Shown here piece by piece: positions 1 through 64,000 of a stretch of 64,000 bases of DNA. The number at the start of each line of letters is the position of its first letter. Position 1 is the stretch's first letter. Under the pieces are notes generated by a model. It had not been told where the DNA came from and searched no databases. It saw nothing but the letters and a program-made list of their open reading frames with translations. This DNA is from Clostridia bacterium (GTDB lineage: Bacteria; Bacillota; Clostridia; Oscillospirales; Acutalibacteraceae), in contig JAFQMC010000013.1 of assembly GCA_017421045.1 (NCBI GenBank), positions 27,418 to 91,417 of the forward strand. The letters run 5' to 3'. The position numbers were made by a program, and so were the translations under genes.

Positions 1-1413
1 ACCTCTCAGGCTGCAACCGAGCCGTTGAAGAATGATTATGTTTTGTCCGAAGATGTGGAAGATGGCAGTATTATTGACGGAGTTATGACCGACATCTCAG
101 GCTCTGACCCTGTGCTGAAGAGAACCACCGCCTCGTGGCTTGACACCTGCGTGCTATACGAGGTGAACATCAGACAGTTCACTGAGGAAGGCACCTTCAA
201 AGCCTTTGAGAGTCATCTCGGCAGACTCAAAGATATGGGAATCAACACCCTGTGGTTTATGCCCATTCACCCTATCAGCGAAGCAGAACGCAAGGGCACT
301 CTGGGTTCTTACTATGCCGTTGCTGACTATATGGCGGTAAACCCCGAGTTCGGCACGATGGAAGATTTTCAGCATCTTGTTGACACCGCTCACGAGATGG
401 GCTTCAAGGTTATTATCGACTGGGTTGCCAATCACACGGGATGCGACAACAAATGGATAGAGGAGCACAGCGATTGGTTTGAGCTTGACGAAAACGGCGA
501 GATTACTCATTCCTACGATTGGAACGACACTGCGGAGCTGAATTTTGACAACTATGAAATGCGTGCAGAAATGATTAAGTGCATGCAGTTCTGGGTTGAG
601 GAAGTCGGTGTTGACGGCTTCAGATGCGACCACGCGATCGGAGTTCCTGCAACTTTCTGGAACGCGGCGGTCTACAAGCTCAAATCCGTCAACAGCGAGA
701 TTATGATGCTTGCAGAGGTGTCCGCCTCCGAGACACTCACCCGCTATGCTTTTGACACCTGCTACAACGACAACCTGTACAGCCAGTCCCTCATGATTAA
801 AGCGGGCATTGATACAGACTCTTTGCAGAAAGCGATGGCTCTGAACACCACCTACTCCGAGGGAAGCTTCCCCATGAACTACACGGATAACCACGACAAG
901 AACTCCTACGAGGGAAGCATTGTTGATCGTTTCAGAGAAACATATGTGTCTATGTTTGCGCTGTCCTTCGTTGCACCGGGTATGCCTCTTGTATATACCG
1001 CCAACGAGCAGTGTTATGACCACGAGATTGAGTTCTTCGAAAAGGATACGATTGTCTGGGAGAGCGAGCCTGTATATGCAGAGTTTATCACCGAGCTTTC
1101 TGCACTGAAAACGGAGAACGAGGCTCTGGCTTCAACTAACCGAGACATTGAGTTTTTCGAAACCTCCGACCCGAGGTTCCTTGCTTTCTCAAGGACTATG
1201 GGAGACAACAAGGTGTTCTATGTTGCTAACCTGTATTTCGAAGCAATATCGGATGTTACCATAGACTTCGGTATGGAAACAGCAGAGTGTGTAATGCACT
1301 ACGACGGAACCGCTTTTGATTTTGAAGACAAGGAATTCAATCTCGGCGACCTGAATTCAAAAGAATTCAACCCCTACGAATTTTACATTTTCACTGCTGA
1401 TACTCAGGAATAA
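1..1413 (+). CDS. alpha-amylase family glycoside hydrolase (GH13), 5'-truncated by window edge
   Basis: The reading frame is already open at base 1, so the N terminus lies outside the window; the TTG at 25 is only the first possible start inside it. The (beta/alpha)8 barrel hallmarks of GH13 are present in order: region I DWVANH (bases 418-435), region II GFRCDHA with the nucleophile Asp codon at 628-630, region III LAEV with the acid/base Glu codon at 715-717, and region IV NHD with the transition-state Asp codon at 895-897. The enzyme should therefore cleave or transfer alpha-glucosidic bonds in starch-like glucans. After the barrel there is a short C-terminal beta domain and no dockerin. 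The acidic, Ser/Thr-containing start of the visible part would suit a linker in a secreted protein, but the signal peptide cannot be checked. Exact specificity (amylase, neopullulanase, other GH13 subfamily) is not decidable from the motifs. Confidence 0.9.
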   Translation, partial: TSQAATEPLKNDYVLSEDVEDGSIIDGVMTDISGSDPVLKRTTASWLDTCVLYEVNIRQFTEEGTFKAFESHLGRLKDMGINTLWFMPIHPISEAERKGTLGSYYAVADYMAVNPEFGTMEDFQHLVDTAHEMGFKVIIDWVANHTGCDNKWIEEHSDWFELDENGEITHSYDWNDTAELNFDNYEMRAEMIKCMQFWVEEVGVDGFRCDHAIGVPATFWNAAVYKLKSVNSEIMMLAEVSASETLTRYAFDTCYNDNLYSQSLMIKAGIDTDSLQKAMALNTTYSEGSFPMNYTDNHDKNSYEGSIVDRFRETYVSMFALSFVAPGMPLVYTANEQCYDHEIEFFEKDTIVWESEPVYAEFITELSALKTENEALASTNRDIEFFETSDPRFLAFSRTMGDNKVFYVANLYFEAISDVTIDFGMETAECVMHYDGTAFDFEDKEFNLGDLNSKEFNPYEFYIFTADTQE

Positions 1414-1430
1414 TATGATTATGCTGTTAT

Positions 1431-1472
1431 GCACAGGTTCGCTTCTGCAAGCCTGTGCATTTTCTTTTTTTC
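1431..1472 (+). terminator. rho-independent terminator after the GH13 gene
   Basis: A GCACAGG / CCTGTGC stem with a 14-nt loop is followed by a T-rich run (ATTTTCTTTTTTT). It starts 18 bases after the amylase stop codon. Confidence 0.8.
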
Positions 1473-1532
1473 CTTTGCTATATATTCAAATACAGCTTAC
1501 CGCGTATACGCATCCAAAACTACGACTCTGCC

Positions 1533-1573
1533 GAAAAAAGCTGAACCCCTCTGCGTCTGTTTGCAGAGGGGTT
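1533..1573 (-). terminator. rho-independent terminator of the two-gene dockerin unit
   Basis: The perfect 11-bp stem AACCCCTCTGC / GCAGAGGGGTT (1544-1573) is followed on the minus strand by CAGCTTTTTT. It lies 22 bases beyond the stop of the dockerin gene ending at 1596. Confidence 0.75.
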
Positions 1574-1595
1574 CTGTGTTCAACAAATATTTAAT

Positions 1596-3557
1596 TTATA
1601 AGATAATAGATTCGCCGATGGGATAGCCTGTATCCATACCTGCAATATGCTTCTGGATGGCGGTTGCATCCTTGATGTTCACATTTGCATTGCCGTCAGC
1701 ATCTGCAAGTTTCAGACCGGTTTCCGAAAGAGTGATGAGGCTTGCCAGATGCTTCTGGATAGCGGTTGCATCCTTGACGTTCACCGTGCCGTCCTCGTTG
1801 GCATCGCCGAGGATACCTTTGACGTCGGGTTTGCTCGGGTTTTCCTCGCAGGGAGGGAACACGAGTCCCAGCTCTAACTCGGTCTCATCGTGTGAGCCGT
1901 AGGCTGTGGCCTTTACGCTGTTTATGTAGCCTTCTGCCTCGTTGTAGCCGTCTGACATCAGGAAGGTGCAGTTACCCACTGCCTCAACCAGAACATCAAC
2001 TCTGTAGCTGCGACCTGCAACAAAGACATCGTCAGCATTCATCAGAGTACCTCTGCCCTCGGTCACGTCGTACCACTTGACCGCTGATACATTACATCCC
2101 TGTGTTGCACAGTATGCATCGTAATCAGGGTGCTCGCCCTCAAGAGGTGCGTCGATTTCTGTAATATCTACAATGTCGATGACTTTCTTCTCAGGCTCTT
2201 TCTCAAGAGCTTCGTAATAAACCCTCACTACATCCTCATAAGTTGTCAGGTCGGATTTCGTTACAACACAGCGGATGATATAGCTTGTCGCCTCCTCGGG
2301 ACGCTCATCAAACCTCCAGTGAGAGATATTATACGCATCTCCTATATGTGTCCACTCAGTGTCCTCGCCCTGATACTCCGACTCGTCACACATATACCAG
2401 TTGACGTACTGATGGTCAAGGGTACGGTTACGAAGCTCAAAGTAGGGTGATGTTTCCTCTGTTTCTGACACGATGATTGTGTCTATCCTTTCAAGAACAG
2501 CATCGAATTTCTCTTTGTGAAGCTCGTATACGGAGCTGCCATAGCTCTTTACCATTTCCTTGTCACAAAGACCTATGAGTCGGTAATAGTAGTCAAGATT
2601 ATCGGACATAATCATAGGAGGAGCAGTTACCTCATAATATCCCCCATTGTAGTCATCTATGGTCTGGGTAAAGTGTTTTTTGGAAGTACCGCTCAGGAAT
2701 CTCTGGTCTATCTGATTCAGGCATTTTGAGAGGACAGTACCTTCGGCAACAATAACTCTTCCCCAACCGTTGTTGCAATAGGTAAAGCCTGAGCTTTCGC
2801 TTTCTTTTGTCACATAGAAGCTACCGCCCAGTACGTACACACTGGGATAAAGGCAACCGTATTGCAGGTAATTATCAAAAGGAGTCACCTCGATGCTACT
2901 GTACTTGCCGTAGAATTCTCCGCCGAAAATAACTACATGGGGTACTTCGTACAAATAGGCATTATGGCCCACGGAGATTGTGTCGCCTCCCCAAGCAGAG
3001 CTGGAATCAAAGGTGCCGTCATAAATATATGTAGATCCGCTTGTGGTACGGACTATACTGCAATCTCCCTGCTCAAAGGGTGAGAATATCTCGTAGTATC
3101 CGCCGTTTATCTCAAGTTCACCGCCGTCGTTATAAAACACAGCCTTGCTGTATGGGGTGAAGCCGTCGGAGAAAGAGCAGTAGCCTGTCTGAGAATCTGA
3201 GGTATCATTGATGGTCATCACACCGCCGGACTTAATACGGAACAGCGCACAGTCGTTACCCTGGGTACTTCTCTGGATGCTGTAGCCGTTAAGGTCAAGT
3301 TTGAATACGGCTCCTTCGGGAATCACGATTTCCAAATCGTTCTCGTTATCGCTCTGATCAATGTAGTCAGCAAGAATATATCTGCAGTCCGCCTGTGCAT
3401 TTGAAGCATGATTCCTAAGCTGCTCATAGGTTTCGATGTAATAAACATAGTCACCCGTAGGTGCAGTCTCTGCTTCCTTTGCGGCTACTGAGAAGGGAAG
3501 CACACTTGCAATAAGCAGAAAACACAACACGGCACACAGCAAGCTTTTAAACTTCAT
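1596..3557 (-). CDS. secreted dockerin protein with parallel-beta-like N-terminal domain
   Basis: I place the start at the ATG at 3557 (653 aa) because AGGAG sits 8 nt upstream and the protein then begins with a clean signal peptide (MKFKSLLCAVLCFLL... ending near VAAKEA). Residues ~40-330 contain repeated short beta motifs (GGYYEI, GGEFYGKYS, GGSFYV), like a right-handed beta-helix. A ~120-aa all-beta domain (VDITEIDAPLEG...) follows, and the C terminus is a type I dockerin with two Ca-binding repeats (GDANEDGTVNVKDATAIQKH and ADADGNANVNIKDATAIQKH). Dockerins bind cohesins on scaffoldins, so this is probably a cellulosome/amylosome-like or cell-surface component; no cohesin was seen here. 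No catalytic motif was recognised. It probably shares a transcript with the gene upstream (69-bp gap). Confidence 0.85.
   Translation of the reverse strand: MKFKSLLCAVLCFLLIASVLPFSVAAKEAETAPTGDYVYYIETYEQLRNHASNAQADCRYILADYIDQSDNENDLEIVIPEGAVFKLDLNGYSIQRSTQGNDCALFRIKSGGVMTINDTSDSQTGYCSFSDGFTPYSKAVFYNDGGELEINGGYYEIFSPFEQGDCSIVRTTSGSTYIYDGTFDSSSAWGGDTISVGHNAYLYEVPHVVIFGGEFYGKYSSIEVTPFDNYLQYGCLYPSVYVLGGSFYVTKESESSGFTYCNNGWGRVIVAEGTVLSKCLNQIDQRFLSGTSKKHFTQTIDDYNGGYYEVTAPPMIMSDNLDYYYRLIGLCDKEMVKSYGSSVYELHKEKFDAVLERIDTIIVSETEETSPYFELRNRTLDHQYVNWYMCDESEYQGEDTEWTHIGDAYNISHWRFDERPEEATSYIIRCVVTKSDLTTYEDVVRVYYEALEKEPEKKVIDIVDITEIDAPLEGEHPDYDAYCATQGCNVSAVKWYDVTEGRGTLMNADDVFVAGRSYRVDVLVEAVGNCTFLMSDGYNEAEGYINSVKATAYGSHDETELELGLVFPPCEENPSKPDVKGILGDANEDGTVNVKDATAIQKHLASLITLSETGLKLADADGNANVNIKDATAIQKHIAGMDTGYPIGESIIL
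1627..2175 (-). repeat. 549-bp duplicated 3' segment, copy A
   Basis: This stretch covers the last beta domain plus the dockerin and is nearly identical at DNA level to 3652-4200, with scattered, often silent differences. It marks a recent duplication or gene conversion between adjacent genes. Confidence 0.9.
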
Positions 3558-3626
3558 ATTAATTACTCCTCTGTTAATAAATTCGGCTTTCATCCGCCGT
3601 AGGGAATGACTCTATGAAATCGGCAG

Positions 3627-5414
3627 TTATATCTCTTTGCCTATATCAAAACCTGTATCCATACCTGCAATATGCTTCTGTATAGCGGTTGCATCCTTGA
3701 TGTTCACATTTGTATTGCCGTCTGCATCTGCAAGTTTCAGACCCTTTTCCGAAAGAGTGATGAGGTTTGCAATATGCTTCTGGATAGCGGTTGCGTCCTT
3801 GATGTTCACCGTGCCGTCCTCGTTGGCATCGCCGAGGATACCTTTGACGTCAGGTTTGTTCGGGTTTTCCTCGCAGGGAGGGAACACGAGTCCCAGCTCA
3901 AGCTCGGTCTCATCGTGTGAGCCGTAGGCTGTGGCTTTTACGCTGTTTATGTAGCCTTCTGCCTCGTTGTAGCCGTCTGACATCAGGAAGGTGTACTCGC
4001 CCTCTGCCTCAACCAGAACATCAACTCTGTAGCTGCGACCTGCAACAAAGACATCGTCAGCATTCATCAGGGTGCCTCTGCCCTCGGTCACGTCGTACCA
4101 CTTGACCGCTGATACATTACAGCCCTGTGTTGCACAGTATGCATCGTAATCAGGGTGCTGACCCTCAAGAGGTGCGTCGATTTCCGTTATATCCACGATG
4201 GAAACGACAGTGGGTTCTGCGAGTGTAAAAGTGACAGAAAGCTCTGCTGAAATCTCAGAACCGGGTCCCATCACATCTGCCTGCTGACCGCCTACAAGAG
4301 CTGCAATATCAACACAGCCGTCTTCATCGGTGGAGAACTTGTATCCCTCGTTCGCTCTTATCCAGACCTGAAGCTCGTAGGTGTGTCCTGCTTTGAAGGT
4401 ATCGGTTTCTTTCACCGAAACTTCTGTGGAGTTTGTAACATCTGTCCAGAAAACTCCGTTGATGTAGAATGTATCGTTTGCAGGTGTAACGTCAAAATCG
4501 GGAGCAGAGCCTACTGCGGGGTCTGTGACATCTGTAACCTCAACGTAGGAAACCTCTTCCCTTGCATCGCCGAAGACGTAGGAGACAAGGATGTGGTATG
4601 CATCGTTCTTGCCTGCACCGTCGGTAACAGCTTCGTTGCCGTTTATGTAGGAGGTCACGTCGGTTTTTTCGTTCTTTGTGGCGAAGTAGTAGTCGCCTAC
4701 TGTGGTCAGTACGACATTCACCTCGTAAAGACCATCCTCCTCAAAGGGGTCGGAAGGATTCATGAAGGTGTGGGTCTTGCAGTCGTACCACGCAACACCA
4801 TAGATGTAGTAAGGAGAGTCGATAGAATCCTTTACAACACAGTCGGTCTCGATCTCAATATTAAAATCAGGATAACCGCCAGCTACGGGTTCGGTAACGT
4901 TTACACTCAGCTCTTTTATCTCGTAGTTATACTCGCAGGGTTCAAAGGTGTATTCAATCATAGCCTCGGTTTTTCCGGTAAGGTAGTCAACCACTGTGGC
5001 TTCCTTGCCATTGACATAGCCTGTGATGAAAGGTGTGTCAAAGTTGTCAACCCGGAATTCGTAGCCTTCGCAGGATTTGAGCAGTATCCCGATTGTATAT
5101 ACGTGGCCCTCCTCAAAGGTATCGGTGGGTTTCACAATAACATTATCGGTTTTGTCAAACCACCACTTACCCTCGAAGTCATCGGGGACGTTTTCAATCT
5201 GGTCGCCGTATGTATAGGCAGAAGAATTACCCAACTTACCTGAATAGTTGGGATGTTCGCCTGCATAGGGAGTGCTGATCCCCGAAACGGAAACCTCACG
5301 AATCAGGGTTGCACCCTCTGAGTTTGCGGCAAATACCGTCATGGGCAGTGCCGACATCATCAGCACCAGTACCATGGCAATACTCATAATCGACAAAACC
5401 ATTTTTCTTCTCAT
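3627..5414 (-). CDS. secreted protein with four tandem beta-domains and a C-terminal dockerin
   Basis: The protein has 595 aa. The ATG at 5414 follows GGAGAG at a normal distance. Residues 1-29 form a signal peptide (hydrophobic core, cleavage probably after VFAA). Four related ~100-residue units follow, each opening with a line such as VSGISTPYAGEHPNY, VNVTEPVAGGYPDF, VTDVTDPAVGSAPDF or VDITEIDAPLEGQHPDY and each containing an F.(A/E)GH.Y(E/T)(L/I) strand. The C terminus is a type I dockerin with two repeats ending in KDATAIQKHI. No enzyme motif is visible, so it is most likely a structural or binding dockerin protein. The last unit and dockerin are almost identical to those of the downstream gene. 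A promoter ~320 bp upstream fits it as first gene of a two-gene unit. Confidence 0.85.
   Translation of the reverse strand: MRRKMVLSIMSIAMVLVLMMSALPMTVFAANSEGATLIREVSVSGISTPYAGEHPNYSGKLGNSSAYTYGDQIENVPDDFEGKWWFDKTDNVIVKPTDTFEEGHVYTIGILLKSCEGYEFRVDNFDTPFITGYVNGKEATVVDYLTGKTEAMIEYTFEPCEYNYEIKELSVNVTEPVAGGYPDFNIEIETDCVVKDSIDSPYYIYGVAWYDCKTHTFMNPSDPFEEDGLYEVNVVLTTVGDYYFATKNEKTDVTSYINGNEAVTDGAGKNDAYHILVSYVFGDAREEVSYVEVTDVTDPAVGSAPDFDVTPANDTFYINGVFWTDVTNSTEVSVKETDTFKAGHTYELQVWIRANEGYKFSTDEDGCVDIAALVGGQQADVMGPGSEISAELSVTFTLAEPTVVSIVDITEIDAPLEGQHPDYDAYCATQGCNVSAVKWYDVTEGRGTLMNADDVFVAGRSYRVDVLVEAEGEYTFLMSDGYNEAEGYINSVKATAYGSHDETELELGLVFPPCEENPNKPDVKGILGDANEDGTVNIKDATAIQKHIANLITLSEKGLKLADADGNTNVNIKDATAIQKHIAGMDTGFDIGKEI
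3652..4200 (-). repeat. 549-bp duplicated 3' segment, copy B
   Basis: Partner of 1627-2175 (beta domain plus dockerin), in the same orientation about 2.0 kb away. Confidence 0.9.
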
Positions 5415-5503
5415 TTCGCTCTCTCCATTCAGTATATTTTAGCAGCCAAATCCTTTGCTGCTTTGAGTGTAAAATTATATTCCTCCGACTCTTATGCGGA
5501 GTA

Positions 5504-5720
5504 TTAATGAACCACAGTAACCTCTGTATTGCCATCTTTAGTCACGATAAAACCAACATCAGCACCACGGCGGTCATTCCGCGATCGTTGCCGAAAACAG
5601 GTTTTTCACAACTATAATACTCTACGATATTATCAGGTGTCAAGCCAAGACGGAAATCTACTGTTTGCTGAAACTTTGGAACCTTGGATATACAAAAGGT
5701 CAAGGTCTGTCCCTTGCATC
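5504..5720 (-). pseudogene. degenerate coding remnant in the long leader of the dockerin unit
   Basis: On the minus strand one frame reads protein-like from ~5720 (KVPKFQQTVDF..., then EYYSCEKPVFGNDRG) until about 5583. The next frame continues plausibly (RGADVGFIVTKDGNTEVTV) to a TAA at 5504. A single frameshift near 5580 would join them. There is no start codon with a ribosome site. I do not recognise the family. It may be the 3' relic of a lost gene lying between the promoter at 5731-5758 and the dockerin gene; coincidental open frame is possible. Confidence 0.3.
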
Positions 5721-5730
5721 TGACTCTGCA

Positions 5731-5758
5731 ATTATATTATAGAGGATTTCGTTCTCAA
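5731..5758 (-). promoter_or_regulatory. candidate sigma-A promoter for the dockerin gene pair
   Basis: The minus strand reads TTGAGA, 16 nt, TATAAT. It would give a ~310-nt leader before the gene at 5414, containing the coding remnant. The rest of the 5415-5939 gap holds only a small AGCAGC/GCTGCT hairpin (~5450), a short direct repeat (AAGTGTGGGA, twice near 5810-5830) and the terminator at 5873. Confidence 0.5.
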
Positions 5759-5872
5759 TGTCCCCACCCCTAAATCATTTTTTGGTGTAGGAAAACAGGT
5801 TTTTTTCTGAAAGTGTGGGAAAAAGTGTGGGATAGTTTTTTATTTCTGAAGCAACTCGCTTATAAACAGCAA

Positions 5873-5902
5873 AAACCGACCTGAACTAAGATTCAAGTCG
5901 GT
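5873..5902 (-). terminator. rho-independent terminator after the 2297-aa surface protein gene
   Basis: The minus strand forms AACCGACTTGAA / TTCAGGTCGGTT (one mismatch) followed by TTTT. It lies 37 bases past the stop codon at 5940, closing the unit that starts at 24.8 kb. Confidence 0.75.
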
Positions 5903-5939
5903 TGTGCTTTATATGGATACTGTAAGTCTTATTACTGAA

Positions 5940-8900
5940 TTATCCTTTGCGTGTTTCTGCTCTGCTTTGTCTGCGTTTGACAAAAAGCATCACTACTGCA
6001 AAATACATAAGGGAAACTATCCACACTGCTGTCTGTCTTGGACCTGTCTGAACCGCACCGTTCTGGTGTTTGTCGGACTTATCCAGGGAGGACTCGGTGT
6101 CTTTAGACGGAACATCGGTTGCAGGTTTGTTTCCTGCTGTGCCGCCGATTGTACCGCCGAGGTTCGCGCCGAACACATTGTAGTATGTGCCGTCCTCTCT
6201 CCTGTGAACCTGACCCTGCAGAGGATTGAGCACGGGATAGATGTCCTTGGGATCGTTTGTAATGTTCTGATACCATCCATAGCTTGTTGCAGTTTCACCG
6301 CCGTTGAGCAGATAGGTTGCTTCGCCGGATGCAAATTTCTCTGCTGAGAGAGGCATTCCGTACGCACAGCCTGCACCGGAAGCGATTGTATCAAGATAAT
6401 AGTTATCTTCCGTTACAGGAGTGGGTGCTACGTCAGCAACTACGATAATGGGATCAGCTGCATCCTCTACGTAGCCATAGCTGTAACAGCTTCTCACATC
6501 TGCAAGCTGTGTTGCGTATCCTACGATGCCTGCTGCCGTAAGCTTTACGGGGATGTTGTGGCTTGTGCGTGATGCACAGTATTTTATTGTGGCTTCAGAG
6601 CCAAGGGACGACACTATTCCGCCATAGCAGATGATTTCAAATCCGTCTTCAAAGACATACTTGTCGTCTGAAATACAACGGGTCAGTGCAATAGAATCTC
6701 CCTCGGTATATCCCACAATACCGCCGATATTGGCAATCTGATCCAAGCCTGCAATATTGTATGCAAGGGTTGTTTTTACATTGGAGATGCTTCCGCCTCT
6801 CATAGTGCCTGCTACACCTGCAAGTGTGCTTGCGTAAGCGTTGCTGTCTGAGGTGATGTTAAGCTCGCCTGTGAGATTTACGTTCTTGATTGTACCCTTG
6901 ACAACACCGAACATACCCATGTTGGTGCCGTCTGAAGCTACAATGCTGTTGTTGAAGCGGACTGTATATCCTCGTCCGTCAAAGTCACCTGTATAAGTAT
7001 TGGGATATGAATCGCCGATGGGAATATAGGGCACGGGTGCGTTGCTTGCGTCTATGTCCCCCATAAGGATGAAGTCGGCATCTGTGTCTTGCTCGGGGAA
7101 CACTGCGTAGGTAGTATCACCGTTTACAAGTGCTGACATCCAGAACAGGTTGCCCGCATGCTCAACCTCATACATGCCTGTCTCTTCGTTGTACTTTGCA
7201 GCCTCGAAGTAATCAGCAATTGTGGGGGGTGTGTTCTGATAGGTGTTGTGCCACCACTGCTTGTAGACAGTTTTACCCGAGAACAGGGGACGGACGTCCA
7301 GCGGTTCATTGTCAACGCTCTGATACCAGACTTGTGTGCCGTCTGTGACACCCTTATTCAGCAGATACGCAACTTCACCTGACCTGAACTGATCTCCTGA
7401 CTTTCCTTCGACGGAGTTCTGGGTTCCCCTGCCACTTCCCACTGCACTAATAGTATTATCTGTATTGTAATAGCAGTTTGTAATGGTTCCGTTGTTATAA
7501 CTGCAGATACCACCAACGTTGTAATATCCCACGATCTTACCGTCGAAATAACTGTCGCTGACAACGGCTTTAGAATCAAGTGTATGCACCAAACCACCGA
7601 AAGAAGCCGAACTTCCTGCAAGCTCGCCTGTGGAATAGCAATTAATAACACGGGTGGTCCATAGCGCAGATCCGCAGATGCCGCCAACAGATGAACGATA
7701 CTGTTTCTCAATCGAGAAAGCTGCTTCGGCTTTCAGATAGCCGTCAAAGGAGCATCCGCTGATGGTGCTGTCTGATGCCACTGCGGTTATTCCTCCTATA
7801 ACATACGAAGGAGAGTTAGTTGGATTCATTGTGCCGCATATACGAGCATTGACAACATGCAGATTCTTCACTGTAGCTCCGTCGATTCTATAGAACAGAC
7901 CTGCTGCCTGATAGGCTTCAGACCATTCACCAACAAGATTCTTTATAGAATGGCCACCTCCATCGAAGACTCCCTCGAAATCGTTTCCGCCTGCACCGAT
8001 GGGATCATACCAGATTTTGCCCTCAGGACAGATGATGTCGTTGGCAAGGATATAGCTTCCCTTCTGGTACTCATCGTCTCCACTGTTGACAAGCTCTGCT
8101 ACAACACAAAGATCCCAATAATTCTTGATTATGAAGCTTCCCTCGGGGTTCTTATTGAAGCTCTTATTGGAATACACTCTGTCTCGATCAACCTTGTAAA
8201 CTGTGTTTTCATCGTTATCAATAAACAGAGGATAGTCGTCCGGTGTAAAGTCGTTATCAAGATTCTGATACCAGACTTGTGTGCCGTCTGTGACACCGTT
8301 GTTGAACAGGTATGCTATCTCACCGCTTCTGAAGGTTTCTTTGCTGATCGAAGTACCTACACCTGTGGTTACTCCCGCTATATTGTAATAACACTTTTCG
8401 ACAGAACCGCTGTTTACGGATGCAATACCGCCGTTTGCAGATGTGCCGTTGCTGAAATTACAGTTGTATGTATAGCAGTTGATAAGCTTTCCTCTGTTAT
8501 CCTGAGTGATGCCGCCAAGTGTCTGAGCGCCTGCAGCGCCCCAACGTCTCTGTATAATGGTATTGACAACAGCACAGTTGCTGACAACTCCGCTTTCATA
8601 GTTAATACCTGTAATACCGCCAAGTCCGTACCAGTTGCCGAGACTTACGGAAGAGTCCGTTACCATACAGTTCTCTATTGTACCGTAGTTTCCTCTTGCC
8701 ACGGCACCGCAACCACCGACAGAATCAGCCGTTACCCATACATTTGCATTTTTCAGAATAAGGTTTCGGACTGTGGCACCATTACCGATTACCTGGAACA
8801 AGCTCTGACGGGCGCCGTCCTCGGCACCGTTCTCTGTATTCAGATTGCTTATGGTGTGCATATTTCCGTCAAAGGTACCCTTAAAGGAATAGATCTGCGA

Positions 8901-11900
8901 AACTCTGTCCGTGCCTATTCCCTCCCAGGGCATACCTTTCATATCAATATCCGTCGTAAGCTCTACATACGCGGTCTCATAATCTACGTAGTCGCTTTCG
9001 GGCTTATACTGAAGTGTGTCGCCGTTGATTACCGAAGCAAAATGAGTAAGCTCATAGGGATACGAGATCTGATAGGGATCTGACTCCGTTCCCTTTCCTT
9101 CCAGATACTGCACTGTAGGTATCCGTCCATTGTTGTCTATGGTCACGTAACCCTCGGGCATTATGAAGCTTATTGTGCCGTATTCCTTATCCTCTTTTGT
9201 CGAAGAAACAGTAAATGCGACGGATCCGTCGCGTGTGCTTATTCTAAGATTTGCCAAAGCTGCATTCAGCTTATATTTCAGCGTGATTTCCTGACCTGTT
9301 TTTGCACAGTATGGTACATTATCTGTTTTTAAAACAGGGCTCTCACCTTGATATTCCGTGAAAACCGAATCGATAATTATCCTGCTGACAGCGTCAGGGG
9401 TGCCGCCAATGGAAAGATCAATCTCATTTTCGCTGTTCTCTCCCCAGAGACAAGCCCCGAATTCTTCAAGCTCGGTCTCTGTGTAGTAAGACAAACCGGA
9501 AATAAACTCTTCGCTGTTAAGTTCTTCTATACTCTTAGGTGTTCCTTCGTCGTCTTTCAAATCAGACAATGAAAGTGCCGAATCATAGTAGATGTTTGAA
9601 TAATCCTCTCCGATAAACTCAGAGCAGGAAACCATCTTGCCTACACCGCCTCTGACATCTGTAATTACACAGTTGTTTGCAAAGGCTGCAACCCTGCCTT
9701 GATAGTGATAGGAAACCGCGCCGACCGCTGTATCTTTGCAATCGGAGAATTGAATGTCGTTAATCCTGCAGTTGAACATACGGAGGTCCACTACATCCCG
9801 ACATGCTATCATTACCGCCGCCTTTTCCGCTCCCGAAAGAGAGCAGTTCTCTATGCTGATATTAACAAGGCTGCATACTCCGTCAGCATATGCCGAGACT
9901 ATCGCTATGTTGTCTGTACCCGAAACGGTGATATTCTCAAAGCGAAGATTCCGTATGGTTGCCTCATACAAATTACCGAACACACTGTTTATTACGTTAC
10001 AGTTGTAAATCTTGTAGCCCCTGCCGTCGAAGGTTCCTGTGAAACGATTGGAGTCATCATCGGGACCTATTGGGTTCATAGACATATTTTTGCAGTCGAT
10101 GTCTGCATCAAGTACATAGTAGCACTCGCTGTATTGTTTCCACTCATGATAACCATCTTCGAAATTCATAACACAGAAGTCTTTAGAATCAGACCACAAA
10201 TAATCCATCTGAAGATAGGTTCGAAGGTTAGTGATAACAAAGGGGTCTTCCTCGGTACCCAGACCTGCAAAGGTCTCTTTACCGAAGTCGGGGATGATTC
10301 TTACATCGTAGGACGGCATTATGAAACTGAAATCGCCGTTTTCATCCTCCGTAAAACGAAGGTTGAGCGGATTCATGTCCATATCGGTTGCGGTATAGCC
10401 TACGGCTTCGTCTCCCGGCAATGTTACCTCCTCGCCGGATTTGTATGTGTAGTTATCCAGAGTTACATAACCGGCACCGGTGGCAATGGTATAAACTCGG
10501 TAGAAAACCTCTGCGGGCTCTGATATAAAGGGATATCCCGAATTGATACTGTTGGTATCTTTTGCCCAATTTGCGCCAAGACGTTTATCGGCGGCGTATT
10601 TATTAAGACTTTGAACAAAGGAATCTGACTTGAGGTCTGCCTCGGTTTCTTCTTTTGCTCCTGCCCACACCTTGGTGACGGCGTCTTGGTTTCTGTTCAG
10701 ATAAAAAACATTCTCTATTGTGCTGTCAAGGATATGACCTGCAACATAGCCGAGATTCAGATAGTTCTTATCCACTGTACCCTTGGCAGAAATGGTTACT
10801 GCTGAATATCCGTTTACAATCTCGGAGTGCTGTGCGTAGCCTGTAATTCCGCCTGCACGGGCATTGGAGGAATAGGCGGCTATACTTGCTGTGCTGCCGC
10901 AGTTGTAAATTTTTGACTTGTAGGCGTAACCTACAACGCCACCAATCTGAGTCATACCATCGATGGTTCCGCTTGTTACACAGCCGTTGATAATTGCATG
11001 CTGAGCTCTGCCCGCGACGGCACCTTTGTTCTCTGCTCTTGTGCCTGCGCCCTGTGATGTGTCATCCTGAATTGACACATTAAGCAGGTTGAGATTTTTA
11101 ATCTGGGCGTAGCTCTCAAACTGACCGGGTGTCTCTTCGCTTTCAATACCCATAACGTCACCGAAGAGACCCTGACCCTTGATAGTTGACTTAATGTGAA
11201 GATCAGAAATTGTATATCCTCTTCCGTCAAAAGTTCCTCGGAAGGCTGTGTCCTCGGTCACTACCTCGACACCGATGGGAGTGAACGCATTTGAGGACAT
11301 CTTGATATCATTGGCAAGTGCATAGCTTGCCTTATTATAGGGCATATCGCCCGCGTCGCTCTTGTAGCTGAAAACGCTGTTTACATAGGTAGAGAGAATT
11401 CTCAGCTCATGCTCATTTGTAATGAGGAAGGGGTTGTTATCGGTACCCGACCCCGAGAAGGTGTAGTCCACAATCTGGTCGGCTTCCTTGACGGACTTGA
11501 GCCCCAGTGTTGCCTCAAAGGGATAGATATCCAGAGAGGACTTGTTGTGCTCTGCGTCAGATTTTGAAAAGGCAAAAACAGTGGAATACGTGTCATTTTC
11601 AGGTGTAAAAATATTGTCTGCATATTTAGTAATGTAGCCGTAATTGGAAGAAAGCACGAAGCTGTTTATCCTCTTGTACTCAACTGCACAGACCGCATCC
11701 AGCACCGCACTGTTTCTCACATAGGTGCTGCCGTCATAATAGCCTACCGAAACGGAATACTGCAAAACGTCGCCCTGCGCTGACTTTTTCATCACTCTGC
11801 ATCTGCTATCGTCACTGAAAGAAACGGAAAAGCTCTTTATCAAGGACTTGTTGTAAAAGCTTGTGTCCATATTCAGGATAACCTGCGCTGTTCTTTCGTC

Positions 11901-12833
11901 AAAGGCAACTGCGGGAGAACCTGAACTGTCAACGGTCCAGAGCTTTGCGTAGTCTTCGGATTCCACGGGCGGGTCAAACTCTACGCCCTGTGCATTATAA
12001 TCAAGAGACAATGAAGAGAGTTTTGCCGCCAGCACATACACGTCATCGGTGTTCTTCACTCCGTCAACATAATAGGTATCGCCATCCTTATGCAGACAGC
12101 CCATAACCTCGCCGTAATTCTTACCGACTACAGTTGCTGAGGAGAGAGTTGTGCCGTCGGTTGCTGTGAGCGCAGACTGCGCAAAACAACCGACAACGTA
12201 GGAATACTCTTCATTAATACCGCAGATACCGCCCATGTACACCTTCGCACTCGTGGAGTCTGCTGTAACAGAGCAGGAGCTGTCTACTGTGCAGGACACA
12301 ACGGAGCCGATATTTTCTGCGGCAACTATGCCTGCATAGACGGAGCTTTCGTTGCTGTTTGTGGTGAGCTTGCAGTTAATAAAAGTACAGCCTGTAACAA
12401 AAGCTGTGTAGGATGCAAGACTACCTGCCAGCACGGCACTATGTGCACTCTCGGTATTTACTGTTATATTTTCAAACACAATGTTTCTTACAGAGGAATC
12501 GTTCACCTCAGCAAACAACGCATCTGTCATGGTAAAACCGCTTATCTTGTGGCCGTTACCCTCAAGAATAACATCCTCAAGGTTACTGCCACACTTAAGA
12601 GAATCCTTGGTCTCCTCGGTTGCTATGATGTCTGCACCGAGACTGTACCAGACGGTGCTTTTGTTTTTGCCTGAGACATCTGTGAGAAAACCATTCAGTT
12701 CCTCTAATGTTGTGATAACATACGGCTCTGCCTCTGTGCCAAGCTCTGCCGAGGCTGTATCCACCGCCGCCACAGGCAACGCTGTCAGCATCAGCACCAA
12801 TGTAAGGAACATTGAAAGAACTCTTTTTTTCAT
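5940..12833 (-). CDS. giant secreted surface protein with GLUG-type repeats (2297 aa)
   Basis: A perfect AGGAGG precedes the ATG at 12833. Residues 1-29 are a signal peptide. The body is made of many short beta-repeat units of the GLUG type (for example IGGVVGYAYKSKIYNC, GGITGYAQHSEIVNG, LGGITQDNRGKLINC), often following an FDGRGY(T/K)I strand, which predict long right-handed beta-solenoids. Three units of ~25 residues containing (V)TDGTQVWYQ or TSYGWYQ separate solenoid blocks. The end (~2220-2297) is a polar Ser/Asp/Lys linker, the tetrapeptide VQTG (2261-2264), a hydrophobic helix and an RR/RK-rich tail, which looks like a cell-wall or membrane anchor although it is not LPXTG. GLUG repeats are typical of adhesin-like surface proteins; ligand unknown. 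It follows the 3657-aa protein by 82 bp and is probably cotranscribed. Confidence 0.85.
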   Translation of the reverse strand: MKKRVLSMFLTLVLMLTALPVAAVDTASAELGTEAEPYVITTLEELNGFLTDVSGKNKSTVWYSLGADIIATEETKDSLKCGSNLEDVILEGNGHKISGFTMTDALFAEVNDSSVRNIVFENITVNTESAHSAVLAGSLASYTAFVTGCTFINCKLTTNSNESSVYAGIVAAENIGSVVSCTVDSSCSVTADSTSAKVYMGGICGINEEYSYVVGCFAQSALTATDGTTLSSATVVGKNYGEVMGCLHKDGDTYYVDGVKNTDDVYVLAAKLSSLSLDYNAQGVEFDPPVESEDYAKLWTVDSSGSPAVAFDERTAQVILNMDTSFYNKSLIKSFSVSFSDDSRCRVMKKSAQGDVLQYSVSVGYYDGSTYVRNSAVLDAVCAVEYKRINSFVLSSNYGYITKYADNIFTPENDTYSTVFAFSKSDAEHNKSSLDIYPFEATLGLKSVKEADQIVDYTFSGSGTDNNPFLITNEHELRILSTYVNSVFSYKSDAGDMPYNKASYALANDIKMSSNAFTPIGVEVVTEDTAFRGTFDGRGYTISDLHIKSTIKGQGLFGDVMGIESEETPGQFESYAQIKNLNLLNVSIQDDTSQGAGTRAENKGAVAGRAQHAIINGCVTSGTIDGMTQIGGVVGYAYKSKIYNCGSTASIAAYSSNARAGGITGYAQHSEIVNGYSAVTISAKGTVDKNYLNLGYVAGHILDSTIENVFYLNRNQDAVTKVWAGAKEETEADLKSDSFVQSLNKYAADKRLGANWAKDTNSINSGYPFISEPAEVFYRVYTIATGAGYVTLDNYTYKSGEEVTLPGDEAVGYTATDMDMNPLNLRFTEDENGDFSFIMPSYDVRIIPDFGKETFAGLGTEEDPFVITNLRTYLQMDYLWSDSKDFCVMNFEDGYHEWKQYSECYYVLDADIDCKNMSMNPIGPDDDSNRFTGTFDGRGYKIYNCNVINSVFGNLYEATIRNLRFENITVSGTDNIAIVSAYADGVCSLVNISIENCSLSGAEKAAVMIACRDVVDLRMFNCRINDIQFSDCKDTAVGAVSYHYQGRVAAFANNCVITDVRGGVGKMVSCSEFIGEDYSNIYYDSALSLSDLKDDEGTPKSIEELNSEEFISGLSYYTETELEEFGACLWGENSENEIDLSIGGTPDAVSRIIIDSVFTEYQGESPVLKTDNVPYCAKTGQEITLKYKLNAALANLRISTRDGSVAFTVSSTKEDKEYGTISFIMPEGYVTIDNNGRIPTVQYLEGKGTESDPYQISYPYELTHFASVINGDTLQYKPESDYVDYETAYVELTTDIDMKGMPWEGIGTDRVSQIYSFKGTFDGNMHTISNLNTENGAEDGARQSLFQVIGNGATVRNLILKNANVWVTADSVGGCGAVARGNYGTIENCMVTDSSVSLGNWYGLGGITGINYESGVVSNCAVVNTIIQRRWGAAGAQTLGGITQDNRGKLINCYTYNCNFSNGTSANGGIASVNSGSVEKCYYNIAGVTTGVGTSISKETFRSGEIAYLFNNGVTDGTQVWYQNLDNDFTPDDYPLFIDNDENTVYKVDRDRVYSNKSFNKNPEGSFIIKNYWDLCVVAELVNSGDDEYQKGSYILANDIICPEGKIWYDPIGAGGNDFEGVFDGGGHSIKNLVGEWSEAYQAAGLFYRIDGATVKNLHVVNARICGTMNPTNSPSYVIGGITAVASDSTISGCSFDGYLKAEAAFSIEKQYRSSVGGICGSALWTTRVINCYSTGELAGSSASFGGLVHTLDSKAVVSDSYFDGKIVGYYNVGGICSYNNGTITNCYYNTDNTISAVGSGRGTQNSVEGKSGDQFRSGEVAYLLNKGVTDGTQVWYQSVDNEPLDVRPLFSGKTVYKQWWHNTYQNTPPTIADYFEAAKYNEETGMYEVEHAGNLFWMSALVNGDTTYAVFPEQDTDADFILMGDIDASNAPVPYIPIGDSYPNTYTGDFDGRGYTVRFNNSIVASDGTNMGMFGVVKGTIKNVNLTGELNITSDSNAYASTLAGVAGTMRGGSISNVKTTLAYNIAGLDQIANIGGIVGYTEGDSIALTRCISDDKYVFEDGFEIICYGGIVSSLGSEATIKYCASRTSHNIPVKLTAAGIVGYATQLADVRSCYSYGYVEDAADPIIVVADVAPTPVTEDNYYLDTIASGAGCAYGMPLSAEKFASGEATYLLNGGETATSYGWYQNITNDPKDIYPVLNPLQGQVHRREDGTYYNVFGANLGGTIGGTAGNKPATDVPSKDTESSLDKSDKHQNGAVQTGPRQTAVWIVSLMYFAVVMLFVKRRQSRAETRKG

Positions 12834-12854
12834 ACAATTACCTCCTCTTCAGCG

Positions 12855-12881
12855 GGCGGAAGCCCCGAAGGGCTTTCCGCC
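12855..12881 (-). other. intercistronic hairpin between the two giant genes
   Basis: GGCGGAA-GCCC pairs with GGGC-TTTCCGCC around a tetraloop (one bulge). On the minus strand it lacks a T-run, so it looks more like an mRNA-stabilising or partial attenuation hairpin than a terminator. Confidence 0.5.
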
Positions 12882-12915
12882 TTTTCTGAGATAATACGCA
12901 AATAGAACTATAGGT

Positions 12916-15900
12916 TTAAGCGGAGAACTTCTTTCTCCATATAATAACTGCCATGAACGCACCCACCATAACTGCAGCCATAATCCACATATAGGTCAGG
13001 TCTCTGCCGGTGGAAACATGACTTCCGTCGGTTTTGTCGCCATTTGTGTCGGAGTCGGACTGCGCTCCTGTGTTTTCTGTGGGTATCTGAGCGTCGGTCT
13101 TATCCTCTTCGGGTTTGGTGGCGATGCTCTCCTCTTCGTCGGGAGCTGTGGGTACTGTGACCTCTCCTGAGTCGGGAGTTGTAGGCATCGGGCCGTCACT
13201 CGGGTCAGGTGTGGTGGGAATTGTGCTGTCCTCTGTGTTCAGATAGAAGGACTGGGTTGAATCAGGCAGCAGGAGAGCCACATCAAATTTATTCTCCTTG
13301 TCATAAATCTTTGCGTCATTTGAGAGAATCAGCGAAGTGCTCTCTGTATAAAGCTCAATGACATTTGCGTGCTTGCCCTCTGCCTTGGCATCGGGAACAA
13401 ACAGCAGGGTCTTGTCGTTTATCATATCATGAGCTCTGTACACAAGGGTGTCTGTGCCCTCAACACCCCTGAGTTTTGCAACAAGGGTGATGTCCTGCAT
13501 ATCCTCTACAACGATTTCGTCATTGTAGGTAACGGCAATCACTGTATCTGCAACGCTTTCGATCTTCAGGTCCTCGGTTTTTGACATCATGGTAACCGAC
13601 TTCGCCTGAACTCTGCCGAGTTTCACCTTGTCACAATCAGGCAGTTCTGTGCTGAGTGCAAGGGTCTTGTCTGTATTGTACAGACTGTTGTCGCCGTAGG
13701 TCTTGATTTCCTCGCCGAGAATAAGCTCTACGCCCTGAGCGTCCTCATCAACGGTAAGCTCTGCCTTATACAGCGCTGTGTTGCTGTCAATAATTGAATC
13801 AAACAGAAGCTTTGTGCTAACAGAAGTAGAGTCTCCGTTCGGGAAAATAATCTTCTGCGTAGCTTCGATGGAGGAATTCTCAAATGAACGCTCTCTCAGC
13901 TCGCTGTCATAAACAACCTTTGCCTCGGCACTAATCTTTCCTTCGCCGTACTCTGTGAATACTGCACTGACGGCCTTTACAACACCCACGTTTGTATTAT
14001 CCACCACAAGGGAAGCAAGACCTCTGATTTCCTCGCTGACACCTACTCCCTGTGCATCTGTGATGAGGGACTGTGCATCAATAAAGCGGTCTGTAATCTC
14101 AAAGGTGGTAATCTCTCCGCTGTTGAGGGTTATGGGAGTTGTGGTGACAAACTTCAGGGTATTGTCGCTCAGGTCAATCAGGTCAAGCCCGATGTTCTGA
14201 GGCTCTGAGCTTCCTCTTGTCATTGAGAGAGTTGCAAAGGTGTTGCCCTCCTCGGTGCGGGCTATATCCTCGTTCCACTTCACGGAAAGCACAGCATTGT
14301 AGCCAAAGTCTGCATTTTTGACCAGTTCTATGGTTGCGCTCGTTGCCTTTGCTCTTGTAAGAGAAAGTGCCTCGGTGCTGAGAATGCTCAGTGAGAATTC
14401 ATATGCACCGTCTGCAGTGACGGGTTTGTTGCCCGATTCTGAGTTCAGGGTATTGTTTACTGTGTATGTCTTGGCGGATTCGCCGTAGGCAAGGGAGATT
14501 TCGCTGTCGCCCTTGTATTTATATGTGGCAATTCTTCCGTTTTTCAGTGACTCAAACTCCAGAGCAAGCTCCTTGCTGTGGTCTGAGTCATACTCCTCGG
14601 TGTTTTTTGTAACAGAGACAGTTGTTTCAGCGAGGTTCTGCTCTTTCACTGCGGTACTGAACACAACCTCAGCGCAAAGCTTACCCTTTGCATCAATGTA
14701 AGGCTTTGCACTTACAATGTACGCATCGCTCAGAACCGTAACATCTGTTGCCTTGCTGATGGCAGGGTCTATCGCAATACCGTCATATGCACGGGTGATG
14801 GACCTGTTCTCATCCTTGTACTCAATGCTCTTGGACACAAGGACATACTGAGCTGTCACACCGCCCGGCAGAGACTCTGCGTTGCTTCTTGTAAAGACAA
14901 CCTCTCTCTGAGCTTCGTTGCTCTTCTGTGCATAGAGCCTGATATTCGTGCTTCGGGTCTCGCCGTCCTTGTAGGTCAGGGTCTGTCTGACGGTGACATA
15001 GGCGTTGTCTGCATACTGAGAATTCACAGCCTCAGGGAATATAACGCTGACAATCACTGCACCCTTCTCGGAAACAGAAATAACCGGAGCTGTTTCTGAC
15101 TTGATTTTTTCATAACTGATGTTCAGTTTTGATGTATCTTCAATAACGGTGGAGATATCATTTTCCAGATAATCTCCCTGCGCTGTTACAAGCACATAGT
15201 TGCTCTCGCCCAGAACAATACCGCTTGAGAAATTCCACACCTTGCTGAGTTCCTCTGCGGAAAGCTCCAGCTTATCCGCTCTGTAGACGGCTGTTCTCGG
15301 GTCTTCAGACATCTGTGAGTATTTGAACTCGACGGTCTGTTCCTCTCCCTTTTCATTCTTTGTGAGGTAGAGAAGCTTTGTGCCTTCCAGTCTGTCCGTA
15401 ACGGGTGCTGTCATGAACTTAACAAGCACGCTCTTCTGCACGCTTCCGTCGGGCATCTCAGCGTCGTCACCCACAATTACCGAGAGGATTCCCGACTCTT
15501 TCAGCTCGTAGGATACCATATCCCAGTCGGGAATTTCGGTAGCTACATCCTTGCCTCTTTTTGTGACCAGCACGCCTTCGGGGATATATGAGTCAGCAAG
15601 AACATACTTCATAACTGTTCCCTGCTTACTTGAAAGCACACTGCTGAGCACAAGGCGACTTTCGTCCTCGATTCCAACGGCTGTGAATACCGACTGCTCG
15701 CCCGTGGGCTTATATGTGCCGTCTGTCTGCTTCTCGTACTCGTCGAATCTCAGGGTGATATCCTCATAGGACTTGCCCTCTTTAAGCTCAATGTGTTTGT
15801 TAAAGTTCAAAGTGAACTCAGCCTGACGCTGTCTGCCTGAAACAAGAGGCAGCGCAAGCTCTTCCTCGTAGGATTCTGCAACTGCGTAGGGAGTGAGATC

Positions 15901-18900
15901 TGCATCGGAAAGATCCACCGTAAACTTTGCACAGTCAAGGGCAAGTCTCTCTCCCTCCTGCAGGATTGATTTGATGCTTACTTCGTACTCGTCAAACTCC
16001 ATCTTTCCGCTGGTGTACAGGAGCATACCGTAGTCGTTGAGGTCCTTTGCGGTGTCTACCGTTTCCTCTTTGACAATGTTACCGTCTTTGTCGGTAATTG
16101 TCACAAGGAACTTACCGCCGTTTTCAAGATAGTTTCCGTAAATCTTAATGTCTTCACCATAGAAGCTGAAGTTGATTTCGCTTGAATCCTGCTGTGTATA
16201 TGCCACATCTGCATCGTAAGCATAGAGACAGCTTCTGGTACTTTCGGTCCAGTTCTCGTCTATACAGGTGCTGTCAAAATCAACCACATCTCTCTTTGTA
16301 ACTTTCAGATAGATGCATCTGTATACTCTGGTGCCTTCCAGTCCGATAATCACCTTGGCACAGCCGGAAGCATTCTCGGGCATGGCTATTGCCTTTATCT
16401 TCATGGTGCCGTCCTGACTGCTGTTATCTATGCTCAGGCAGGAGGAGCCGATTTCATAGCCTCTGAGCTGTGAATGGGTATACACATCTGAAAGAACACT
16501 GCTCTCAACGGTTATCTCTTCACCTAATCTGAGCATATATCCCATTCCGCCTACAGTTGCTACCAAGTCCTCGCCCTCTGAATCTGTTATGGACTCAACC
16601 TGAATCTCAGGCATCTGGTGGCAGGTAGTTACCTCGGTGACATCATTCTCTGTATTATACTGTTTGTCAGATGTGCTGACTCTCAGGCTATAGTACATCT
16701 CGCCGTCAACGAGATAATCGGAGACGTCCATATAGTTTGAATAGGTTTTGCTTTCTCCCAGATCGAGGCTTTCCTTATCGGCCACGAAGGAGAACAGGGT
16801 TCCGATTTTTCCGCCTTCTGCGTTATGTACATCACAGTATACGGTAGCGTCGTGCTGAGCAGCTACAGCACCGATGTTTGCCATACGGACATTGAAAGTA
16901 AGTATACCCTTGCTGTCAATATCCAGGTCCATACCATCGATGATAATTTCTGCAGATTTGTGAATCTCGTGGTAGGTGACGTTCTCCTCATCTCCTGCCT
17001 CGTAGGAATCATGCAGGGAATCATAGAGAACCTTTCTGCCTGAACCATCTCTGATTTCAACACACAGAAGCGAATTATCAGGAGCATCCTCAACGACATA
17101 GCTCATATATGCCTCATAGTAGTCTCCTGCAAGCAGGGTACATGTAAGCTCCTGAGAGGTCAGCTCTCCGTTTACTTTTTCGCCCTTCTCCAAATCATAA
17201 TAATACAGCTTCACCCTCATCTTGTCGATGATGGTATCACCTGTGTTTTCTATGTTGAAGAACACTCCGATTTCGTTGCCTGCAGAGAATATATCATTAT
17301 CAAGCTTAAAGTCGGTTACATTTACATCCGTAACCTTTTTCTCAAAGGTCAGCAGGAATACATCCGAACGCGCCTTCTCTGAATCATAGTCAACGACGGG
17401 TGTTACAATCATGGGCTGAGCGTTGCCGGAGGCATCAATATAAGTTCCGTCGCACATTTCGTCGAAGTTCACCGACGAATCTGTGCCTAAGGAATCCTCT
17501 GTTATTCCCTTGTCATATACAAAGGGAGCGTAGGAGGATTTAAGTGCCACGGCAACCTTACCCTCTGAATCGATGAACGCGGAATAATCCTCAAATGCAA
17601 GAGAGAAGGTCTCTTCTCTGTCCTCGTATTTATCGGCATCGAAAGCATCACTGTAGGTGAGCTGACGAGGATAGTTCCAGAGTTTTTTCTCTGCATCATA
17701 GTTTGCAATATACAGCGTATCCTCGTTCTCGTTACCTGTGTTGTCTGTGTAAATCAGGTTGATTGTATGGTTGGGTTCAACTGCGATAACATAGTCATCA
17801 AAGTATCCGTCATACAACACTTCGATTTCTTCTTTATTTTCCGAACCGTTTTTCTTACCCTCAACAGCTGCACAAAGCGCTGAGTATGTAACGTGGTTTA
17901 TGCTGCTGTTAGTCTGGTAGAAAAGCACAGGCTCGGGCACTGAATTTTCATCCACAACGGTGTCATTTCCGCCTACCACAGCTCTCTCAAGCTGAACGTT
18001 TCTGAGTATCATGCTGTCATAGATTTCGCCTGTATCAGGATTAATATAGCTTTCGGGAATCTCGTCTCCTGCTGCGAAAACCTCATCCAGCACTGCATCA
18101 TAATCGATAACAGAATCTATTACCAGTACATCCTTGGAGGTAATATTTCCGCCTGAAATATCAAAGGTAATGTAATAGAGTTCTTTGAGAGTTCCCACGC
18201 TGACACTGTCGGCAACATAGGGAATCTCTGCAGAGAATGCAACGCAGGCAGTATCCTGGTCTGCCATAATCGCATCAATGCTTGTTATCTTGAAGCCCGT
18301 CTTAAACTTATCTGCTCCGAGCAGGCTCTCAAGGTCCAGAGACACAGGCGCAGAGTAGGCTTCTCCGCCACTCTTGACTGCACAGTAAAGCTGTGCTCTG
18401 CCTGTGTACACTGCGTTCATAATACTTGCCATCTTTTGTGAGGTTCCGACTTCGTCCTCAGCAAAAGACTGCCAGTTCATATTATAGTCGGCATCCTCCT
18501 CGGTTTTCTCATCCTCGGCATATATCAACACGCTTGTGTTGCCGCTTTCACCTGTAATGGACGCTGCAACCGGAGAGGACTCCGGTCTCTGGTTTGTGCT
18601 GTCTGCAGTGTTTCCGATATTCTGTACGCTGAAGCTGTTGCCGTCTTCAAGCACGGCTAACTTCACACAGGTTTTCTGAAGCAGATTCTTCAGGTCGGAA
18701 ATATCATCCGTAGTAATGGTTGTGCCGTCAGAAAGCTCTACTGTGACGGTTTTTCCTTCTTCGCCCTTGATTGAGACGACGGTGCTGTCTGTTGTGATAT
18801 ATATAACACTGAGCTTGCCGTTTTCGTCCTCGAAAGCATAGAACTCGCTGACAAAGATATCGTCGCTAACCTTACCTTTTTCTACGCCGTCCACTGCATA

Positions 18901-21900
18901 ATGAAGCTCGTATCTTGCCTCGCCGGTGGTCTCGTCCTTGAACACAACAGAGTAGAACGCATAGATGCTGCCATTGTGCTCAAGCACCTGACTTCCTGCA
19001 GTATTCTTTATGTCTTCTGCGATGAGAGTCTTGGTTTTTTCTTCGCTGTACTCGCCTGTGGTGAAATAGTCATCTTCGCCGTTGGATGTTCCCACCTCAG
19101 ACGATGCCATTACAACAGGAATGTCCCTGACCGCTTTCTTTGCAGTAACATCAATGGTCTCGCTGTAATTTACAAAACCGTATGTCAGAGTCTGCTTATC
19201 TGCAGTACAGTTGATTAACATATAGGCAGGCTCCAGAACTATATCAAAGACACACAGGACTACTTTTATGGATGTGCCTATCTTAAAGTTAAAATCGTTA
19301 AAATCAAGGGGATAATAGTCGTTTCTATAATATTGCGGATTGTAAACCCTGAAGCTGTCAAGCATAAGAGTTGTGTCTGCCGACTCGGATTCCTTATGAG
19401 TAATGGTCACTGTAAACTTTATGGGCAATACACCGCTGTCTGTGTAATTGTCCACATTCCATGTGAACAGTGTGCGATACTCCTGCAGAGTATTACTCTT
19501 TGTATCTATCAGGGATCTGCGGAGGATAGAGCCTTTGGCATCCTTTACTGTAACCTCCATCACACCGCCGTTCTCGTGTCTTATACCCACAAGCTGGAAT
19601 GAGGTGCCCTGACCTTCAATGGTGATGGTGTCTCCTGCTTTTTCGGAAACGACCTTTGTATCATTGAAATAATAATCCGTATAAACCGTTCCGCCGGTGC
19701 CACCATCCTCGTCAGTGGTATTGTCGGTAACCCAGCCATCGCCATAAGATACCTTATAGGAGTACTTTTCATAATTCTCTTCCTGCTTTTCCTCAGGTAT
19801 CTTTGTATTCAGGTCAAATTCCAACTGGCTGGGACTGTATACGTTTTTACCCAGAATCACGCTGATGTTTACATCTATGCTTGCACTGGCTTCAACCGCA
19901 AGTATTCCCGAAATACCGACACCAACGCCCATAGCCACCGTAAAGCCTACTGTAACAGGAATACCACTCCAAAGAGATTTGTAATGGCAGACGCCTTTCT
20001 GGTCAACATAGTCGAGCACCTGCTTAAGACCTGTTGAGAATGAAGCGTACACTGTACTGGACACAGTGAAATACACCATATTCGCCAAAGCAGGTATCGG
20101 CAACCGGGCACTGGCACCCATATTTCCACCGACGCCTATTTTAAACATTTTAAAAGTATATCGCTGAGTAACCGGATTAAACGAGATTGTTACATTTGCG
20201 TCTACACTAAATCCACCACTTACCTTGCCAAGGGATGAGTTCAGCTTTGAAACGGGGTTGGATGTTCTTTTGCTGTATTTGTTGGCACTGTCACCTCCGG
20301 TTACTCCGTTTTGTGACACCATAGTATTCGTTTCAGTCGTGTTCTCGCCTTCGGTCTTCTTTTTTTCGCTTTCATACAAGGCACCGGTCACTCCGTATGT
20401 CCACGCAAACTTACCTCCGATAACAATATCGTTATCATTAAAATTCGCATACAGACCGGTTCCTGAAAACTGAATCGCTCTCTTTGATTTAGCCTTGTAT
20501 TTTTTGTTTAGTTCTTCATCATCCTCGTGTCGATTGGCTCTGAACGCGTATATCTGAGATAAGGCTCCCGCAACATTACTGAAATCCGCATCAAAACCTG
20601 ATATACCGATTAATACATTGTTATAATTATATGTGTCAAATTCCTGCTGCTCGTCGTAGTAGGGAGTCTCCATTCCCTGAGGCTCTGCAACAGTTGTAAA
20701 CTGAAGCACCTGAGTGCCTACATACTGGGTGCTTGCAACACTCATTGTAGAGATTACTTCTCTGCTCTCGGTTTCCTCCTGAGTGCTGTCGGCGGTTGTA
20801 CGGTCGTAGTTTTCTAACTCCATAGACACACCGTCTCCGCCGAAGAATATCTGATTGTAATAGGAAGATGTCTGTCCTGATTCTGACGACACGTAGTCAA
20901 AGTGGGTAGGAATATGCATGACATAGTTGTAGCCGCCGCCGGAATGAGACAAGAGCGTTAGCGAAGGTGTGAAGGGGTCCGTTTTATCGGGAGCTGCGCC
21001 CTCTACATCAACTTGCTTGACACCGAAATCCTTATTCAGATTAACAAGCTCTATCGCCTTTGCCTCAGGAACAGAAACTCCTCCCGTGTATGTAAATTCG
21101 AAGAGAACCTCTTTCTCTGTATTGGAAACCTTTTCTCTGTAGACTTTTACTTTGAAATCCTTGGGAGCGCCGTTCTTCATGGCAGATGTGTATATATCTG
21201 AGATGCTGAAATACATATCATAATATACAGGATCGGGATTTACGGATGTGTCGTTGTAAATCGCCTCAAAAGCAAGATAGTCTGCCAGATGGTCCAGGTT
21301 GTAAATGGATTCAAATCCTGATTCTGTTCTCGTCGAAACAGAAGTTGACTGCATATGCAACTGGGGTATCAGATACTCGGTTTTGTCATCGTAAAGTCTG
21401 AAGATAACCTTGTCTGCCACCTGAGCACAGTCACTCCAGGAAAGCTTTGTCTTGGTGCTGAGCGACTGGTAATCCAGATCTATAAGGTTCGTGGAAACAA
21501 TGTATCCGTGGTTTGCGTATGTGGGATCAACAATAAGGTAGGAGAACTCAATCTCGGGATAATACATTGTTTTTTCTTCCAGATTTACGTCTGTGTTGGA
21601 AGGAGTAATATCATTTCCGTTGTCGTCATAGAAAGTGACAATTCCCCTCAGTCCGTCTCTGATTCTTTCTATGTGGGCAGCATCCGACTCGATATCGCCG
21701 TAGTTTGATGTCAGGGTAGGAACGTTTGCATAGTCGATAGCCACACCCTGATGAATGGAGTATGTAACCTGCAATTTCAGCTTGCCTGCAAACTGATAGT
21801 TTATGCACTCATCTGCTCCCAGAGTGTTATTTATGTGATTATCAGCTTCGGTTTTTGTCAAGCCGTAGTTAGACTGCAGTGTCGACGGGTCTTTGGACAT

Positions 21901-23889
21901 AATTGTATGAAGAGGCAAATCAAAAGACCCGCTTTTGGTAAGTGCACCCACGTTGTGAACATTACCGTTTTCATCCACAAGCTTCATGGTTTCAGGAGTG
22001 GGCATATTCGCAGCGCTTGTGCCTGCGACAGGCGAGAACGTTACTGTGACGGTACTACCAACATAAAAGCCGTATTTGTCGGCTTTTTCATCGGCATACA
22101 TATCTGCAATGCCTACTCCGCCCTTGGTGTTGTCCTGTATCTCGAAGATCCATTCATAGCCGTCCATCACAATAGTAACGGAAGAGTCCGTACAACTGAA
22201 TTCGACCCCGGGAGCGTCGAAAACACGGAAGGGAATAACTGCACGATGCAGCTGTGTGTCTCGCATCATGAAGTGGGTATCGTCACCCTGATTATTTACA
22301 TTGTATATCATCCAGAAAAGCAGGTGTCTGGATGCTTCGTAACCTAATGTATCAATAAAGCGGTCTGCGTTTCCGTCGGTAAGGCTGATAGACCTGGGAG
22401 AGTCGTTGCTGTAATCGTCATTACAGGCATATCTGTTCATCAGAATGTATGCCCGGTTATTCTTCATCCAATTAAAATCATCATCACTGCAGCTGCCCAG
22501 CTGAGATTTTATATAGCTGAAGTGACTGCCGTCAATACCGTATTCAGAATCATTGGGCATATATCCGAAGACGGTATTGGGCTTACCGTTTTTCAGGTTT
22601 TCCTTGTTCTTGAAGGCGACGGCCATGCTCTTGTAGAAATTCAGGTCGTAGGTATTTTGGGATACTATTACGGTATCCTCGTTAGCATCGGTGTACTCAT
22701 TGTTTGCTGTCCATTTGCTTCCTGAGGAATATCTTTGAGTATATCCGTCCGGGGTTACGGTCTGCACATCTGTCCACACGGAACTTTCAGACACCGATAC
22801 AATATCGCCTTTCGGCACAGACTGCACCGCGGTACCGTTTACTGCACCTACTGCAGAAAGCAACAGATCCTTGCGGTTGACCGTGTCGTTCTTATTTACG
22901 ACAGAAGTGGCAGAAGTCACCAGTGCTTCCTCGTCGCTCCGCTCAAGATCGGCAGAAGCCTCAATTCTTGTGACTTCGTTTCCTCCACTTTTCATTTCGT
23001 TTGTAATGTTTATGCGTACAGAGGTCTCGCTCTCTGCTTCACAGCCCTTCATATCCGTCATGGTAACAGTGAAGTATTTTGCATCTGTATACTTTTCGTC
23101 TGACTTAACAAGAGGAATCCATACTGTCTGCTCTGTCTGGTCAGGTACAAACATTATCTGTTTTTCCACTGCCTCGAAGTCCACGCCTTCTTTAGCTGTG
23201 CCCTTAGATGTCTTTATCACCAGAGAGCAGTAGTCGGAATCGTTGTTTTTGCGGACAACGCGCAGGGGAACAGAGCCTGCACTTTTGTCGAAAACTGCAA
23301 CATCGGTACTCAGGCTCACGGCACTCTGAACATAGGGTTCGTCATCGGTGATGGTGATAACTGCAGATGCAGCATCAGAAATTGTACCCAAAGAAGCCTC
23401 TGTCAGAGCGAACATCAGAAGCTGGTCGCCTTTTCTCACGTCATCGTTCTTTATCTCCACTTTTGCAGTAGCCTTTGTCTGCTGAGGTGCAAACTCAACA
23501 ACTCCCATAGAGTTGGGGTACAGCTCATCATCAGCAGAAATTCTGTTGATCATATATGTAAGCTCTGCGGAATCGTCGGCTCCGCCAAGTCTGTAGACTA
23601 CAATACCAAGATATATATCCTGAGGATTCTGAGGGTCTGTGCCGCCCTCTGAAACGCCATAGGAATTGTACTCTACTACATACAATCCGTCAGGATACTC
23701 CTCTCTCCACTCATCCTCAGAGAAGTAGTAATCCTCCACGTTATTCTTTGCGCCTTCGAGACTCATGGTGGTAGACTCAATGCCTGCATCCTCCATGTTT
23801 ACGGTCTCAGCCGCTACTCCTACGAAAGAGGAACACATCATTACCACTGTAAGCAGTAACGATACAACGTTCATAAGTAATCTTTTCAT
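12916..23889 (-). CDS. giant secreted surface protein with Calx-beta and Ig-like domains (3657 aa)
   Basis: AGGAGG lies 8 nt before the ATG at 23889 and overlaps the stop of the upstream gene, so the two are translationally coupled. Residues 1-28 form a signal peptide. Residues ~60-300 look like two Calx-beta domains (acidic ITDDEPY and INITNE ends, EGVDFEAVEKQIMFVPDQTE core), folds that usually bind calcium in adhesins. A long middle region is mixed beta with no family I recognise. From ~2650 to ~3500 come several related Ig/SbsA-like units, each with a strand of the kind AEVVFSTAVKEQ or VIFPEAVNSQ. The C terminus is a Pro/Thr/Glu-rich linker, VSTG (3625-3628), a hydrophobic helix and WRKK tail, resembling a wall or membrane anchor but not LPXTG. 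No catalytic motif was recognised. Likely a fibre- or stalk-like adhesin. Confidence 0.85.
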   Translation of the reverse strand: MKRLLMNVVSLLLTVVMMCSSFVGVAAETVNMEDAGIESTTMSLEGAKNNVEDYYFSEDEWREEYPDGLYVVEYNSYGVSEGGTDPQNPQDIYLGIVVYRLGGADDSAELTYMINRISADDELYPNSMGVVEFAPQQTKATAKVEIKNDDVRKGDQLLMFALTEASLGTISDAASAVITITDDEPYVQSAVSLSTDVAVFDKSAGSVPLRVVRKNNDSDYCSLVIKTSKGTAKEGVDFEAVEKQIMFVPDQTEQTVWIPLVKSDEKYTDAKYFTVTMTDMKGCEAESETSVRINITNEMKSGGNEVTRIEASADLERSDEEALVTSATSVVNKNDTVNRKDLLLSAVGAVNGTAVQSVPKGDIVSVSESSVWTDVQTVTPDGYTQRYSSGSKWTANNEYTDANEDTVIVSQNTYDLNFYKSMAVAFKNKENLKNGKPNTVFGYMPNDSEYGIDGSHFSYIKSQLGSCSDDDFNWMKNNRAYILMNRYACNDDYSNDSPRSISLTDGNADRFIDTLGYEASRHLLFWMIYNVNNQGDDTHFMMRDTQLHRAVIPFRVFDAPGVEFSCTDSSVTIVMDGYEWIFEIQDNTKGGVGIADMYADEKADKYGFYVGSTVTVTFSPVAGTSAANMPTPETMKLVDENGNVHNVGALTKSGSFDLPLHTIMSKDPSTLQSNYGLTKTEADNHINNTLGADECINYQFAGKLKLQVTYSIHQGVAIDYANVPTLTSNYGDIESDAAHIERIRDGLRGIVTFYDDNGNDITPSNTDVNLEEKTMYYPEIEFSYLIVDPTYANHGYIVSTNLIDLDYQSLSTKTKLSWSDCAQVADKVIFRLYDDKTEYLIPQLHMQSTSVSTRTESGFESIYNLDHLADYLAFEAIYNDTSVNPDPVYYDMYFSISDIYTSAMKNGAPKDFKVKVYREKVSNTEKEVLFEFTYTGGVSVPEAKAIELVNLNKDFGVKQVDVEGAAPDKTDPFTPSLTLLSHSGGGYNYVMHIPTHFDYVSSESGQTSSYYNQIFFGGDGVSMELENYDRTTADSTQEETESREVISTMSVASTQYVGTQVLQFTTVAEPQGMETPYYDEQQEFDTYNYNNVLIGISGFDADFSNVAGALSQIYAFRANRHEDDEELNKKYKAKSKRAIQFSGTGLYANFNDNDIVIGGKFAWTYGVTGALYESEKKKTEGENTTETNTMVSQNGVTGGDSANKYSKRTSNPVSKLNSSLGKVSGGFSVDANVTISFNPVTQRYTFKMFKIGVGGNMGASARLPIPALANMVYFTVSSTVYASFSTGLKQVLDYVDQKGVCHYKSLWSGIPVTVGFTVAMGVGVGISGILAVEASASIDVNISVILGKNVYSPSQLEFDLNTKIPEEKQEENYEKYSYKVSYGDGWVTDNTTDEDGGTGGTVYTDYYFNDTKVVSEKAGDTITIEGQGTSFQLVGIRHENGGVMEVTVKDAKGSILRRSLIDTKSNTLQEYRTLFTWNVDNYTDSGVLPIKFTVTITHKESESADTTLMLDSFRVYNPQYYRNDYYPLDFNDFNFKIGTSIKVVLCVFDIVLEPAYMLINCTADKQTLTYGFVNYSETIDVTAKKAVRDIPVVMASSEVGTSNGEDDYFTTGEYSEEKTKTLIAEDIKNTAGSQVLEHNGSIYAFYSVVFKDETTGEARYELHYAVDGVEKGKVSDDIFVSEFYAFEDENGKLSVIYITTDSTVVSIKGEEGKTVTVELSDGTTITTDDISDLKNLLQKTCVKLAVLEDGNSFSVQNIGNTADSTNQRPESSPVAASITGESGNTSVLIYAEDEKTEEDADYNMNWQSFAEDEVGTSQKMASIMNAVYTGRAQLYCAVKSGGEAYSAPVSLDLESLLGADKFKTGFKITSIDAIMADQDTACVAFSAEIPYVADSVSVGTLKELYYITFDISGGNITSKDVLVIDSVIDYDAVLDEVFAAGDEIPESYINPDTGEIYDSMILRNVQLERAVVGGNDTVVDENSVPEPVLFYQTNSSINHVTYSALCAAVEGKKNGSENKEEIEVLYDGYFDDYVIAVEPNHTINLIYTDNTGNENEDTLYIANYDAEKKLWNYPRQLTYSDAFDADKYEDREETFSLAFEDYSAFIDSEGKVAVALKSSYAPFVYDKGITEDSLGTDSSVNFDEMCDGTYIDASGNAQPMIVTPVVDYDSEKARSDVFLLTFEKKVTDVNVTDFKLDNDIFSAGNEIGVFFNIENTGDTIIDKMRVKLYYYDLEKGEKVNGELTSQELTCTLLAGDYYEAYMSYVVEDAPDNSLLCVEIRDGSGRKVLYDSLHDSYEAGDEENVTYHEIHKSAEIIIDGMDLDIDSKGILTFNVRMANIGAVAAQHDATVYCDVHNAEGGKIGTLFSFVADKESLDLGESKTYSNYMDVSDYLVDGEMYYSLRVSTSDKQYNTENDVTEVTTCHQMPEIQVESITDSEGEDLVATVGGMGYMLRLGEEITVESSVLSDVYTHSQLRGYEIGSSCLSIDNSSQDGTMKIKAIAMPENASGCAKVIIGLEGTRVYRCIYLKVTKRDVVDFDSTCIDENWTESTRSCLYAYDADVAYTQQDSSEINFSFYGEDIKIYGNYLENGGKFLVTITDKDGNIVKEETVDTAKDLNDYGMLLYTSGKMEFDEYEVSIKSILQEGERLALDCAKFTVDLSDADLTPYAVAESYEEELALPLVSGRQRQAEFTLNFNKHIELKEGKSYEDITLRFDEYEKQTDGTYKPTGEQSVFTAVGIEDESRLVLSSVLSSKQGTVMKYVLADSYIPEGVLVTKRGKDVATEIPDWDMVSYELKESGILSVIVGDDAEMPDGSVQKSVLVKFMTAPVTDRLEGTKLLYLTKNEKGEEQTVEFKYSQMSEDPRTAVYRADKLELSAEELSKVWNFSSGIVLGESNYVLVTAQGDYLENDISTVIEDTSKLNISYEKIKSETAPVISVSEKGAVIVSVIFPEAVNSQYADNAYVTVRQTLTYKDGETRSTNIRLYAQKSNEAQREVVFTRSNAESLPGGVTAQYVLVSKSIEYKDENRSITRAYDGIAIDPAISKATDVTVLSDAYIVSAKPYIDAKGKLCAEVVFSTAVKEQNLAETTVSVTKNTEEYDSDHSKELALEFESLKNGRIATYKYKGDSEISLAYGESAKTYTVNNTLNSESGNKPVTADGAYEFSLSILSTEALSLTRAKATSATIELVKNADFGYNAVLSVKWNEDIARTEEGNTFATLSMTRGSSEPQNIGLDLIDLSDNTLKFVTTTPITLNSGEITTFEITDRFIDAQSLITDAQGVGVSEEIRGLASLVVDNTNVGVVKAVSAVFTEYGEGKISAEAKVVYDSELRERSFENSSIEATQKIIFPNGDSTSVSTKLLFDSIIDSNTALYKAELTVDEDAQGVELILGEEIKTYGDNSLYNTDKTLALSTELPDCDKVKLGRVQAKSVTMMSKTEDLKIESVADTVIAVTYNDEIVVEDMQDITLVAKLRGVEGTDTLVYRAHDMINDKTLLFVPDAKAEGKHANVIELYTESTSLILSNDAKIYDKENKFDVALLLPDSTQSFYLNTEDSTIPTTPDPSDGPMPTTPDSGEVTVPTAPDEEESIATKPEEDKTDAQIPTENTGAQSDSDTNGDKTDGSHVSTGRDLTYMWIMAAVMVGAFMAVIIWRKKFSA

Positions 23890-23892
23890 ATG

Positions 23893-24777
23893 TTAATCCT
23901 CCTCTGTGATGATTGATGTTTCAATAGGAACGAATTCATCATATTCTTCATCGCTGTTTTCCATGAAAGCAATCTCGGATACGGATGTATACATAACATC
24001 CTGACCGCTGGATGCGGTGTAGGTAACGGTGAACGAGTATTTCTGCATCGCAACCATTTCGTTGTATATGGAATAGGTGACTGACGCGCTGTTCACCTCA
24101 AGCTGATTAGCCTTAACCTTTTCTCCCGTTACCTCAGAAAGCTTCTGAGCAAAGGATTCGAGAACCTCATCCTCAGGTGCAGAGAGTTGCACCGTAACGT
24201 CTCCGCAGTTTTCGTAGCCTTCCATCTCGTTTTCAACAAACGAGGCAGAAACCGCCTTATCCTTGCTGTATCGGTAGAGGGAGTAGCCGTCCACAATTTC
24301 TCTGAATTCATCGGCGGTCATATCCTCGACCACCACGTTGGCGCCGGTGGAGTTGTCGTAAACAACGTCATCCTCACAGAACAGAGAAACCGTAACATCG
24401 AAGTCCTCTGCCTCGGCACCGATTGTACTGCTCTTGGTGTTCAGATAAAAATGAACTATATCATCCTCTTCGACAAAGGTTATAATTCCGTCGGTATCTG
24501 TCTGCTGGGTGACTCCTCCCGATTTTATCTGACCGAGGGAATTTATCTGCACTGTCATATTACTCTTGGACTCGGTACTGTCTATTGCAGACATAACAAA
24601 GCTGTATGTATCCGGCTCTCTGTTAAGCAGTATCACCGCAACCACCACAGTGGCTGTAAGGAGTACCACCAGAAGGATGCTTATCACGGTCACAAACTTC
24701 TTGTTTCTTAGCACTGCGTCTTTGAAAACAAGCTTCTGCTTCTGAAAATTCACATCTTCATTGTTCAGTTTTTTCAA
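23893..24777 (-). CDS. membrane-anchored extracellular protein, unknown function (294 aa)
   Basis: GGAGG stands 7 nt before a TTG at 24777, a better start than the upstream ATG at 24822, which has no ribosome site. The protein has ~27 polar/basic cytoplasmic residues, one transmembrane helix (FVTVISILLVVLLTATVVV...) and a ~240-residue acidic extracellular domain with beta-strand character (TVQINSLGQIKSGGV, VTVSLFCEDDVVYDN, YSFTVTYTASSGQ). No known family is recognised; the layout resembles membrane-anchored DUF-type or lipoprotein-like domains placed beside surface polymers. It is the first gene of the unit driven from 24852-24880 and is coupled to the 3657-aa protein (3-bp gap), so a role in assembly or anchoring of that protein is plausible but inferred from position only. 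Confidence 0.75.
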   Translation of the reverse strand: MKKLNNEDVNFQKQKLVFKDAVLRNKKFVTVISILLVVLLTATVVVAVILLNREPDTYSFVMSAIDSTESKSNMTVQINSLGQIKSGGVTQQTDTDGIITFVEEDDIVHFYLNTKSSTIGAEAEDFDVTVSLFCEDDVVYDNSTGANVVVEDMTADEFREIVDGYSLYRYSKDKAVSASFVENEMEGYENCGDVTVQLSAPEDEVLESFAQKLSEVTGEKVKANQLEVNSASVTYSIYNEMVAMQKYSFTVTYTASSGQDVMYTSVSEIAFMENSDEEYDEFVPIETSIITEED

Positions 24778-24851
24778 AAGGATCCCTCCAATACGCCAAG
24801 TATCTTTGTGTTTACAAAACAATCTGAAAATATGTCTACTTATCTACAATA

Positions 24852-24880
24852 ATAATATCACACACATCAATCAAATTCAA
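24852..24880 (-). promoter_or_regulatory. sigma-A promoter of the giant-surface-protein unit
   Basis: The minus strand reads TTGAAT, 17 nt, TATTAT, ~75 nt before the TTG start at 24777. With the terminator at 25042-25068 it separates this unit from the SipW-type locus. The rest of the 24778-25128 gap has no other signal I can support. Confidence 0.7.
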
Positions 24881-25041
24881 TAAGTTTATCCAAAAGAAAC
24901 ACACTCCTACATTCCGAAAAACTTCAGTAAACATCGTATTTTCCCGCGGAAAGTCCGAACTCCCCCGAGCAAGCTCTCAGCTCGTGCAGAAAAGCCTTGA
25001 TTTCGCCATGTGATTTCGCTACCGGACGCAGAAACAAACGC

Positions 25042-25068
25042 AAAAAAGCTCCCGAGATACTCGGGAGC
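25042..25068 (-). terminator. rho-independent terminator closing the SipW-type locus
   Basis: A perfect 9-bp stem GCTCCCGAG / CTCGGGAGC with a 3-nt loop is followed on the minus strand by TTTTTTG. It lies ~60 nt after the last signal peptidase gene. Confidence 0.9.
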
Positions 25069-25128
25069 CTTGGGAAAATTCATAGCAGGAAGGACCTGAT
25101 GCTACGAGAGTCTTTCTGACTAATGCCT

Positions 25129-25779
25129 TTATTCTTTTGGCAATGACTGTGAATCGTCATCGTCCTTTGCTTGCTGTGCGCTTTCTGCCTGAAGTCGTTC
25201 GATAATCTCGTTGATATCTTCTCCGTCTTTTGCGGATTTTTTGCCTGTGGCGTTTTTTATAAACACGATGAGTTCATCAATAAACACGAAGACTATCAGC
25301 GCCACGATCGTAAGCAAGCCCCAGGGAGAGAAGAAGAAGCTATAAAAAACGTTTAGGAAGGGAAGCTCACAAACCATAACCGAAACCACCCTGTCAACCT
25401 CTATGGGATCATCGGGAATATCGTTCGCCACACCTTTGGTCTGCAGTTTGACAACACCGTCTTCCTCACAGGGTGCAACGATGACCTCGTGTGTTATCAG
25501 GTTGCCCTCCATATGCCCGCTTCCCTTGTAGGTGACAACATCTCCTACCTGAAGCTCCATTGGGTCAACAACGACTTTTCCCAGGATAACATCACCGACC
25601 GACAGCTCAGGCTCCATACTTCCGCTGGAGACGCGAAACACGGAGTATCCGAAAACCGTAGGATTCGTACCGTTGATACGTGCGACAAAAGACATTACTA
25701 TCGTCAGTGTCAGAGCCGCAATCAGAATCCAACAAAATATATCAAGACATTTTTTTACTATTTTAATAACAGTTTTCAT
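25129..25779 (-). CDS. signal peptidase I, SipW/ER type (copy A)
   Basis: The start is the ATG at 25779 with AAGGA upstream (216 aa); an upstream in-frame ATG at 25875 would add 32 residues without a ribosome site. One N-terminal transmembrane helix is followed by the catalytic box FRVSSGSMEP (nucleophile Ser54), a VGDVVTYK strand and LITHEV (His97). His in place of the Lys of ordinary bacterial signal peptidases marks the Ser-His SipW/archaeal/ER class, whose Bacillus member processes TasA-type matrix proteins. A second membrane helix near residue 165 and a polar, acidic cytoplasmic tail follow. It stands last in the locus, 76 nt after a second SipW-type peptidase, and most probably cleaves the AWF-type precursors encoded upstream. 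Confidence 0.9.
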   Translation of the reverse strand: MKTVIKIVKKCLDIFCWILIAALTLTIVMSFVARINGTNPTVFGYSVFRVSSGSMEPELSVGDVILGKVVVDPMELQVGDVVTYKGSGHMEGNLITHEVIVAPCEEDGVVKLQTKGVANDIPDDPIEVDRVVSVMVCELPFLNVFYSFFFSPWGLLTIVALIVFVFIDELIVFIKNATGKKSAKDGEDINEIIERLQAESAQQAKDDDDSQSLPKE

Positions 25780-25855
25780 ACTATATCCTTCCGACAAAAT
25801 AAGGTACATTACCAAAACAGACAGCAGAGACTTTCTGCTGTCTGTGAGTGTTGAT

Positions 25856-26455
25856 TTATTCCTGATAGTCTGCAATGCTTAAATCAGGAGATGTGTCCCC
25901 GGCATCGCCCGGATAATCTGCCTCGTCATCCTGACTTTCTTTAAAAAGCCTTCTGAGGGATAGCACCTCGTTGATGAACATCAGTGCCAGAAATCCCAGC
26001 ACTACCACAAGACCCATGGGAGTCATGAAGAAGTTGTACACAGAGCTTAGTATCGGCAACGCGCAAACCATTCTGCCTATAACCTGCTCCTCGGAAATCT
26101 CGGGGTCGGGATAGGAGTTTGCGATGCCCATAGTCTGCATATAGTAAGTGCCGTTTGACTCGTACGGCTCACGCACAATCTCGTGGGTAATGGTCTTTCC
26201 CGTATAGCTGCCGACCTCACCGTGATAGGTGATGACATCACCAAGCTTCACTGCGGTGATATCCCTGACGCTTTTTGACAGGATGATATCTCCTACCTGA
26301 AGTTTCGGCTCCATACTGGCGGAAGAAATCCGAAGTATCTGATAGCCGAAGAGCTCGGGGGTTTTTCCCTGTATTCTGGTGAATGTAAGCATTATCACCA
26401 GAGAAAAGGTTATCAATAAAATTATGGCAGATAAAATACTGTTTAGTTTTTTCAA
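25856..26455 (-). CDS. signal peptidase I, SipW/ER type (copy B)
   Basis: The start codon is TTG at 26455, with AAGGG about 10 nt upstream (199 aa). The order is N-terminal helix (residues ~7-25), LRISSASMEP with Ser47 as predicted nucleophile, GDVITYHGEV, ITHEIV with His91 as general base, then a C-terminal helix (MTPMGLVVVLGFLALMF) and an acidic tail. It is clearly related to copy A (shared FGY.(V/I).R.SS.SMEP and GD.I/V.YH/KG), a tandem duplication that has diverged. It follows the 194-aa fibre-type protein by 35 bp and should act at the membrane on SipW-type precursors. Confidence 0.9.
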   Translation of the reverse strand: MKKLNSILSAIILLITFSLVIMLTFTRIQGKTPELFGYQILRISSASMEPKLQVGDIILSKSVRDITAVKLGDVITYHGEVGSYTGKTITHEIVREPYESNGTYYMQTMGIANSYPDPEISEEQVIGRMVCALPILSSVYNFFMTPMGLVVVLGFLALMFINEVLSLRRLFKESQDDEADYPGDAGDTSPDLSIADYQE

Positions 26456-26490
26456 ACGATTAGACCCTTCAGAAAATGCTGTTGTTGCTT

Positions 26491-27075
26491 TTAGTTGTAT
26501 ACAAGATACTGTGCACCGAGAGTAATAGTTCCGTCTGTAGTATTTGCAGTATCGGGTTTTACAAACCAGTATACTTCTACGGTACCATTGTTTTCAAGAA
26601 AAATGTTGTCCTCAACGCAAACCTTATTTGCTGCATTGTTAGTGCAGGTGTATTCCTTATAGGTTTTCTCGGGACCCACAAGTCCGATATGGAACTCGTT
26701 GCCCATGTTACTGCTGAGGGTAATGCTCTGCAGATAAAGGGAAACCATAGAGTCGCCTGCGTTTGCAGTGTCTGTGATTACAGTTTTGAAGTAGGTTACT
26801 TCGCCTGCCTTTGCAGTCACTGCACCGGAGACGGCCGTTTCGCTGTAGGAAACGACTCCGTTTTCCGATGTACCTGCATAGGTGGCAACAGTTCTCTCCT
26901 CCGAGGCTGCGTTGTTGACCATACCGGTCTGCCTATATATCAGCTTGTTGCTCTCGCCGCCTGCAACTTTAGTGCGGTTATACCATGAAAACGTTGAGCC
27001 TGCCGCCATAGTCAGCACCAACGCCAGCATCACAATATAGGATATAAGTCTGAGATTGCTTCTGTCTTTTTTCAC
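26491..27075 (-). CDS. SipW-type exported protein, short TasA/CalY-like (194 aa)
   Basis: The start is GTG at 27075, preceded by AAAGGCGGTGA. The N terminus has a basic stretch, a hydrophobic segment (residues ~12-29) and STFSWY at 27-32, the position where the other proteins of this locus carry AWF or SW. This is the layout of SipW-cognate signal peptides, with cleavage expected just after it. The mature ~160 residues are predicted all-beta (VSLYLQSITLSSNMG, EFHIGLVG) and end with EVYWFVKP...ITLGAQYLV, a divergent form of the terminal W motif shared across the locus. It is the shortest member, made only of the core domain, so it could be a minor or capping subunit. Function is inferred from family resemblance and position. 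Confidence 0.75.
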   Translation of the reverse strand: MKKDRSNLRLISYIVMLALVLTMAAGSTFSWYNRTKVAGGESNKLIYRQTGMVNNAASEERTVATYAGTSENGVVSYSETAVSGAVTAKAGEVTYFKTVITDTANAGDSMVSLYLQSITLSSNMGNEFHIGLVGPEKTYKEYTCTNNAANKVCVEDNIFLENNGTVEVYWFVKPDTANTTDGTITLGAQYLVYN

Positions 27076-27093
27076 GGTATCACCGCCTTTCGT

Positions 27094-29361
27094 TTAATAT
27101 GTCGTTCTGTAGTTGTGATAACTTCCACTATATTCGAAAATAAGGTCTATCTTACCATCTTCGAAATTTTTGACATCTCCACCATACCAATCAGACGAGC
27201 TCTTAAATTTTATTCCTTCTACATCTTTCGGAAGTTCAAGAGAATAACAATAGAACTTCTGGGCTGCACCACTCCAATAAGAGTTTCCTACTGAATAGTT
27301 CTTGTTTGTATAAGTAAGATCTGAGAGATTGATTGTACCGTTGGAGCCATCCTCACACCAATAATAAACCTGAGTGACAGTACTTCTTTCCTTAAGATAG
27401 TAAATTACACCGACATTTATTTTTCTGGTAGTATCCTCAACCTTGAACTTAGCATAGAGGGTAACTGTTGCGCCGTCACTTCCGCTTACTGTGTAAGTAG
27501 TCGAAGCAGAAGAGTAGTTAGTGCCGATAGTTGTTGTGCAACCGGAGTTTGTATACCAACCTACAAACTCGTAGCCCGAAGCGGGTGTTGCTTTAAGTGT
27601 AACACTTGTGCCCGTCTGAACACTTGTGGAGGTTACACCGTTTACGGTTGCCGTACCGCCACCAGAGGGTGTTACGGAGGTCTTGACAGTCAGCACGGGA
27701 ATCTTCTCAAACTTAGCATAGTAAGTTACTGTTCCGCCTGCTGTACCTGTGACCGTTACAGTCTGTGAAGCTGTTGCGTAAGAAGAGTTTATGGTTGTTG
27801 TACATGTTGAATTCTTGTACCAACCCACAAACTTATAGCCTTCAGCGGGTGTTGCTTTAAGGGTAACACTGTCGCCTGAACGAATCTTCAAGGAAGTCTT
27901 GTTGCTCAGGTTTGCAGTAACACCGCTTACTGTAGCGGTACCACCACCTGAAGGAGTAACCGATGTTTTGAAGGTTATCATATCTGCGGGGTCAAACTCC
28001 TCCAGCTTGTTATCGGCTGTGAAGATATATGTACCGCCCAAAGTACCCTCCAGACCCTCTGCGCCTGATGCAGGGTACTGGCTTGCGCCGTTGTTGCTGA
28101 TAATTACATTGAAGTTACCGGTCTTAGGTGTTATAAACTCCAATTTGTAAAATCCTGTTGTACTGTCAAGTGTACCTGCAGTACCGGGCCAATCGCCTGT
28201 GAATTGGGTTGCAACTCCATTCACCTTCTGATAAGCATATACAGAATACGTTGAGAAGCCTGAGCGTTTTTCAACGTAGATAATAGTCTTGTTGACCTCC
28301 TGGAACTTAGCGTAGTAGCTTATGTCGTCGTCAGGAGAATGACTCAGGGTTGTTGAGTCGGTTATAAGTTCTGTACAGTCAATGTCAGAATACCAACCTA
28401 TGAATTCGTAGCTGCTGTTCTTCGGCACTGCAGTTGCAGAGAAGGATGTGCCTGTTACCTCGAAGGCTGAGGTGTGGCTTGAACCGCCCTGTGTAATTGA
28501 ACCGCCCGTGAAGCCGTTAGTAACCCTTGTGCCTGCCTTGTTGTAGGTAACAGCATTGAAGTTTGCGGTCAGGTCAGATGCAACTACTATAAGCTGAATA
28601 TCAATAGAAACACTGCATCCCTGTAGCTCCGCGGAATCCGCACCAGCATCAAGCCAGATGGAAACTTCGATATTACCTTCAGCATTTTTGTCATATTCAA
28701 AGAGTTTGTTACTCTTATCTGAGGTGTTTATATAGTTTGCAAAAGGCTTTGCTGTGAGAGTCGCGGTTGATCCACTTGTATTGGTGACAACAGTAGTTGT
28801 CTGATTGCTGCTTGCAGTAGAGAAAAAGTGACTTGTGGTACCGTTTGAAAGCATAATTCTGAACGCAGATGTATCTGCTATGGTGGAACCACTCTTTTCC
28901 GCAGTGATAGTGGGGGCTTTGCTGAAAGCCAGATAGCATTTCTTAGTCGCTTTTACGTCAAAATCAAAATTGATAAACTTTGTGCCGATGTCGTTGGTAG
29001 TTGCACTTCTGTAGGAAGAAACCGCTCCCTCTGAATCAGGCACAGGGAATGTAAAGGTCTGTCCGTTTGAGCTGTAGACAGGAGAGAAGAAAAGCGTCTG
29101 ATGCTGATTGGTGTTTTTATCATAGTCCAAAAGACTCAGCTCAGGATTTGAACTATTGGGGTTCAGTGTAACAGGACCGCGGTATGACAGCGAGTCAGCC
29201 ACGTCATTTGTTTTTACATCTCCTGTTTTCTCAGTCTGCATAGAGTAGGTAGTACCGCCCTCTATCCAGCTGTAGGTCACACCCACACCGATGAGAAAAA
29301 TAAGGATGAGTGCCACTATGGACATGATCATCTGTTTTTTACTTGTTTTATTCTGTATCAT
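27094..29361 (-). CDS. SipW-type exported protein with starch-binding-like and WY-repeat modules (755 aa)
   Basis: AGGAGG precedes the ATG at 29361. A hydrophobic segment ends in VTYSWIEGG (residues 28-35). Residues ~36-262 form the TasA-like core, with FINFDFDV, CYLAF, AFRIML and EVSIWLDAG landmarks. Residues ~268-355 carry a FIGWYSD...YYAKF repeat, and two further copies (FVGWYKN...YYAKF and FVGWYTN...LYAKF) occur at ~467-640; these resemble InlB-type/listerial repeats. Between them (~357-460) is a segment like CBM26 starch-binding modules (IIYVEKRSGFS, GDWPG, VIISNNGASQYPA). The last ~100 residues (YYLKERSTVTQVYYW) may be another carbohydrate-binding module. It is probably a fibre-tethered adhesin for starch-like polymers; the CBM assignment rests on motif resemblance only. 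Confidence 0.7.
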   Translation of the reverse strand: MIQNKTSKKQMIMSIVALILIFLIGVGVTYSWIEGGTTYSMQTEKTGDVKTNDVADSLSYRGPVTLNPNSSNPELSLLDYDKNTNQHQTLFFSPVYSSNGQTFTFPVPDSEGAVSSYRSATTNDIGTKFINFDFDVKATKKCYLAFSKAPTITAEKSGSTIADTSAFRIMLSNGTTSHFFSTASSNQTTTVVTNTSGSTATLTAKPFANYINTSDKSNKLFEYDKNAEGNIEVSIWLDAGADSAELQGCSVSIDIQLIVVASDLTANFNAVTYNKAGTRVTNGFTGGSITQGGSSHTSAFEVTGTSFSATAVPKNSSYEFIGWYSDIDCTELITDSTTLSHSPDDDISYYAKFQEVNKTIIYVEKRSGFSTYSVYAYQKVNGVATQFTGDWPGTAGTLDSTTGFYKLEFITPKTGNFNVIISNNGASQYPASGAEGLEGTLGGTYIFTADNKLEEFDPADMITFKTSVTPSGGGTATVSGVTANLSNKTSLKIRSGDSVTLKATPAEGYKFVGWYKNSTCTTTINSSYATASQTVTVTGTAGGTVTYYAKFEKIPVLTVKTSVTPSGGGTATVNGVTSTSVQTGTSVTLKATPASGYEFVGWYTNSGCTTTIGTNYSSASTTYTVSGSDGATVTLYAKFKVEDTTRKINVGVIYYLKERSTVTQVYYWCEDGSNGTINLSDLTYTNKNYSVGNSYWSGAAQKFYCYSLELPKDVEGIKFKSSSDWYGGDVKNFEDGKIDLIFEYSGSYHNYRTTY

Positions 29362-29397
29362 AGGGGCACCTCCTTTGTATCGTAGTCTAATTATTTT

Positions 29398-31230
29398 TTA
29401 GGGTGTGGGATCGTTTACGGGATAAATCAGGCTGTCGTCCGAGTCTGTATAAATATAGTGACCGTGTTCATCATCTGATTTGTACCAGAATACGGCACCA
29501 TTGAAGATATACTGATCAAAGTTATCGTCCTTTATTTCATAAGGACCGGCAAGCTTTTCCAAAGTAGTGGAGCCGTTATTAAATCTGTATACTCTGCCGA
29601 TCTTGCCCTGTGCACCGCCGGACGCAGGGTACTGATCGCCTGTATTTTTGTTATTTGCAATTATGTTAAAGTCTTGATTATGGTTGTGTGCAGAGTTTGT
29701 AAATTTAACAAAATAATTGCCCACTGTGTTATCAGCTTCATAGGTTGCCAAAGATCCCGACCAAACGCCCAACGGATATTTCTCTTCTCCGGTCTCTTTA
29801 TCGTCGAAATAAACATATGCGGCGGTGCCTGTACCATAGCCAAAGCCTTCCAGATAAACTCTGGTCTCGCCACCGTTATTGAACTGGATACCGTCAACGT
29901 TTTCGGTTTCCTTCAGGTCTATGTAGTAGAGGACACCGTTATCCGTGTTGTGAGCAAACTCCATCCCCTTGCCGGGCCATTCACCCGTTGCAGGGCAGGG
30001 ATCTCCATTTGTGTCCCATGCATAGCACATCAGATTACTGAAAGGTGCCTGCATTTCAAAGTAAATGCGGAAGGTCCCGTACTCATCCTTCCAGTAGCCG
30101 TAGCAACCGTCAAGATTTGTGCCTTCGCTCTCCGTCTGTCCGCAGATAGCAACAAACGTATGCGCGCCCTTGGGGTCGGTTTTTATATCCGTCATATCAG
30201 GCTCCCACTCGTTCCACCACTCGTCAATATCGATGGAGTAACGTCGGAAGTAGAAGTTGTTGATAGTATTGGGAACATATGCAGACCACTCTGTGCCACT
30301 AGGGCTCTTCTCCATAGCATAATATCTATGAGTCGCATTGTCGTATATGTACATCATAGTAGCATACTCTGCACTGCCATCCTCAATATTATTACCGACC
30401 CAGTGGTTCGGTTTCGCTATGTCGTCTCCTGCACGATTGTGGCAATTATCAACAAAGTTATACTTAACAAGGTCGTCAACGGTAGTTGTGAAGTCGATAT
30501 ATATACTCAGGTCAGAATTAGCAATATCATCGCCTGTGAATTCTGTGCCCTCAAGCCAGACAGAAAGAGTGATATAGAGAGTCTCTCCTTTTTCAAGCCG
30601 GAAGAGAGCGTTGTCTACATCTTCACCCTTGAAGTAATAGTCGCCGTAAGCTTCTGTTGAAGTCTCAGTGGTTGTAGCTGCGCCTGCAGTTGTAATAGTG
30701 GTGATAGGATTATACTTCATATCAACACCGGGCATCTGGTTGGGTTTGAAAACTGTAGGGGCTGTACCATCATTTTTAGAAAAAGACATTCTCAGCGCAT
30801 TCATCAGCTTCTGATTGCTGCACTGTACGATAGTACCTGCACCAAGGTAAACCTCTGCGGCGCTGTCGCCTGACTCCAATTCAAAATCTACGCTGACGTA
30901 TTTAGTGTTTTCATCAGCTGCAATTCCTTCTCTAAAGGCCATCTGAGAAGTAACACTTGATGTGTTGTCAGACAAGGGTAAGAAGAAATTTCTTCCGTCG
31001 GCACTTGAAACCTCTTCAAGGTTACATGCAGGGATAATAATGGCGTTGGTGGTTTTTCCGTCCTGGCGCATGGTCAGGTTGCTTCCGGAGCTTATGACAA
31101 TTTCGTTTCCGGTAACACTTCCCTTGTTTCCACCCTCCATCCAGCTGTAGGTAAATCCTGCAGCCAGGACTAAAACCAGAGTAAGTGCTATTACAGACAT
31201 AACCAAACGTTTATTATTAAGTTTTCTCAT
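29398..31230 (-). CDS. SipW-type exported protein with starch-binding-like C-terminal region (610 aa)
   Basis: GGGAGG lies before the ATG at 31230. The N terminus ends its hydrophobic segment in FTYSWMEGG (residues 26-34), closely matching the next gene product. Residues ~40-255 are the TasA-like core, with YVSVDFEL, VYLGAG, NALRMSFSK and LSVWLEGTE (Trp225). Residues ~280-600 contain two stretches like CBM26/starch-binding modules: aromatic-rich YFEMQAPFSNLMCYAWD with GEWPGKGM, and FNIIANNKNTGDQYPASGG. Together with the 755-aa protein it forms a pair of modular members that add glucan-binding capacity to the locus. The gene gap to the downstream gene is 36 bp. Binding specificity is inference. 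Confidence 0.7.
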   Translation of the reverse strand: MRKLNNKRLVMSVIALTLVLVLAAGFTYSWMEGGNKGSVTGNEIVISSGSNLTMRQDGKTTNAIIIPACNLEEVSSADGRNFFLPLSDNTSSVTSQMAFREGIAADENTKYVSVDFELESGDSAAEVYLGAGTIVQCSNQKLMNALRMSFSKNDGTAPTVFKPNQMPGVDMKYNPITTITTAGAATTTETSTEAYGDYYFKGEDVDNALFRLEKGETLYITLSVWLEGTEFTGDDIANSDLSIYIDFTTTVDDLVKYNFVDNCHNRAGDDIAKPNHWVGNNIEDGSAEYATMMYIYDNATHRYYAMEKSPSGTEWSAYVPNTINNFYFRRYSIDIDEWWNEWEPDMTDIKTDPKGAHTFVAICGQTESEGTNLDGCYGYWKDEYGTFRIYFEMQAPFSNLMCYAWDTNGDPCPATGEWPGKGMEFAHNTDNGVLYYIDLKETENVDGIQFNNGGETRVYLEGFGYGTGTAAYVYFDDKETGEEKYPLGVWSGSLATYEADNTVGNYFVKFTNSAHNHNQDFNIIANNKNTGDQYPASGGAQGKIGRVYRFNNGSTTLEKLAGPYEIKDDNFDQYIFNGAVFWYKSDDEHGHYIYTDSDDSLIYPVNDPTP

Positions 31231-31254
31231 AACAGCACCTCCCTGTAGATTTAA

Positions 31255-32253
31255 TTAGTTGTTGATAGCGAATGTGTCAAGTACCAGTGAAAGGTTGAAC
31301 TTACCGTCTACAAGAGCGCGTCTTGCCTCGGTGTCGCAACCCTCAATCCAGATTCTGAAAGTTGTCTCGCCGTAATAGTAGCCGTTTGCATCTGCTGTGC
31401 CTGTAAGCTCTGCAAGCTTTGTGGTTGTTGCAGTGGGAACAGTTGATACTGTATCAGGCAGAGCCGTCAAAGTGTTAGTATACGTTGTCAAAGTGGTTCC
31501 GCTGTAATAGTAATGGGTTTTGGGATTGTTCCAGTAGAAGTTTGCACCTGCTGTGTAAACTGTCTTGCTGGGACCGTCAGCGTATGTAGTAGCACCTGCG
31601 TTGGTATCCATTGTGTAATCTGAAGAGCCAATCGTGTTGTTCAGGTGGAACTCGGGATTGGTTATCCATATAAACTTAGAGTTTGCGGTATTGTTATAGG
31701 AAACTCTCAGTGCACCTACAATGCAGTCCTTAGAGAAAGTATTCGCACCGGATGCATAGGAGCTGGGATTGCCACAGGTTGCACCTGTTACCACAGAAGA
31801 TGCAGGAGAAGCCTTGGAATCAGAGCTGAGATATACACTGAGCTTATCCTTGGAACGCATATGCAAAGTAAACTCGATGTAGTCCTGATTTGGAACAGCA
31901 GTTGTCCATGAACCGCCGGTGTTAACCTCTGCATAGTTTGTCTTCTGTGTAAGCTGAGGGATACGGAAGGTTGTTCCGTTGCTTGTTACCTCTACAAACT
32001 TCATAGTATCCAGAACAGATTCGTCGTCTGCGTTTTTCAAATCTGCAAGATTCAGAGAACCTGACCACGTCTCCTCGTCAAAGGAAAGCTCCAGAGCGTT
32101 GTCGGATTCCACCTGAATATCGTAAGCATCCACACGGTTATCCACCTGAGATGCAAACCACGCATACACAGACACGGTCATCAGAGCAAAGATGAGGAAC
32201 AAGTTGACGACGATTATCATTTTAGTTTTTGTTTTTCTGTTTATCTGTTTCAA
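31255..32253 (-). CDS. SipW-type exported protein, TasA/CalY-like (332 aa)
   Basis: The start is TTG at 32253 with AGGAGG 7 nt upstream. The N terminus is basic, then hydrophobic, ending in VSVYAWFASQ (AWF at 31-33), the standard SipW-cognate form. The mature part is beta-rich and shows all three landmarks of the locus: YIEFTLHMRSKDKLSVYLSSDS, GALRVSYNN and FRIWIEGCDTEARRALVDG close to the C terminus. Low-complexity Thr/Ala segments (~225-285) may be surface loops. The 12-bp gap to the 679-aa gene upstream implies coupling. Best guess is a fibre subunit related to TasA or camelysin; no peptidase motif seen. Confidence 0.8.
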   Translation of the reverse strand: MKQINRKTKTKMIIVVNLFLIFALMTVSVYAWFASQVDNRVDAYDIQVESDNALELSFDEETWSGSLNLADLKNADDESVLDTMKFVEVTSNGTTFRIPQLTQKTNYAEVNTGGSWTTAVPNQDYIEFTLHMRSKDKLSVYLSSDSKASPASSVVTGATCGNPSSYASGANTFSKDCIVGALRVSYNNTANSKFIWITNPEFHLNNTIGSSDYTMDTNAGATTYADGPSKTVYTAGANFYWNNPKTHYYYSGTTLTTYTNTLTALPDTVSTVPTATTTKLAELTGTADANGYYYGETTFRIWIEGCDTEARRALVDGKFNLSLVLDTFAINN

Positions 32254-32265
32254 CTTAATCCCTCC

Positions 32266-34305
32266 TTACTGTGATACAAAGTGAAGATTCATATCGAAAA
32301 TTCCGTCGGCAAGAGGAGTTTTTGCCTCTCTGTCGGTACCCTCCACCCATATTCTCATAACGATGTGGGCTGTGTAGTATTTGGTGGTGTCAATTTCCTC
32401 TGTTGAGGTTGTTGATGATGTTGTGTCTGACTCTGTGGCGGTAGTCGCAGATTGTGTCGACTCATCCATTGTGAGAGTTGCAATCTTGGTGCCACCGATT
32501 AGAGTGGTAGCGGCATCTGTTGATGTTGAAGTGAACAGCTTGGGAGCTGTAGCGGGTCCCAGCGATACCAACTTGTGAGAGCTGGCATCATAGTACTCAT
32601 AGGTCTGTGAATCAGATGTTAGACCTGTGTTGAGCTTGTAGCTGCTGCCCGTATATACCGTGACAACATCCTCCATTTTAAGCTCGCCTGCTTTGACCGC
32701 CTTGACGACACCGTTCTGAACAACCAGGTAGTAGTCGCCGGACTTGAGAAGCGGACCTGTGTGTTCTGAGGAATAATACAGAGAGAAAGAGGAACCGCTT
32801 GCACCAAGCGAAACCTTTCCGCTTCCAATGTTCAGATAGGTGTTTGTATTTACATTTTTGAACTTATATGTTGCGCTGTACCCTGTTCCTGTTTGCTCTG
32901 CTACGAACTGTTCTGCCTTGGTGACACTTACAGGGTGAATGTTGTTCTTGTTGCTGTCAATAAACTGAACAGCCTTCTTATAGTTTACGCCTGAAGAAAC
33001 CGCCGCAGAATCTGCAGGGTTTGCAAGTACACAGGTGGTACCGTTTTCCAGAGGATAGTATGTAACTGTTGTGGTAATATCTGTCTCCTGACCGCCAAGG
33101 CTGAAGGAACCGCCACCTGTTACTTTATATTCCAACACAACAAGCAACTTGTTTACAGGGTCATAACCTAATTTGTAGGTAATTTTAGACCCCGCTGTAA
33201 TATTACCGCTAATAATATACATCGCATTTGAACATGTTACATCGCCAATATTGTAGTTCGTATTGGTTACACCAAAATACTGACCCAAATCTGTTCTTAT
33301 CAAATTCTTACTGCTAGCACCGTCAATATAAGTATTGTAGTTATTAGCTGCAGCACTTGTGCCGGACTCATTAATAAAAATCGGAATAGAGGGATTAGTT
33401 CCGTCATATGTCGGGATATAGGTAGTAACCTCGGTTACAAAATATCTGTATTCAGAGCTGTATTCAAACTGCCGTGCTTCGAAAGAAGACAAGTTGTTTG
33501 GTGAACTTGTGACCACTGCATCATCATTGAACGTCCAGAAGTAATAGGTTTTTCCGTCATCCTCCACGCCGCCATCGATATCAGTTGTTCCTCCGCCGGA
33601 AATTGTCACATCCTCCTGTGCAGTTGTGGTTACTCTGGTATATCCTGCGTTATTCTCCACAAGCTCTATGTCCGCATTGGGTGCCCAGATGAAGCTGACA
33701 TTTTCTTTCTTTGCATCCAGGAATGCCACTCTGGATGCAGCGGCGATATAGTCCTTGGAGAAAGGACCGAAGTCGCTGATTCGTGTGTTAATATTCTTGG
33801 GAGATACGAGACTGTCGCCTGCAAGGTAAACATCTCTCTGAGAAGTACCTCTGAAATACAGGTCAATATCAATGTATCTTCCGCCACTGTTGTCATCTGT
33901 GATATTCACACCCTGCCATGCCCCGTTGCTGTCTTTAAGAACATCACCGGTTCGACGGTTAAGATACGGCTCAAAGAAGTTCAGTCCGTTGCCTGTAATG
34001 AGTTTGAGAGATTCAGGCTCGCCGTCTTTGCCGGAGATATTTTTAGCTAAACCGCGGGAACCCTTTACAACATCTGCTTCCTGAAGTGCTGTCAGGTTGT
34101 CATAGTAGTTTACACCATCCCAAGAAACCTGAACGCCATCTGCCTTGGAGCGGATGCTGATACCATTTGCGTCTGCTTTCTGTCCGATGGTAAACCATGC
34201 CCAGATAGAAAGAGCACAGACTGCAATCAGGACAACAAAAATTATTATGTTTTTAGCAATAAGTCCGCCTGTCTTTCTTTTGACAGTACTTTTATTGTCC
34301 ATCAT
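32266..34305 (-). CDS. SipW-type exported protein, TasA-like core with large insertion (679 aa)
   Basis: AAGGAG precedes two consecutive ATGs (34305 and 34302); the second has the better spacing. The signal segment ends in SIWAWFTIG (AWF at 36-38). Core landmarks are present: YIDIDLYFRGTSQRDVYLAGDS, AASRVAFLD and, at the very end, RIWVEGTDREAKTPLADG. Between them lies a ~400-residue insertion with repeated YKFKNVNTNTYLNIG and YYLVVQNG strands, resembling ricin-type trefoil or other ligand-binding beta repeats, then a Thr/Ser-rich spacer (~630-650). It therefore looks like a core subunit carrying a large displayed domain. The ligand is not identifiable. It lies 30 bp downstream of the coiled-coil gene. 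Confidence 0.75.
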   Translation of the reverse strand: MMDNKSTVKRKTGGLIAKNIIIFVVLIAVCALSIWAWFTIGQKADANGISIRSKADGVQVSWDGVNYYDNLTALQEADVVKGSRGLAKNISGKDGEPESLKLITGNGLNFFEPYLNRRTGDVLKDSNGAWQGVNITDDNSGGRYIDIDLYFRGTSQRDVYLAGDSLVSPKNINTRISDFGPFSKDYIAAASRVAFLDAKKENVSFIWAPNADIELVENNAGYTRVTTTAQEDVTISGGGTTDIDGGVEDDGKTYYFWTFNDDAVVTSSPNNLSSFEARQFEYSSEYRYFVTEVTTYIPTYDGTNPSIPIFINESGTSAAANNYNTYIDGASSKNLIRTDLGQYFGVTNTNYNIGDVTCSNAMYIISGNITAGSKITYKLGYDPVNKLLVVLEYKVTGGGSFSLGGQETDITTTVTYYPLENGTTCVLANPADSAAVSSGVNYKKAVQFIDSNKNNIHPVSVTKAEQFVAEQTGTGYSATYKFKNVNTNTYLNIGSGKVSLGASGSSFSLYYSSEHTGPLLKSGDYYLVVQNGVVKAVKAGELKMEDVVTVYTGSSYKLNTGLTSDSQTYEYYDASSHKLVSLGPATAPKLFTSTSTDAATTLIGGTKIATLTMDESTQSATTATESDTTSSTTSTEEIDTTKYYTAHIVMRIWVEGTDREAKTPLADGIFDMNLHFVSQ

Positions 34306-34335
34306 TGCAGCTCCTTTCTGAAAAACGGGAGATTA

Positions 34336-36612
34336 TCAGTTGTCTATATCAGCCAGTTCTTCTTCTGTGAAGAGGTTCTTTCTTGCCTTTTTCTTGGCAA
34401 GACGAACTTCTTCCTTTGCTTTTTGTTTTGTGAGTCGTACTTCTTCTTTAAGCTTGCGTCTGAGCTCGGCGATCTGCTTCTCCTGCAGAGCCTTCAGCTC
34501 GCGAACCTTAGCATTGTAGCGTTTTTCTTCGTCTTTTCTGGCAGCCTCAACACGCTTATCCACAGACTTCTGAACCTTTCTGATTTCAGAAGCGTGCTTG
34601 GCGTCAACTGCCGCTGCAGCATCAGCATTGGACTTTTTGACTGCGGCAAGCTGGCTGTCAAACTCAGCCTGCTTCTCTGCCAGGTCTTTGATTCTCCTCT
34701 GCTCTGCCTTGCTGGTTTTCTCTGCAAAGTCCTCGTTGAGCTTTGCAACATAGGTTGTATGTTTTGCCTCTGCATCGGCGATTGTATTCTTGAGTGCCTT
34801 GACCTCGCCTGCATGCTTTTCGGCAGTCTGCTGTGTCTTCAGAGCAAAGTCATCGTTCATCTCACGAACTGTGTTCTGATGCTCCTGAGTCATCTTGTCA
34901 ACTGTATCCTTATGCTCCTGAGTCATCTTCTGTACAGTGTCATGATGCTCCTGAGTCATACGCTCAACAGTTGCTTTGTGCTCCTCACGCTCCGACTTGA
35001 GGGTGGTGGTGAGTATCTCGTTCTTCTCTGTGAGAACGGTAATCTGCTGAGTTTTCTCAGCGATTTCAGCTTCGCACTTCTGCACATGCTCAGTGAGAGC
35101 TGTGATCTTTGCAAGCTGTTCGGCAACCTGCTTTTCAAGCTCAGCAATACGAGCTGCCTGAGTTGCAATTATTGCCTGCTGCTCTGCTATGAGCGCCTTC
35201 TGCTTAGCATTTTCTTCCTCAAGCTCAGCGATGCGGGCTTTGAGGGTTTCAACCAATTTATTAAGCTCATCAATTCTGTTGTTAAGCTCAACGATAGTCT
35301 GTTTGAGCTGGGCAATCTCAGCCTTGAGAGCAGCATTCTCTTCTTTGAGTCTTTCGATTTCTTTCTCGGCTTCGAGGAGTTTGATTTTGGTCTCTTGAAG
35401 CTCTTGTTTCAGCTCGGCAATTTCGTCCTGAAGTGCAGACACCTGACCCTTCAGGGTGAGAATCTGCTGTTCCTTCTGGTCGAGAGTAACCTTCAGGTTC
35501 TTGACTTCGTTGGTAAGATCGAGGATTTTCTTCTCGCGCTCGCGGATTTCTTTGAGGCGGATTTCCATTTCCTCTTTTCTTACTTCGTCAATTCTTGCCT
35601 GCATTGCAGCCGCCTTGAGCTTTTCGGGCTTGGCGTTTTCCTCTGCAATCTTTATATTTTCTTCTTCGTATTTTTCGTGGAGGATTCGCCTCAAACCGGG
35701 GTTTGTGGCAAGGGTCATAAGGAAGTGCTGGAAGCCCATGGAGAAATAAACCTCCTGCTGAACTTCTTCGCTCATCTCGCCGGAGAACTCCTCACCGACG
35801 ATTTCAAATCCGGGACGCTTGTAGCTGTCCAGGAAGTTCCACAGCTCCATGGCCTTTTTGAAGTTGGGGTTCTTCTTCAGGAGGTTGGTCTGTGTGATAG
35901 GCGGATGAACCTCGGGCTCCTTGGAGATTTCTCTCATGAGCTGAGTCTGAAGGAACTCGTTGAGAGTGGTTCTGATTCGTCTGATTCGGTCGAAATCTGA
36001 AAGCTCGGAAACATCCAGAACATCCAGATCATCAGCCAGAGTCTCATGGGATTCGTTTATATAGTTGAACGCAAAGTCAACTACCTTGTCGTCAAGCTCT
36101 GCATGACGGATAACTTTGATATTGTTGTAGCTGTCGTTGGGAACACCCTTCATTTTTGAATACTTATCCTCAACAAAATGCAGTGCTCTGCGAATAAGTG
36201 TCATAAGCACTCGGTTTTCGTAGATAGCGAAGGACTCTTCCTGCTCGGTAACCAGAATCTTGTTGGGGGTGACCATATCGCCCTCAACCTTGGCGATATA
36301 GTTTGTGTGCTGAGAAAGGTGCTTTACGGAGTCGGGACCTGTCTTTCTGGCAAGCTCGATTCTTACAACATTCTCAATCTGCTTGATGAAACGTCTCTGC
36401 TCATCAATAGCCTTCTGAATGTAGGGGAGTGCCTCCTCAATAGCCTCAACCCAGTCCATATCAATGACTTTCTCGTTGGTTTTACCGGTGAGAGAGTCCT
36501 TGCCCATGTCACCATCTTTGAGGCTTGCAGTTATGTAATTGTAAGTAAAGTCATTTTGCAGAAGCTCCTGCATATACATGTAAGCTCTGTAATATTTACC
36601 AAAGTCTGCCAT
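34336..36612 (-). CDS. DUF2357-like N-terminal domain fused to a long coiled coil (758 aa)
   Basis: There is no signal peptide, so the protein is cytoplasmic. Residues ~1-310 resemble DUF2357, the partner domain usually encoded beside McrB-type AAA+ GTPases: TNYIAKVEGDMVTPNKILV, then FAIYENRVLMTLIRR (130-141), and TQTNLLKKNPNFKKAMELW (241-258). From ~315 to ~700 it is almost pure heptad coiled coil, including four 11-residue repeats around 544-584 built on TV..MTQEH. The C terminus (700-750) is very basic and ends NLFTEEELADIDN. No PD-(D/E)XK nuclease motif was found. The start ATG has GAGGAG ~12 nt upstream. It follows the McrB-like ATPase gene by 86 bp, so the two probably form an NTP-driven complex, here placed inside an export/fibre locus. 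The DUF2357 call is tentative. Confidence 0.6.
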   Translation of the reverse strand: MADFGKYYRAYMYMQELLQNDFTYNYITASLKDGDMGKDSLTGKTNEKVIDMDWVEAIEEALPYIQKAIDEQRRFIKQIENVVRIELARKTGPDSVKHLSQHTNYIAKVEGDMVTPNKILVTEQEESFAIYENRVLMTLIRRALHFVEDKYSKMKGVPNDSYNNIKVIRHAELDDKVVDFAFNYINESHETLADDLDVLDVSELSDFDRIRRIRTTLNEFLQTQLMREISKEPEVHPPITQTNLLKKNPNFKKAMELWNFLDSYKRPGFEIVGEEFSGEMSEEVQQEVYFSMGFQHFLMTLATNPGLRRILHEKYEEENIKIAEENAKPEKLKAAAMQARIDEVRKEEMEIRLKEIREREKKILDLTNEVKNLKVTLDQKEQQILTLKGQVSALQDEIAELKQELQETKIKLLEAEKEIERLKEENAALKAEIAQLKQTIVELNNRIDELNKLVETLKARIAELEEENAKQKALIAEQQAIIATQAARIAELEKQVAEQLAKITALTEHVQKCEAEIAEKTQQITVLTEKNEILTTTLKSEREEHKATVERMTQEHHDTVQKMTQEHKDTVDKMTQEHQNTVREMNDDFALKTQQTAEKHAGEVKALKNTIADAEAKHTTYVAKLNEDFAEKTSKAEQRRIKDLAEKQAEFDSQLAAVKKSNADAAAAVDAKHASEIRKVQKSVDKRVEAARKDEEKRYNAKVRELKALQEKQIAELRRKLKEEVRLTKQKAKEEVRLAKKKARKNLFTEEELADIDN

Positions 36613-36664
36613 GAGTACTGTACTCCTCGCTAATTGTTATTATCCCTGCAACAAAAGACCAGTT

Positions 36665-36689
36665 TAAGGGCGAACGCCGTTCGCCCTTA
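36665..36689 (-). other. intercistronic hairpin between the ATPase and coiled-coil genes
   Basis: A perfect 11-bp stem TAAGGGCGAAC / GTTCGCCCTTA closes a 3-nt loop. No T-run follows on the minus strand, so it is probably a processing or stabilising element rather than a terminator. Confidence 0.5.
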
Positions 36690-36698
36690 TTACGCTGA

Positions 36699-38237
36699 TT
36701 ATACAAGCTTCTTGAGCATACGCAGATAACTCTTGCATTCGCCCATGTTCTCTTCGCCGAAGAGCTCATCGATATAAGCGCACAAACCGTCGATTTCGTC
36801 ACGGATGTAGGAAAGGTTCAGGGATTCGAACTTTCTGAAGACCTTTCTTGCCAGGACGTAGTCAAGACCGTCAATCTCAGAACCGCCACAACCTACATAT
36901 GCAGGAACGAAGTCGCGGAGCTGCTTAACAATACGGTTACCGAAAGCGATACGGAAATGCTCGATAACGTAGTCGTCAAGGAGGTTGATCTTCTTGATAT
37001 TCTCTTCTGAAACAACGTTGTTTGCTTTTGCAACATCCAGAAGCTGTTCAAAGTATTTATAGTTGATGTTAATAGACTCTGTGAAAGGTGCATCGAAGGG
37101 TACGCCCTTGGTGTCGATGTTGATGGGCATAGCACGGTCGTAAACCTTATCTGTGATAGCAAATGTAGAGTCGTCGTTGTTAGCGGTACCGATGTACCAC
37201 ATATTGCCGGGAATCTGAATCTGACCGTTGACGATGTGCTTGGGGTCGGACTTCCAAGCATTGGGAACAACGTCAACTATCCACTCCTCGCGGGAGGGCA
37301 TTTCAAGGATGGAGAGCATCTCTGCGAAGTAATACTCAACACGGGCGATGTTCATCTCGTCCAGGATTACGGGGTAGATGTTCTCGTTGTAGGAAGCTTC
37401 GTACATAGCACGGAGAAGCTCTGTCTCGTTGAATTTCTTTGTGAATTCGTTGAAGTAACCGAACAGCTCACTTCTGTCACGCCAGGAAGGCTGAACAGAT
37501 GCAATGATTGCGGGGTTGTTGATAAACTTACCGAATGCATAGGGAAGTGAAGTTTTACCTGTACCGGAAATACCCTGTAAGATGATAAGTCTTGTAGATG
37601 CAAAGGATGCAATAAACAGACGAATAATCTTGATATCATAGTAAAGACCCAGCTGTGAGCATGCGAACAGACGGAAGCGGTCGCAGAACTCGGGAAGGGT
37701 GATTGTGTTGTCGTATACGGGAGGCTGATAATCTGCCCAGAGCTCGTCGATTTCTGCAAGCTTGTAGAATCTCTTGTCGCCCTGTGCCTCTTCTTCGCCC
37801 TGCTGATTGAGGGTCTCCAGCTCCTCGCCGGTGAGCTCTGAAATCTCGTTGGGGTTGAGACCAATCTGAGAAACCTTCATGGAGAGGATCTTATCCTTCT
37901 CGAGGTTGAGTCTCATAACCTCTTTATTGAGAGCCTGAACTTCCTTAACAAGGGAGTCGGTATCCTTTCTTCTGCGATGAGAACGGATAAACTTTTTTAC
38001 GGCGACGATGATGAGCCACACGATGAGTGCAAGAACCGCAACAAGCAGTATAATAGCAAGACAAGCAATAGCCCATGCAAGACCGCCAAGCTCGGTTGTG
38101 TAACCGTAAATGATGTTGACATATGCAGGAATATTGAAAGCCTCTCCTATTCCGATAAATGCTCCGGCTATAATTGACCAGATTGAGCCAAAAAACTGAC
38201 CGAGAAACTCAAATAAGAATTTAAATACTGTATCCAC
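36699..38237 (-). CDS. membrane-anchored McrB-like AAA+ ATPase/GTPase (512 aa)
   Basis: The start is GTG at 38237 with AAGGAG about 10 nt upstream. Two N-terminal hydrophobic segments (~5-45 and ~53-80) are followed by a basic cluster (KKFIRSHRRRK) and a short coiled coil (~95-125), so the ATPase faces the cytoplasm. The AAA+ core is complete: Walker A GISGTGKTS (222-230), Walker B ILDEMNIARVEYYF (291-304), sensor 1 GTANNDDST (350-358) and a DRAM arginine-finger region (367-370). The LDEMN.ARVEYYF form is that of the McrB/MoxR-like family, whose McrB members usually hydrolyse GTP. No DNA-recognition domain is present. With the DUF2357-like coiled-coil protein it forms an McrB/McrC-like pair, but membrane-bound and inside a SipW-type locus. 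A role in export, assembly, or defence is open. Confidence 0.85.
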   Translation of the reverse strand: MDTVFKFLFEFLGQFFGSIWSIIAGAFIGIGEAFNIPAYVNIIYGYTTELGGLAWAIACLAIILLVAVLALIVWLIIVAVKKFIRSHRRRKDTDSLVKEVQALNKEVMRLNLEKDKILSMKVSQIGLNPNEISELTGEELETLNQQGEEEAQGDKRFYKLAEIDELWADYQPPVYDNTITLPEFCDRFRLFACSQLGLYYDIKIIRLFIASFASTRLIILQGISGTGKTSLPYAFGKFINNPAIIASVQPSWRDRSELFGYFNEFTKKFNETELLRAMYEASYNENIYPVILDEMNIARVEYYFAEMLSILEMPSREEWIVDVVPNAWKSDPKHIVNGQIQIPGNMWYIGTANNDDSTFAITDKVYDRAMPINIDTKGVPFDAPFTESININYKYFEQLLDVAKANNVVSEENIKKINLLDDYVIEHFRIAFGNRIVKQLRDFVPAYVGCGGSEIDGLDYVLARKVFRKFESLNLSYIRDEIDGLCAYIDELFGEENMGECKSYLRMLKKLV

Positions 38238-38509
38238 GGTACTTCGTCTCCTTAAAAAAATCTACCTGTTCATAACATCCGTGTAATTAAACATCCTCTG
38301 TTATGTTTTAATAAGCTGTGCTTACTCAGGATGACAGCTTGCACCCTATGAAAAGTGATGGAGCTACATCGTAAACGAACGATATAAAGCACCCACACCT
38401 GAACCAAGTAACTTATATTTCTTTTCCGCCGATTGGCGGAAAAGAAATATGACCGTTACTTTTAAGCACCCCTGTGCTTTTAGGGACAAATTAATTTGTT
38501 TTGTAAGCT
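38238..38509. other. 272-bp structured intergenic region with a 16-bp perfect hairpin
   Basis: A perfect 16-bp inverted repeat (38415-38430 with 38435-38450, loop GATT) lies between the third signal peptidase and the ATPase gene. Nearby are AAGCAC/GTGCTT (38465-38480) and ATCGT/ACGAT palindromes (~38370-38386). Neither strand shows a proper T-run after the long stem. It may be a mobile repeat, an RNA processing site or a protein-binding site that divides the locus. I see no convincing promoter. Confidence 0.5.
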
Positions 38510-39238
38510 TTATTCTTCAGCCTGGGAAGTGTTGTCCTGTGCAGGTGTTTGTACACAGTCCTCATTTCCTTCATTCGGCTTTTGTCCGATTGATGCGAGG
38601 TACTCCTCGATAGCCTTTTTCTTCTGCTCTTCGGTGAGTTCAGCATTCTGAACCGCCGCCTGAGCTTCTTCAAGGGCCTTTTCTTTGTTATAGGCTACAA
38701 TGTTCATGATAACACGAATAGCCTCGTAGACAAAGAAGATAATCATCGGAAGCAGAACACAGAGGAAAAATCCCAGCTGAGTTCTGATAAAGTCTATAAC
38801 TTTGCCCACGCCTGATATTTTCTTGCCTGTCCATTTGGCAACGATTGTTGAAGAAGTCTGAAGCTCCTCGTCAGGCTTGGACTCGTTGTCTCCCTGTGTT
38901 CTGTAATAGGAGATGTTTTCATCCTCAATTACTTCTACAATTCTATGGGTGTTGTAGGTCTGTGTAGCGCCTATTTTAATGGGGAAAGTGACAACGTCAC
39001 CCACCTGATATTCATAGTCGCCATCATTTGTGACCTTACCGAAAATCAGGTCATCTTCATAGAAGGTGTCCTCCATGGAATCAGATTGAACAGTGAGGGG
39101 AGCAATTCCGAAAAGGTGAGAGACCCCTTGAGACTTAGAAGTAAGTGACAGCATCACTACAAGTATTGACACTATCAGAATCAATACAATTATTATATCA
39201 ACGATTGTATTCAGTACTTTCTTAAACGTCTTTTTCAT
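38510..39238 (-). CDS. signal peptidase I, Ser-His type (copy C, divergent)
   Basis: The ATG at 39238 follows GGTGGAG (242 aa). The order is N-terminal helix (~10-33), LTVQSDSMEDTF with Ser54 as predicted nucleophile, GDVVTFPI, TYNTHRIVEV with His98 as base, a C-terminal helix (~155-180) and a ~55-residue charged helical tail. It belongs to the same Ser-His class as copies A and B but is clearly more distant (QSDSM rather than SS.SM, and THR rather than THE), so it may have different substrates. It lies 49 bp downstream of the likely major subunit gene, the classic arrangement of a dedicated peptidase next to its substrate. Confidence 0.88.
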   Translation of the reverse strand: MKKTFKKVLNTIVDIIIVLILIVSILVVMLSLTSKSQGVSHLFGIAPLTVQSDSMEDTFYEDDLIFGKVTNDGDYEYQVGDVVTFPIKIGATQTYNTHRIVEVIEDENISYYRTQGDNESKPDEELQTSSTIVAKWTGKKISGVGKVIDFIRTQLGFFLCVLLPMIIFFVYEAIRVIMNIVAYNKEKALEEAQAAVQNAELTEEQKKKAIEEYLASIGQKPNEGNEDCVQTPAQDNTSQAEE

Positions 39239-39287
39239 AAGGGGTCTCCACCTTAGTTAACTAAATTTAAACTATATTCAGCAAAAA

Positions 39288-40067
39288 TTACTGAACTGTG
39301 TTACCGGAAATTGCAAAAGAGATAGAGGGGAGTGCGTTACCTGCATTTGAATCAAAGCACTGTGCATCCTGACCCTCGAACCAGATGAAGAGCTTATAGT
39401 TAGCCTCAGCATATGTTTCACCGTCGTAACCAGCAAGATCACCAACCTCAACTGTGCAATCTGTACCAGGTGTGATGGAAACTGCTGCTGTTGTAGCAGA
39501 GTCAACTGCATTATAAGCTACACCATCTTTATCAAATATGTAATCAGAACTCTGGAAGTTTGTAGCTGTAAATGTACCATTGTGTGCTGTCATAGGAACG
39601 AGAGCAACACGAACATAGTTCTGGTTCTCTGTTGTTGCTGTTTCAGCAATTGAGAATGTAATAGTTACATCTTCAACTTTAGCTGCACCATAGTTTCTGA
39701 TGTTGAGTTCTTCATCAAATACATAGTTGTCGGTGGGAGACAGTGTGATAGAATCGAACTTGCTGTCCTTAGCTGTGAAAGCACCCTTAGTAGCAGCCTC
39801 TGCTGTGTACCATGCAGTACCATTGGAAGAAGAAGCGGGCTTGAATGCCTGGTTTGTGTAACCATAGTTAAGAGTATCAGTGAAGCTATAAGCAGAGCTA
39901 GCAACCTTAAGCTCAGAAGCCTGAACTGTCTTAACGTTTACACCACTTGCTGTTGCAGATGTGCTTGCTGTGAACCATGCGAATGTTGCTGTGCTGAGTG
40001 CTACGAGAGCAACGAGCAGCATAGCCAGTGAAGAGATGAGAACTCTTCTTCTTGAATTTGCTTTCAT
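39288..40067 (-). CDS. SipW-type exported protein, TasA/CalY-like; likely major fibre subunit (259 aa)
   Basis: AGGAGG precedes the ATG at 40067. The signal segment ends ALSTATFAWFTAS (AWF at 30-32), the most canonical of the set. The mature protein is Ala/Thr/Ser-rich and beta-rich with no inserted domain, and shows ELNIRNYGAAKVEDVTITF, NYVRVALVPM and KLFIWFEGQDAQCFD landmarks. Codon use is unlike its neighbours: it strongly favours a narrow set (GCT, ACT, GTT, AAC), as expected for a highly expressed gene. Its own strong ribosome site, compact size and the adjacent signal peptidase make it the best candidate for the main polymerising subunit, by analogy with TasA. Amyloid or fibre formation itself is inference. 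Confidence 0.8.
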   Translation of the reverse strand: MKANSRRRVLISSLAMLLVALVALSTATFAWFTASTSATASGVNVKTVQASELKVASSAYSFTDTLNYGYTNQAFKPASSSNGTAWYTAEAATKGAFTAKDSKFDSITLSPTDNYVFDEELNIRNYGAAKVEDVTITFSIAETATTENQNYVRVALVPMTAHNGTFTATNFQSSDYIFDKDGVAYNAVDSATTAAVSITPGTDCTVEVGDLAGYDGETYAEANYKLFIWFEGQDAQCFDSNAGNALPSISFAISGNTVQ

Positions 40068-40157
40068 GAGAAATTCCTCCTAGAAAATTTTTGCCCCTAA
40101 AACACCATAGGGTTTTTTGATTTTATATCAGTGCTTGCGCACATAATACCGATGTTC

Positions 40158-40304
40158 GGCTCCCTTAGATTAAGGGAGCTGTCAGCGACAGCTGACTGAG
40201 GGATTCTATATTCTAAAGTTTACTCTTTAGGGTAGGTTGGTACTTACTGCCAATCCCTCCGTCAAAATCAAAGATTTTGCCGCCTACCTTCCACAAGGGA
40301 GGCT
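40158..40304. mobile_element. MITE-like element, non-autonomous
   Basis: The left end (GGCTCCCTTA... to ...CTGAGGGATT) and the reverse complement of the right end (GCCTCCCTTG... to ...GACGGAGGGATT) form imperfect terminal inverted repeats of ~50 bp around a ~45-bp centre. The CTCCCTT...ACGGAGGGATT pattern is a familiar small repeat of gut Firmicutes. It has no coding capacity. It sits just past the stop codon of the 274-aa gene, between it and the major subunit gene, where it could affect readthrough or mRNA processing. Confidence 0.65.
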
Positions 40305-41129
40305 TTAGTTGAATACACCTGCTCCGAACTTCTTCTGGTCGTTCTCGTCATCGCGAACGCTGAAGAGCATTCTCATACGGACATGACCGCCACGGATATC
40401 ATCGATGCACTCAGGGTCGTTGCCCTCTGCCCAGATTACGATTGTGTACTTGTCAATCTGGTCAACCTCGAAGCCCTCGGTGGAGGTTGTCATAACCTTC
40501 TCGTCGGTTTCGAACATTGTGCAGTCGGTCTCGGCGATTTCACGGTTAGTGTAGGAGGCTTTGCCGTAGATGGCAGGCTCGCCGTTTTTGTATACCATAA
40601 CGCGGACCGCTTCATCTGCTGACTTTGCAACACCCGTGATTTCAAGGTATGCGTCGTAGTCAAGAGTAACCTGTCCGTTGTTCTTACAATAGAAGGTGTA
40701 TGCCACGTAGTTTTCGCCGTTGTGGGAGCCGTTCTCGCTTGTGTCAAGGTCGGTGGGAAGCCAAGAATATGTAATGTTGGTGACGTCTGTGACCTGCTGT
40801 GCCGAGAGGGATGCGCCGAAAGTTTCAAACTCGGGGTCCTCGCTGATTACGATACCCTTCTTAACTGCAGGGGAATCGACGCTGATAATAAGGTCGCCCC
40901 ACTGGGTTACAAGCATAGAAACCAGGAACAGAATCAGAAGAATAATCAGGCAGACACCGAGGATAATGCTCAGAATCTTTTTGCGTTTCTTGTACTTGAC
41001 AATTTCTGCAGAGTCAGCAGAGACGTGAAAATGTTCTATCTGAGCGTCCGCAATTTTTTTGTCGTTATATCGACTGAGCTCCTCCGGAGTCATAGGCTGT
41101 TCAATTTTGGTTTTCTTTTTTCCAAACAA
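40305..41129 (-). CDS. single-pass membrane protein with TasA-like extracellular domain (274 aa)
   Basis: A TTG at 41129 has GGAG 8 nt upstream, better than the in-frame GTG at 41138, which overlaps that GGAG. About 52 charged cytoplasmic residues precede a transmembrane helix (ILSIILGVCLIILLILFLVSML). Unlike its neighbours it has no AWF-type cleavage motif, so it probably stays anchored. The outer domain ends with the locus motif IVIWAEGNDPECIDDIRGG and also carries AVRVMVYKN, so it has the same core fold as the exported subunits. A membrane-tethered paralogue next to soluble ones suggests an anchor or nucleator of the fibre, comparable in role to accessory anchors in other fibre systems. 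That role is inferred. Confidence 0.75.
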   Translation of the reverse strand: MFGKKKTKIEQPMTPEELSRYNDKKIADAQIEHFHVSADSAEIVKYKKRKKILSIILGVCLIILLILFLVSMLVTQWGDLIISVDSPAVKKGIVISEDPEFETFGASLSAQQVTDVTNITYSWLPTDLDTSENGSHNGENYVAYTFYCKNNGQVTLDYDAYLEITGVAKSADEAVRVMVYKNGEPAIYGKASYTNREIAETDCTMFETDEKVMTTSTEGFEVDQIDKYTIVIWAEGNDPECIDDIRGGHVRMRMLFSVRDDENDQKKFGAGVFN

Positions 41130-41183
41130 GTTAATCACTCCGTAGGTTAGTTTTAGTCCTTTTTATCAGGTGTAGTCCTTCAA

Positions 41184-41996
41184 TTAAGAAATGGGAACGT
41201 TGTTATCGTCGCATCCTATGAATCCGAGCTGAACTGCCAGATGTGCATCCTGAACGTCGTCATCACACTGGGGGTCTTCTCCATCAACCCAGAGTCTGAT
41301 TGTAACCTTGGTGGGTTCCATTCCGTTGAGGTGGAAGAGTCGGGTGCTGTTTGAGTATCTCATTGTGCCTGAGGGCAGGTCAAAGGTCGTCTGACCGCTG
41401 ACGGGAGTGCCCTTGTTGGGTTCATATATGGCAGAGCCGTGGCTGTCTGCGTCAAAACCTACTCTTGTACAGTTGACTACATCCGCCTTGGCACCTGTTG
41501 ATGTGGTAGAAACCTTCGTGCCGTCGTCATTACCTGCTTCGGTGCTCTCGGTAGTGAGATGCACCCACATGTCCTCGGTTGCAATGAAGAAACACTCAAA
41601 CTCAAGATACGAGCGGTCGTTGGGTTCTCTTACCGAGCCACGCTGGTTGGTAAACTGTCTACCCTGAGTAGTTGTAACAGGGTCGAGCATAATCTCCTCT
41701 ATGCTTGTGTTATATTTGCCGAGATAGCCGTCTATCATCTCGTTGGTAATAACCTTTGTATACTTATCAAGGTCTGTGCCATAATCTTCCATTCCAACCT
41801 TCAGCTGTGCACTGACGCTGATGTGCATATCAAGGCTGTCTACACCTGAGAAGGTGTTGACCTTAAACCAAGCATAAGTTGAAGTTGCCATTGAAAGAAG
41901 TGTGAGAATAGCAACGATAACTATTACTCTTTTGCGCTTTTTGCGGGGAACTTTTTCGTCGATCATCTCATCAACCTGTCTGTTGAAAAAGCCCAT
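41184..41996 (-). CDS. SipW-type exported protein, TasA/CalY-like (270 aa); first gene of the locus
   Basis: AAGGAG lies ~9 nt before the ATG at 41996. The N terminus has an acidic then very basic cytoplasmic stretch (PRKKRKR), a hydrophobic segment and ATSTYAWFKVN (AWF at 42-44). The mature domain shows YLEFECFFIATEDMWVHLTTES, NCTRVGFDA and VTIRLWVDGEDPQCDD near the C terminus, the same landmarks as the rest of the locus and especially close to the membrane-anchored protein downstream. It is the promoter-proximal gene, 54 bp before the next one. Probably a fibre subunit or an assembly factor. Confidence 0.8.
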   Translation of the reverse strand: MGFFNRQVDEMIDEKVPRKKRKRVIVIVAILTLLSMATSTYAWFKVNTFSGVDSLDMHISVSAQLKVGMEDYGTDLDKYTKVITNEMIDGYLGKYNTSIEEIMLDPVTTTQGRQFTNQRGSVREPNDRSYLEFECFFIATEDMWVHLTTESTEAGNDDGTKVSTTSTGAKADVVNCTRVGFDADSHGSAIYEPNKGTPVSGQTTFDLPSGTMRYSNSTRLFHLNGMEPTKVTIRLWVDGEDPQCDDDVQDAHLAVQLGFIGCDDNNVPIS

Positions 41997-42052
41997 TGCC
42001 TAACACTCCTTTTTGATAAATTCTCACAGTTACACCTATAACTGTATACAAT

Positions 42053-42081
42053 ATTTTACAATGTTTTATAGAAAAAATCAA
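42053..42081 (-). promoter_or_regulatory. sigma-A promoter of the SipW-type locus
   Basis: The minus strand reads TTGATT, 17 nt, TAAAAT, ~55 nt before the ATG at 41996. The upstream DNA (42085-42240) is very AT-rich with further TATAAT-like boxes. Apart from the terminator at 42316-42348 nothing else is visible in the 41997-42361 gap. Confidence 0.65.
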
Positions 42082-42315
42082 CTGATTTTAACTCCTCAGC
42101 GGTTTTTCTGTACAAATCCACAAATTGCGATAGATTTCTTTGTGTATAATACTCAATCGCTTTTTTTTATTTTCTTTCTGCGTTTATATATAAAAATGTA
42201 TTATTACATTATAATGTATAATTTTGTAAAAAGATTGTCCTCTGCCCCGCACCAAAGGACAGGTCCCCTCTATCCAAAGACTATTTACAGACAGCTTTAT
42301 TTATGACTATTAAGC

Positions 42316-42348
42316 GCAAAAAGGTCGGTGCATTGTTACACACCGACC
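42316..42348 (-). terminator. rho-independent terminator after the DUF896 gene
   Basis: GGTCGGTG / CACCGACC stem; on the minus strand the stem is followed by TTTTT. It closes the tex-arsC-like-DUF896 unit. Confidence 0.85.
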
Positions 42349-42361
42349 CTGAACTCTCGTA

Positions 42362-42583
42362 TTATTTTTTGTCTTTCTTGCCGTATGCTTCTCTGAAAGG
42401 AGTAACACTGCCGTCGTTTTCTTTGACGCTTACATTGTCCAGAGTGCTCTCGAACTGTGTGCGGATATTTCCGAGATATATTCTGTACAGCTCCTTCTGC
42501 TCTGCCTGCTCCGCCTCGGTGAGTCCCTCGGCACGCTTCTTTCGGGCAAGTTCATTGATTCTTACGAGCAAATCCTTTTCCAT
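42362..42583 (-). CDS. DUF896 / UPF0291 family small protein (73 aa)
   Basis: The ATG at 42583 follows GAGGTG. The sequence matches the DUF896 (YnzC-like) pattern: INELARKKRAEGLTEAEQAEQ, then LYRIYLGNIRTQFESTL and VTPF, with two short helices forming a hairpin and a charged tail. Length is normal for the family. The family is widespread in Firmicutes; its Bacillus member YnzC lies beside SOS genes, but function is unclear. It is third in an operon, 26 bp after the ArsC-like gene. Confidence 0.9.
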   Translation of the reverse strand: MEKDLLVRINELARKKRAEGLTEAEQAEQKELYRIYLGNIRTQFESTLDNVSVKENDGSVTPFREAYGKKDKK

Positions 42584-42609
42584 AATCGCACCTCTGTGTA
42601 CGCACTGTT

Positions 42610-42966
42610 TTATTTATCCGATTTTTCTGCCCACTGAGCCTCTTTGAAGCCCACAAGCACAAAATCCTCTCCCACCAGAAGCGGACGCTTCACAAGCATC
42701 CCGTCTGTTGCAAGGAGAGAAATCATCTCGTCCTCGCTCATTTCAGGAAGTTTTGTCTTAAGCTCCATGGATTTATACAGCAGACCGCTGGTGTTGAAGA
42801 ATTTTCTCAGGGGCAGTCCGCTCCTTTGGTGCCACCCACGAAGTTCATCCTCGGTGGGATTTTGCTCCTTTATGTGGCGCAGTGTATATTCAATACCGTT
42901 TTCGTCAAGCCACACCTGTGCTTTTTTGCAGGTGGTACACTTGGGATAGCAAATAAACTGTATCAT
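42610..42966 (-). CDS. ArsC/Spx-family protein (118 aa)
   Basis: AGGAGA precedes the ATG at 42966. A thioredoxin-like fold is indicated by an N-terminal strand leading into CYPKCTTCKKAQ (Cys10 and Cys13 as a CxxC), a middle helical part (LRKFFNTSGLLYKSM) and LLVKRPLLV before the last strand, the RP loop of this family. Length fits. It could be a thiol-linked arsenate reductase-like or Spx/MgsR-like protein; the CxxC and absence of other ars genes leave the role open. It sits 27 bp after tex. Confidence 0.88.
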   Translation of the reverse strand: MIQFICYPKCTTCKKAQVWLDENGIEYTLRHIKEQNPTEDELRGWHQRSGLPLRKFFNTSGLLYKSMELKTKLPEMSEDEMISLLATDGMLVKRPLLVGEDFVLVGFKEAQWAEKSDK

Positions 42967-42993
42967 TTCATTCTCTCCTATGGTAAGTCAGAA

Positions 42994-45141
42994 TCAAAAG
43001 CCCTTCATGGTCAGCGAGATTCTCTTCTTCGCCACATCAACCGCAAGAACTTTCACTTTTACGATGTCTCCTACTTTGAGAGCCTCAGAGGGGTGCTTGA
43101 TAAACTTGTCGCTTATCTGGGAAATGTGGACCAATCCGTCCTGATGAACACCGATATCCACAAAGGCGCCGAAGTCGATGACGTTTCGCACGGTACCCGT
43201 TAGCTCCATACCCTCGCGCAAATCCTCCATGCCCATAACGTCGGTGCGAAGCTGAGGCTGGGGCAGACTCTCTCGGGGGTCACGGCCCGGCTGTGTCAGC
43301 TCCTGCAGAATATCCTCCAGGGTGGGCACACCGATGCCAAGCTCCTCGGCAATCGCTTTCTTATCCTGCACCTTGTCGCGGATGCCCTTGATGCCACCGC
43401 CTGAGATATCCTTTGAGGTATAGCCCAGAAGCTTCAGCAGTGCCTTTGCCGCCTTGTAGGATTCGGGATGCACCGCGGTATTGTCAAGTGCCTCTTTGCC
43501 GTCGGCAACTCGGAGGAAACCTGCACACTGCTCAAAGGCCTTGGGACCAAGCTTCGGAACTTTCTTAAGCTCGCTTCTGCTCTCGAACTTTCCGTTTTCT
43601 TCTCTGTATGCAACGATATTCTTGCAGACTGTACTGCTGAGACCTGCAATTCTGCTGAGAAGCGCAGGCGACGCGGTGTTCAGGTCTGCACCAACGGAGT
43701 TTACGCAATCCTCTACAACTCCGTCCAGAGCCTCTCCCAGACGCTTCTGGGGCATATCGTGCTGATACTGGCCGATGCCGATAGACTTGGGGTCAATCTT
43801 TACAAGCTCTGCCAAGGGGTCCTGCAGACGTCGTGCAATAGACACCGCGCTGCGCAGGGTCAGGTCAAGCTCCGGCAGCTCCTCTGCCGCAAGCTTGCTG
43901 GCTGAATATATGGAGGCGCCCGCCTCGTTGACTACCATATACGCAAGGTCGCTTTTTCCACACTCAGCAATAACCTCGGCGGCGAAAATCTCCGTCTCCT
44001 TGCTGGCGGTGCCGTTACCGATAGAAAGCACGGGTGCGCCCTATTTTCTTATGAGTCTTATGAGTTTTTCTTTTGATTCCTTAATCTTTGCTTCGCTGTG
44101 GGTGGGATATATGACGGTGGTGTCAAGAACTCTGCCTGTGCCGTCAACCACTGCCACCTTGCAACCTGTGCGGTAGCCGGGATCAAGTCCGATGACCACT
44201 CTGTCCTTTACGGGCGGTTGCATCAGAAGCTGGTGCAGATTTGTGCCGAAGAGCTTAATCGCCGCAACATCCGCATTTTCTGTTAGCTGTGCTCTGACTT
44301 CCCGCTCAACAGAAGGATAGAGAAGTCGGGTGTATGCATCCTCACAAGCGGTCATAACAGCCTCGGAGCAGGGGCTGTCGCCCTTCACCATAAGCTTTTT
44401 TATCATAGAAAGAGGCTTGTCATCGGGAATCTCTACCGAGACCTTCAGGAACTTTTCCCTCTCTCCTCGGTTGATAGCAAGAACACGGTGTCCGCTTATC
44501 TTTTTAACCGGCTCGGAGAACTCGTAGTATCCTGTGTATACGCTCTCTGCCTCCTTGTCTGCGGCGACGCTCTTGACCACGGCATTCAGCCACATAAGGT
44601 TGAAGAGTCGCTTGCGGATTTCCGCGTTATCAGAGCAAACCTCCGCAATGATATCAAGTGCTCCCTGCAGGGCATCCTCGGGAGTTTCCACCCCTTTCTC
44701 CGCGTCCACATAATCATTGGCAAGGTCTATGGGATAGGCCGTCTCGTCCTCCTGAGCAAGGATGTATTCAGCCAGAGGCTCCAGCCCCTTCTCCTTTGCA
44801 ACGGAAGCACGGGTCTTTCGTTTGGGTCTGAAAGGTCTGTAAATATTCTCAAGGTCCGCCATGGTCTCTGCCTTGGCGATTGCCTCGGTTATCTCCTCGG
44901 TGAGCTTGCCCTGAGCCTCAATAAGCTCAGAAATCTCCTGCGCTCTTGCCTCAAAGCCTCGGAGATATTCCAGTCTCTCCGCCACCTCGCGGATGAGCTG
45001 GTCATCCATTGAGCCGTGCATCTCCTTGCGGTATCTTGCAATAAAGGGAATTGTGTTGCCCTCATCCAGCAGATTAATAATGTTGCCTGCATACTCGGGC
45101 TTAATGCTGAATTCCTGTGAAAGCTTTGCGATAAAATCCAT
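42994..45141 (-). pseudogene. tex: tex (S1-domain transcription accessory protein) interrupted by an in-frame TAG
   Basis: The two halves are in one frame and make ~715 codons, the normal Tex length. The N-terminal part (366 aa from ATG 45141) has the Tex helical domain (GNTIPFIARYRKEMHG, LENIYRPFRPKRKTRA) and the start of the YqgF-like domain (VIGLDPGYRTGCKVAVVD). After LIRLIRK a TAG (44041-44043) interrupts, then GAPVLSIGNGTASKETE continues the same domain, followed by helix-hairpin-helix (~AGLSSTVCKNIVAYREENG) and an S1 domain (GTVRNVIDFGAFVDIG) to the TGA at 42994. Homologues often have Tyr where the TAG stands, so a TAC/TAT to TAG change is likely. It could be a real nonsense mutation, suppressed readthrough, or a sequencing error. 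Tex binds nucleic acids during transcription. Confidence 0.85.
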
Positions 45142-45173
45142 AAAACAAAATCCTTTTCAAATAAACTGGGATT

Positions 45174-45202
45174 ATTGTATCACAAATAACTGTATTTTTC
45201 AA
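45174..45202 (-). promoter_or_regulatory. sigma-A promoter of tex
   Basis: The minus strand reads TTGAAA, 17 nt, TACAAT, about 35 nt before the tex ATG. Confidence 0.7.
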
Positions 45203-45214
45203 ATTTACGATTGC

Positions 45215-45250
45215 AAAAAACTCCGACCCAATTGAGTCGGAGTTTTTTTA
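45215..45250. terminator. bidirectional rho-independent terminator
   Basis: AAAAAACTCCGAC and GTCGGAGTTTTTTT flank a short loop. It terminates the dockerin gene just upstream of the tex promoter. Confidence 0.85.
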
Positions 45251-45256
45251 TCGCGG

Positions 45257-47566
45257 TCAGATGATTCCTGCCAGTTTTTTCTGGATAGCTGTTGCATCCC
45301 TGACGGAGATACGCATATCGCCGTCAAAATCCGCAACGGATAACGCCTTGTCATCCAGTGTGACAATTGATGCCAGATGCTTCTGGATTGCCGTTGCATC
45401 CCTGACGTTCAAAGTTCCGTCTTTGTTCACGTCACCTTGCTCTATCGTGGTCTCATAGGTACAGTTGTAGCCCACCATGTGCAAATCTTTGTCAAGGACA
45501 ATTTCCTGTCTGATGTAGGACCTTTTCCACTCAATCTCGGCTGTTATCCTGCCGTCGGAATATTCCAGAATCACAGGAAATTTGAATCCGAGTCCGCCGC
45601 TGCCGGGCATAAACACCTTGTAAGTGTCGCTTTCGGCATCGTAGTTTTCGCTGAGGGTGAGATCGGGAGTTGCACCGTACATATCAACGAAGCCTTCCTC
45701 AATCTTGTCAGCAGGGATAGTATAGTAATCCCTCGCGTTTCCTGCGGGTGTGCCCTCTGAAATATGCAGACTTGTATAGTGGCACATTATTTTTACAAGC
45801 TCGTCGATATTCTCAGCTGTGACCTCTCCTGCGAAAGCATCCTGATCTTCCCGTCCGTATGCAACGGAATATGCAAGACGGTTAATTTTCTCCTGAGCTT
45901 TCCACCAAAGACATTCGTCTAATCTGTTAGAGGTAATCCTGTCAGCATCTTTGTTACCGAGGCGGATGTAAACCTCTCCTGTTTCTTTCAATTCCCAGAA
46001 CTCTCCCGAAAATACAGCTTCATCTGTTACAAGCATTCCACCTGACTGAATATCCTCAGAAGTCTCGTTTCCGTAACCTACATACATGCCAAGGGCTTTC
46101 ATCTTCTTCTGATATCCGTCTGAATATGTAGCGGTTATCTCCAGGTCAAATCCGTTGTTTGCAATTGAAAGCGACTGTACTTTGCGGTTGTTGACGACGA
46201 TATCCATTTCTATAACATATCCCAGCAAAGTCATTGTATAGGATTTCATGCCGTAAACGGCCTCAGGTACTCCGTTCATTTCCATTCGGAAATAATCGTC
46301 AAAACGCTTAACGTAACATTCATATCCGCCGAGGGAAGCCAGGTCTGCGCTGTAGTCCATAACTATGTCTTCATATGTGCCGTCTTTGTAATTAAGTCTC
46401 AGCACGGCACCCTCGGGAGTAAAGGCTTCGCCCACGTTGTACTCGGTCTGCTGAGGCTCTTTTATCACCTCAATACTCTGCACGGGAGTCTCCTCAATCG
46501 TCACGGGCACCTCTAAGCGTTTGCCCATAAAATACACGTCCATTGAATATGTGTTGCCGATAACCCAAGGGGTTTCCTCGGACTGTCCGTCATAGGTTTG
46601 AATCTCATAAGTGTTGCCCTTGTACTCCACCAATGTTCCCTTGCTGTCGGTAACTGTGCCGTCTTTCCAGATGATGGTGTATTCCATCGCGCTCTCGGGT
46701 CTGTAGTGATAGTAGCTTCTGTCAGGGTCGTAATCATTTTCAAGATATCCGCCCATATTTTCAATCAATGCTACAGGCTTCACCGATATACTCCTGACGG
46801 GAGCCTCCTCGATGGTCACATCAGCTTCTGCTGTAACGCCCATAAGCGAAACAGAAACTGTGTAGGTGTTGCCTGCTTTCCATTGATTGTCATAGGACTG
46901 GTTTGTATCAATACCAAATGTGTACCAATCATCGCCATAAACTACATCGTATCCGTCTTTGACGGAAGTTGTTCCGTCAGTCCATGTTACTGTACAGGGG
47001 AGAATATGATCAAATTCATAGTAAAAGTACTCCTCGGTTTCTTCGTCTGTCTCCCAGTCATAATCCGATGTCAGGTACCCCTCGGTACCTTCAACTATAG
47101 AGAAAGGCTCAACCTCTATCTTGCTTACAGGGGACTTAACCACTGTCACAGGCACCTGCATGGTAATATCAGACACCGAGACGTCAGCGTTGTATGTATT
47201 TCCCACCGTCCACTGATTATTATAGGACTGGTCCGTCTCTACCTCGAACTCGTAATATTCGTCGCCATACCAGAAACCCCATCCGCTGTCGGTGAATTCT
47301 TCGCCGTCAGAAAATTTAACAGTGAACTGCAGTTCACTATAGATATCATAGTAAAAATACTCCGAAGTGAACCAGTCTGTTTCTTCGTCGTAATCCTCAG
47401 TAAAGTAGCCGTGATAATTCTCGATAACTTCCACAGGCTCAAAAGAAACGTCCGTGATGGTTACCGCCGCCGATGCCGTAAAAGGAATTCCCGACAGCAT
47501 TATGAGCATAGCTAACAGCAAGCACAGTAAACCTCGGATTCTGTGTATCTTACAAGATAAAAACAT
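45257..47566 (-). CDS. secreted dockerin protein with three Ig-like tandem repeats (769 aa)
   Basis: The ATG at 47566 has AAGGAG 8 nt upstream and starts a long basic signal peptide (cleavage near TASAA). Three ~105-residue repeats follow, each containing (G)YFTEDYD/GYLTSDYD/GYLENDYD, a V..SDG/WTDG/WKDGT strand and NQWTVGNTY-like strands, then a bacterial Ig-like unit (YNVGEAFTPEGAVLRLNYKDG). Residues ~470-690 are mixed and unrecognised. The C terminus is a type I dockerin: GDVNKDGTLNVRDATAIQKH and ADFDGDMRISVRDATAIQKK. The R/K-DATAIQK core matches the other two dockerins in the window, suggesting a shared cohesin partner. No catalytic residues are apparent. It has its own promoter and terminator. 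Confidence 0.85.
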   Translation of the reverse strand: MFLSCKIHRIRGLLCLLLAMLIMLSGIPFTASAAVTITDVSFEPVEVIENYHGYFTEDYDEETDWFTSEYFYYDIYSELQFTVKFSDGEEFTDSGWGFWYGDEYYEFEVETDQSYNNQWTVGNTYNADVSVSDITMQVPVTVVKSPVSKIEVEPFSIVEGTEGYLTSDYDWETDEETEEYFYYEFDHILPCTVTWTDGTTSVKDGYDVVYGDDWYTFGIDTNQSYDNQWKAGNTYTVSVSLMGVTAEADVTIEEAPVRSISVKPVALIENMGGYLENDYDPDRSYYHYRPESAMEYTIIWKDGTVTDSKGTLVEYKGNTYEIQTYDGQSEETPWVIGNTYSMDVYFMGKRLEVPVTIEETPVQSIEVIKEPQQTEYNVGEAFTPEGAVLRLNYKDGTYEDIVMDYSADLASLGGYECYVKRFDDYFRMEMNGVPEAVYGMKSYTMTLLGYVIEMDIVVNNRKVQSLSIANNGFDLEITATYSDGYQKKMKALGMYVGYGNETSEDIQSGGMLVTDEAVFSGEFWELKETGEVYIRLGNKDADRITSNRLDECLWWKAQEKINRLAYSVAYGREDQDAFAGEVTAENIDELVKIMCHYTSLHISEGTPAGNARDYYTIPADKIEEGFVDMYGATPDLTLSENYDAESDTYKVFMPGSGGLGFKFPVILEYSDGRITAEIEWKRSYIRQEIVLDKDLHMVGYNCTYETTIEQGDVNKDGTLNVRDATAIQKHLASIVTLDDKALSVADFDGDMRISVRDATAIQKKLAGII

Positions 47567-47599
47567 AATAACAACTCCTTTGCGTTTATTTACAATTAA

Positions 47600-47628
47600 A
47601 ATATAGCATACCCGAGACAGCATTTCAA
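47600..47628 (-). promoter_or_regulatory. sigma-A promoter of the 45257-47566 dockerin gene
   Basis: The minus strand reads TTGAAA, 17 nt, TATATT, ~35 nt before the start codon. It is divergent from the sugar-importer promoter. Confidence 0.7.
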
Positions 47629-47743
47629 CAAAACTTTTTCATCGGTCAAAGTGCCTGAAGTTCACCGCAAACCATAAAAACCCGTAATGTCTCAAAAGTC
47701 AAAAAAAAGATAATTTTCTGTAAATATTGCATAAATTTTTTGA

Positions 47744-47772
47744 TTGACAGTATAAATGTTATGGTATATAAT
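47744..47772 (+). promoter_or_regulatory. consensus sigma-A promoter of the sugar ABC importer
   Basis: TTGACA, 17 nt, TATAAT is a perfect match. It is followed by GAGAA/TTCTC (~47780-47795) and CACCG/CGGTG (~47810-47821) inverted repeats in a ~85-nt leader, possible operator or mRNA structures. With such a strong promoter, control is probably by repression. Confidence 0.85.
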
Positions 47773-47862
47773 CAACTTGAGAAAGGCGCTTCTCTTAACT
47801 CGGATTTTGCACCGGACGGTGTAAAAAATATTATTGATACTTTGCGAAAGGAAGTATGCTAA

Positions 47863-49158
47863 ATGAAAAAGTTATTTGCACTTCTGCTTGCTGTTCTCAT
47901 GGTTGCTTCTCTGGCAGCTTGCGGCGGCGGCGCAGACACAGACGGCACAGATGCAGCTAAGACAGGCTCTGTTTACTGGCTGAACTTCAAGCCCGAAGCA
48001 GACGAGGCTCTTCAGAAGATCGCTGCTACTTACAAGGCTGAGACAGGCGTTGAGGTAACAGTTGTTACTGCTGCATCCGGCGAGTACGAGAGCAATCTCA
48101 CAGCTGAGATGGATAAGTCCAATCCTCCCACACTCTTCGTTGTTGGTAACACTGCTGCTGTTAAGACTTGGGGCGAGTACTGCTATGACCTCAAGGGCAC
48201 AGACGTTTACAACGAGCTCACCACTGACGACTTCACACTGTACGACGAGAGCGGCAAGGCTTGCTCCATCGGTTACTGCTATGAGTCCTTTGGTATCATC
48301 GTAAACAAGGCTCTCCTCAAAGAGGCAGGCTACGAGATCACCGATATCACAAACTTCGAGTCTCTGAAGAAGGTCGCTGAGGACATCCACGCTCGCGCTG
48401 CTGAGCTTGGCTTCGACGCATTCACATCTTCAGGTCTTGACGACAGCTCCAGCTGGAGATTCTCCGGCCACCTTGCTAACATGCCTCTCTACTACGAGGG
48501 CCGTGACGACAAGTGGACAGAGTGCCCCGCTGAGATCAAGGGTACATATCTTGATAACTTCAAGAACATCTGGGATCTTTACATCAACAACTCCGCAGTT
48601 GCTCCTGACTCTCTTGCAACAGCAGGTTACGATGCAGAGGCTGAGTTCGGTAAGGGCGAGGCAGTATTCTATCAGAACGGTTCTTGGGAGTATGCAAACC
48701 TCACAGGTACTTACGGCATGAAGGCTGAAGACCTCCAGATGATCCCCATCTACTGTGGTGTAGAGGGCGAGGAGAACGCAGGTCTTTGCTCCGGTACTGA
48801 GAACTGCTGGGCAGTTAATGCTAAGGCTTCCGAGGAGAACATCCAGGCAACTCTTGACTTCATGAAGTGGATGGTAACTTCTGAGGCAGGTACAGCTTGC
48901 ATGGCAGAGCAGTTCGGCGAGATCCCCTACAAGGGCGCTGCTGCAAACGAGAACGTATTCTTCCAGAACGCTGCTAAGTGCCTCGAAGAGGGCAAGTACT
49001 CCGTAGCATGGACATTCAACTACACACCCAACGTAAACGACTGGCGTGGAACTCTTGTTGATGCAATGGTACAGTACTGTGCAGGCGGCGACTGGGCTGC
49101 AGTTGAGACAGCTTTCGTAAACGGCTGGGCAACTCAGTATCAGGCAGCTAACGGCTGA
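47863..49158 (+). CDS. extracellular sugar-binding lipoprotein of an ABC importer (431 aa)
   Basis: AAGGAAG precedes the ATG. A lipoprotein signal ends in the lipobox LAAC (Cys20), followed by a Gly/Asp-rich linker, so the protein is tethered outside the membrane. The body has the features of family 1 (maltose/sugar) solute-binding proteins: VYWLNFKPEADEALQKIA, PTLFVVGNTAAVKTWG, GYCYESFGIIVNKALLKEAGY and ENCWAVNAKASEENIQATLDFMKWMV. Codon use is markedly biased toward C-ending and GCT/GTT/CTC codons, indicating high expression. Two permease genes follow after a terminator. The substrate is probably an alpha-glucan oligosaccharide given the nearby amylase, but this is inferred from context. Confidence 0.93.
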   Translation: MKKLFALLLAVLMVASLAACGGGADTDGTDAAKTGSVYWLNFKPEADEALQKIAATYKAETGVEVTVVTAASGEYESNLTAEMDKSNPPTLFVVGNTAAVKTWGEYCYDLKGTDVYNELTTDDFTLYDESGKACSIGYCYESFGIIVNKALLKEAGYEITDITNFESLKKVAEDIHARAAELGFDAFTSSGLDDSSSWRFSGHLANMPLYYEGRDDKWTECPAEIKGTYLDNFKNIWDLYINNSAVAPDSLATAGYDAEAEFGKGEAVFYQNGSWEYANLTGTYGMKAEDLQMIPIYCGVEGEENAGLCSGTENCWAVNAKASEENIQATLDFMKWMVTSEAGTACMAEQFGEIPYKGAAANENVFFQNAAKCLEEGKYSVAWTFNYTPNVNDWRGTLVDAMVQYCAGGDWAAVETAFVNGWATQYQAANG

Positions 49159-49193
49159 TAACAACTATTTGTAATTATTAAGTTACAATCCTG

Positions 49194-49226
49194 CAGGGCG
49201 GGCCAAAAGCCCGCCCTGTGTTTTTT
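49194..49226 (+). terminator. terminator/attenuator between binding protein and permease genes
   Basis: CAGGGCGGGC / GCCCGCCCTG with TTTTTT after the stem. Partial readthrough would give more binding protein than permease, a common arrangement in such operons. Confidence 0.85.
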
Positions 49227-49303
49227 ATATGGCGGAGTTTACCGTGTCAGGTTCACCCTGCCCCTCTAAAATTACTCTACACTGCCCAAAGGGAGGGATT
49301 CCT

Positions 49304-50263
49304 ATGAAGGATGAAACAAAAACCACTCCGAAGAAGAAAAAGAAAAAACAAGAATTCTCCGGAGTCAGCAGCAAGCTTATGCGAAAACCGATGAAAAGAT
49401 GCTTCCCCATCTTTTTGCTGCCAATGTTCCTGGCATTCATCATCGGCTTTGTGTATCCCTTTGCACAGGGCATTTACCTGTCCTTCTGCAAATTCACAAC
49501 CACCAGTAACGCTGAGTTTATCGGTATCGGTAACTACATAAAAGCACTCAAGGATCCGTCCTTTGTGCACGCATTCTGGTACACCGCACTGTACGCCATA
49601 GTTTCTCTGGTGCTTATCAACGTGCTGGCATTCCTGCTTGCCTATGTTCTGACACAGAACATCAAGGGCACCAACATCTTCCGAACTGTATTCTTCATGC
49701 CCAACCTCATCGGCGGCATTGTTCTGGGATATATCTGGTCAATGATTTTTGACGGTATCCTCTCAAGGTTCGGCACATCCATCCTTCTGGAGACCAAGTA
49801 CGGCTTCTGGGGACTTGTGATTCTTATGTGCTGGCAGCAGATAGGATATATGATGATTATCTACATAGCAGGTCTGCAGGCAATTTCCGAGGATATGCTG
49901 GAAGCTGCTCACATCGACGGTGCAAACGGCTGGCAGAGACTGTGGAAGGTTACAATCCCCAACGTTATGCCTTCTATCACAATCTGTATGTTCCTCACAC
50001 TGACAAACGCATTCAAGCTCTTTGACCAGAACCTGGCACTCACAGGCGGCGCACCCTTTGAAACTTCTGTCAATCCCGACGGTACACTCAGCATCATCAA
50101 AACAACCGAGATGCTGGCACTTAACATCTATAACACCTTCTACGGACAGAGCTCCAGCTCACGCGGAACCGGTCAGGCAAAGGCTGTTATATTCTTCATT
50201 CTGGTTGCTACTATTTCTATCCTGCAGCTCAGATCATCCAAAAAGAAGGAGGTGCAGCAGTAA
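49304..50263 (+). CDS. ABC sugar importer permease, MalF/UgpA type (319 aa)
   Basis: I choose the ATG at 49304, with GGGAGG 6-7 nt upstream, over the upstream ATG at 49229. A Lys-rich cytoplasmic N terminus (KKKKKKQEF) precedes six predicted helices. The EAA loop that docks the ATPase reads EAAHIDGANGWQRLWKVTIPN. It overlaps the next gene by TAATG. No ATPase gene is present in the window, so the transporter must borrow an MsmX/MsiK-type ATPase encoded elsewhere. Confidence 0.93.
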   Translation: MKDETKTTPKKKKKKQEFSGVSSKLMRKPMKRCFPIFLLPMFLAFIIGFVYPFAQGIYLSFCKFTTTSNAEFIGIGNYIKALKDPSFVHAFWYTALYAIVSLVLINVLAFLLAYVLTQNIKGTNIFRTVFFMPNLIGGIVLGYIWSMIFDGILSRFGTSILLETKYGFWGLVILMCWQQIGYMMIIYIAGLQAISEDMLEAAHIDGANGWQRLWKVTIPNVMPSITICMFLTLTNAFKLFDQNLALTGGAPFETSVNPDGTLSIIKTTEMLALNIYNTFYGQSSSSRGTGQAKAVIFFILVATISILQLRSSKKKEVQQ

Positions 50264-51135
50264 TGAGTGCTGATAAAAAGATTAAGAAGCGCCGCTCTTC
50301 AAAGGGCGCCGGCAAAATGTCCCTGACGATTGTCTTTGCTATTGTAGCAGTTGTTTACATGCTGCCTATAGTAATCGTTCTTATCAACTCCTTCAAAGAG
50401 AACACATTTGTCAAAACCGAGACCTTTATGCTCCCCAATGCCGAGAGCTTTGTCGGCCTTGACAACTACATCAAGGGTATGACCTTCGGTAACTACCCCT
50501 TCTTCCTGTCGGTATTCTACACCACCGTCATCACCCTGCTGTCCACCTTCCTGATTCTGCTTTGTTGCTCCATGGCAGCATGGTACATCGCACGCGTGAA
50601 CAGCAAGTTCTGCAAGATTGTCTATTACCTTTGTGTTTTCTCAATGGTTGTTCCTTTCCAGATGGTTATGTTCACTCTGGCAAAAACCTCCGACACCCTC
50701 AAGCTGAACACCCCCTGGACAATCCCTGTTATATATCTGGGATTCGGCGCAGGACTGGCGGTGTTTATGTTCACGGGATTTGTCAAGAGTATTCCTCTTG
50801 AGATTGAGGAAGCTGCCGCCATTGACGGTTGCGGTCCTCTGAGAACCTACTTCAAAGTTGTTCTCCCCATGCTCAAACCCACCCTTATCTCCGTTGGTAT
50901 TCTGGAGATTATGTGGATCTGGAACGACTACCTGCTGCCCTACCTTGTACTGGACAGAAACAAGTATATGACTATTCCCATCCACATCCAGTATCTGAGA
51001 GGAAGCTACGGCGCAGTTGACCTTGGTGCCACCATGGCTCTCATCGTATTCAGCATCATCCCTGTTATCGTGTTCTATCTGACTTGTCAGAAGCATATCA
51101 TCAAGGGCGTTGCCGCAGGTGCGGTCAAGGGCTGA
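50263..51135 (+). CDS. ABC sugar importer permease, MalG type (290 aa)
   Basis: The start ATG overlaps the stop of the first permease (TAATG) and has GGAGG just upstream, inside that gene. Six helices are predicted, and the EAA motif is EEAAAIDGCGPLRTYFKVVLP. Length and layout match MalG/carbohydrate permease 2. The N terminus is very basic (KKIKKRRSSKG). It forms the membrane channel with the preceding permease. Confidence 0.93.
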   Translation: MSADKKIKKRRSSKGAGKMSLTIVFAIVAVVYMLPIVIVLINSFKENTFVKTETFMLPNAESFVGLDNYIKGMTFGNYPFFLSVFYTTVITLLSTFLILLCCSMAAWYIARVNSKFCKIVYYLCVFSMVVPFQMVMFTLAKTSDTLKLNTPWTIPVIYLGFGAGLAVFMFTGFVKSIPLEIEEAAAIDGCGPLRTYFKVVLPMLKPTLISVGILEIMWIWNDYLLPYLVLDRNKYMTIPIHIQYLRGSYGAVDLGATMALIVFSIIPVIVFYLTCQKHIIKGVAAGAVKG

Positions 51136-51153
51136 TTAATATCTCACAGTCAA

Positions 51154-51184
51154 AGAGGCTGTCTCCGAAAAGGAGACAGCCTCT
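51154..51184. terminator. bidirectional hairpin between the importer and the MATE gene
   Basis: A perfect 13-bp stem AGAGGCTGTCTCC / GGAGACAGCCTCT with a short GAAAA loop lies between convergent genes. The T-run is weak (TGTTTGTTTTC). Confidence 0.75.
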
Positions 51185-51201
51185 GTTTGTTTTCAGCTCT
51201 G

Positions 51202-52530
51202 TTAAGTTGTCAGGCGCTTTGTCCTCCACTTACCGCTTTTCCAGCGAATAAGCATCAGCACACCGCGCACACATTCATCGGCGGCGTTTGCAATCCACAA
51301 CCCGTAGATGCCCATATCCAGCACCACAGCGAAGATGTACGAGCCAAGGGTGCTTATGAATATCATAGAGAAGATGGCGCACAGCGTGGGGTAAAACACA
51401 TCGCCTGTACCTCTGAGACACGCAATCACCACCAGATTGGTTGTTCTGCCGAATTCCAGAATCACGTTGATAAGCAGAAGGTTTGCACCAAGCGCAATGA
51501 CGGCGGAGTTGTCGGTGAATATGCCCATAAGCTGTTTTCTCAGAAGAACTCCCAGAAGACAAGCCGACATAGATATTAACAGCGCAATCCTATGAGATCT
51601 ATATGCCTGTTTGTTTGCTTTTTCAAACTCCTTGGCACCTATGAGATGACCTATGAGAATCTGGGACGCCTGACCGATGGACACCGCGAATATGTAGAAG
51701 AACATTGTCGCATTCTGTACATAGGTTTTGGTGATAAGCTCCGTCTCGCTGAGACAGTTGAGCACAATGGAAGTAATTATCACCTGCGACACATTGTAGA
51801 GAAAAGTCTCCAGCGCAGAGGGCACACCGATTTTTAAGATGTTCTTGATATCCTCTTTCGGAAAAGGCTTCAGGAGCCTGAAAACAGACGGCTTCTCCAC
51901 CTTTGTGAACAGCACAACAGAAAGCACTACAACGCCGAGCAACCGACTCACGGTGGTGGCAATCGCCACGCCCCGGACTCCCAGTCGGGGAAACACCCCC
52001 AGGCCCAGCACAAACACGATGTCAAGCAGGGTGTTCATCACGTTCATTCCCACGGTGACAAACATCGAGACCTTGGTCATTCCGTGGTTGCGGATAATAA
52101 CGGTCATGGAACTCATCAGCGCCTGCAGGAATATGAATCCGCCTACAACGGAAAGGTACTGAGAAGAGAAGTGAAGCACCTGTCCCTTGGCGCCGATAAA
52201 GCGAAGAACGGGTTCGTTCCACAGCATAAACACTGCGCTGATAATCACTCCGAAAATCAGGTGAAACACCATTGAAAGTGCCGCCACACGGGAGGCAGAC
52301 TCCCGCTTCTTCGCACCAAGATACTGAGATATCATCACGGCGCTGGCAGTGGAAATGACCGTGAATACTATTGTTGTAATGGAAATTGCCTGATTCGCCG
52401 TATTCACCGAGGATGCCGCCAGGTCGTCGTAACGGCTGAGCACAAACACATCCACAAAGCCCAGAAGCATAAAAAGCGCGGTCTCAATGAATATAGGCCA
52501 GGACAAACTCCATAGATTCATCTTTTTCAT
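51202..52530 (-). CDS. MATE family multidrug/metabolite exporter (442 aa)
   Basis: GAGG lies 8 nt before the ATG at 52530; an in-frame TTG at 52536 is too close. Twelve hydrophobic segments are visible in two similar halves. Typical MATE features are LSWPIFIETALFMLLGFVDVFVLSRY at the N terminus (helix 1-2), ISQYLGAKKRESASRVA and the matching GHLIGAKEFEKANKQAYRS in the second half. MATE proteins export drugs or metabolites using Na+ or H+. The neighbours do not reveal a substrate. It has its own promoter at 52563-52590. Confidence 0.93.
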   Translation of the reverse strand: MKKMNLWSLSWPIFIETALFMLLGFVDVFVLSRYDDLAASSVNTANQAISITTIVFTVISTASAVMISQYLGAKKRESASRVAALSMVFHLIFGVIISAVFMLWNEPVLRFIGAKGQVLHFSSQYLSVVGGFIFLQALMSSMTVIIRNHGMTKVSMFVTVGMNVMNTLLDIVFVLGLGVFPRLGVRGVAIATTVSRLLGVVVLSVVLFTKVEKPSVFRLLKPFPKEDIKNILKIGVPSALETFLYNVSQVIITSIVLNCLSETELITKTYVQNATMFFYIFAVSIGQASQILIGHLIGAKEFEKANKQAYRSHRIALLISMSACLLGVLLRKQLMGIFTDNSAVIALGANLLLINVILEFGRTTNLVVIACLRGTGDVFYPTLCAIFSMIFISTLGSYIFAVVLDMGIYGLWIANAADECVRGVLMLIRWKSGKWRTKRLTT

Positions 52531-52562
52531 ACACAAAACCTCATATTATTTCCTATTCTCCC

Positions 52563-52590
52563 ATTATACACATATACAAAGAAATTACAA
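52563..52590 (-). promoter_or_regulatory. sigma-A promoter of the MATE gene
   Basis: The minus strand reads TTGTAA, 16 nt, TATAAT, ~35 nt before the ATG. Confidence 0.65.
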
Positions 52591-52699
52591 CATCACATAT
52601 TATGGCAAATTTGGTTTTTGGCAACAGCAATTTTTGACATTAACATCTTCTGAGCTGTTTTTGAAAAAGCGGAAGCACACGCGGTCAGTTTACTTATAC

Positions 52700-52742
52700 A
52701 AAAAAGGCGAACATCCTGAAGTTTTCGGATGCTCGCTTTTTT
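52700..52742. terminator. terminator immediately after the choloylglycine-hydrolase-family gene
   Basis: AAAAAAGGCG..CATCC pairs with GGATG..CGCTTTTTT, beginning at the stop codon of the gene ending at 52742. A-run and T-run on both sides make it usable in both directions. Confidence 0.75.
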
Positions 52743-53716
52743 CAGTTAATCATATTTATGTCCTCATCCACTATCGGAGGGTATCGCACGAGACTTGCCG
52801 AGTCCAGGTTTTCTCTGTGCATATCTATAGCGTTTATCCTGCGGTTTTCGTAGGTTGTGTAGTAGTAGATTCCCTTATCTGCGTTCATACAGCAAGTATA
52901 CAACGTCCTCTCGTACGCACCCTCTGCCACCTGACAGCTCCCCATAGGCTGACCCACTGTGTCCATAATATGAAAGAACTGCCCCACACTCTCTTCCTCT
53001 GTATCTCCGCACACCGAATTGAGCGCCGCAAAGGCACCGCGGACAAACCGCGACTGCGAGGAAAAATCCCCGGGCAGTCCAATAGCTCCCATACCTCGGC
53101 TGTATTCCCGAAAAGAAAGTTTTTCTGAGAAGTTATTCCTTGCCGCTCTCGGGGACAGATTCATAAAGCTGTTGAGATTATGCAACTGCGTTGGAAAATC
53201 AGGATTGTTTGTCAGCACACCCACAGGATTCGGATATATCTTAACTCCTGAATGAACTACCTCCAGCACCGCCGACTCATCTTTATCAGCCAGCATCCAG
53301 TGAAGCCCTGCAGGAGGCAAATCTTTGCTGAAGGGAGTGTCTGTGACCTTTGTTTTCTCAAGCAAGGCTGTTGCTTCCTTCACCGTGGCACAACGGGAAA
53401 GCACGAAGGGTATCAGCTCAAACTGCGCCACATTGCAGAAGTTTTCCGACGGCTTTTCATACACCGCATTCCCCACAAAGTTAAGTCCTGCCATGGCAAG
53501 ACCCTGCTCGCTTACTGCGTCAAAGTACAGAGGATAGCCCTCTTTCACATACGCCATACCGAGAATTGCGCTGTGACGCTCACACCTGCTTTCAAAGCGA
53601 AAATCAAGAGGAAACTCCCGAGGAGTCAGCGTAACCTCGCAGGGATAGGGAAAATCCCAGTCCAGAGTCCTGCCGAAGTAGGTGTTCCGTGTTTTTATCC
53701 TCACCGCTGTGCACAT
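52742..53716 (-). CDS. choloylglycine hydrolase family protein (bile salt hydrolase / penicillin V acylase type, 324 aa)
   Basis: AAGGAGGG precedes the ATG. Met1 is followed by Cys2, which becomes the N-terminal nucleophile after Met removal. Other family positions are present: GRTLDWDF (Arg16, Asp19), LHWMLADKDESAVLEVV, and GVLTNNPDFPTQLHNLN (Asn of the oxyanion hole). Length is typical (~320 aa). No signal peptide, so a cytoplasmic amidase is expected. In gut Firmicutes such enzymes often deconjugate bile salts, but some cleave penicillin V or N-acyl homoserine lactones and the sequence alone does not settle this. It follows the Crp/Fnr gene by 63 bp in the same direction and may be cotranscribed with it. 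Confidence 0.88.
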   Translation of the reverse strand: MCTAVRIKTRNTYFGRTLDWDFPYPCEVTLTPREFPLDFRFESRCERHSAILGMAYVKEGYPLYFDAVSEQGLAMAGLNFVGNAVYEKPSENFCNVAQFELIPFVLSRCATVKEATALLEKTKVTDTPFSKDLPPAGLHWMLADKDESAVLEVVHSGVKIYPNPVGVLTNNPDFPTQLHNLNSFMNLSPRAARNNFSEKLSFREYSRGMGAIGLPGDFSSQSRFVRGAFAALNSVCGDTEEESVGQFFHIMDTVGQPMGSCQVAEGAYERTLYTCCMNADKGIYYYTTYENRRINAIDMHRENLDSASLVRYPPIVDEDINMIN

Positions 53717-53779
53717 AGTAACCCTCCTTTTTATATAAGGAGTATTTCCATCTGCGGACGGATTATCAGTTTTTACTTA

Positions 53780-54439
53780 TCATAAAAGCTCAAAGTGCTT
53801 GCGGTTGCTTTCGATGATGCCCTCTTTTCTCAGCTTGCTTATCTCGGCGGAAAGTCCGCTTCTGTCCACCTCCAGAAAATCCGCCAGCTCCTGTCGGTCG
53901 TAGGGAATGTCGAAGCTGAGGCTTCCCGTCTTCTTTGCGTACATTCCGAGGTACGCCATAAGCTTTTCTCTGGTGGTACGTTTGGAGGTTATCTCCAGCT
54001 TCTGGTGAAACTCGATGTTCTTCACCGCCAGATTCTTCATAAGATTGAAGATGAGGGTCTGGTGAAAACCGCAGTTCTTCTTACAGGTGTGGAGTATATG
54101 GGAACAGTCGATGAACATTATTTCGGAGGGCTCGTTTGCCAGAATACTCACGGGCACCGACGCAACCTCTGCGCAAGCAAAGGCCTCCATAAAGAGCTGT
54201 GACGGTTCCACGTGTCCCACGATGCTACGGTTGCCGTAGTAGTCCATCTGAATTATCTGTGCCGAGCCTGAAAGCATTATACCGATGTATTTTGCCCTGT
54301 TGCCCTCGGAGACCACGGTATACTTTTTGTCAAACTCCTCTACCCGCGCACCGAGACAGCGAAGCATCCTGAGGAGATCCTCATCCGCTATCCCCTGAAA
54401 CAGAGCGCAACGATGAAGCACTTCCAAATATTTTTTCAT
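53780..54439 (-). CDS. Crp/Fnr family transcriptional regulator (219 aa)
   Basis: AAAGGTGA lies before the ATG at 54439; upstream ATG codons (to 54478) run through the operator and lack a ribosome site. The N-terminal cyclic-nucleotide-binding-like beta barrel (YTVVSEGNRAKYIGIMLSGSAQII) is followed by a long dimerisation helix and a winged helix-turn-helix (YDRQELADFLEVDRSGLSAEISKLRKEGII). There is no N-terminal 4-Cys FNR cluster. The protein is divergent from iron-sulfur and oxygen/NO-detoxification genes and a palindrome lies between them, so it probably controls those genes in response to oxidative or nitrosative stress, as HcpR-like members do. The effector is unknown. Confidence 0.9.
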   Translation of the reverse strand: MKKYLEVLHRCALFQGIADEDLLRMLRCLGARVEEFDKKYTVVSEGNRAKYIGIMLSGSAQIIQMDYYGNRSIVGHVEPSQLFMEAFACAEVASVPVSILANEPSEIMFIDCSHILHTCKKNCGFHQTLIFNLMKNLAVKNIEFHQKLEITSKRTTREKLMAYLGMYAKKTGSLSFDIPYDRQELADFLEVDRSGLSAEISKLRKEGIIESNRKHFELL

Positions 54440-54452
54440 AAAAATCACCTTT

Positions 54453-54468
54453 TGTTGAAAATTCAACA
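54453..54468. promoter_or_regulatory. candidate Crp/Fnr-type operator in the divergent intergenic region
   Basis: TGTTG-N6-CAACA has the half-site geometry of CRP (TGTGA-N6-TCACA). Its centre (54460.5) falls at -41.5 relative to the start predicted from the -10 box at 54490-54495, a class II activator position. It also lies just upstream of the regulator's own ribosome site, so autoregulation is possible. Confidence 0.65.
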
Positions 54469-54489
54469 TACTTACCATAAGAATTATAT

Positions 54490-54495
54490 TATAAT
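54490..54495 (+). promoter_or_regulatory. -10 element of the iron-sulfur protein gene
   Basis: TATAAT is present but the -35 position (~54467-54472) is poor and overlaps the operator, which fits an activator-dependent promoter. Confidence 0.6.
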
Positions 54496-54522
54496 CATCT
54501 CAGAAAATCAAGGAGGACAGCA

Positions 54523-55218
54523 ATGCTCAGAAAAATAATTAAGATAGATGAAGAAAAATGCAACGGTTGCGGAGCTTGCGCCGCTGCCTGCCACGAAGGC
54601 GCAATTGAGATGATAAACGGAAAAGCAAAGCTTGTCCGCGAGGACTACTGCGACGGGCTGGGCGACTGCCTGCCTGCGTGCCCTGTGGATGCAATTTCCT
54701 TTGAAGAGCGCGAAGCGCCTGCTTACAACGAGGAAGCCGTGAGACAATCCAAGATGCAGAAATTCGGCGCAAAGCTTCCCTGCGGATGTCCTTCGGCTCA
54801 GTCAAAAACCATCAGGCGCACACCTGCGCCCTATCAGGTCGGTGCACCGCTACATAGTCAGCTCTCCCAGTGGCCCTGCCAGATAAAGCTCGTCCCTGTG
54901 AACGCACCCTACTTTGAGGATGCAAACCTGCTCATTGCCGCAGACTGCACCGCCTTTGCCTACGGCAACTTCCACCAGGAATTTATCAGAAACCACATCA
55001 CCCTCATAGGATGCCCAAAACTCGACGAAGGCGACTACGCAGAAAAGCTCGCGCGGATAATCGCCGAAAACAACATCAGAAGTGTCAAGGTTGTCCGCAT
55101 GGAAGTTCCCTGTTGCGGCGGAATCGAAAATGCCGTGAAGCGTGCCCTTCAGGCAAGCGGAAAATTCATCCCCTGGCAGGTTATAACAATCACTACAGAC
55201 GGAAAAATTTTAGAATAA
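54523..55218 (+). CDS. 2x[4Fe-4S] ferredoxin-like protein with C-terminal Cys-rich domain (231 aa)
   Basis: AGGAGG precedes the ATG. Two clusters are predicted in residues ~9-58: CNGCGACAAACHEG, and CDGLGDCLPACPVD, whose second Cys spacing is the usual CxxxxxCxxxCP variant. A second domain contains CGCPS, ADCTAFAYGNFH, IGCPKLDEG and VPCCGG, so more metal or redox sites are possible. Proteins of this build are often encoded with hcp or Crp/Fnr genes in anaerobes. It likely supplies electrons or senses redox state for the downstream flavodiiron and superoxide reductase proteins. It is the first gene rightward of the operator. Confidence 0.85.
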   Translation: MLRKIIKIDEEKCNGCGACAAACHEGAIEMINGKAKLVREDYCDGLGDCLPACPVDAISFEEREAPAYNEEAVRQSKMQKFGAKLPCGCPSAQSKTIRRTPAPYQVGAPLHSQLSQWPCQIKLVPVNAPYFEDANLLIAADCTAFAYGNFHQEFIRNHITLIGCPKLDEGDYAEKLARIIAENNIRSVKVVRMEVPCCGGIENAVKRALQASGKFIPWQVITITTDGKILE

Positions 55219-55250
55219 AACCATTTTTATATTTGTATTTTTCAAAAATA

Positions 55251-55259
55251 TGGTATAAT
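55251..55259 (+). promoter_or_regulatory. extended -10 promoter of the flavodiiron gene
   Basis: TGGTATAAT is an extended -10 (TGn-TATAAT) with only a weak -35, ~30 nt before the ATG. A TATTTTT-C-AAAAATA palindrome just upstream (55236-55250) could be an operator. Confidence 0.5.
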
Positions 55260-55288
55260 AATAAAAAAACAGTACAGAGGTGTTAACT

Positions 55289-57079
55289 ATGCATATCACA
55301 AACGACATTAAATATATCGGTGTCAACGACCACAAGATAGACCTGTTCGAGGGTCAGTACATTGTCCCGAATGGCATGGCCTACAACTCCTACACAATTA
55401 TGGACGATAAAATTGCCATCATGGATACAGTGGACGTAAACTTCACCCATCAGTGGCTTGACAACATCCAGAACACACTTCAGGGCAGAACTCCCGACTA
55501 CCTGATTGTTCAGCACATGGAGCCTGACCACTCGGCAAATATCCTGAATTTCACAAAGACCTATCCCGCTGCAAAAATTGTAGCATCTGCAAAAGCTTTT
55601 CAGATGATGAAGAACTTCTTCGGCAACGACTTTGCAGAGAATCAGGTTGTCGTAGGCGAAGGCGACACCCTCTCTCTCGGCAAGCACATCCTTACCTTCG
55701 TCACCGCTCCCATGGTGCACTGGCCCGAGGTCATCGTAACCTATGACAGCACCGACAAGGTACTCTTCTCTGCAGACGGCTTCGGCAAGTTCGGCGCTCT
55801 GGATGTGGAGGAAGAATGGGCTTGCGAGGCAAGACGCTACTACTTCGGAATTGTCGGCAAGTATGGCGTGCAGGTGCAGAATCTGCTGAAGAAAGCTGCA
55901 GGCCTTGACATCGAAATCATCTGTCCTCTCCACGGACCCGTGCTGTCCGAGAATCTTGCATATTACCTTGACCTTTACAACACCTGGTCAAGCTACCGCG
56001 CAGAGGAAGAGGGCATCGTCATCGCCTACACTTCTGTATACGGCAACACAAAAAAGGCTGTGAAAAAGCTGGCTGAGAGGCTGAAAGCCAAGGGTTGCCC
56101 CAAGGTTGTTGTCAATGACCTTGCCAGATGCGATATGGCAGAGGCGGTTGAAGATGCCTTCAGATACAGCAAAATCGTTCTTGCCACCACCACCTACAAC
56201 TCTGAGATATTCCCCTTTATGCGTGAATTCATAAACCACCTTGTTGAGAGAAACTTCTCAAACCGCACAGTGGCTTTCATCGAAAACGGAAGCTGGGCAC
56301 CCATGGCAACCAAGGTTATGAAGGGTATGTTTGAAAAGAGCAAGAACCTTACCTACACCGATGCCACAGTCAGCATCCGCTCAGCGCTCAGCGACGAGAG
56401 CACCGCTCAGCTCGAGGCTCTGGCTGATGAACTCTGCATGGAGTATCTTGCACAGCACAGCGACACCGCTAACAAGAACGACCTGTCCGCTCTGTTCAAC
56501 ATCGGCTACGGACTGTACGTTGTTACTTCAAACGACGGCAAAAAGGACAACGGACTCATCGTCAACACCGTCACTCAGGTAACAAACACTCCCAACCGCG
56601 TTGCAGTAACCATCAACAAAGAGTCCTACTCCCACCACGTTATCAAGCAGACCGGTGTGATGAATGTAAACTGCCTCACCGTGGAGACTCCCTTTGAGGT
56701 GTTCGAGAAATTCGGTTTTGAAAGCGGACGAAACACCGATAAATTCGAAAACTGCGAGCCTCTCCGCTCAGATAACGGACTGGTTTTCCTGCCCAGATAC
56801 ATCAACTCCTTCCTTTCTCTCAAGGTGGAGCAGTACGTAGACCTTGACACCCACGGAATGTTCATCTGCGAAATCACCGAGGCACGTGTCATATCTGACA
56901 AGGAGACCGCTACCTACACCTACTATCAGCAGAACATCAAGCCTCAGCCCGAGACCGAGGGCAAAAAAGGCTATGTGTGCAAAATCTGCGGATATATCTA
57001 CGAAGGCGATACCCTGCCCGAGGACTTCATCTGCCCTCTGTGCAAGCACGGAGCATCAGACTTTGAAGAAATAAAATAA
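55289..57079 (+). CDS. flavodiiron protein fused to flavin reductase and rubredoxin (596 aa)
   Basis: GAGG lies 8 nt before the ATG at 55289. Residues ~1-245 are a metallo-beta-lactamase-like diiron domain with ligands in HMEPDHSAN, VHWPEV, FSADGFG and PLHGPV. Residues ~247-390 are a flavodoxin-like domain that binds FMN (YTSVYGNTKKA). Residues ~395-550 match the flavin-reductase-like fold (NGLIVNTVTQVTNTPNRVAVTINK). The C terminus is a rubredoxin (CKICGYIYEG ... CPLCKHG). The protein should reduce O2 to water and/or NO to N2O, with electrons coming from NAD(P)H through its built-in reductase and rubredoxin. In other anaerobes these parts are often separate (FprA and Hrb). It precedes superoxide reductase by 40 bp. 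Confidence 0.93.
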   Translation: MHITNDIKYIGVNDHKIDLFEGQYIVPNGMAYNSYTIMDDKIAIMDTVDVNFTHQWLDNIQNTLQGRTPDYLIVQHMEPDHSANILNFTKTYPAAKIVASAKAFQMMKNFFGNDFAENQVVVGEGDTLSLGKHILTFVTAPMVHWPEVIVTYDSTDKVLFSADGFGKFGALDVEEEWACEARRYYFGIVGKYGVQVQNLLKKAAGLDIEIICPLHGPVLSENLAYYLDLYNTWSSYRAEEEGIVIAYTSVYGNTKKAVKKLAERLKAKGCPKVVVNDLARCDMAEAVEDAFRYSKIVLATTTYNSEIFPFMREFINHLVERNFSNRTVAFIENGSWAPMATKVMKGMFEKSKNLTYTDATVSIRSALSDESTAQLEALADELCMEYLAQHSDTANKNDLSALFNIGYGLYVVTSNDGKKDNGLIVNTVTQVTNTPNRVAVTINKESYSHHVIKQTGVMNVNCLTVETPFEVFEKFGFESGRNTDKFENCEPLRSDNGLVFLPRYINSFLSLKVEQYVDLDTHGMFICEITEARVISDKETATYTYYQQNIKPQPETEGKKGYVCKICGYIYEGDTLPEDFICPLCKHGASDFEEIK

Positions 57080-57119
57080 ACAGAACAAACCCACATATAC
57101 TAAATTCGGAGGTAATATT

Positions 57120-57500
57120 ATGTCAAAGAACAAATTTTTCATTTGCGAACATTGCGGAAACATCATCGGCCTGATTAACGATGCAGGCGTACCCATGAAA
57201 TGTTGCGGCCAGAATATGACCGAGCTTGTCCCCGGCACTGTGGACGCAAGCCTTGAGAAGCACGTGCCCGTTGTCACTGTAGACGGCGACACCGTCAAGG
57301 TAGAAATCGGCGCTGTTGCACATCCTATGGTAGAAGAGCACAGCATCCTTTGGGTGTATCTTGAGACAGACCGAGGCGGTCAGCGCAAGAATCTCGCTGT
57401 CGGCAGCGATCCCGTGGTTTCCTTTGCACTTTGCGACGAGAAGCCCGTTGCAGTTTACGCATACTGCAACCTTCACGGTCTTTGGAAAACAGACCTTTGA
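57120..57500 (+). CDS. desulfoferrodoxin, 2Fe superoxide reductase (126 aa)
   Basis: GGAGG precedes the ATG. The N-terminal desulforedoxin-like centre has CEHC and CC (Cys9/12 and Cys28/29 region). The catalytic domain carries the His/Cys ligands in LEKHVP, VEEHSILWVYL and CNLHG. It reduces superoxide to hydrogen peroxide without producing O2, normal defence in anaerobes. Length is typical. It is the last gene of the unit, followed by a terminator. Confidence 0.95.
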   Translation: MSKNKFFICEHCGNIIGLINDAGVPMKCCGQNMTELVPGTVDASLEKHVPVVTVDGDTVKVEIGAVAHPMVEEHSILWVYLETDRGGQRKNLAVGSDPVVSFALCDEKPVAVYAYCNLHGLWKTDL

Positions 57501-57525
57501 TTTTATAGTCGAGAGAACTCATCAT

Positions 57526-57558
57526 CCCACAGCCAAACAACAGGCTGTGGGATTTTCT
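57526..57558 (+). terminator. rho-independent terminator after superoxide reductase
   Basis: CCCACAGCC / GGCTGTGGG (perfect 9 bp, 8-nt loop) followed by ATTTTCT, a short T-run. Confidence 0.75.
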
Positions 57559-57570
57559 CTGCAAAAATCA

Positions 57571-57599
57571 TTGCAAAAAAACTTACAAAGTGCTATAAT
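57571..57599 (+). promoter_or_regulatory. sigma-A promoter of the cobalamin-controlled ECF operon
   Basis: TTGCAA, 17 nt, TATAAT with an extended -10 (TGcTATAAT). Transcription would begin ~57606, 20 nt before the riboswitch P1 stem. Confidence 0.8.
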
Positions 57600-57625
57600 G
57601 TGAAAAAATAAATAGGATAATGGAA

Positions 57626-57801
57626 GACACGGTTTGAAAAGTTGTAAGCTGAGTAAATGAAAAAGGGAATCCGGTTCGAATCCGGAACAACCGCCATTAC
57701 TGTATTTGACGAGAGAGAGCATAATGCCATTGGTTTTTTCTGAGAAGGGTTGCTCTCGCGCGAGTTTTCGCTTCATCATAAGTCAGGATACCTGCCGTGT
57801 C
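57626..57801 (+). ncRNA. cobalamin (vitamin B12) riboswitch
   Basis: Characteristic core elements occur in order: P1 stem GACACGG (57626-57632) with CCGTGTC (57795-57801); AAAAAGGGAAT and the CCGGTTCGAATCCGG arm (~57658-57685); GCCATTGG (57726-57733); and the B12 box AAGTCAGGATACCTGCC (57780-57796). It sits before ECF transporter genes, so binding of a cobalamin form should switch off expression of an uptake system. Confidence 0.88.
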
Positions 57802-57828
57802 TTTTCAGGTTTAACACAACTTTGGTGT

Positions 57829-57900
57829 GAAGAGTGCAACCGATTTTATCATCTGCTGAGGATTTTGGAATGCGCTCTTTTTTGTTTTTTCCAAAGTCCT
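57829..57900 (+). terminator. riboswitch expression platform with terminator
   Basis: AAGAGTGCA (57830-57838) pairs with TGCGCTCTT (57871-57879), followed by TTTTTTGTTTTTT-like sequence, an intrinsic terminator. A competing hairpin, AGGATTTTGGAA with TTCCAAAGTCCT (57859-57900), overlaps it and may be the antiterminator. Confidence 0.6.
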
Positions 57901-57975
57901 GAATCCTTATGATGAATCTGTTGTACTCCCCGACCTTTTGGTTGAGGAGTATTTTTATTTTCGGAGGAACAGACC

Positions 57976-58182
57976 GTGACAGAGCAAGAGAAGAGACAGT
58001 GGGCAATATCAAAACTTAAAGAAAAGCAAAAAGAAACTGGCAGACTCCCGAAGAAAGAGGATTTCGAGCCACAGGACCGCTCAAAGATAAAGGCCTATCT
58101 CGGTCCGTGGCCCAGAGCACTGGAGAAAGCGGGACTCAAGGAAAAGAGTCCCAAAGTCCTCAGAAAAGAGACGAAAAAATGA
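57976..58182 (+). CDS. small HEAR-like (homing endonuclease-associated repeat) protein (68 aa)
   Basis: GGAGG lies 8 nt before the GTG start at 57976. The sequence LPKKEDFEPQDRSKIKAYLGPWPRALEKAGL matches the pattern of HEAR/HNH-associated repeats (LP...DF...GSW..AL..AG), which are small helical DNA-binding modules. The protein is basic. The gene overlaps the EcfT start by ATGA, so it is expressed with the transporter. It might regulate the operon or simply be a small DNA-binding protein captured here. No endonuclease domain is attached. Confidence 0.6.
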   Translation: MTEQEKRQWAISKLKEKQKETGRLPKKEDFEPQDRSKIKAYLGPWPRALEKAGLKEKSPKVLRKETKK

Positions 58183-59060
58183 TAAAACTTTCTGAACTGC
58201 ATCCCATTGTCGCAGGAGTGTATTTTCTGTCGGTGCTTCTGACTGCAATGTTCTCTTCTCACCCTGCTCTGCTTTTGACGGCACTTGTGGGCGGTATGGC
58301 ATTCTTCTTCAAAACCGCACCGCGAACCTCCCACACAAAGGAACTGTGCTTTTATTTTCTGCTGTTTCTGCTTGTATCTCTCTCAAACCCTCTGTTCTCA
58401 CACCGAGGGGTAACTCCTCTGTTTTATCTCAACAACAATCCCATCACCCTGGAGGCATTCCTCTGCGGCATAGGACTTGGAGTTATGATTCTGGCGGTGA
58501 TCTTCTGGTTCAAGTGTCTCAGCGCGGTGATGACCGAAGACAAAATCCTCTGGATTTTTGCTAAAATCTCGCCGAAACTTGCACTTCTGCTTTCCTCTTC
58601 ACTTCGGTTCATTCCCATGCTTAAAACCCGCAGCGAAAAAATCCGCGAGGCTCAGAAAGCCTTGGGGTCTTTCTCTGCCGATAATTGGCTTACGAAACTG
58701 CGTCTGACACTATGCGTATATTCTGCACTAATAACATGGGCACTGGAAAGCGCCGTGGAAACAGGCGCCTCTATGAAAGCCCGAGGCTACGGCCTCAAGG
58801 GCAGAACTAACTATTCTCTCTATCGGTTCCGCCTTGCTGATGCCTTTGCGCTGGCGATGATAGCTGTCCTCAGCATTGTCACCCTCTCTGCTGTTGCCTC
58901 AGGTGCACTGTCTTTTGAATACTATCCTGCAGTAACTATATCAGCACAAAGCCTGCACGGAACTTTGGCTTTGATATCTTTCGGCGCGCTATGCTTTCTG
59001 CCGTTTATTCTCGAAGTAAAGGAGGATTTGAAGTGGAAATTCTACAGGTCAAGAATCTGA
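58179..59060 (+). CDS. ecfT: ECF transporter transmembrane subunit EcfT (293 aa)
   Basis: The start is the ATG at 58179 overlapping the small gene's stop (ATGA). The N-terminal half has several hydrophobic helices. The cytosolic coupling region contains RFIPMLKTRSEKIREAQKALG and SMKARGYGLKGR, where ARG is the signature that contacts the ATPase. Length and layout match EcfT. It would link the ATPase to a substrate-binding S component in vitamin uptake. Confidence 0.88.
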   Translation: MIKLSELHPIVAGVYFLSVLLTAMFSSHPALLLTALVGGMAFFFKTAPRTSHTKELCFYFLLFLLVSLSNPLFSHRGVTPLFYLNNNPITLEAFLCGIGLGVMILAVIFWFKCLSAVMTEDKILWIFAKISPKLALLLSSSLRFIPMLKTRSEKIREAQKALGSFSADNWLTKLRLTLCVYSALITWALESAVETGASMKARGYGLKGRTNYSLYRFRLADAFALAMIAVLSIVTLSAVASGALSFEYYPAVTISAQSLHGTLALISFGALCFLPFILEVKEDLKWKFYRSRI

Positions 59061-60715
59061 GCTTTCGCTATCCCGAAGCACAGACAAAGGCTCTAAAAAA
59101 CATTAACTTTTCTGTAAGCGAAGGGGACTTCTGCCTGCTCTGCGGAGAATCAGGCTGCGGAAAATCCACCTTGCTGGAGCTTCTGAAAAGAGAGCTTCAA
59201 CCCTTCGGAGAAAGGCAGGGAGAAGTGCTGTATCAAGGCATCTCCACCGATAAACTTCCTGCCGACAAATCTGCGTCAGATATAGGCTTTGTCCTGCAAA
59301 ATCCCGATGCCCAGATTGTCACCGACAAAGTATGGCACGAGCTTGCCTTCTCCCTTGAAAACCTGGGATATGAACAAAGTATAATTCACCGACGTGTGGC
59401 AGAAATGGCGAGCTACTTCGGCATAGAAAGCTGGTTCAGACAGAGCACCGCCACTCTCTCGGGCGGTCAGAAACAGCTTCTGAATCTGGTATCAATTATG
59501 GCATTGAACCCACGCGTTCTGCTCCTTGACGAGCCAACGGCACAGCTCGACCCTATCGCCGCTTCGGATTTCCTCTCAACACTCAGAAAACTCAACCGCG
59601 ACTTCGGCATCACCGTCATCCTTGCAGAGCACCGCCTGGAGGAGGTTCTTCCCAATAGCGACAAGGTTCTGATTATGGACAAGGGCCAGCTTATCTATAA
59701 TAATTATCCGAAAAATATCGCTGACTTCTTTTCTCGTAATCCCGATCACCCTATGCTCTTCGCCATGCCCTCGTCCATGAGAATATTTACTGCGCTCAAT
59801 TCTCTCGGAGAATGTCCCCTCACCGTCCGAGACGGCAGAAAATTCATCACCGAAAACTTCGCAAATAATACGGATGCCCTGCCTGCTACCTCCTACACAC
59901 CCTCCAAGGACAAAGCTGTGGAGCTGAAAGACATCTGCTTTCGCTACGAAAAAAACTCGCCCGATGTGCTGAGAGCGCTGTCGCTCTGCGCTTACAAAGG
60001 CGAACACCTCTGCATACTGGGCGGCAACGGCACAGGAAAAACCACCCTGCTTAACATCGTTGCAGGGCTGAGAAAGCCCTACCACGGCAAGGTACTCATC
60101 CAAAACAAAAACATCAAGGACTACAAATCGGGGTCGCTGTACAAAGACACTCTGGCGATGATGCCCCAAAACCCCGAGATACTGTTCACCGAAAACTCTC
60201 TCGAAGAGGATTTGCAGGCATGCTGTAAAACTATGAACCTGACGAAAGAGGATTCATCGGCAAAAATCAAAGAAATCGCCGAGAAACTGGGCATTGACAA
60301 ACTGCTTCATATGCACCCCTGTGATTTAAGCGGTGGCGAACTGCAAAAGGCGGCACTGGCAAAACTTCTGCTTCGCAGTCCGCAGGTTCTGCTCCTTGAC
60401 GAACCCACCAAGGGGATCGACTCCCACGGCAAGAAGAATCTTATCCGCATACTTAAAACCCTCACCGAAAAGGGTATCACGGTCATCACCGTCACTCACG
60501 ATGTGGAATTCGCCGCAGAAAGCGCCACGCGCTGTGCCCTTGTGTTCGACGCAGAAGTTGTCTCCGTAGACACCCCAAAGAACTTCTTTTCACAGAACAG
60601 CTTCTACACCACTGCCACAAGCCGTATGACCCGGGGCTTCTACAAAAACGCAGTGCTCCCCGAAGACGCTGTTGCACTGTGCAGGCTCAACAGCAAAGGC
60701 GGTGAGCAGAAGTGA
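59033..60715 (+). CDS. ecfA: ECF transporter ATPase with two fused ABC domains (EcfA1-EcfA2 type, 560 aa)
   Basis: I choose the GTG at 59033 (GGAGG 7 nt upstream; a 28-bp overlap with ecfT). Domain 1: Walker A GESGCGKST, signature LSGGQKQ, Walker B VLLLDEP. Domain 2: Walker A GGNGTGKTT, signature LSGGELQ, Walker B VLLLDEP. All are intact, so both sites could be functional. In most ECF systems the two ATPases are separate genes. It powers the transporter with EcfT. Confidence 0.92.
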   Translation: MEILQVKNLSFRYPEAQTKALKNINFSVSEGDFCLLCGESGCGKSTLLELLKRELQPFGERQGEVLYQGISTDKLPADKSASDIGFVLQNPDAQIVTDKVWHELAFSLENLGYEQSIIHRRVAEMASYFGIESWFRQSTATLSGGQKQLLNLVSIMALNPRVLLLDEPTAQLDPIAASDFLSTLRKLNRDFGITVILAEHRLEEVLPNSDKVLIMDKGQLIYNNYPKNIADFFSRNPDHPMLFAMPSSMRIFTALNSLGECPLTVRDGRKFITENFANNTDALPATSYTPSKDKAVELKDICFRYEKNSPDVLRALSLCAYKGEHLCILGGNGTGKTTLLNIVAGLRKPYHGKVLIQNKNIKDYKSGSLYKDTLAMMPQNPEILFTENSLEEDLQACCKTMNLTKEDSSAKIKEIAEKLGIDKLLHMHPCDLSGGELQKAALAKLLLRSPQVLLLDEPTKGIDSHGKKNLIRILKTLTEKGITVITVTHDVEFAAESATRCALVFDAEVVSVDTPKNFFSQNSFYTTATSRMTRGFYKNAVLPEDAVALCRLNSKGGEQK

Positions 60716-61434
60716 GAAAAGGAAAGAACATCTTTACCCTGTGTATTTTGCTCGTTGTAATCCCAATGGTTGTAATCCTCGGAGCCTTTGTGTTCAGAGA
60801 AAAGCACTACCTGTGGATATCCCTATGCGTGGCAGTGCTGTCTTTTGTTCCTATGCTCTACGCCTTTGAACACAGAGAAAACACCTCCCGAGAGCTAATG
60901 GTGCTGAGTGTTATGGTGGCGCTGTCGGTTATGGGAAGGTTTGTGTTTGCATGGGTGCCCGGCTTCAAGCCTGTCACCGCCATAACCATCATCGCGGGTA
61001 TCTACTTGGGCAAAGAATCGGGATTTCTAATCGGCGCACTGACCGCGGTTGTGTCAAACTTCTACTTCGGACAAGGGCCGTGGACGCCTTTCCAGATGCT
61101 TGCTTGGGGACTTATCGGACTGTGTGCAGGACTCCTGCACAAGTCCCTTGAAAAAAGAAAAGTCCTGCTTTGCATATTCGGCTTTTTCGCAGGAGTTTTT
61201 TACTCCCTGAGTATGGACGTCTGGACAACCCTGTGGCTTGACGGCACCTTCAATTTCACCCGATACCTCGCCTCTGTGGTGTCGGCACTTCCCATCACCG
61301 CAGAGTATGCTCTGTCAAATATCATCTTCCTGCTTCTGCTGTCAAAACCCATTGCACAAAAGCTCACGCGGATAAAAACAAAGTATGGCCTATTCATACC
61401 AAAACAGAAATCACAGACAAGTTCTGTAGAATAA
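60712..61434 (+). CDS. ECF transporter S component, probably for cobalamin (240 aa)
   Basis: The GTG start at 60712 overlaps the ecfA stop. There are ~7 hydrophobic segments, and the middle region GRFVFAWVPGFKPVTAITIIAGIYLGKESG...SNFYFGQGPWTPFQML is the conserved core of this S-component family. It binds the vitamin and gives specificity. Cobalamin is inferred from the B12 riboswitch and the DUF4430 partner, not from binding residues. Confidence 0.85.
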   Translation: MRKGKNIFTLCILLVVIPMVVILGAFVFREKHYLWISLCVAVLSFVPMLYAFEHRENTSRELMVLSVMVALSVMGRFVFAWVPGFKPVTAITIIAGIYLGKESGFLIGALTAVVSNFYFGQGPWTPFQMLAWGLIGLCAGLLHKSLEKRKVLLCIFGFFAGVFYSLSMDVWTTLWLDGTFNFTRYLASVVSALPITAEYALSNIIFLLLLSKPIAQKLTRIKTKYGLFIPKQKSQTSSVE

Positions 61435-61452
61435 AAAATAGAGGTAACCAAA

Positions 61453-61935
61453 ATGAAAAAACTCACAACCCTGACACTCTGTTTCGCAGTTTTGACCCTG
61501 ATGCTCTTCACCGGTTGTCAGAACCCTTCAGAGCACACCACAACCACCACATCCACCGGGGAAAGCTCCGCCACAGTAACTCTTACAATCCGCTGTGACA
61601 CCATCGAAAACAGAGAAAACTACAGTCACATTCCCAACGACGGCGTAATCCTCGGTGCAACCGAATACGCTATAGAGCAAGGCGACTCCGCATACGATTT
61701 AATCTGCAAAGCCGCCGAAGAGGAGAACCTGATTGTTGCCACCGACGGCGACCCTGCATCTCCCTATATCACCGGAATCAGCAATATTTTCGGTGGAGAT
61801 TTCGGCGAGCTTTCGGGTTGGCTTTTCTATGTAAACGGCGAGTCCCCCTCGGTAGGATGCGCTGACTACACCCTCTGTGACGGAGACTCCGTTGAATGGC
61901 TCTACACCTGCAACATGGGTGAGGATCTTAGCTAA
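61453..61935 (+). CDS. DUF4430 lipoprotein, likely cobalamin-binding partner (160 aa)
   Basis: AGAGGTAACC lies before the ATG. The lipobox LFTGC gives Cys22, followed by a Thr/Ser-rich linker. Residues ~45-160 fit DUF4430, the domain also found at the C terminus of transcobalamin/intrinsic-factor proteins: FGGDFGELSGWLFYVNGESP and LCDGDSVEWLYTC. It should be anchored outside the membrane and could capture the vitamin for the S component, 18 bp after its gene. Role inferred. Confidence 0.85.
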   Translation: MKKLTTLTLCFAVLTLMLFTGCQNPSEHTTTTTSTGESSATVTLTIRCDTIENRENYSHIPNDGVILGATEYAIEQGDSAYDLICKAAEEENLIVATDGDPASPYITGISNIFGGDFGELSGWLFYVNGESPSVGCADYTLCDGDSVEWLYTCNMGEDLS

Positions 61936-61960
61936 TTAAGTCTACAGATATTTTACAGAA

Positions 61961-61994
61961 AAATGCTCCTGCAGTAAAAACTGCAGGAGCATTT
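61961..61994. terminator. bidirectional terminator between convergent genes
   Basis: AAATGCTCCTGCAG / CTGCAGGAGCATTT perfect stem with a TAAAAA loop. Confidence 0.85.
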
Positions 61995-62018
61995 GCTATT
62001 TGTAAAGGAATCAGTGAA

Positions 62019-64000
62019 TTATTCTTTTGTAACCTCAAACATATCGGAGTATACGGTATGGAGTGTGCCGCTTGCATCGGTGTACTGAACCCATGCCTTG
62101 GCCAACCATGTCTCACCGGACAGTACGGGACCCGTCCAGACATAGTTGTATACAGCGTCTTTTTCGGAACCTTTTCTGTCCCAAACGTTTGAATCTGTTG
62201 ATCCGTGATACAGATTTGTTCCGGTGTAGTATACTTTGTTCACAGCCACAATACCGCCAGCAACGAAACTCAGGTTGTTCTGCTCAGTAGGTACATACCA
62301 GTTTGTGCTGAACTGTCCGATGATACCTTCTCCGTAGAAGGAGTTTACATATACCAGAGGCTTGTAATCGATAACTTCATCCTCTGCAACATATACAGCT
62401 GTCAGCTCGGTATCAATAGCAGGATAAATCTTGTACACCGCATCGTAGCTTCTGATTGCACCGGTGGCGTCCTTCCAGTACGCAAACTTCATTCCGTCCG
62501 CAGGTGCATCCGCTGTGACTGTTACTGCAAAGTTTTTCAGGTATCCGCCGTTGCCGTCGTTACCGTTATCCGCAGTGACGCTTCCGCCGTTGACGCTAAG
62601 CTTTACATAGGTTGAAATAATATCCCAGGTAGGAGTAACGGTTACATCTTCAAAGAGCTCCAGCTTTGCCTGAATATCATCCTCAGACATTCCCCATTCT
62701 ACAAAGGAGTAGCCGGGAGTTGCAATCTTGTCGGGGAAGCTGATGGAATCCCCGGGAGCATAATACCGAACATCGATGTACTGATTACCCTTGTCGTTGA
62801 AGAATGCAACCTGGTTGACTCCGTCAAGGTCGGTTTTGAACATAGCTCTCAGGTAGTCGTTACCGGATGCATAGAAGGTATACTCCAGATTAGTAGAGAG
62901 AATCTTGCCGTTTGCTGTATTTACCCAACCCTTGAACTCGTTGTCGCTTGTTGTAACAGCAGTTACCGTAACTTTGGCACCGACTTTTATCTTTGAATTG
63001 TAGTATGAAGGACCCTGAAGTCTTGCTGCACTGCCGTCAACGGAAATCTTAAATCCAGTACCACCTGTAACATCAATCTTCAGTCTGCCTGTTGCGGGAG
63101 TTGTAGCTGCAGGCTCTGTCTCTGCAGGGTCAGTTGCCTCTGTTGCAGTTGACTCAGTTTCTGCAGGGTCGGTTGCCTGAGACTCTGTGGGGTCTGTAGC
63201 AGGCTCACTCTCCGAAGGCGTCGTTGCTGCAGATGACTCTGTGGGATCAGTTGCCTCTGTGACTTTCTCCAGAAGAACACCATTATCGTCAAAGATATAG
63301 GTCTCGCCATCGATCTCCTGCTCACCTGTGAGCATCATACCCTTGTTGGTCTCATCTGTAGGATGGAAGTAGTAGGTGTTGCCCTCAATTTCCTGCCATC
63401 CTGTGACCATCTTGCCGTCCTCAGCGAGATAGTAGGTGTAGCCAGAAGTTGAAGATACAATCCAGCCTGTAAGCATCTGGCCGTAGTGATTCTCCATATT
63501 ATCCTCGAAGAAGTACCACTCACCATCAAGCTCTGCCCAGCCTGTTGTCATAACACCGTCATCATCGAAGTAGTAGATATAGCCTGTTTTGGGTGATGTA
63601 AACCAACCTGTTACCATAACACCCATGCTATCAAAGTAGTACCACTGGTTGCCGAAAGTCTGGAAGCCGGTCTTCATAGCACCGGTTGTTTCGTCAAAGT
63701 AGAAATACTCGCCATCAATATACTGGAAACCTTTAAGAATTGCACCATCCGGAGCAGCACGATATACAATTCCGTCTGCCAGTGTTATCCAACCATCTCT
63801 GAACAGAGCATGGGAATCTGTGAAGAAATAATATAAAGTTCCGTCAATTGTCTGGAAGTCGCTTACTGCGTAACCATTGGCATCCAGATAATATCTTGCT
63901 CCACTGATGGGCTCGTCAATCCATCCTGAATATACAAATGTACCATCGCCCATCTGATACTTGAAGCCGTTTTCATCCTGATACCACATACCATTGGTAA
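62019..64000 (-). CDS. secreted surface protein with glucan/choline-binding-type repeats, 5'-truncated by window edge
   Basis: The frame is open to the last base, so the start lies beyond 64000. The first ~240 visible residues are about eleven ~20-residue CW-binding repeats (for example TGWFTSPKTGYIYYFDDDGVM, MVTGWQEIEGNTYYF), which bind choline or glucan in streptococci and clostridia. A Pro/Thr/Glu-rich linker follows, then two ~80-residue beta units with F.GWV...Y/F.A and YWKDATGAIRSYDAVY strands and a ~110-residue C-terminal domain (YVNSFYGEGIIGQF...VYSDMFEVTKE) I do not recognise. No transmembrane anchor is present. It is probably a non-covalently attached wall or glucan-binding protein. 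Confidence 0.85.
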   Translation of the reverse strand, partial: TNGMWYQDENGFKYQMGDGTFVYSGWIDEPISGARYYLDANGYAVSDFQTIDGTLYYFFTDSHALFRDGWITLADGIVYRAAPDGAILKGFQYIDGEYFYFDETTGAMKTGFQTFGNQWYYFDSMGVMVTGWFTSPKTGYIYYFDDDGVMTTGWAELDGEWYFFEDNMENHYGQMLTGWIVSSTSGYTYYLAEDGKMVTGWQEIEGNTYYFHPTDETNKGMMLTGEQEIDGETYIFDDNGVLLEKVTEATDPTESSAATTPSESEPATDPTESQATDPAETESTATEATDPAETEPAATTPATGRLKIDVTGGTGFKISVDGSAARLQGPSYYNSKIKVGAKVTVTAVTTSDNEFKGWVNTANGKILSTNLEYTFYASGNDYLRAMFKTDLDGVNQVAFFNDKGNQYIDVRYYAPGDSISFPDKIATPGYSFVEWGMSEDDIQAKLELFEDVTVTPTWDIISTYVKLSVNGGSVTADNGNDGNGGYLKNFAVTVTADAPADGMKFAYWKDATGAIRSYDAVYKIYPAIDTELTAVYVAEDEVIDYKPLVYVNSFYGEGIIGQFSTNWYVPTEQNNLSFVAGGIVAVNKVYYTGTNLYHGSTDSNVWDRKGSEKDAVYNYVWTGPVLSGETWLAKAWVQYTDASGTLHTVYSDMFEVTKE

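Follow-up and report, generated by a model that had tools for sequence, protein, structure and literature searches.

Gene content of the cluster

The window, as we call the whole stretch of 64,000 nucleotides that was analysed, holds a cluster of 13 genes on one strand. As the first-pass annotation had claimed, a McrB-like AAA+ gene and a coiled-coil partner gene lie next to each other within an export cluster, here with three signal-peptidase-like genes and eight signal-anchored proteins. The features are:

41184-41996, minus strand: m270, exported protein with a TYAWF motif and a W-V-D-G-E-D-P-Q-C end, first gene of the cluster (sequence and homologues)
40305-41138, minus strand: m277, membrane protein with a cytoplasmic tail, one transmembrane segment and an exported domain ending W-x-E-G-x-D-P-E-C
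39288-40067, minus strand: m259, exported protein with a TFAWF-type signal anchor
38510-39238, minus strand: signal peptidase I of the archaeal/SipW type, 242 aa (TIGR02228 and NF046067 matches)
38413-38452: inverted repeat with 16 Watson-Crick pairs, or 18 if G-T is counted, between the signal peptidase and AAA+ genes, which stand 272 bp apart
36699-38237, minus strand: membrane-anchored McrB-type AAA+ NTPase, 512 aa, with hydrophobic N-terminus, transmembrane segment at about 51-85 and NxD-type core from about 176
34336-36612, minus strand: DUF2357 (McrC N-terminal-like) partner, 758 aa, with head at about 1-310 and likely coiled coil at about 330-758
32266-34305, minus strand: exported protein of 679 aa with an IWAWF motif and a W-V-E-G-T-D end (sequence)
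31255-32253, minus strand: exported protein of 332 aa with a VYAWF motif
29398-31230, minus strand: exported protein of 610 aa with a TYSWM motif and a starch-binding module CBM26 (PF16738, E=9.7e-10, above cut-off)
27094-29361, minus strand: exported protein of 755 aa with a TYSWI motif, CBM26 and InlB-type repeats (PF16738, PF18998 and PF09479, above cut-off)
26491-27075, minus strand: exported protein of 194 aa with a TFSWY motif
25856-26455, minus strand: second signal-peptidase-like gene, 199 aa (PF10502, E=9.3e-4, below cut-off; resembles the first signal peptidase)
25129-25875, minus strand: third signal-peptidase-like gene, 248 aa (PF10502, E=9.7e-4, below cut-off; resembles the first signal peptidase)
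25071-25045, minus strand: terminator-like hairpin after the third signal-peptidase-like gene

The signal peptidase at 38510-39238 scored 66.7 bits with TIGR02228, which exceeds the cut-off of 51.85. The SipW model NF046067 was matched at E=7.7e-29, yet the score of 100.6 bits lies below its curated cut-off of 190.

A membrane-anchored AAA+ protein of the McrB family

The AAA+ gene starts with GTG behind an AGGAG-type site. Its product carries Walker A (GISGTGKTS), Walker B (VILDEMNIA), sensor 1 (GTANNDDST) and the motif DKVYDRA. In an alignment of 122 rows of its group, duplicates included, GISGTGKTS was kept in 120 rows, GT(A/I)NNDDST in 120 and DKVYDRA in 121, and a form of LDEMN was present in at least 106, counted among the six commonest variants listed. 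The intact motifs noted in the first-pass annotation are near-invariant in the group. The NxD signature reads N-N-D-D in 120 of the 122 rows and N-I-D-D in one, with a gap in the last; it is also found in most control rows and thus does not separate the group from CoCoNuT-like genes. A profile of 22 AAA+ sequences matched E. coli McrB in the PDB (E=1.2e-7), and the AAA core was detected in E. coli McrB of the mcrBC locus (L201) at 2.6e-12. The window protein is 42-88% identical to the 21 other aligned members and up to 93% identical in relatives, so that chance is no issue for the observation. The proteins form one group (SH-aLRT 96), termed group A, beside two further membrane-anchored groups.

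The two N-terminal helices that had been proposed were borne out by half. One strong transmembrane segment was found at about residues 51-85, with a 19-residue Kyte-Doolittle mean of up to 3.4, and a weaker hydrophobic stretch within the first 35 or so residues (up to 1.53). A short coil at about 95-120 was judged by eye. Counted by hydropathy only, a transmembrane segment was present in 110 of 110 distinct AAA+ proteins, a count that includes the window but not L044, where an antisense ORF covered the AAA+ ORF. None of the 18 canonical-type rows had one. Comparison of this region with FtsB-type proteins gave weak matches (FtsL_Actino, E=0.0037; Pfam FtsL in 3 of 22 members, best 0.04).

The DUF2357 partner carries no detectable nuclease

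Judged by sequence, the partner head is a DUF2357 domain, in line with the first-pass annotation. At E<=0.1, PF09823 (DUF2357) was matched by 9 of the 24 members of the family, the strongest match being 5.2e-14; the window partner itself gave no PF09823 match in the Pfam scan. A profile of the head matched the partner protein in three of four CoCoNuT-like or related plasmid loci (1e-34, 1.6e-25 and 5.6e-17) and missed the fourth, L200, though this is annotated as DUF2357. The same profile gave no match in the PDB and did not detect E. coli McrC. Within the head, position R134 is R or K in 38 of 39 sequences. Residues 330-758 of the window partner, 429 in all, are free of proline, with a heptad bias that peaks at 365-448, and this stretch is likely a coiled coil. 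Of 100 partners, 24 are at most 420 aa long (one a fragment) and thus have no long coil.

No nuclease family was matched by the window partner in Pfam or NCBIfam, which agrees with the earlier reading of its sequence, and none was found in three further partners scanned singly (L186, L065, L069). Nuclease matches for 24 partners were judged from 25 listed of the 87 matched families, and the invariant residues of 36 heads contain no D...(D/E)xK set. Seventeen window genes between 23.9 and 47.6 kb, small ORFs left out, were scanned with Pfam and ten of them also with NCBIfam; apart from the YqgF-like domain of Tex no nuclease family appeared. As a positive control, the DUF2357 protein of L074 gave PDDEXK_7 at 1.1e-51. 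A second control, the McrC-like protein of L077, gave neither DUF2357 nor a nuclease in Pfam, and therefore the nuclease search can miss.

The pair is linked to signal peptidase genes

The linkage was counted in 86 distinct loci whose AAA+ gene is flanked by 3 kb or more of sequence to either side. In 85 of them a signal peptidase is encoded no more than 3 kb away, and all 86 have one within 4 kb, always on the AAA+ strand. The DUF2357 gene lies at 500 bp or less in 83 loci and at 2.5 kb or less in all 86. The named loci, the best 80 of at least 568 confirmed relatives, are biased towards close kin. ORF calling was mechanical, and some partners stayed hidden behind antisense ORFs until all six frames were read. 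In contrast, none of 17 well-flanked other McrB-like loci (12 canonical-type and 5 of the membrane-anchored groups B and C) had a linked signal peptidase; the search profile was derived from group-A loci and may have overlooked signal peptidases of the ordinary type in these controls. No SipW-type neighbour was found for the two sister groups of membrane-anchored AAA+ and DUF2357 genes.

In the sampled loci the pair was thus found with SipW-type genes and not mainly with restriction genes, and a hidden PD-(D/E)XK domain did not come to light. This steady pairing with export genes suggests that the pair serves the cell surface rather than DNA cutting.

Among the genomes of the class, 46 gave matches, of which 15 were read as carrying the AAA+ type of the window, plus G158. 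The G158 copy breaks off where its contig stops, and its locus (L088) was counted among the control loci; the copy of G408 is split across two contigs. In a phylum sample of 398 genomes a full-length AAA+ was present only in the window genome, and the core was matched in 43 others.

m277 and the exported proteins

The protein m277 is a membrane protein that apparently stays uncleaved. It accompanies the AAA+ gene in almost all genomes sampled from the class, but not in several Bacilli-type loci. Strong m277 matches were present in 14 of 391 class genomes, all 14 with the AAA+ gene. Among 59 relatives, 32 had a strong m277 match and 28 of these the AAA+ gene; in the other four the contig ends before its expected place. 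Of 58 distinct loci with flanks of 8 kb to either side, 12 showed no m277, and three of these (L043, L044, L053) have a match 14-37 kb away on the same contig. The match in the genome of L053 (G221) holds 11 stops. In the PDB the m277 profile matched membrane helices and a designed repeat protein, the latter without any stretch that passed by itself.

Signal anchors of the A-W-F type, a pattern picked after the exported proteins of the window had been inspected, occur in 113 of 564 genes of group A (42 loci), compared with 0 of 69 in group B (5 loci), 1 of 17 in group C (1 locus) and 2 of 246 in group D (20 loci), the last being whatever weaker McrB-like matches the class sample gave. Ends of the W-x-E-G...D..C form numbered 66 in 42 group-A loci and 0 in 26 others. 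One of 25 exported proteins matched a TasA/camelysin model, and weakly (TIGR04088, E=0.033); the remaining ones had no such match in NCBIfam. Neither Pfam nor the PDB lent support, and a profile of this cargo gave only E>=0.055 in the PDB. The fibre nature of the exported proteins is therefore putative.

Comparison with known systems

From its sequence features the pair fits CoCoPALM, a clade already named in print. Bell et al. (2024, eLife, PMC11090510) treat it in one paragraph, which gives no mechanism and defers its study; literature searches turned up no further study. The paragraph describes a GTPase with NxD, usually followed by D or E, fused to an FtsB-homologous transmembrane segment and coiled coil. 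Both there and in the window, the NxD-type McrB domain stands behind a membrane segment and coil, the DUF2357 partner usually has a coiled coil, and signal peptidases are neighbours. The m277 companion, the head-only partners in Bacilli-type loci, the CBM26-bearing cargo and the linkage counts with controls are new beyond that paragraph. The family name and the third protein that travels with the pair (40305-41138) also go beyond the first-pass annotation.

The kinship to CoCoNuT systems and the McrB/DUF2357 identity, both put forward earlier, are supported by the profiles. An NxD AAA, DUF2357 and a coiled coil are shared, and in the CoCoNuT-like loci L196-L198 the AAA profile matched at 7e-79 or better and the head profile at 5.6e-17 or better. 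Hydropathy shows no transmembrane segment in the AAA proteins of L196-L198, and the L200 protein is hydrophobic at its N-terminus (2.39). In CoCoNuTs, as PMC11090510 has it, an HEPN or other nuclease is always nearby where McrC has none, whereas no nearby nuclease was found for the window pair. Canonical McrBC shares the AAA core and differs in that McrC bears a nuclease (as given in PMC11090510), none being found in the window partner. Distant plasmid relatives with 31.6-37.3% identity lie in operons with VWA, PP2C phosphatase or kinase genes, which by our reading are of the CoCoNuT Type III kind; more distant plasmid relatives, then, do sit in CoCoNuT-like operons.

The SipW-TasA and sipW-bsaA systems share with the window a dedicated SipW-type signal peptidase beside its exported proteins (PMC7395162), but the exported proteins of the window match no TasA-family model well. 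In C. perfringens, BsaA is exported by way of the sipW-bsaABCRSD operon, and it polymerises when made recombinantly in E. coli (PMC7395162). As that paper describes the operon, it has no AAA+/DUF2357 pair, and therefore an AAA+ protein appears unneeded for SipW export as such.

Interpretation

We consider a CoCoPALM-type, NTP-driven membrane machine that serves a SipW-type surface-protein system the best explanation, with a probability of roughly 0.6. The observed base of this reading is the gene content, the motifs, the hydropathy of the anchor, the lack of a detectable nuclease and the closeness with which the pair is linked to signal peptidase and exported proteins and, as a rule, also to m277. 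Counting against it are the BsaA operon, which as described has no such pair, the loci in which m277 did not turn up, the near-absence of TasA/camelysin matches and the two sister groups that have no SipW-type neighbour. Dedication of the pair to the surface-protein system, and not to restriction, is highly probable; that it is an assembly or export motor is a proposal to which we give somewhat less than even odds. More tentatively, the pair may be a Type IV restriction motor converted into an NTP-driven platform, anchored in the membrane, on which SipW-type surface fibres are assembled. In it m277 would span the membrane and link the ring to exported subunits, and in Ruminococcus the platform would display starch-binding proteins. 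A cytoplasmic motor or scaffold for the fibre system had been one of the two readings offered by the first-pass annotation; it is the better of the two, except that the protein is membrane-anchored, not simply cytoplasmic, and the fibre is putative.

In such a machine, the N-terminal helix would tether the McrB-type AAA+ ring to the cytoplasmic side of the membrane, and the DUF2357 partner, itself without a detectable nuclease, would engage the ring. By analogy with McrBC, the partner head may dock on the ring and stimulate NTP hydrolysis; the nucleotide of McrB is GTP. The ring might act on the cytoplasmic tail of m277 or on other signal-anchored subunits. A force or conformational signal could then cross the membrane, with exported subunits being presented, assembled or anchored at one site. 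The coiled coil, absent from about a quarter of the partners, might cluster the machines or set their position.

Alternatively, the ring could serve quality control and pull misplaced or unprocessed signal-anchored subunits from the membrane rather than build a fibre. Some other membrane AAA proteins extract proteins from the membrane, and a membrane-anchored ring protein beside many signal-anchored proteins, one of them apparently uncleaved, would suit this role. We think it unlikely, as the pair has no protease domain in Pfam or NCBIfam and the constant dedicated partner and m277 suggest a specific client.

A spatial scaffold, in which the membrane anchor and the long coiled coil place the export site and NTP hydrolysis serves only scaffold assembly, would account for the 429 proline-free residues. 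It has a parallel in PcdA of S. aureus, a McrB-family protein co-opted to place division and thus shifted from restriction to a cell-envelope task; PcdA differs in its EVE domains and, as described in PMC10602043, acts with FtsZ and DivIVA. However, 24 of the 100 partners do without the long coil and the NTPase motifs are near-invariant, which makes a scaffold of this kind improbable.

An anti-phage, Type IV restriction-like system at the membrane, kept beside surface genes and perhaps guarding against phages that use surface proteins, is the least probable of these alternatives. The nearest named relatives are the CoCoNuT and McrBC defence systems, including the plasmid operons described above, and the AAA+ protein matches the PADLOC candidate PDC-M26A at 3.2e-36 (best stretch 196-319). 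Against this stand the tie of the AAA+ gene to signal peptidases and the nuclease scans of the four partners and 17 window genes, negative bar Tex. In addition, 0 of 258 plasmid and 0 of 2 phage records that matched the AAA+ protein cover 80% of it, and no viral contig was confirmed as encoding a relative of it or of the partner. A PADLOC scan of neighbours (E<=1e-10) gave 14 families among 123 neighbours in 24 group-A loci and 24 families among 114 neighbours in 15 control loci, none in more than two loci; the scan does not discriminate. Some control matches were system-specific (PDC-S11, REase_II) and fewer were so in group A, in numbers that are too small. A restriction system or a defence island captured in the export locus, the other earlier reading, was rejected because the searches turned up no nuclease and no full-length mobile copies, and because of the export-gene linkage.

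If the CoCoPALM-type membrane machine is the correct reading, a restriction-type NTPase has been turned into cell-surface machinery, and an energy-using step has been added to the SipW-type export and assembly route, the best-studied members of which assemble after cleavage without such a motor. CoCoPALM is already named; the linkage, m277 and the head-only partners make its function testable with few genes. Through its CBM26-bearing cargo the system would be connected with the binding of starch in gut Ruminococcus.

Promoter-like sites in the cluster were not above chance (26, compared with a mean of 26.0 in shuffles). Terminator-like sites numbered 24, compared with 15.5 in shuffles (SD 4.2).

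Layout of the export cluster

The open reading frames of the McrB-type AAA+ protein (AAA) and its DUF2357 partner are genuine and uninterrupted. Both belong to a set of 13 successive genes on one strand, which spans 41996 to 25129 and is closed by a terminator-like hairpin. Intergenic gaps are −20 to 86 bp, with two exceptions of 237 and 272 bp. The gene order is as follows.

41184-41996, minus strand: m270, exported protein
40305-41138, minus strand: m277, membrane protein with an exported domain
39288-40067, minus strand: m259, exported protein
38510-39238, minus strand: signal peptidase
36699-38237, minus strand: AAA, 512 aa, membrane-anchored
34336-36612, minus strand: DUF2357/coiled-coil partner, 758 aa
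then, same strand: four large exported proteins, one small exported protein and two further signal-peptidase-like genes

The starch-binding module CBM26 was found in two of the four large exported proteins. In near relatives, 9 of 26 long exported proteins carry CBM26 and 8 of 26 InlB-type repeats. Among named relatives, the nearest carry the labels Ruminococcus or Oscillospiraceae; they are MAGs, several of ruminant-gut origin, and a dockerin domain upstream of the cluster fits an organism of this kind.

The AAA protein belongs to a membrane-anchored group

The AAA profile matched E. coli McrB in the PDB (1.2e-7). Walker A, Walker B, sensor 1 and a DKVYDRA motif were near-invariant in 122 aligned rows. 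Sensor 1 reads N-N-D-D, an NxD form, which according to the CoCoNuT paper (PMC11090510) is usually followed by D or E; this form is also present in most control rows and is thus not particular to window-type AAAs. By hydropathy, a strong transmembrane segment lies within the first 200 residues of all 110 distinct homologues, whereas none of 18 canonical-type rows has one. A tree built from 57 AAA cores, obtained by a short search and with several long branches, places the window-type AAAs (group A) together with two sister membrane-anchored groups, B and C (SH-aLRT 99; group A alone 96, group B 89).

Of 35 other genomes of the genus, many of them incomplete, 24 have the gene. In a phylum sample, the full-length protein was found only in the window genome (1/398). 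None of the plasmid (258 records) or phage (2) matches covered 80% of the query, and scans of viral contigs confirmed no relative.

The partner carries a DUF2357 head

Pfam DUF2357 matched 9 of 24 partners (best 5.2e-14), and in single scans the partners of L186 and L065 exceeded the curated cut-off. Among four plasmid loci, a profile of the head detected the partner in three (L196-L198) and missed it in L200. With VWA, PP2C phosphatase or kinase genes as neighbours, the three loci resemble Type III CoCoNuTs; we assign this label from the description in PMC11090510. Residues L99, P116, Y131, E132, N133, T242, N243 and L257 are common to 39/39 heads, these three included, while W54, E59 and R209 are present in 36/36 membrane-type heads and in 0/3 of the plasmid ones.

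Partner length ranges from about 360 to 994 aa. Since 24 of 100 partners have at most 420 aa (one of the 24 being a 141-aa fragment), a long coil is not obligatory. Eight of 12 partners inspected (L050, L095, L096, L097, L098, L099, L100 and L101) have a further globular region of about 130 residues at the C-terminus, beyond the coil; the window partner is without it.

Nuclease families gave no match to the window partner, nor, in single scans, to the partners of L186, L065 and L069. Of two control McrC-like proteins, that of L074 was detected with DUF2357 (2.8e-68) and PDDEXK_7 (1.1e-51) and that of L077 with neither, so the test works yet can miss. A D...(D/E)xK set is absent from the invariant residues of 36 heads. 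For the 24 partners scanned together with Pfam, the matches listed cover 25 of 87 families.

Linkage to export genes

We gathered 121 relative loci with a window-type AAA, of which 110 were distinct; 80 were the best 80 of 568 relatives, so the sample leans to near kin. Of the 86 distinct loci flanked by at least 3 kb on each side, 85 have a signal peptidase within 3 kb of the AAA and all 86 have one within 4 kb, each time on the strand of the AAA. The DUF2357 gene lay within 500 bp in 83 of these 86 and within 2.5 kb in all. As controls, 25 loci of other McrB-like genes were taken from the class sample of 391 genomes. Seventeen had at least 3 kb on both flanks, five of these from groups B and C, and a signal peptidase of the group-A-locus profile was found in 0/17. 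Exported proteins whose signal anchor ends in an A-W-F-type motif account for 113 of 564 genes in 42 group-A loci, with at least one in 36 of the 42, compared with 0/69 control genes in group B, 1/17 in group C and 2/246 in group D, the weaker McrB-like controls.

m277, a frequent companion of the AAA

m277 combines a cytoplasmic tail with a single transmembrane segment and an exported domain whose end reads W-x-E-G-x-D-P-E-C. The residue before W is A or S in the A-W-F proteins and another, often Q, K, T or R, in m277; from this difference we infer that m277 remains membrane-anchored, apparently uncleaved.

Matches at E≤0.001 were found in 26/391 class-sample genomes. Fourteen were strong (E<1e-50), all in genomes with the AAA; the G221 match has 11 internal stops, and 37 kb separate it from the AAA. 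Of the 12 weak matches, 11 cover only or mainly the transmembrane part; the twelfth is fragmentary and comes from G303, a genome with the AAA. In relatives, 33 of 59 genomes matched, 32 strongly; 28 of the 32 carry the AAA, and in the other four (G005, G011, G024, G025) the contig ends before its expected position. A search of the 58 distinct loci having 8 kb on either flank left 12 without an m277 match. Three of these (L043, L044, L053) have a match 14-37 kb off on the same contig. Eight of the remaining nine, searched within the locus, are Bacilli-type; their partners consist of the head alone, and genes of about 310 and 350 aa recur beside them. The latter genes lie upstream of the AAA (L186:7969-9999; like positions in L172, L173, L182, L187 and L189) and are alike by size; Pfam gave no match for those of L186.

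Relation to published systems and possible mechanism

The window system fits as a member of the CoCoPALM clade of McrB/DUF2357 systems, although its similarity to FtsB-type proteins is weak (FtsL_Actino, E=0.0037). The kind is already known; among the literature matches listed, the name traces to PMC11090510 and its preprint, and no functional study of such a pair appears.

In McrBC, as restated in PMC11090510, the hexamer is the docking site of the DUF2357 protein, and its sensor aspartate is the target of a conserved Arg/Lys. The Y-E-N-[R/K] position (R134; R in 33, K in 5 and I in 1 of 39 heads) is, by analogy, a candidate for this residue. Cleavable exported subunits and an apparently uncleaved membrane protein so often accompany the membrane-held AAA that the simplest reading is an NTP-driven step, in which the AAA and its partner would drive assembly or presentation at the export site. 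Extraction of misplaced precursors from the membrane and a positioning scaffold are less likely alternatives. In C. perfringens, SipW export and polymerisation are possible without the pair (PMC7395162), and so the machine would contribute control, anchoring or order beyond bare export.

Sister loci and other features of the window

In one sister group (L064:7497-12450, L065:8249-12222, L066:7741-12011, L067:7531-12103, L068:7543-12008), a single DUF2357 gene is flanked by two membrane-anchored AAA genes, and genes for membrane proteins come next. Of these, the 1341-aa protein of L066 was scanned and contains a transglutaminase core (PF01841, 2.9e-21). A SipW-type signal peptidase was not found in these five loci. 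By eye, ribosomal-protein genes adjoin the locus in L066-L068. Genome G398 carries both this and the window-type group. L069:7009-11334 holds a third membrane-anchored AAA kind, whose partner is distantly DUF2357-like (1e-11 with the head profile); one gene fits the A-W-F pattern, and a SipW-type signal peptidase was not found.

A long inverted repeat (38413-38452) separates the signal-peptidase and AAA genes of the window. Repeats of at least 14 pairs lie upstream of the AAA in 6 of 23 loci examined, the window among the 23, and several of the six show matched changes in both arms. The tex gene (42994-45141) is split into two ORFs, N-terminal (44041-45141) and C-terminal (42994-44031). A dockerin protein is encoded at 45257-47623 (PF00404, 6e-9), and dockerin-like C-termini were seen by eye on the proteins at 1596-3593 and 3627-5414. 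Two giant secreted-looking proteins, of 2297 (5940-12833) and 3657 aa (12916-23889), are encoded downstream on the strand of the cluster; by eye, each has a hydrophobic stretch at its C-terminus. A cobalamin riboswitch is located at 57613-57813 (RF00174, 75.4 bits).
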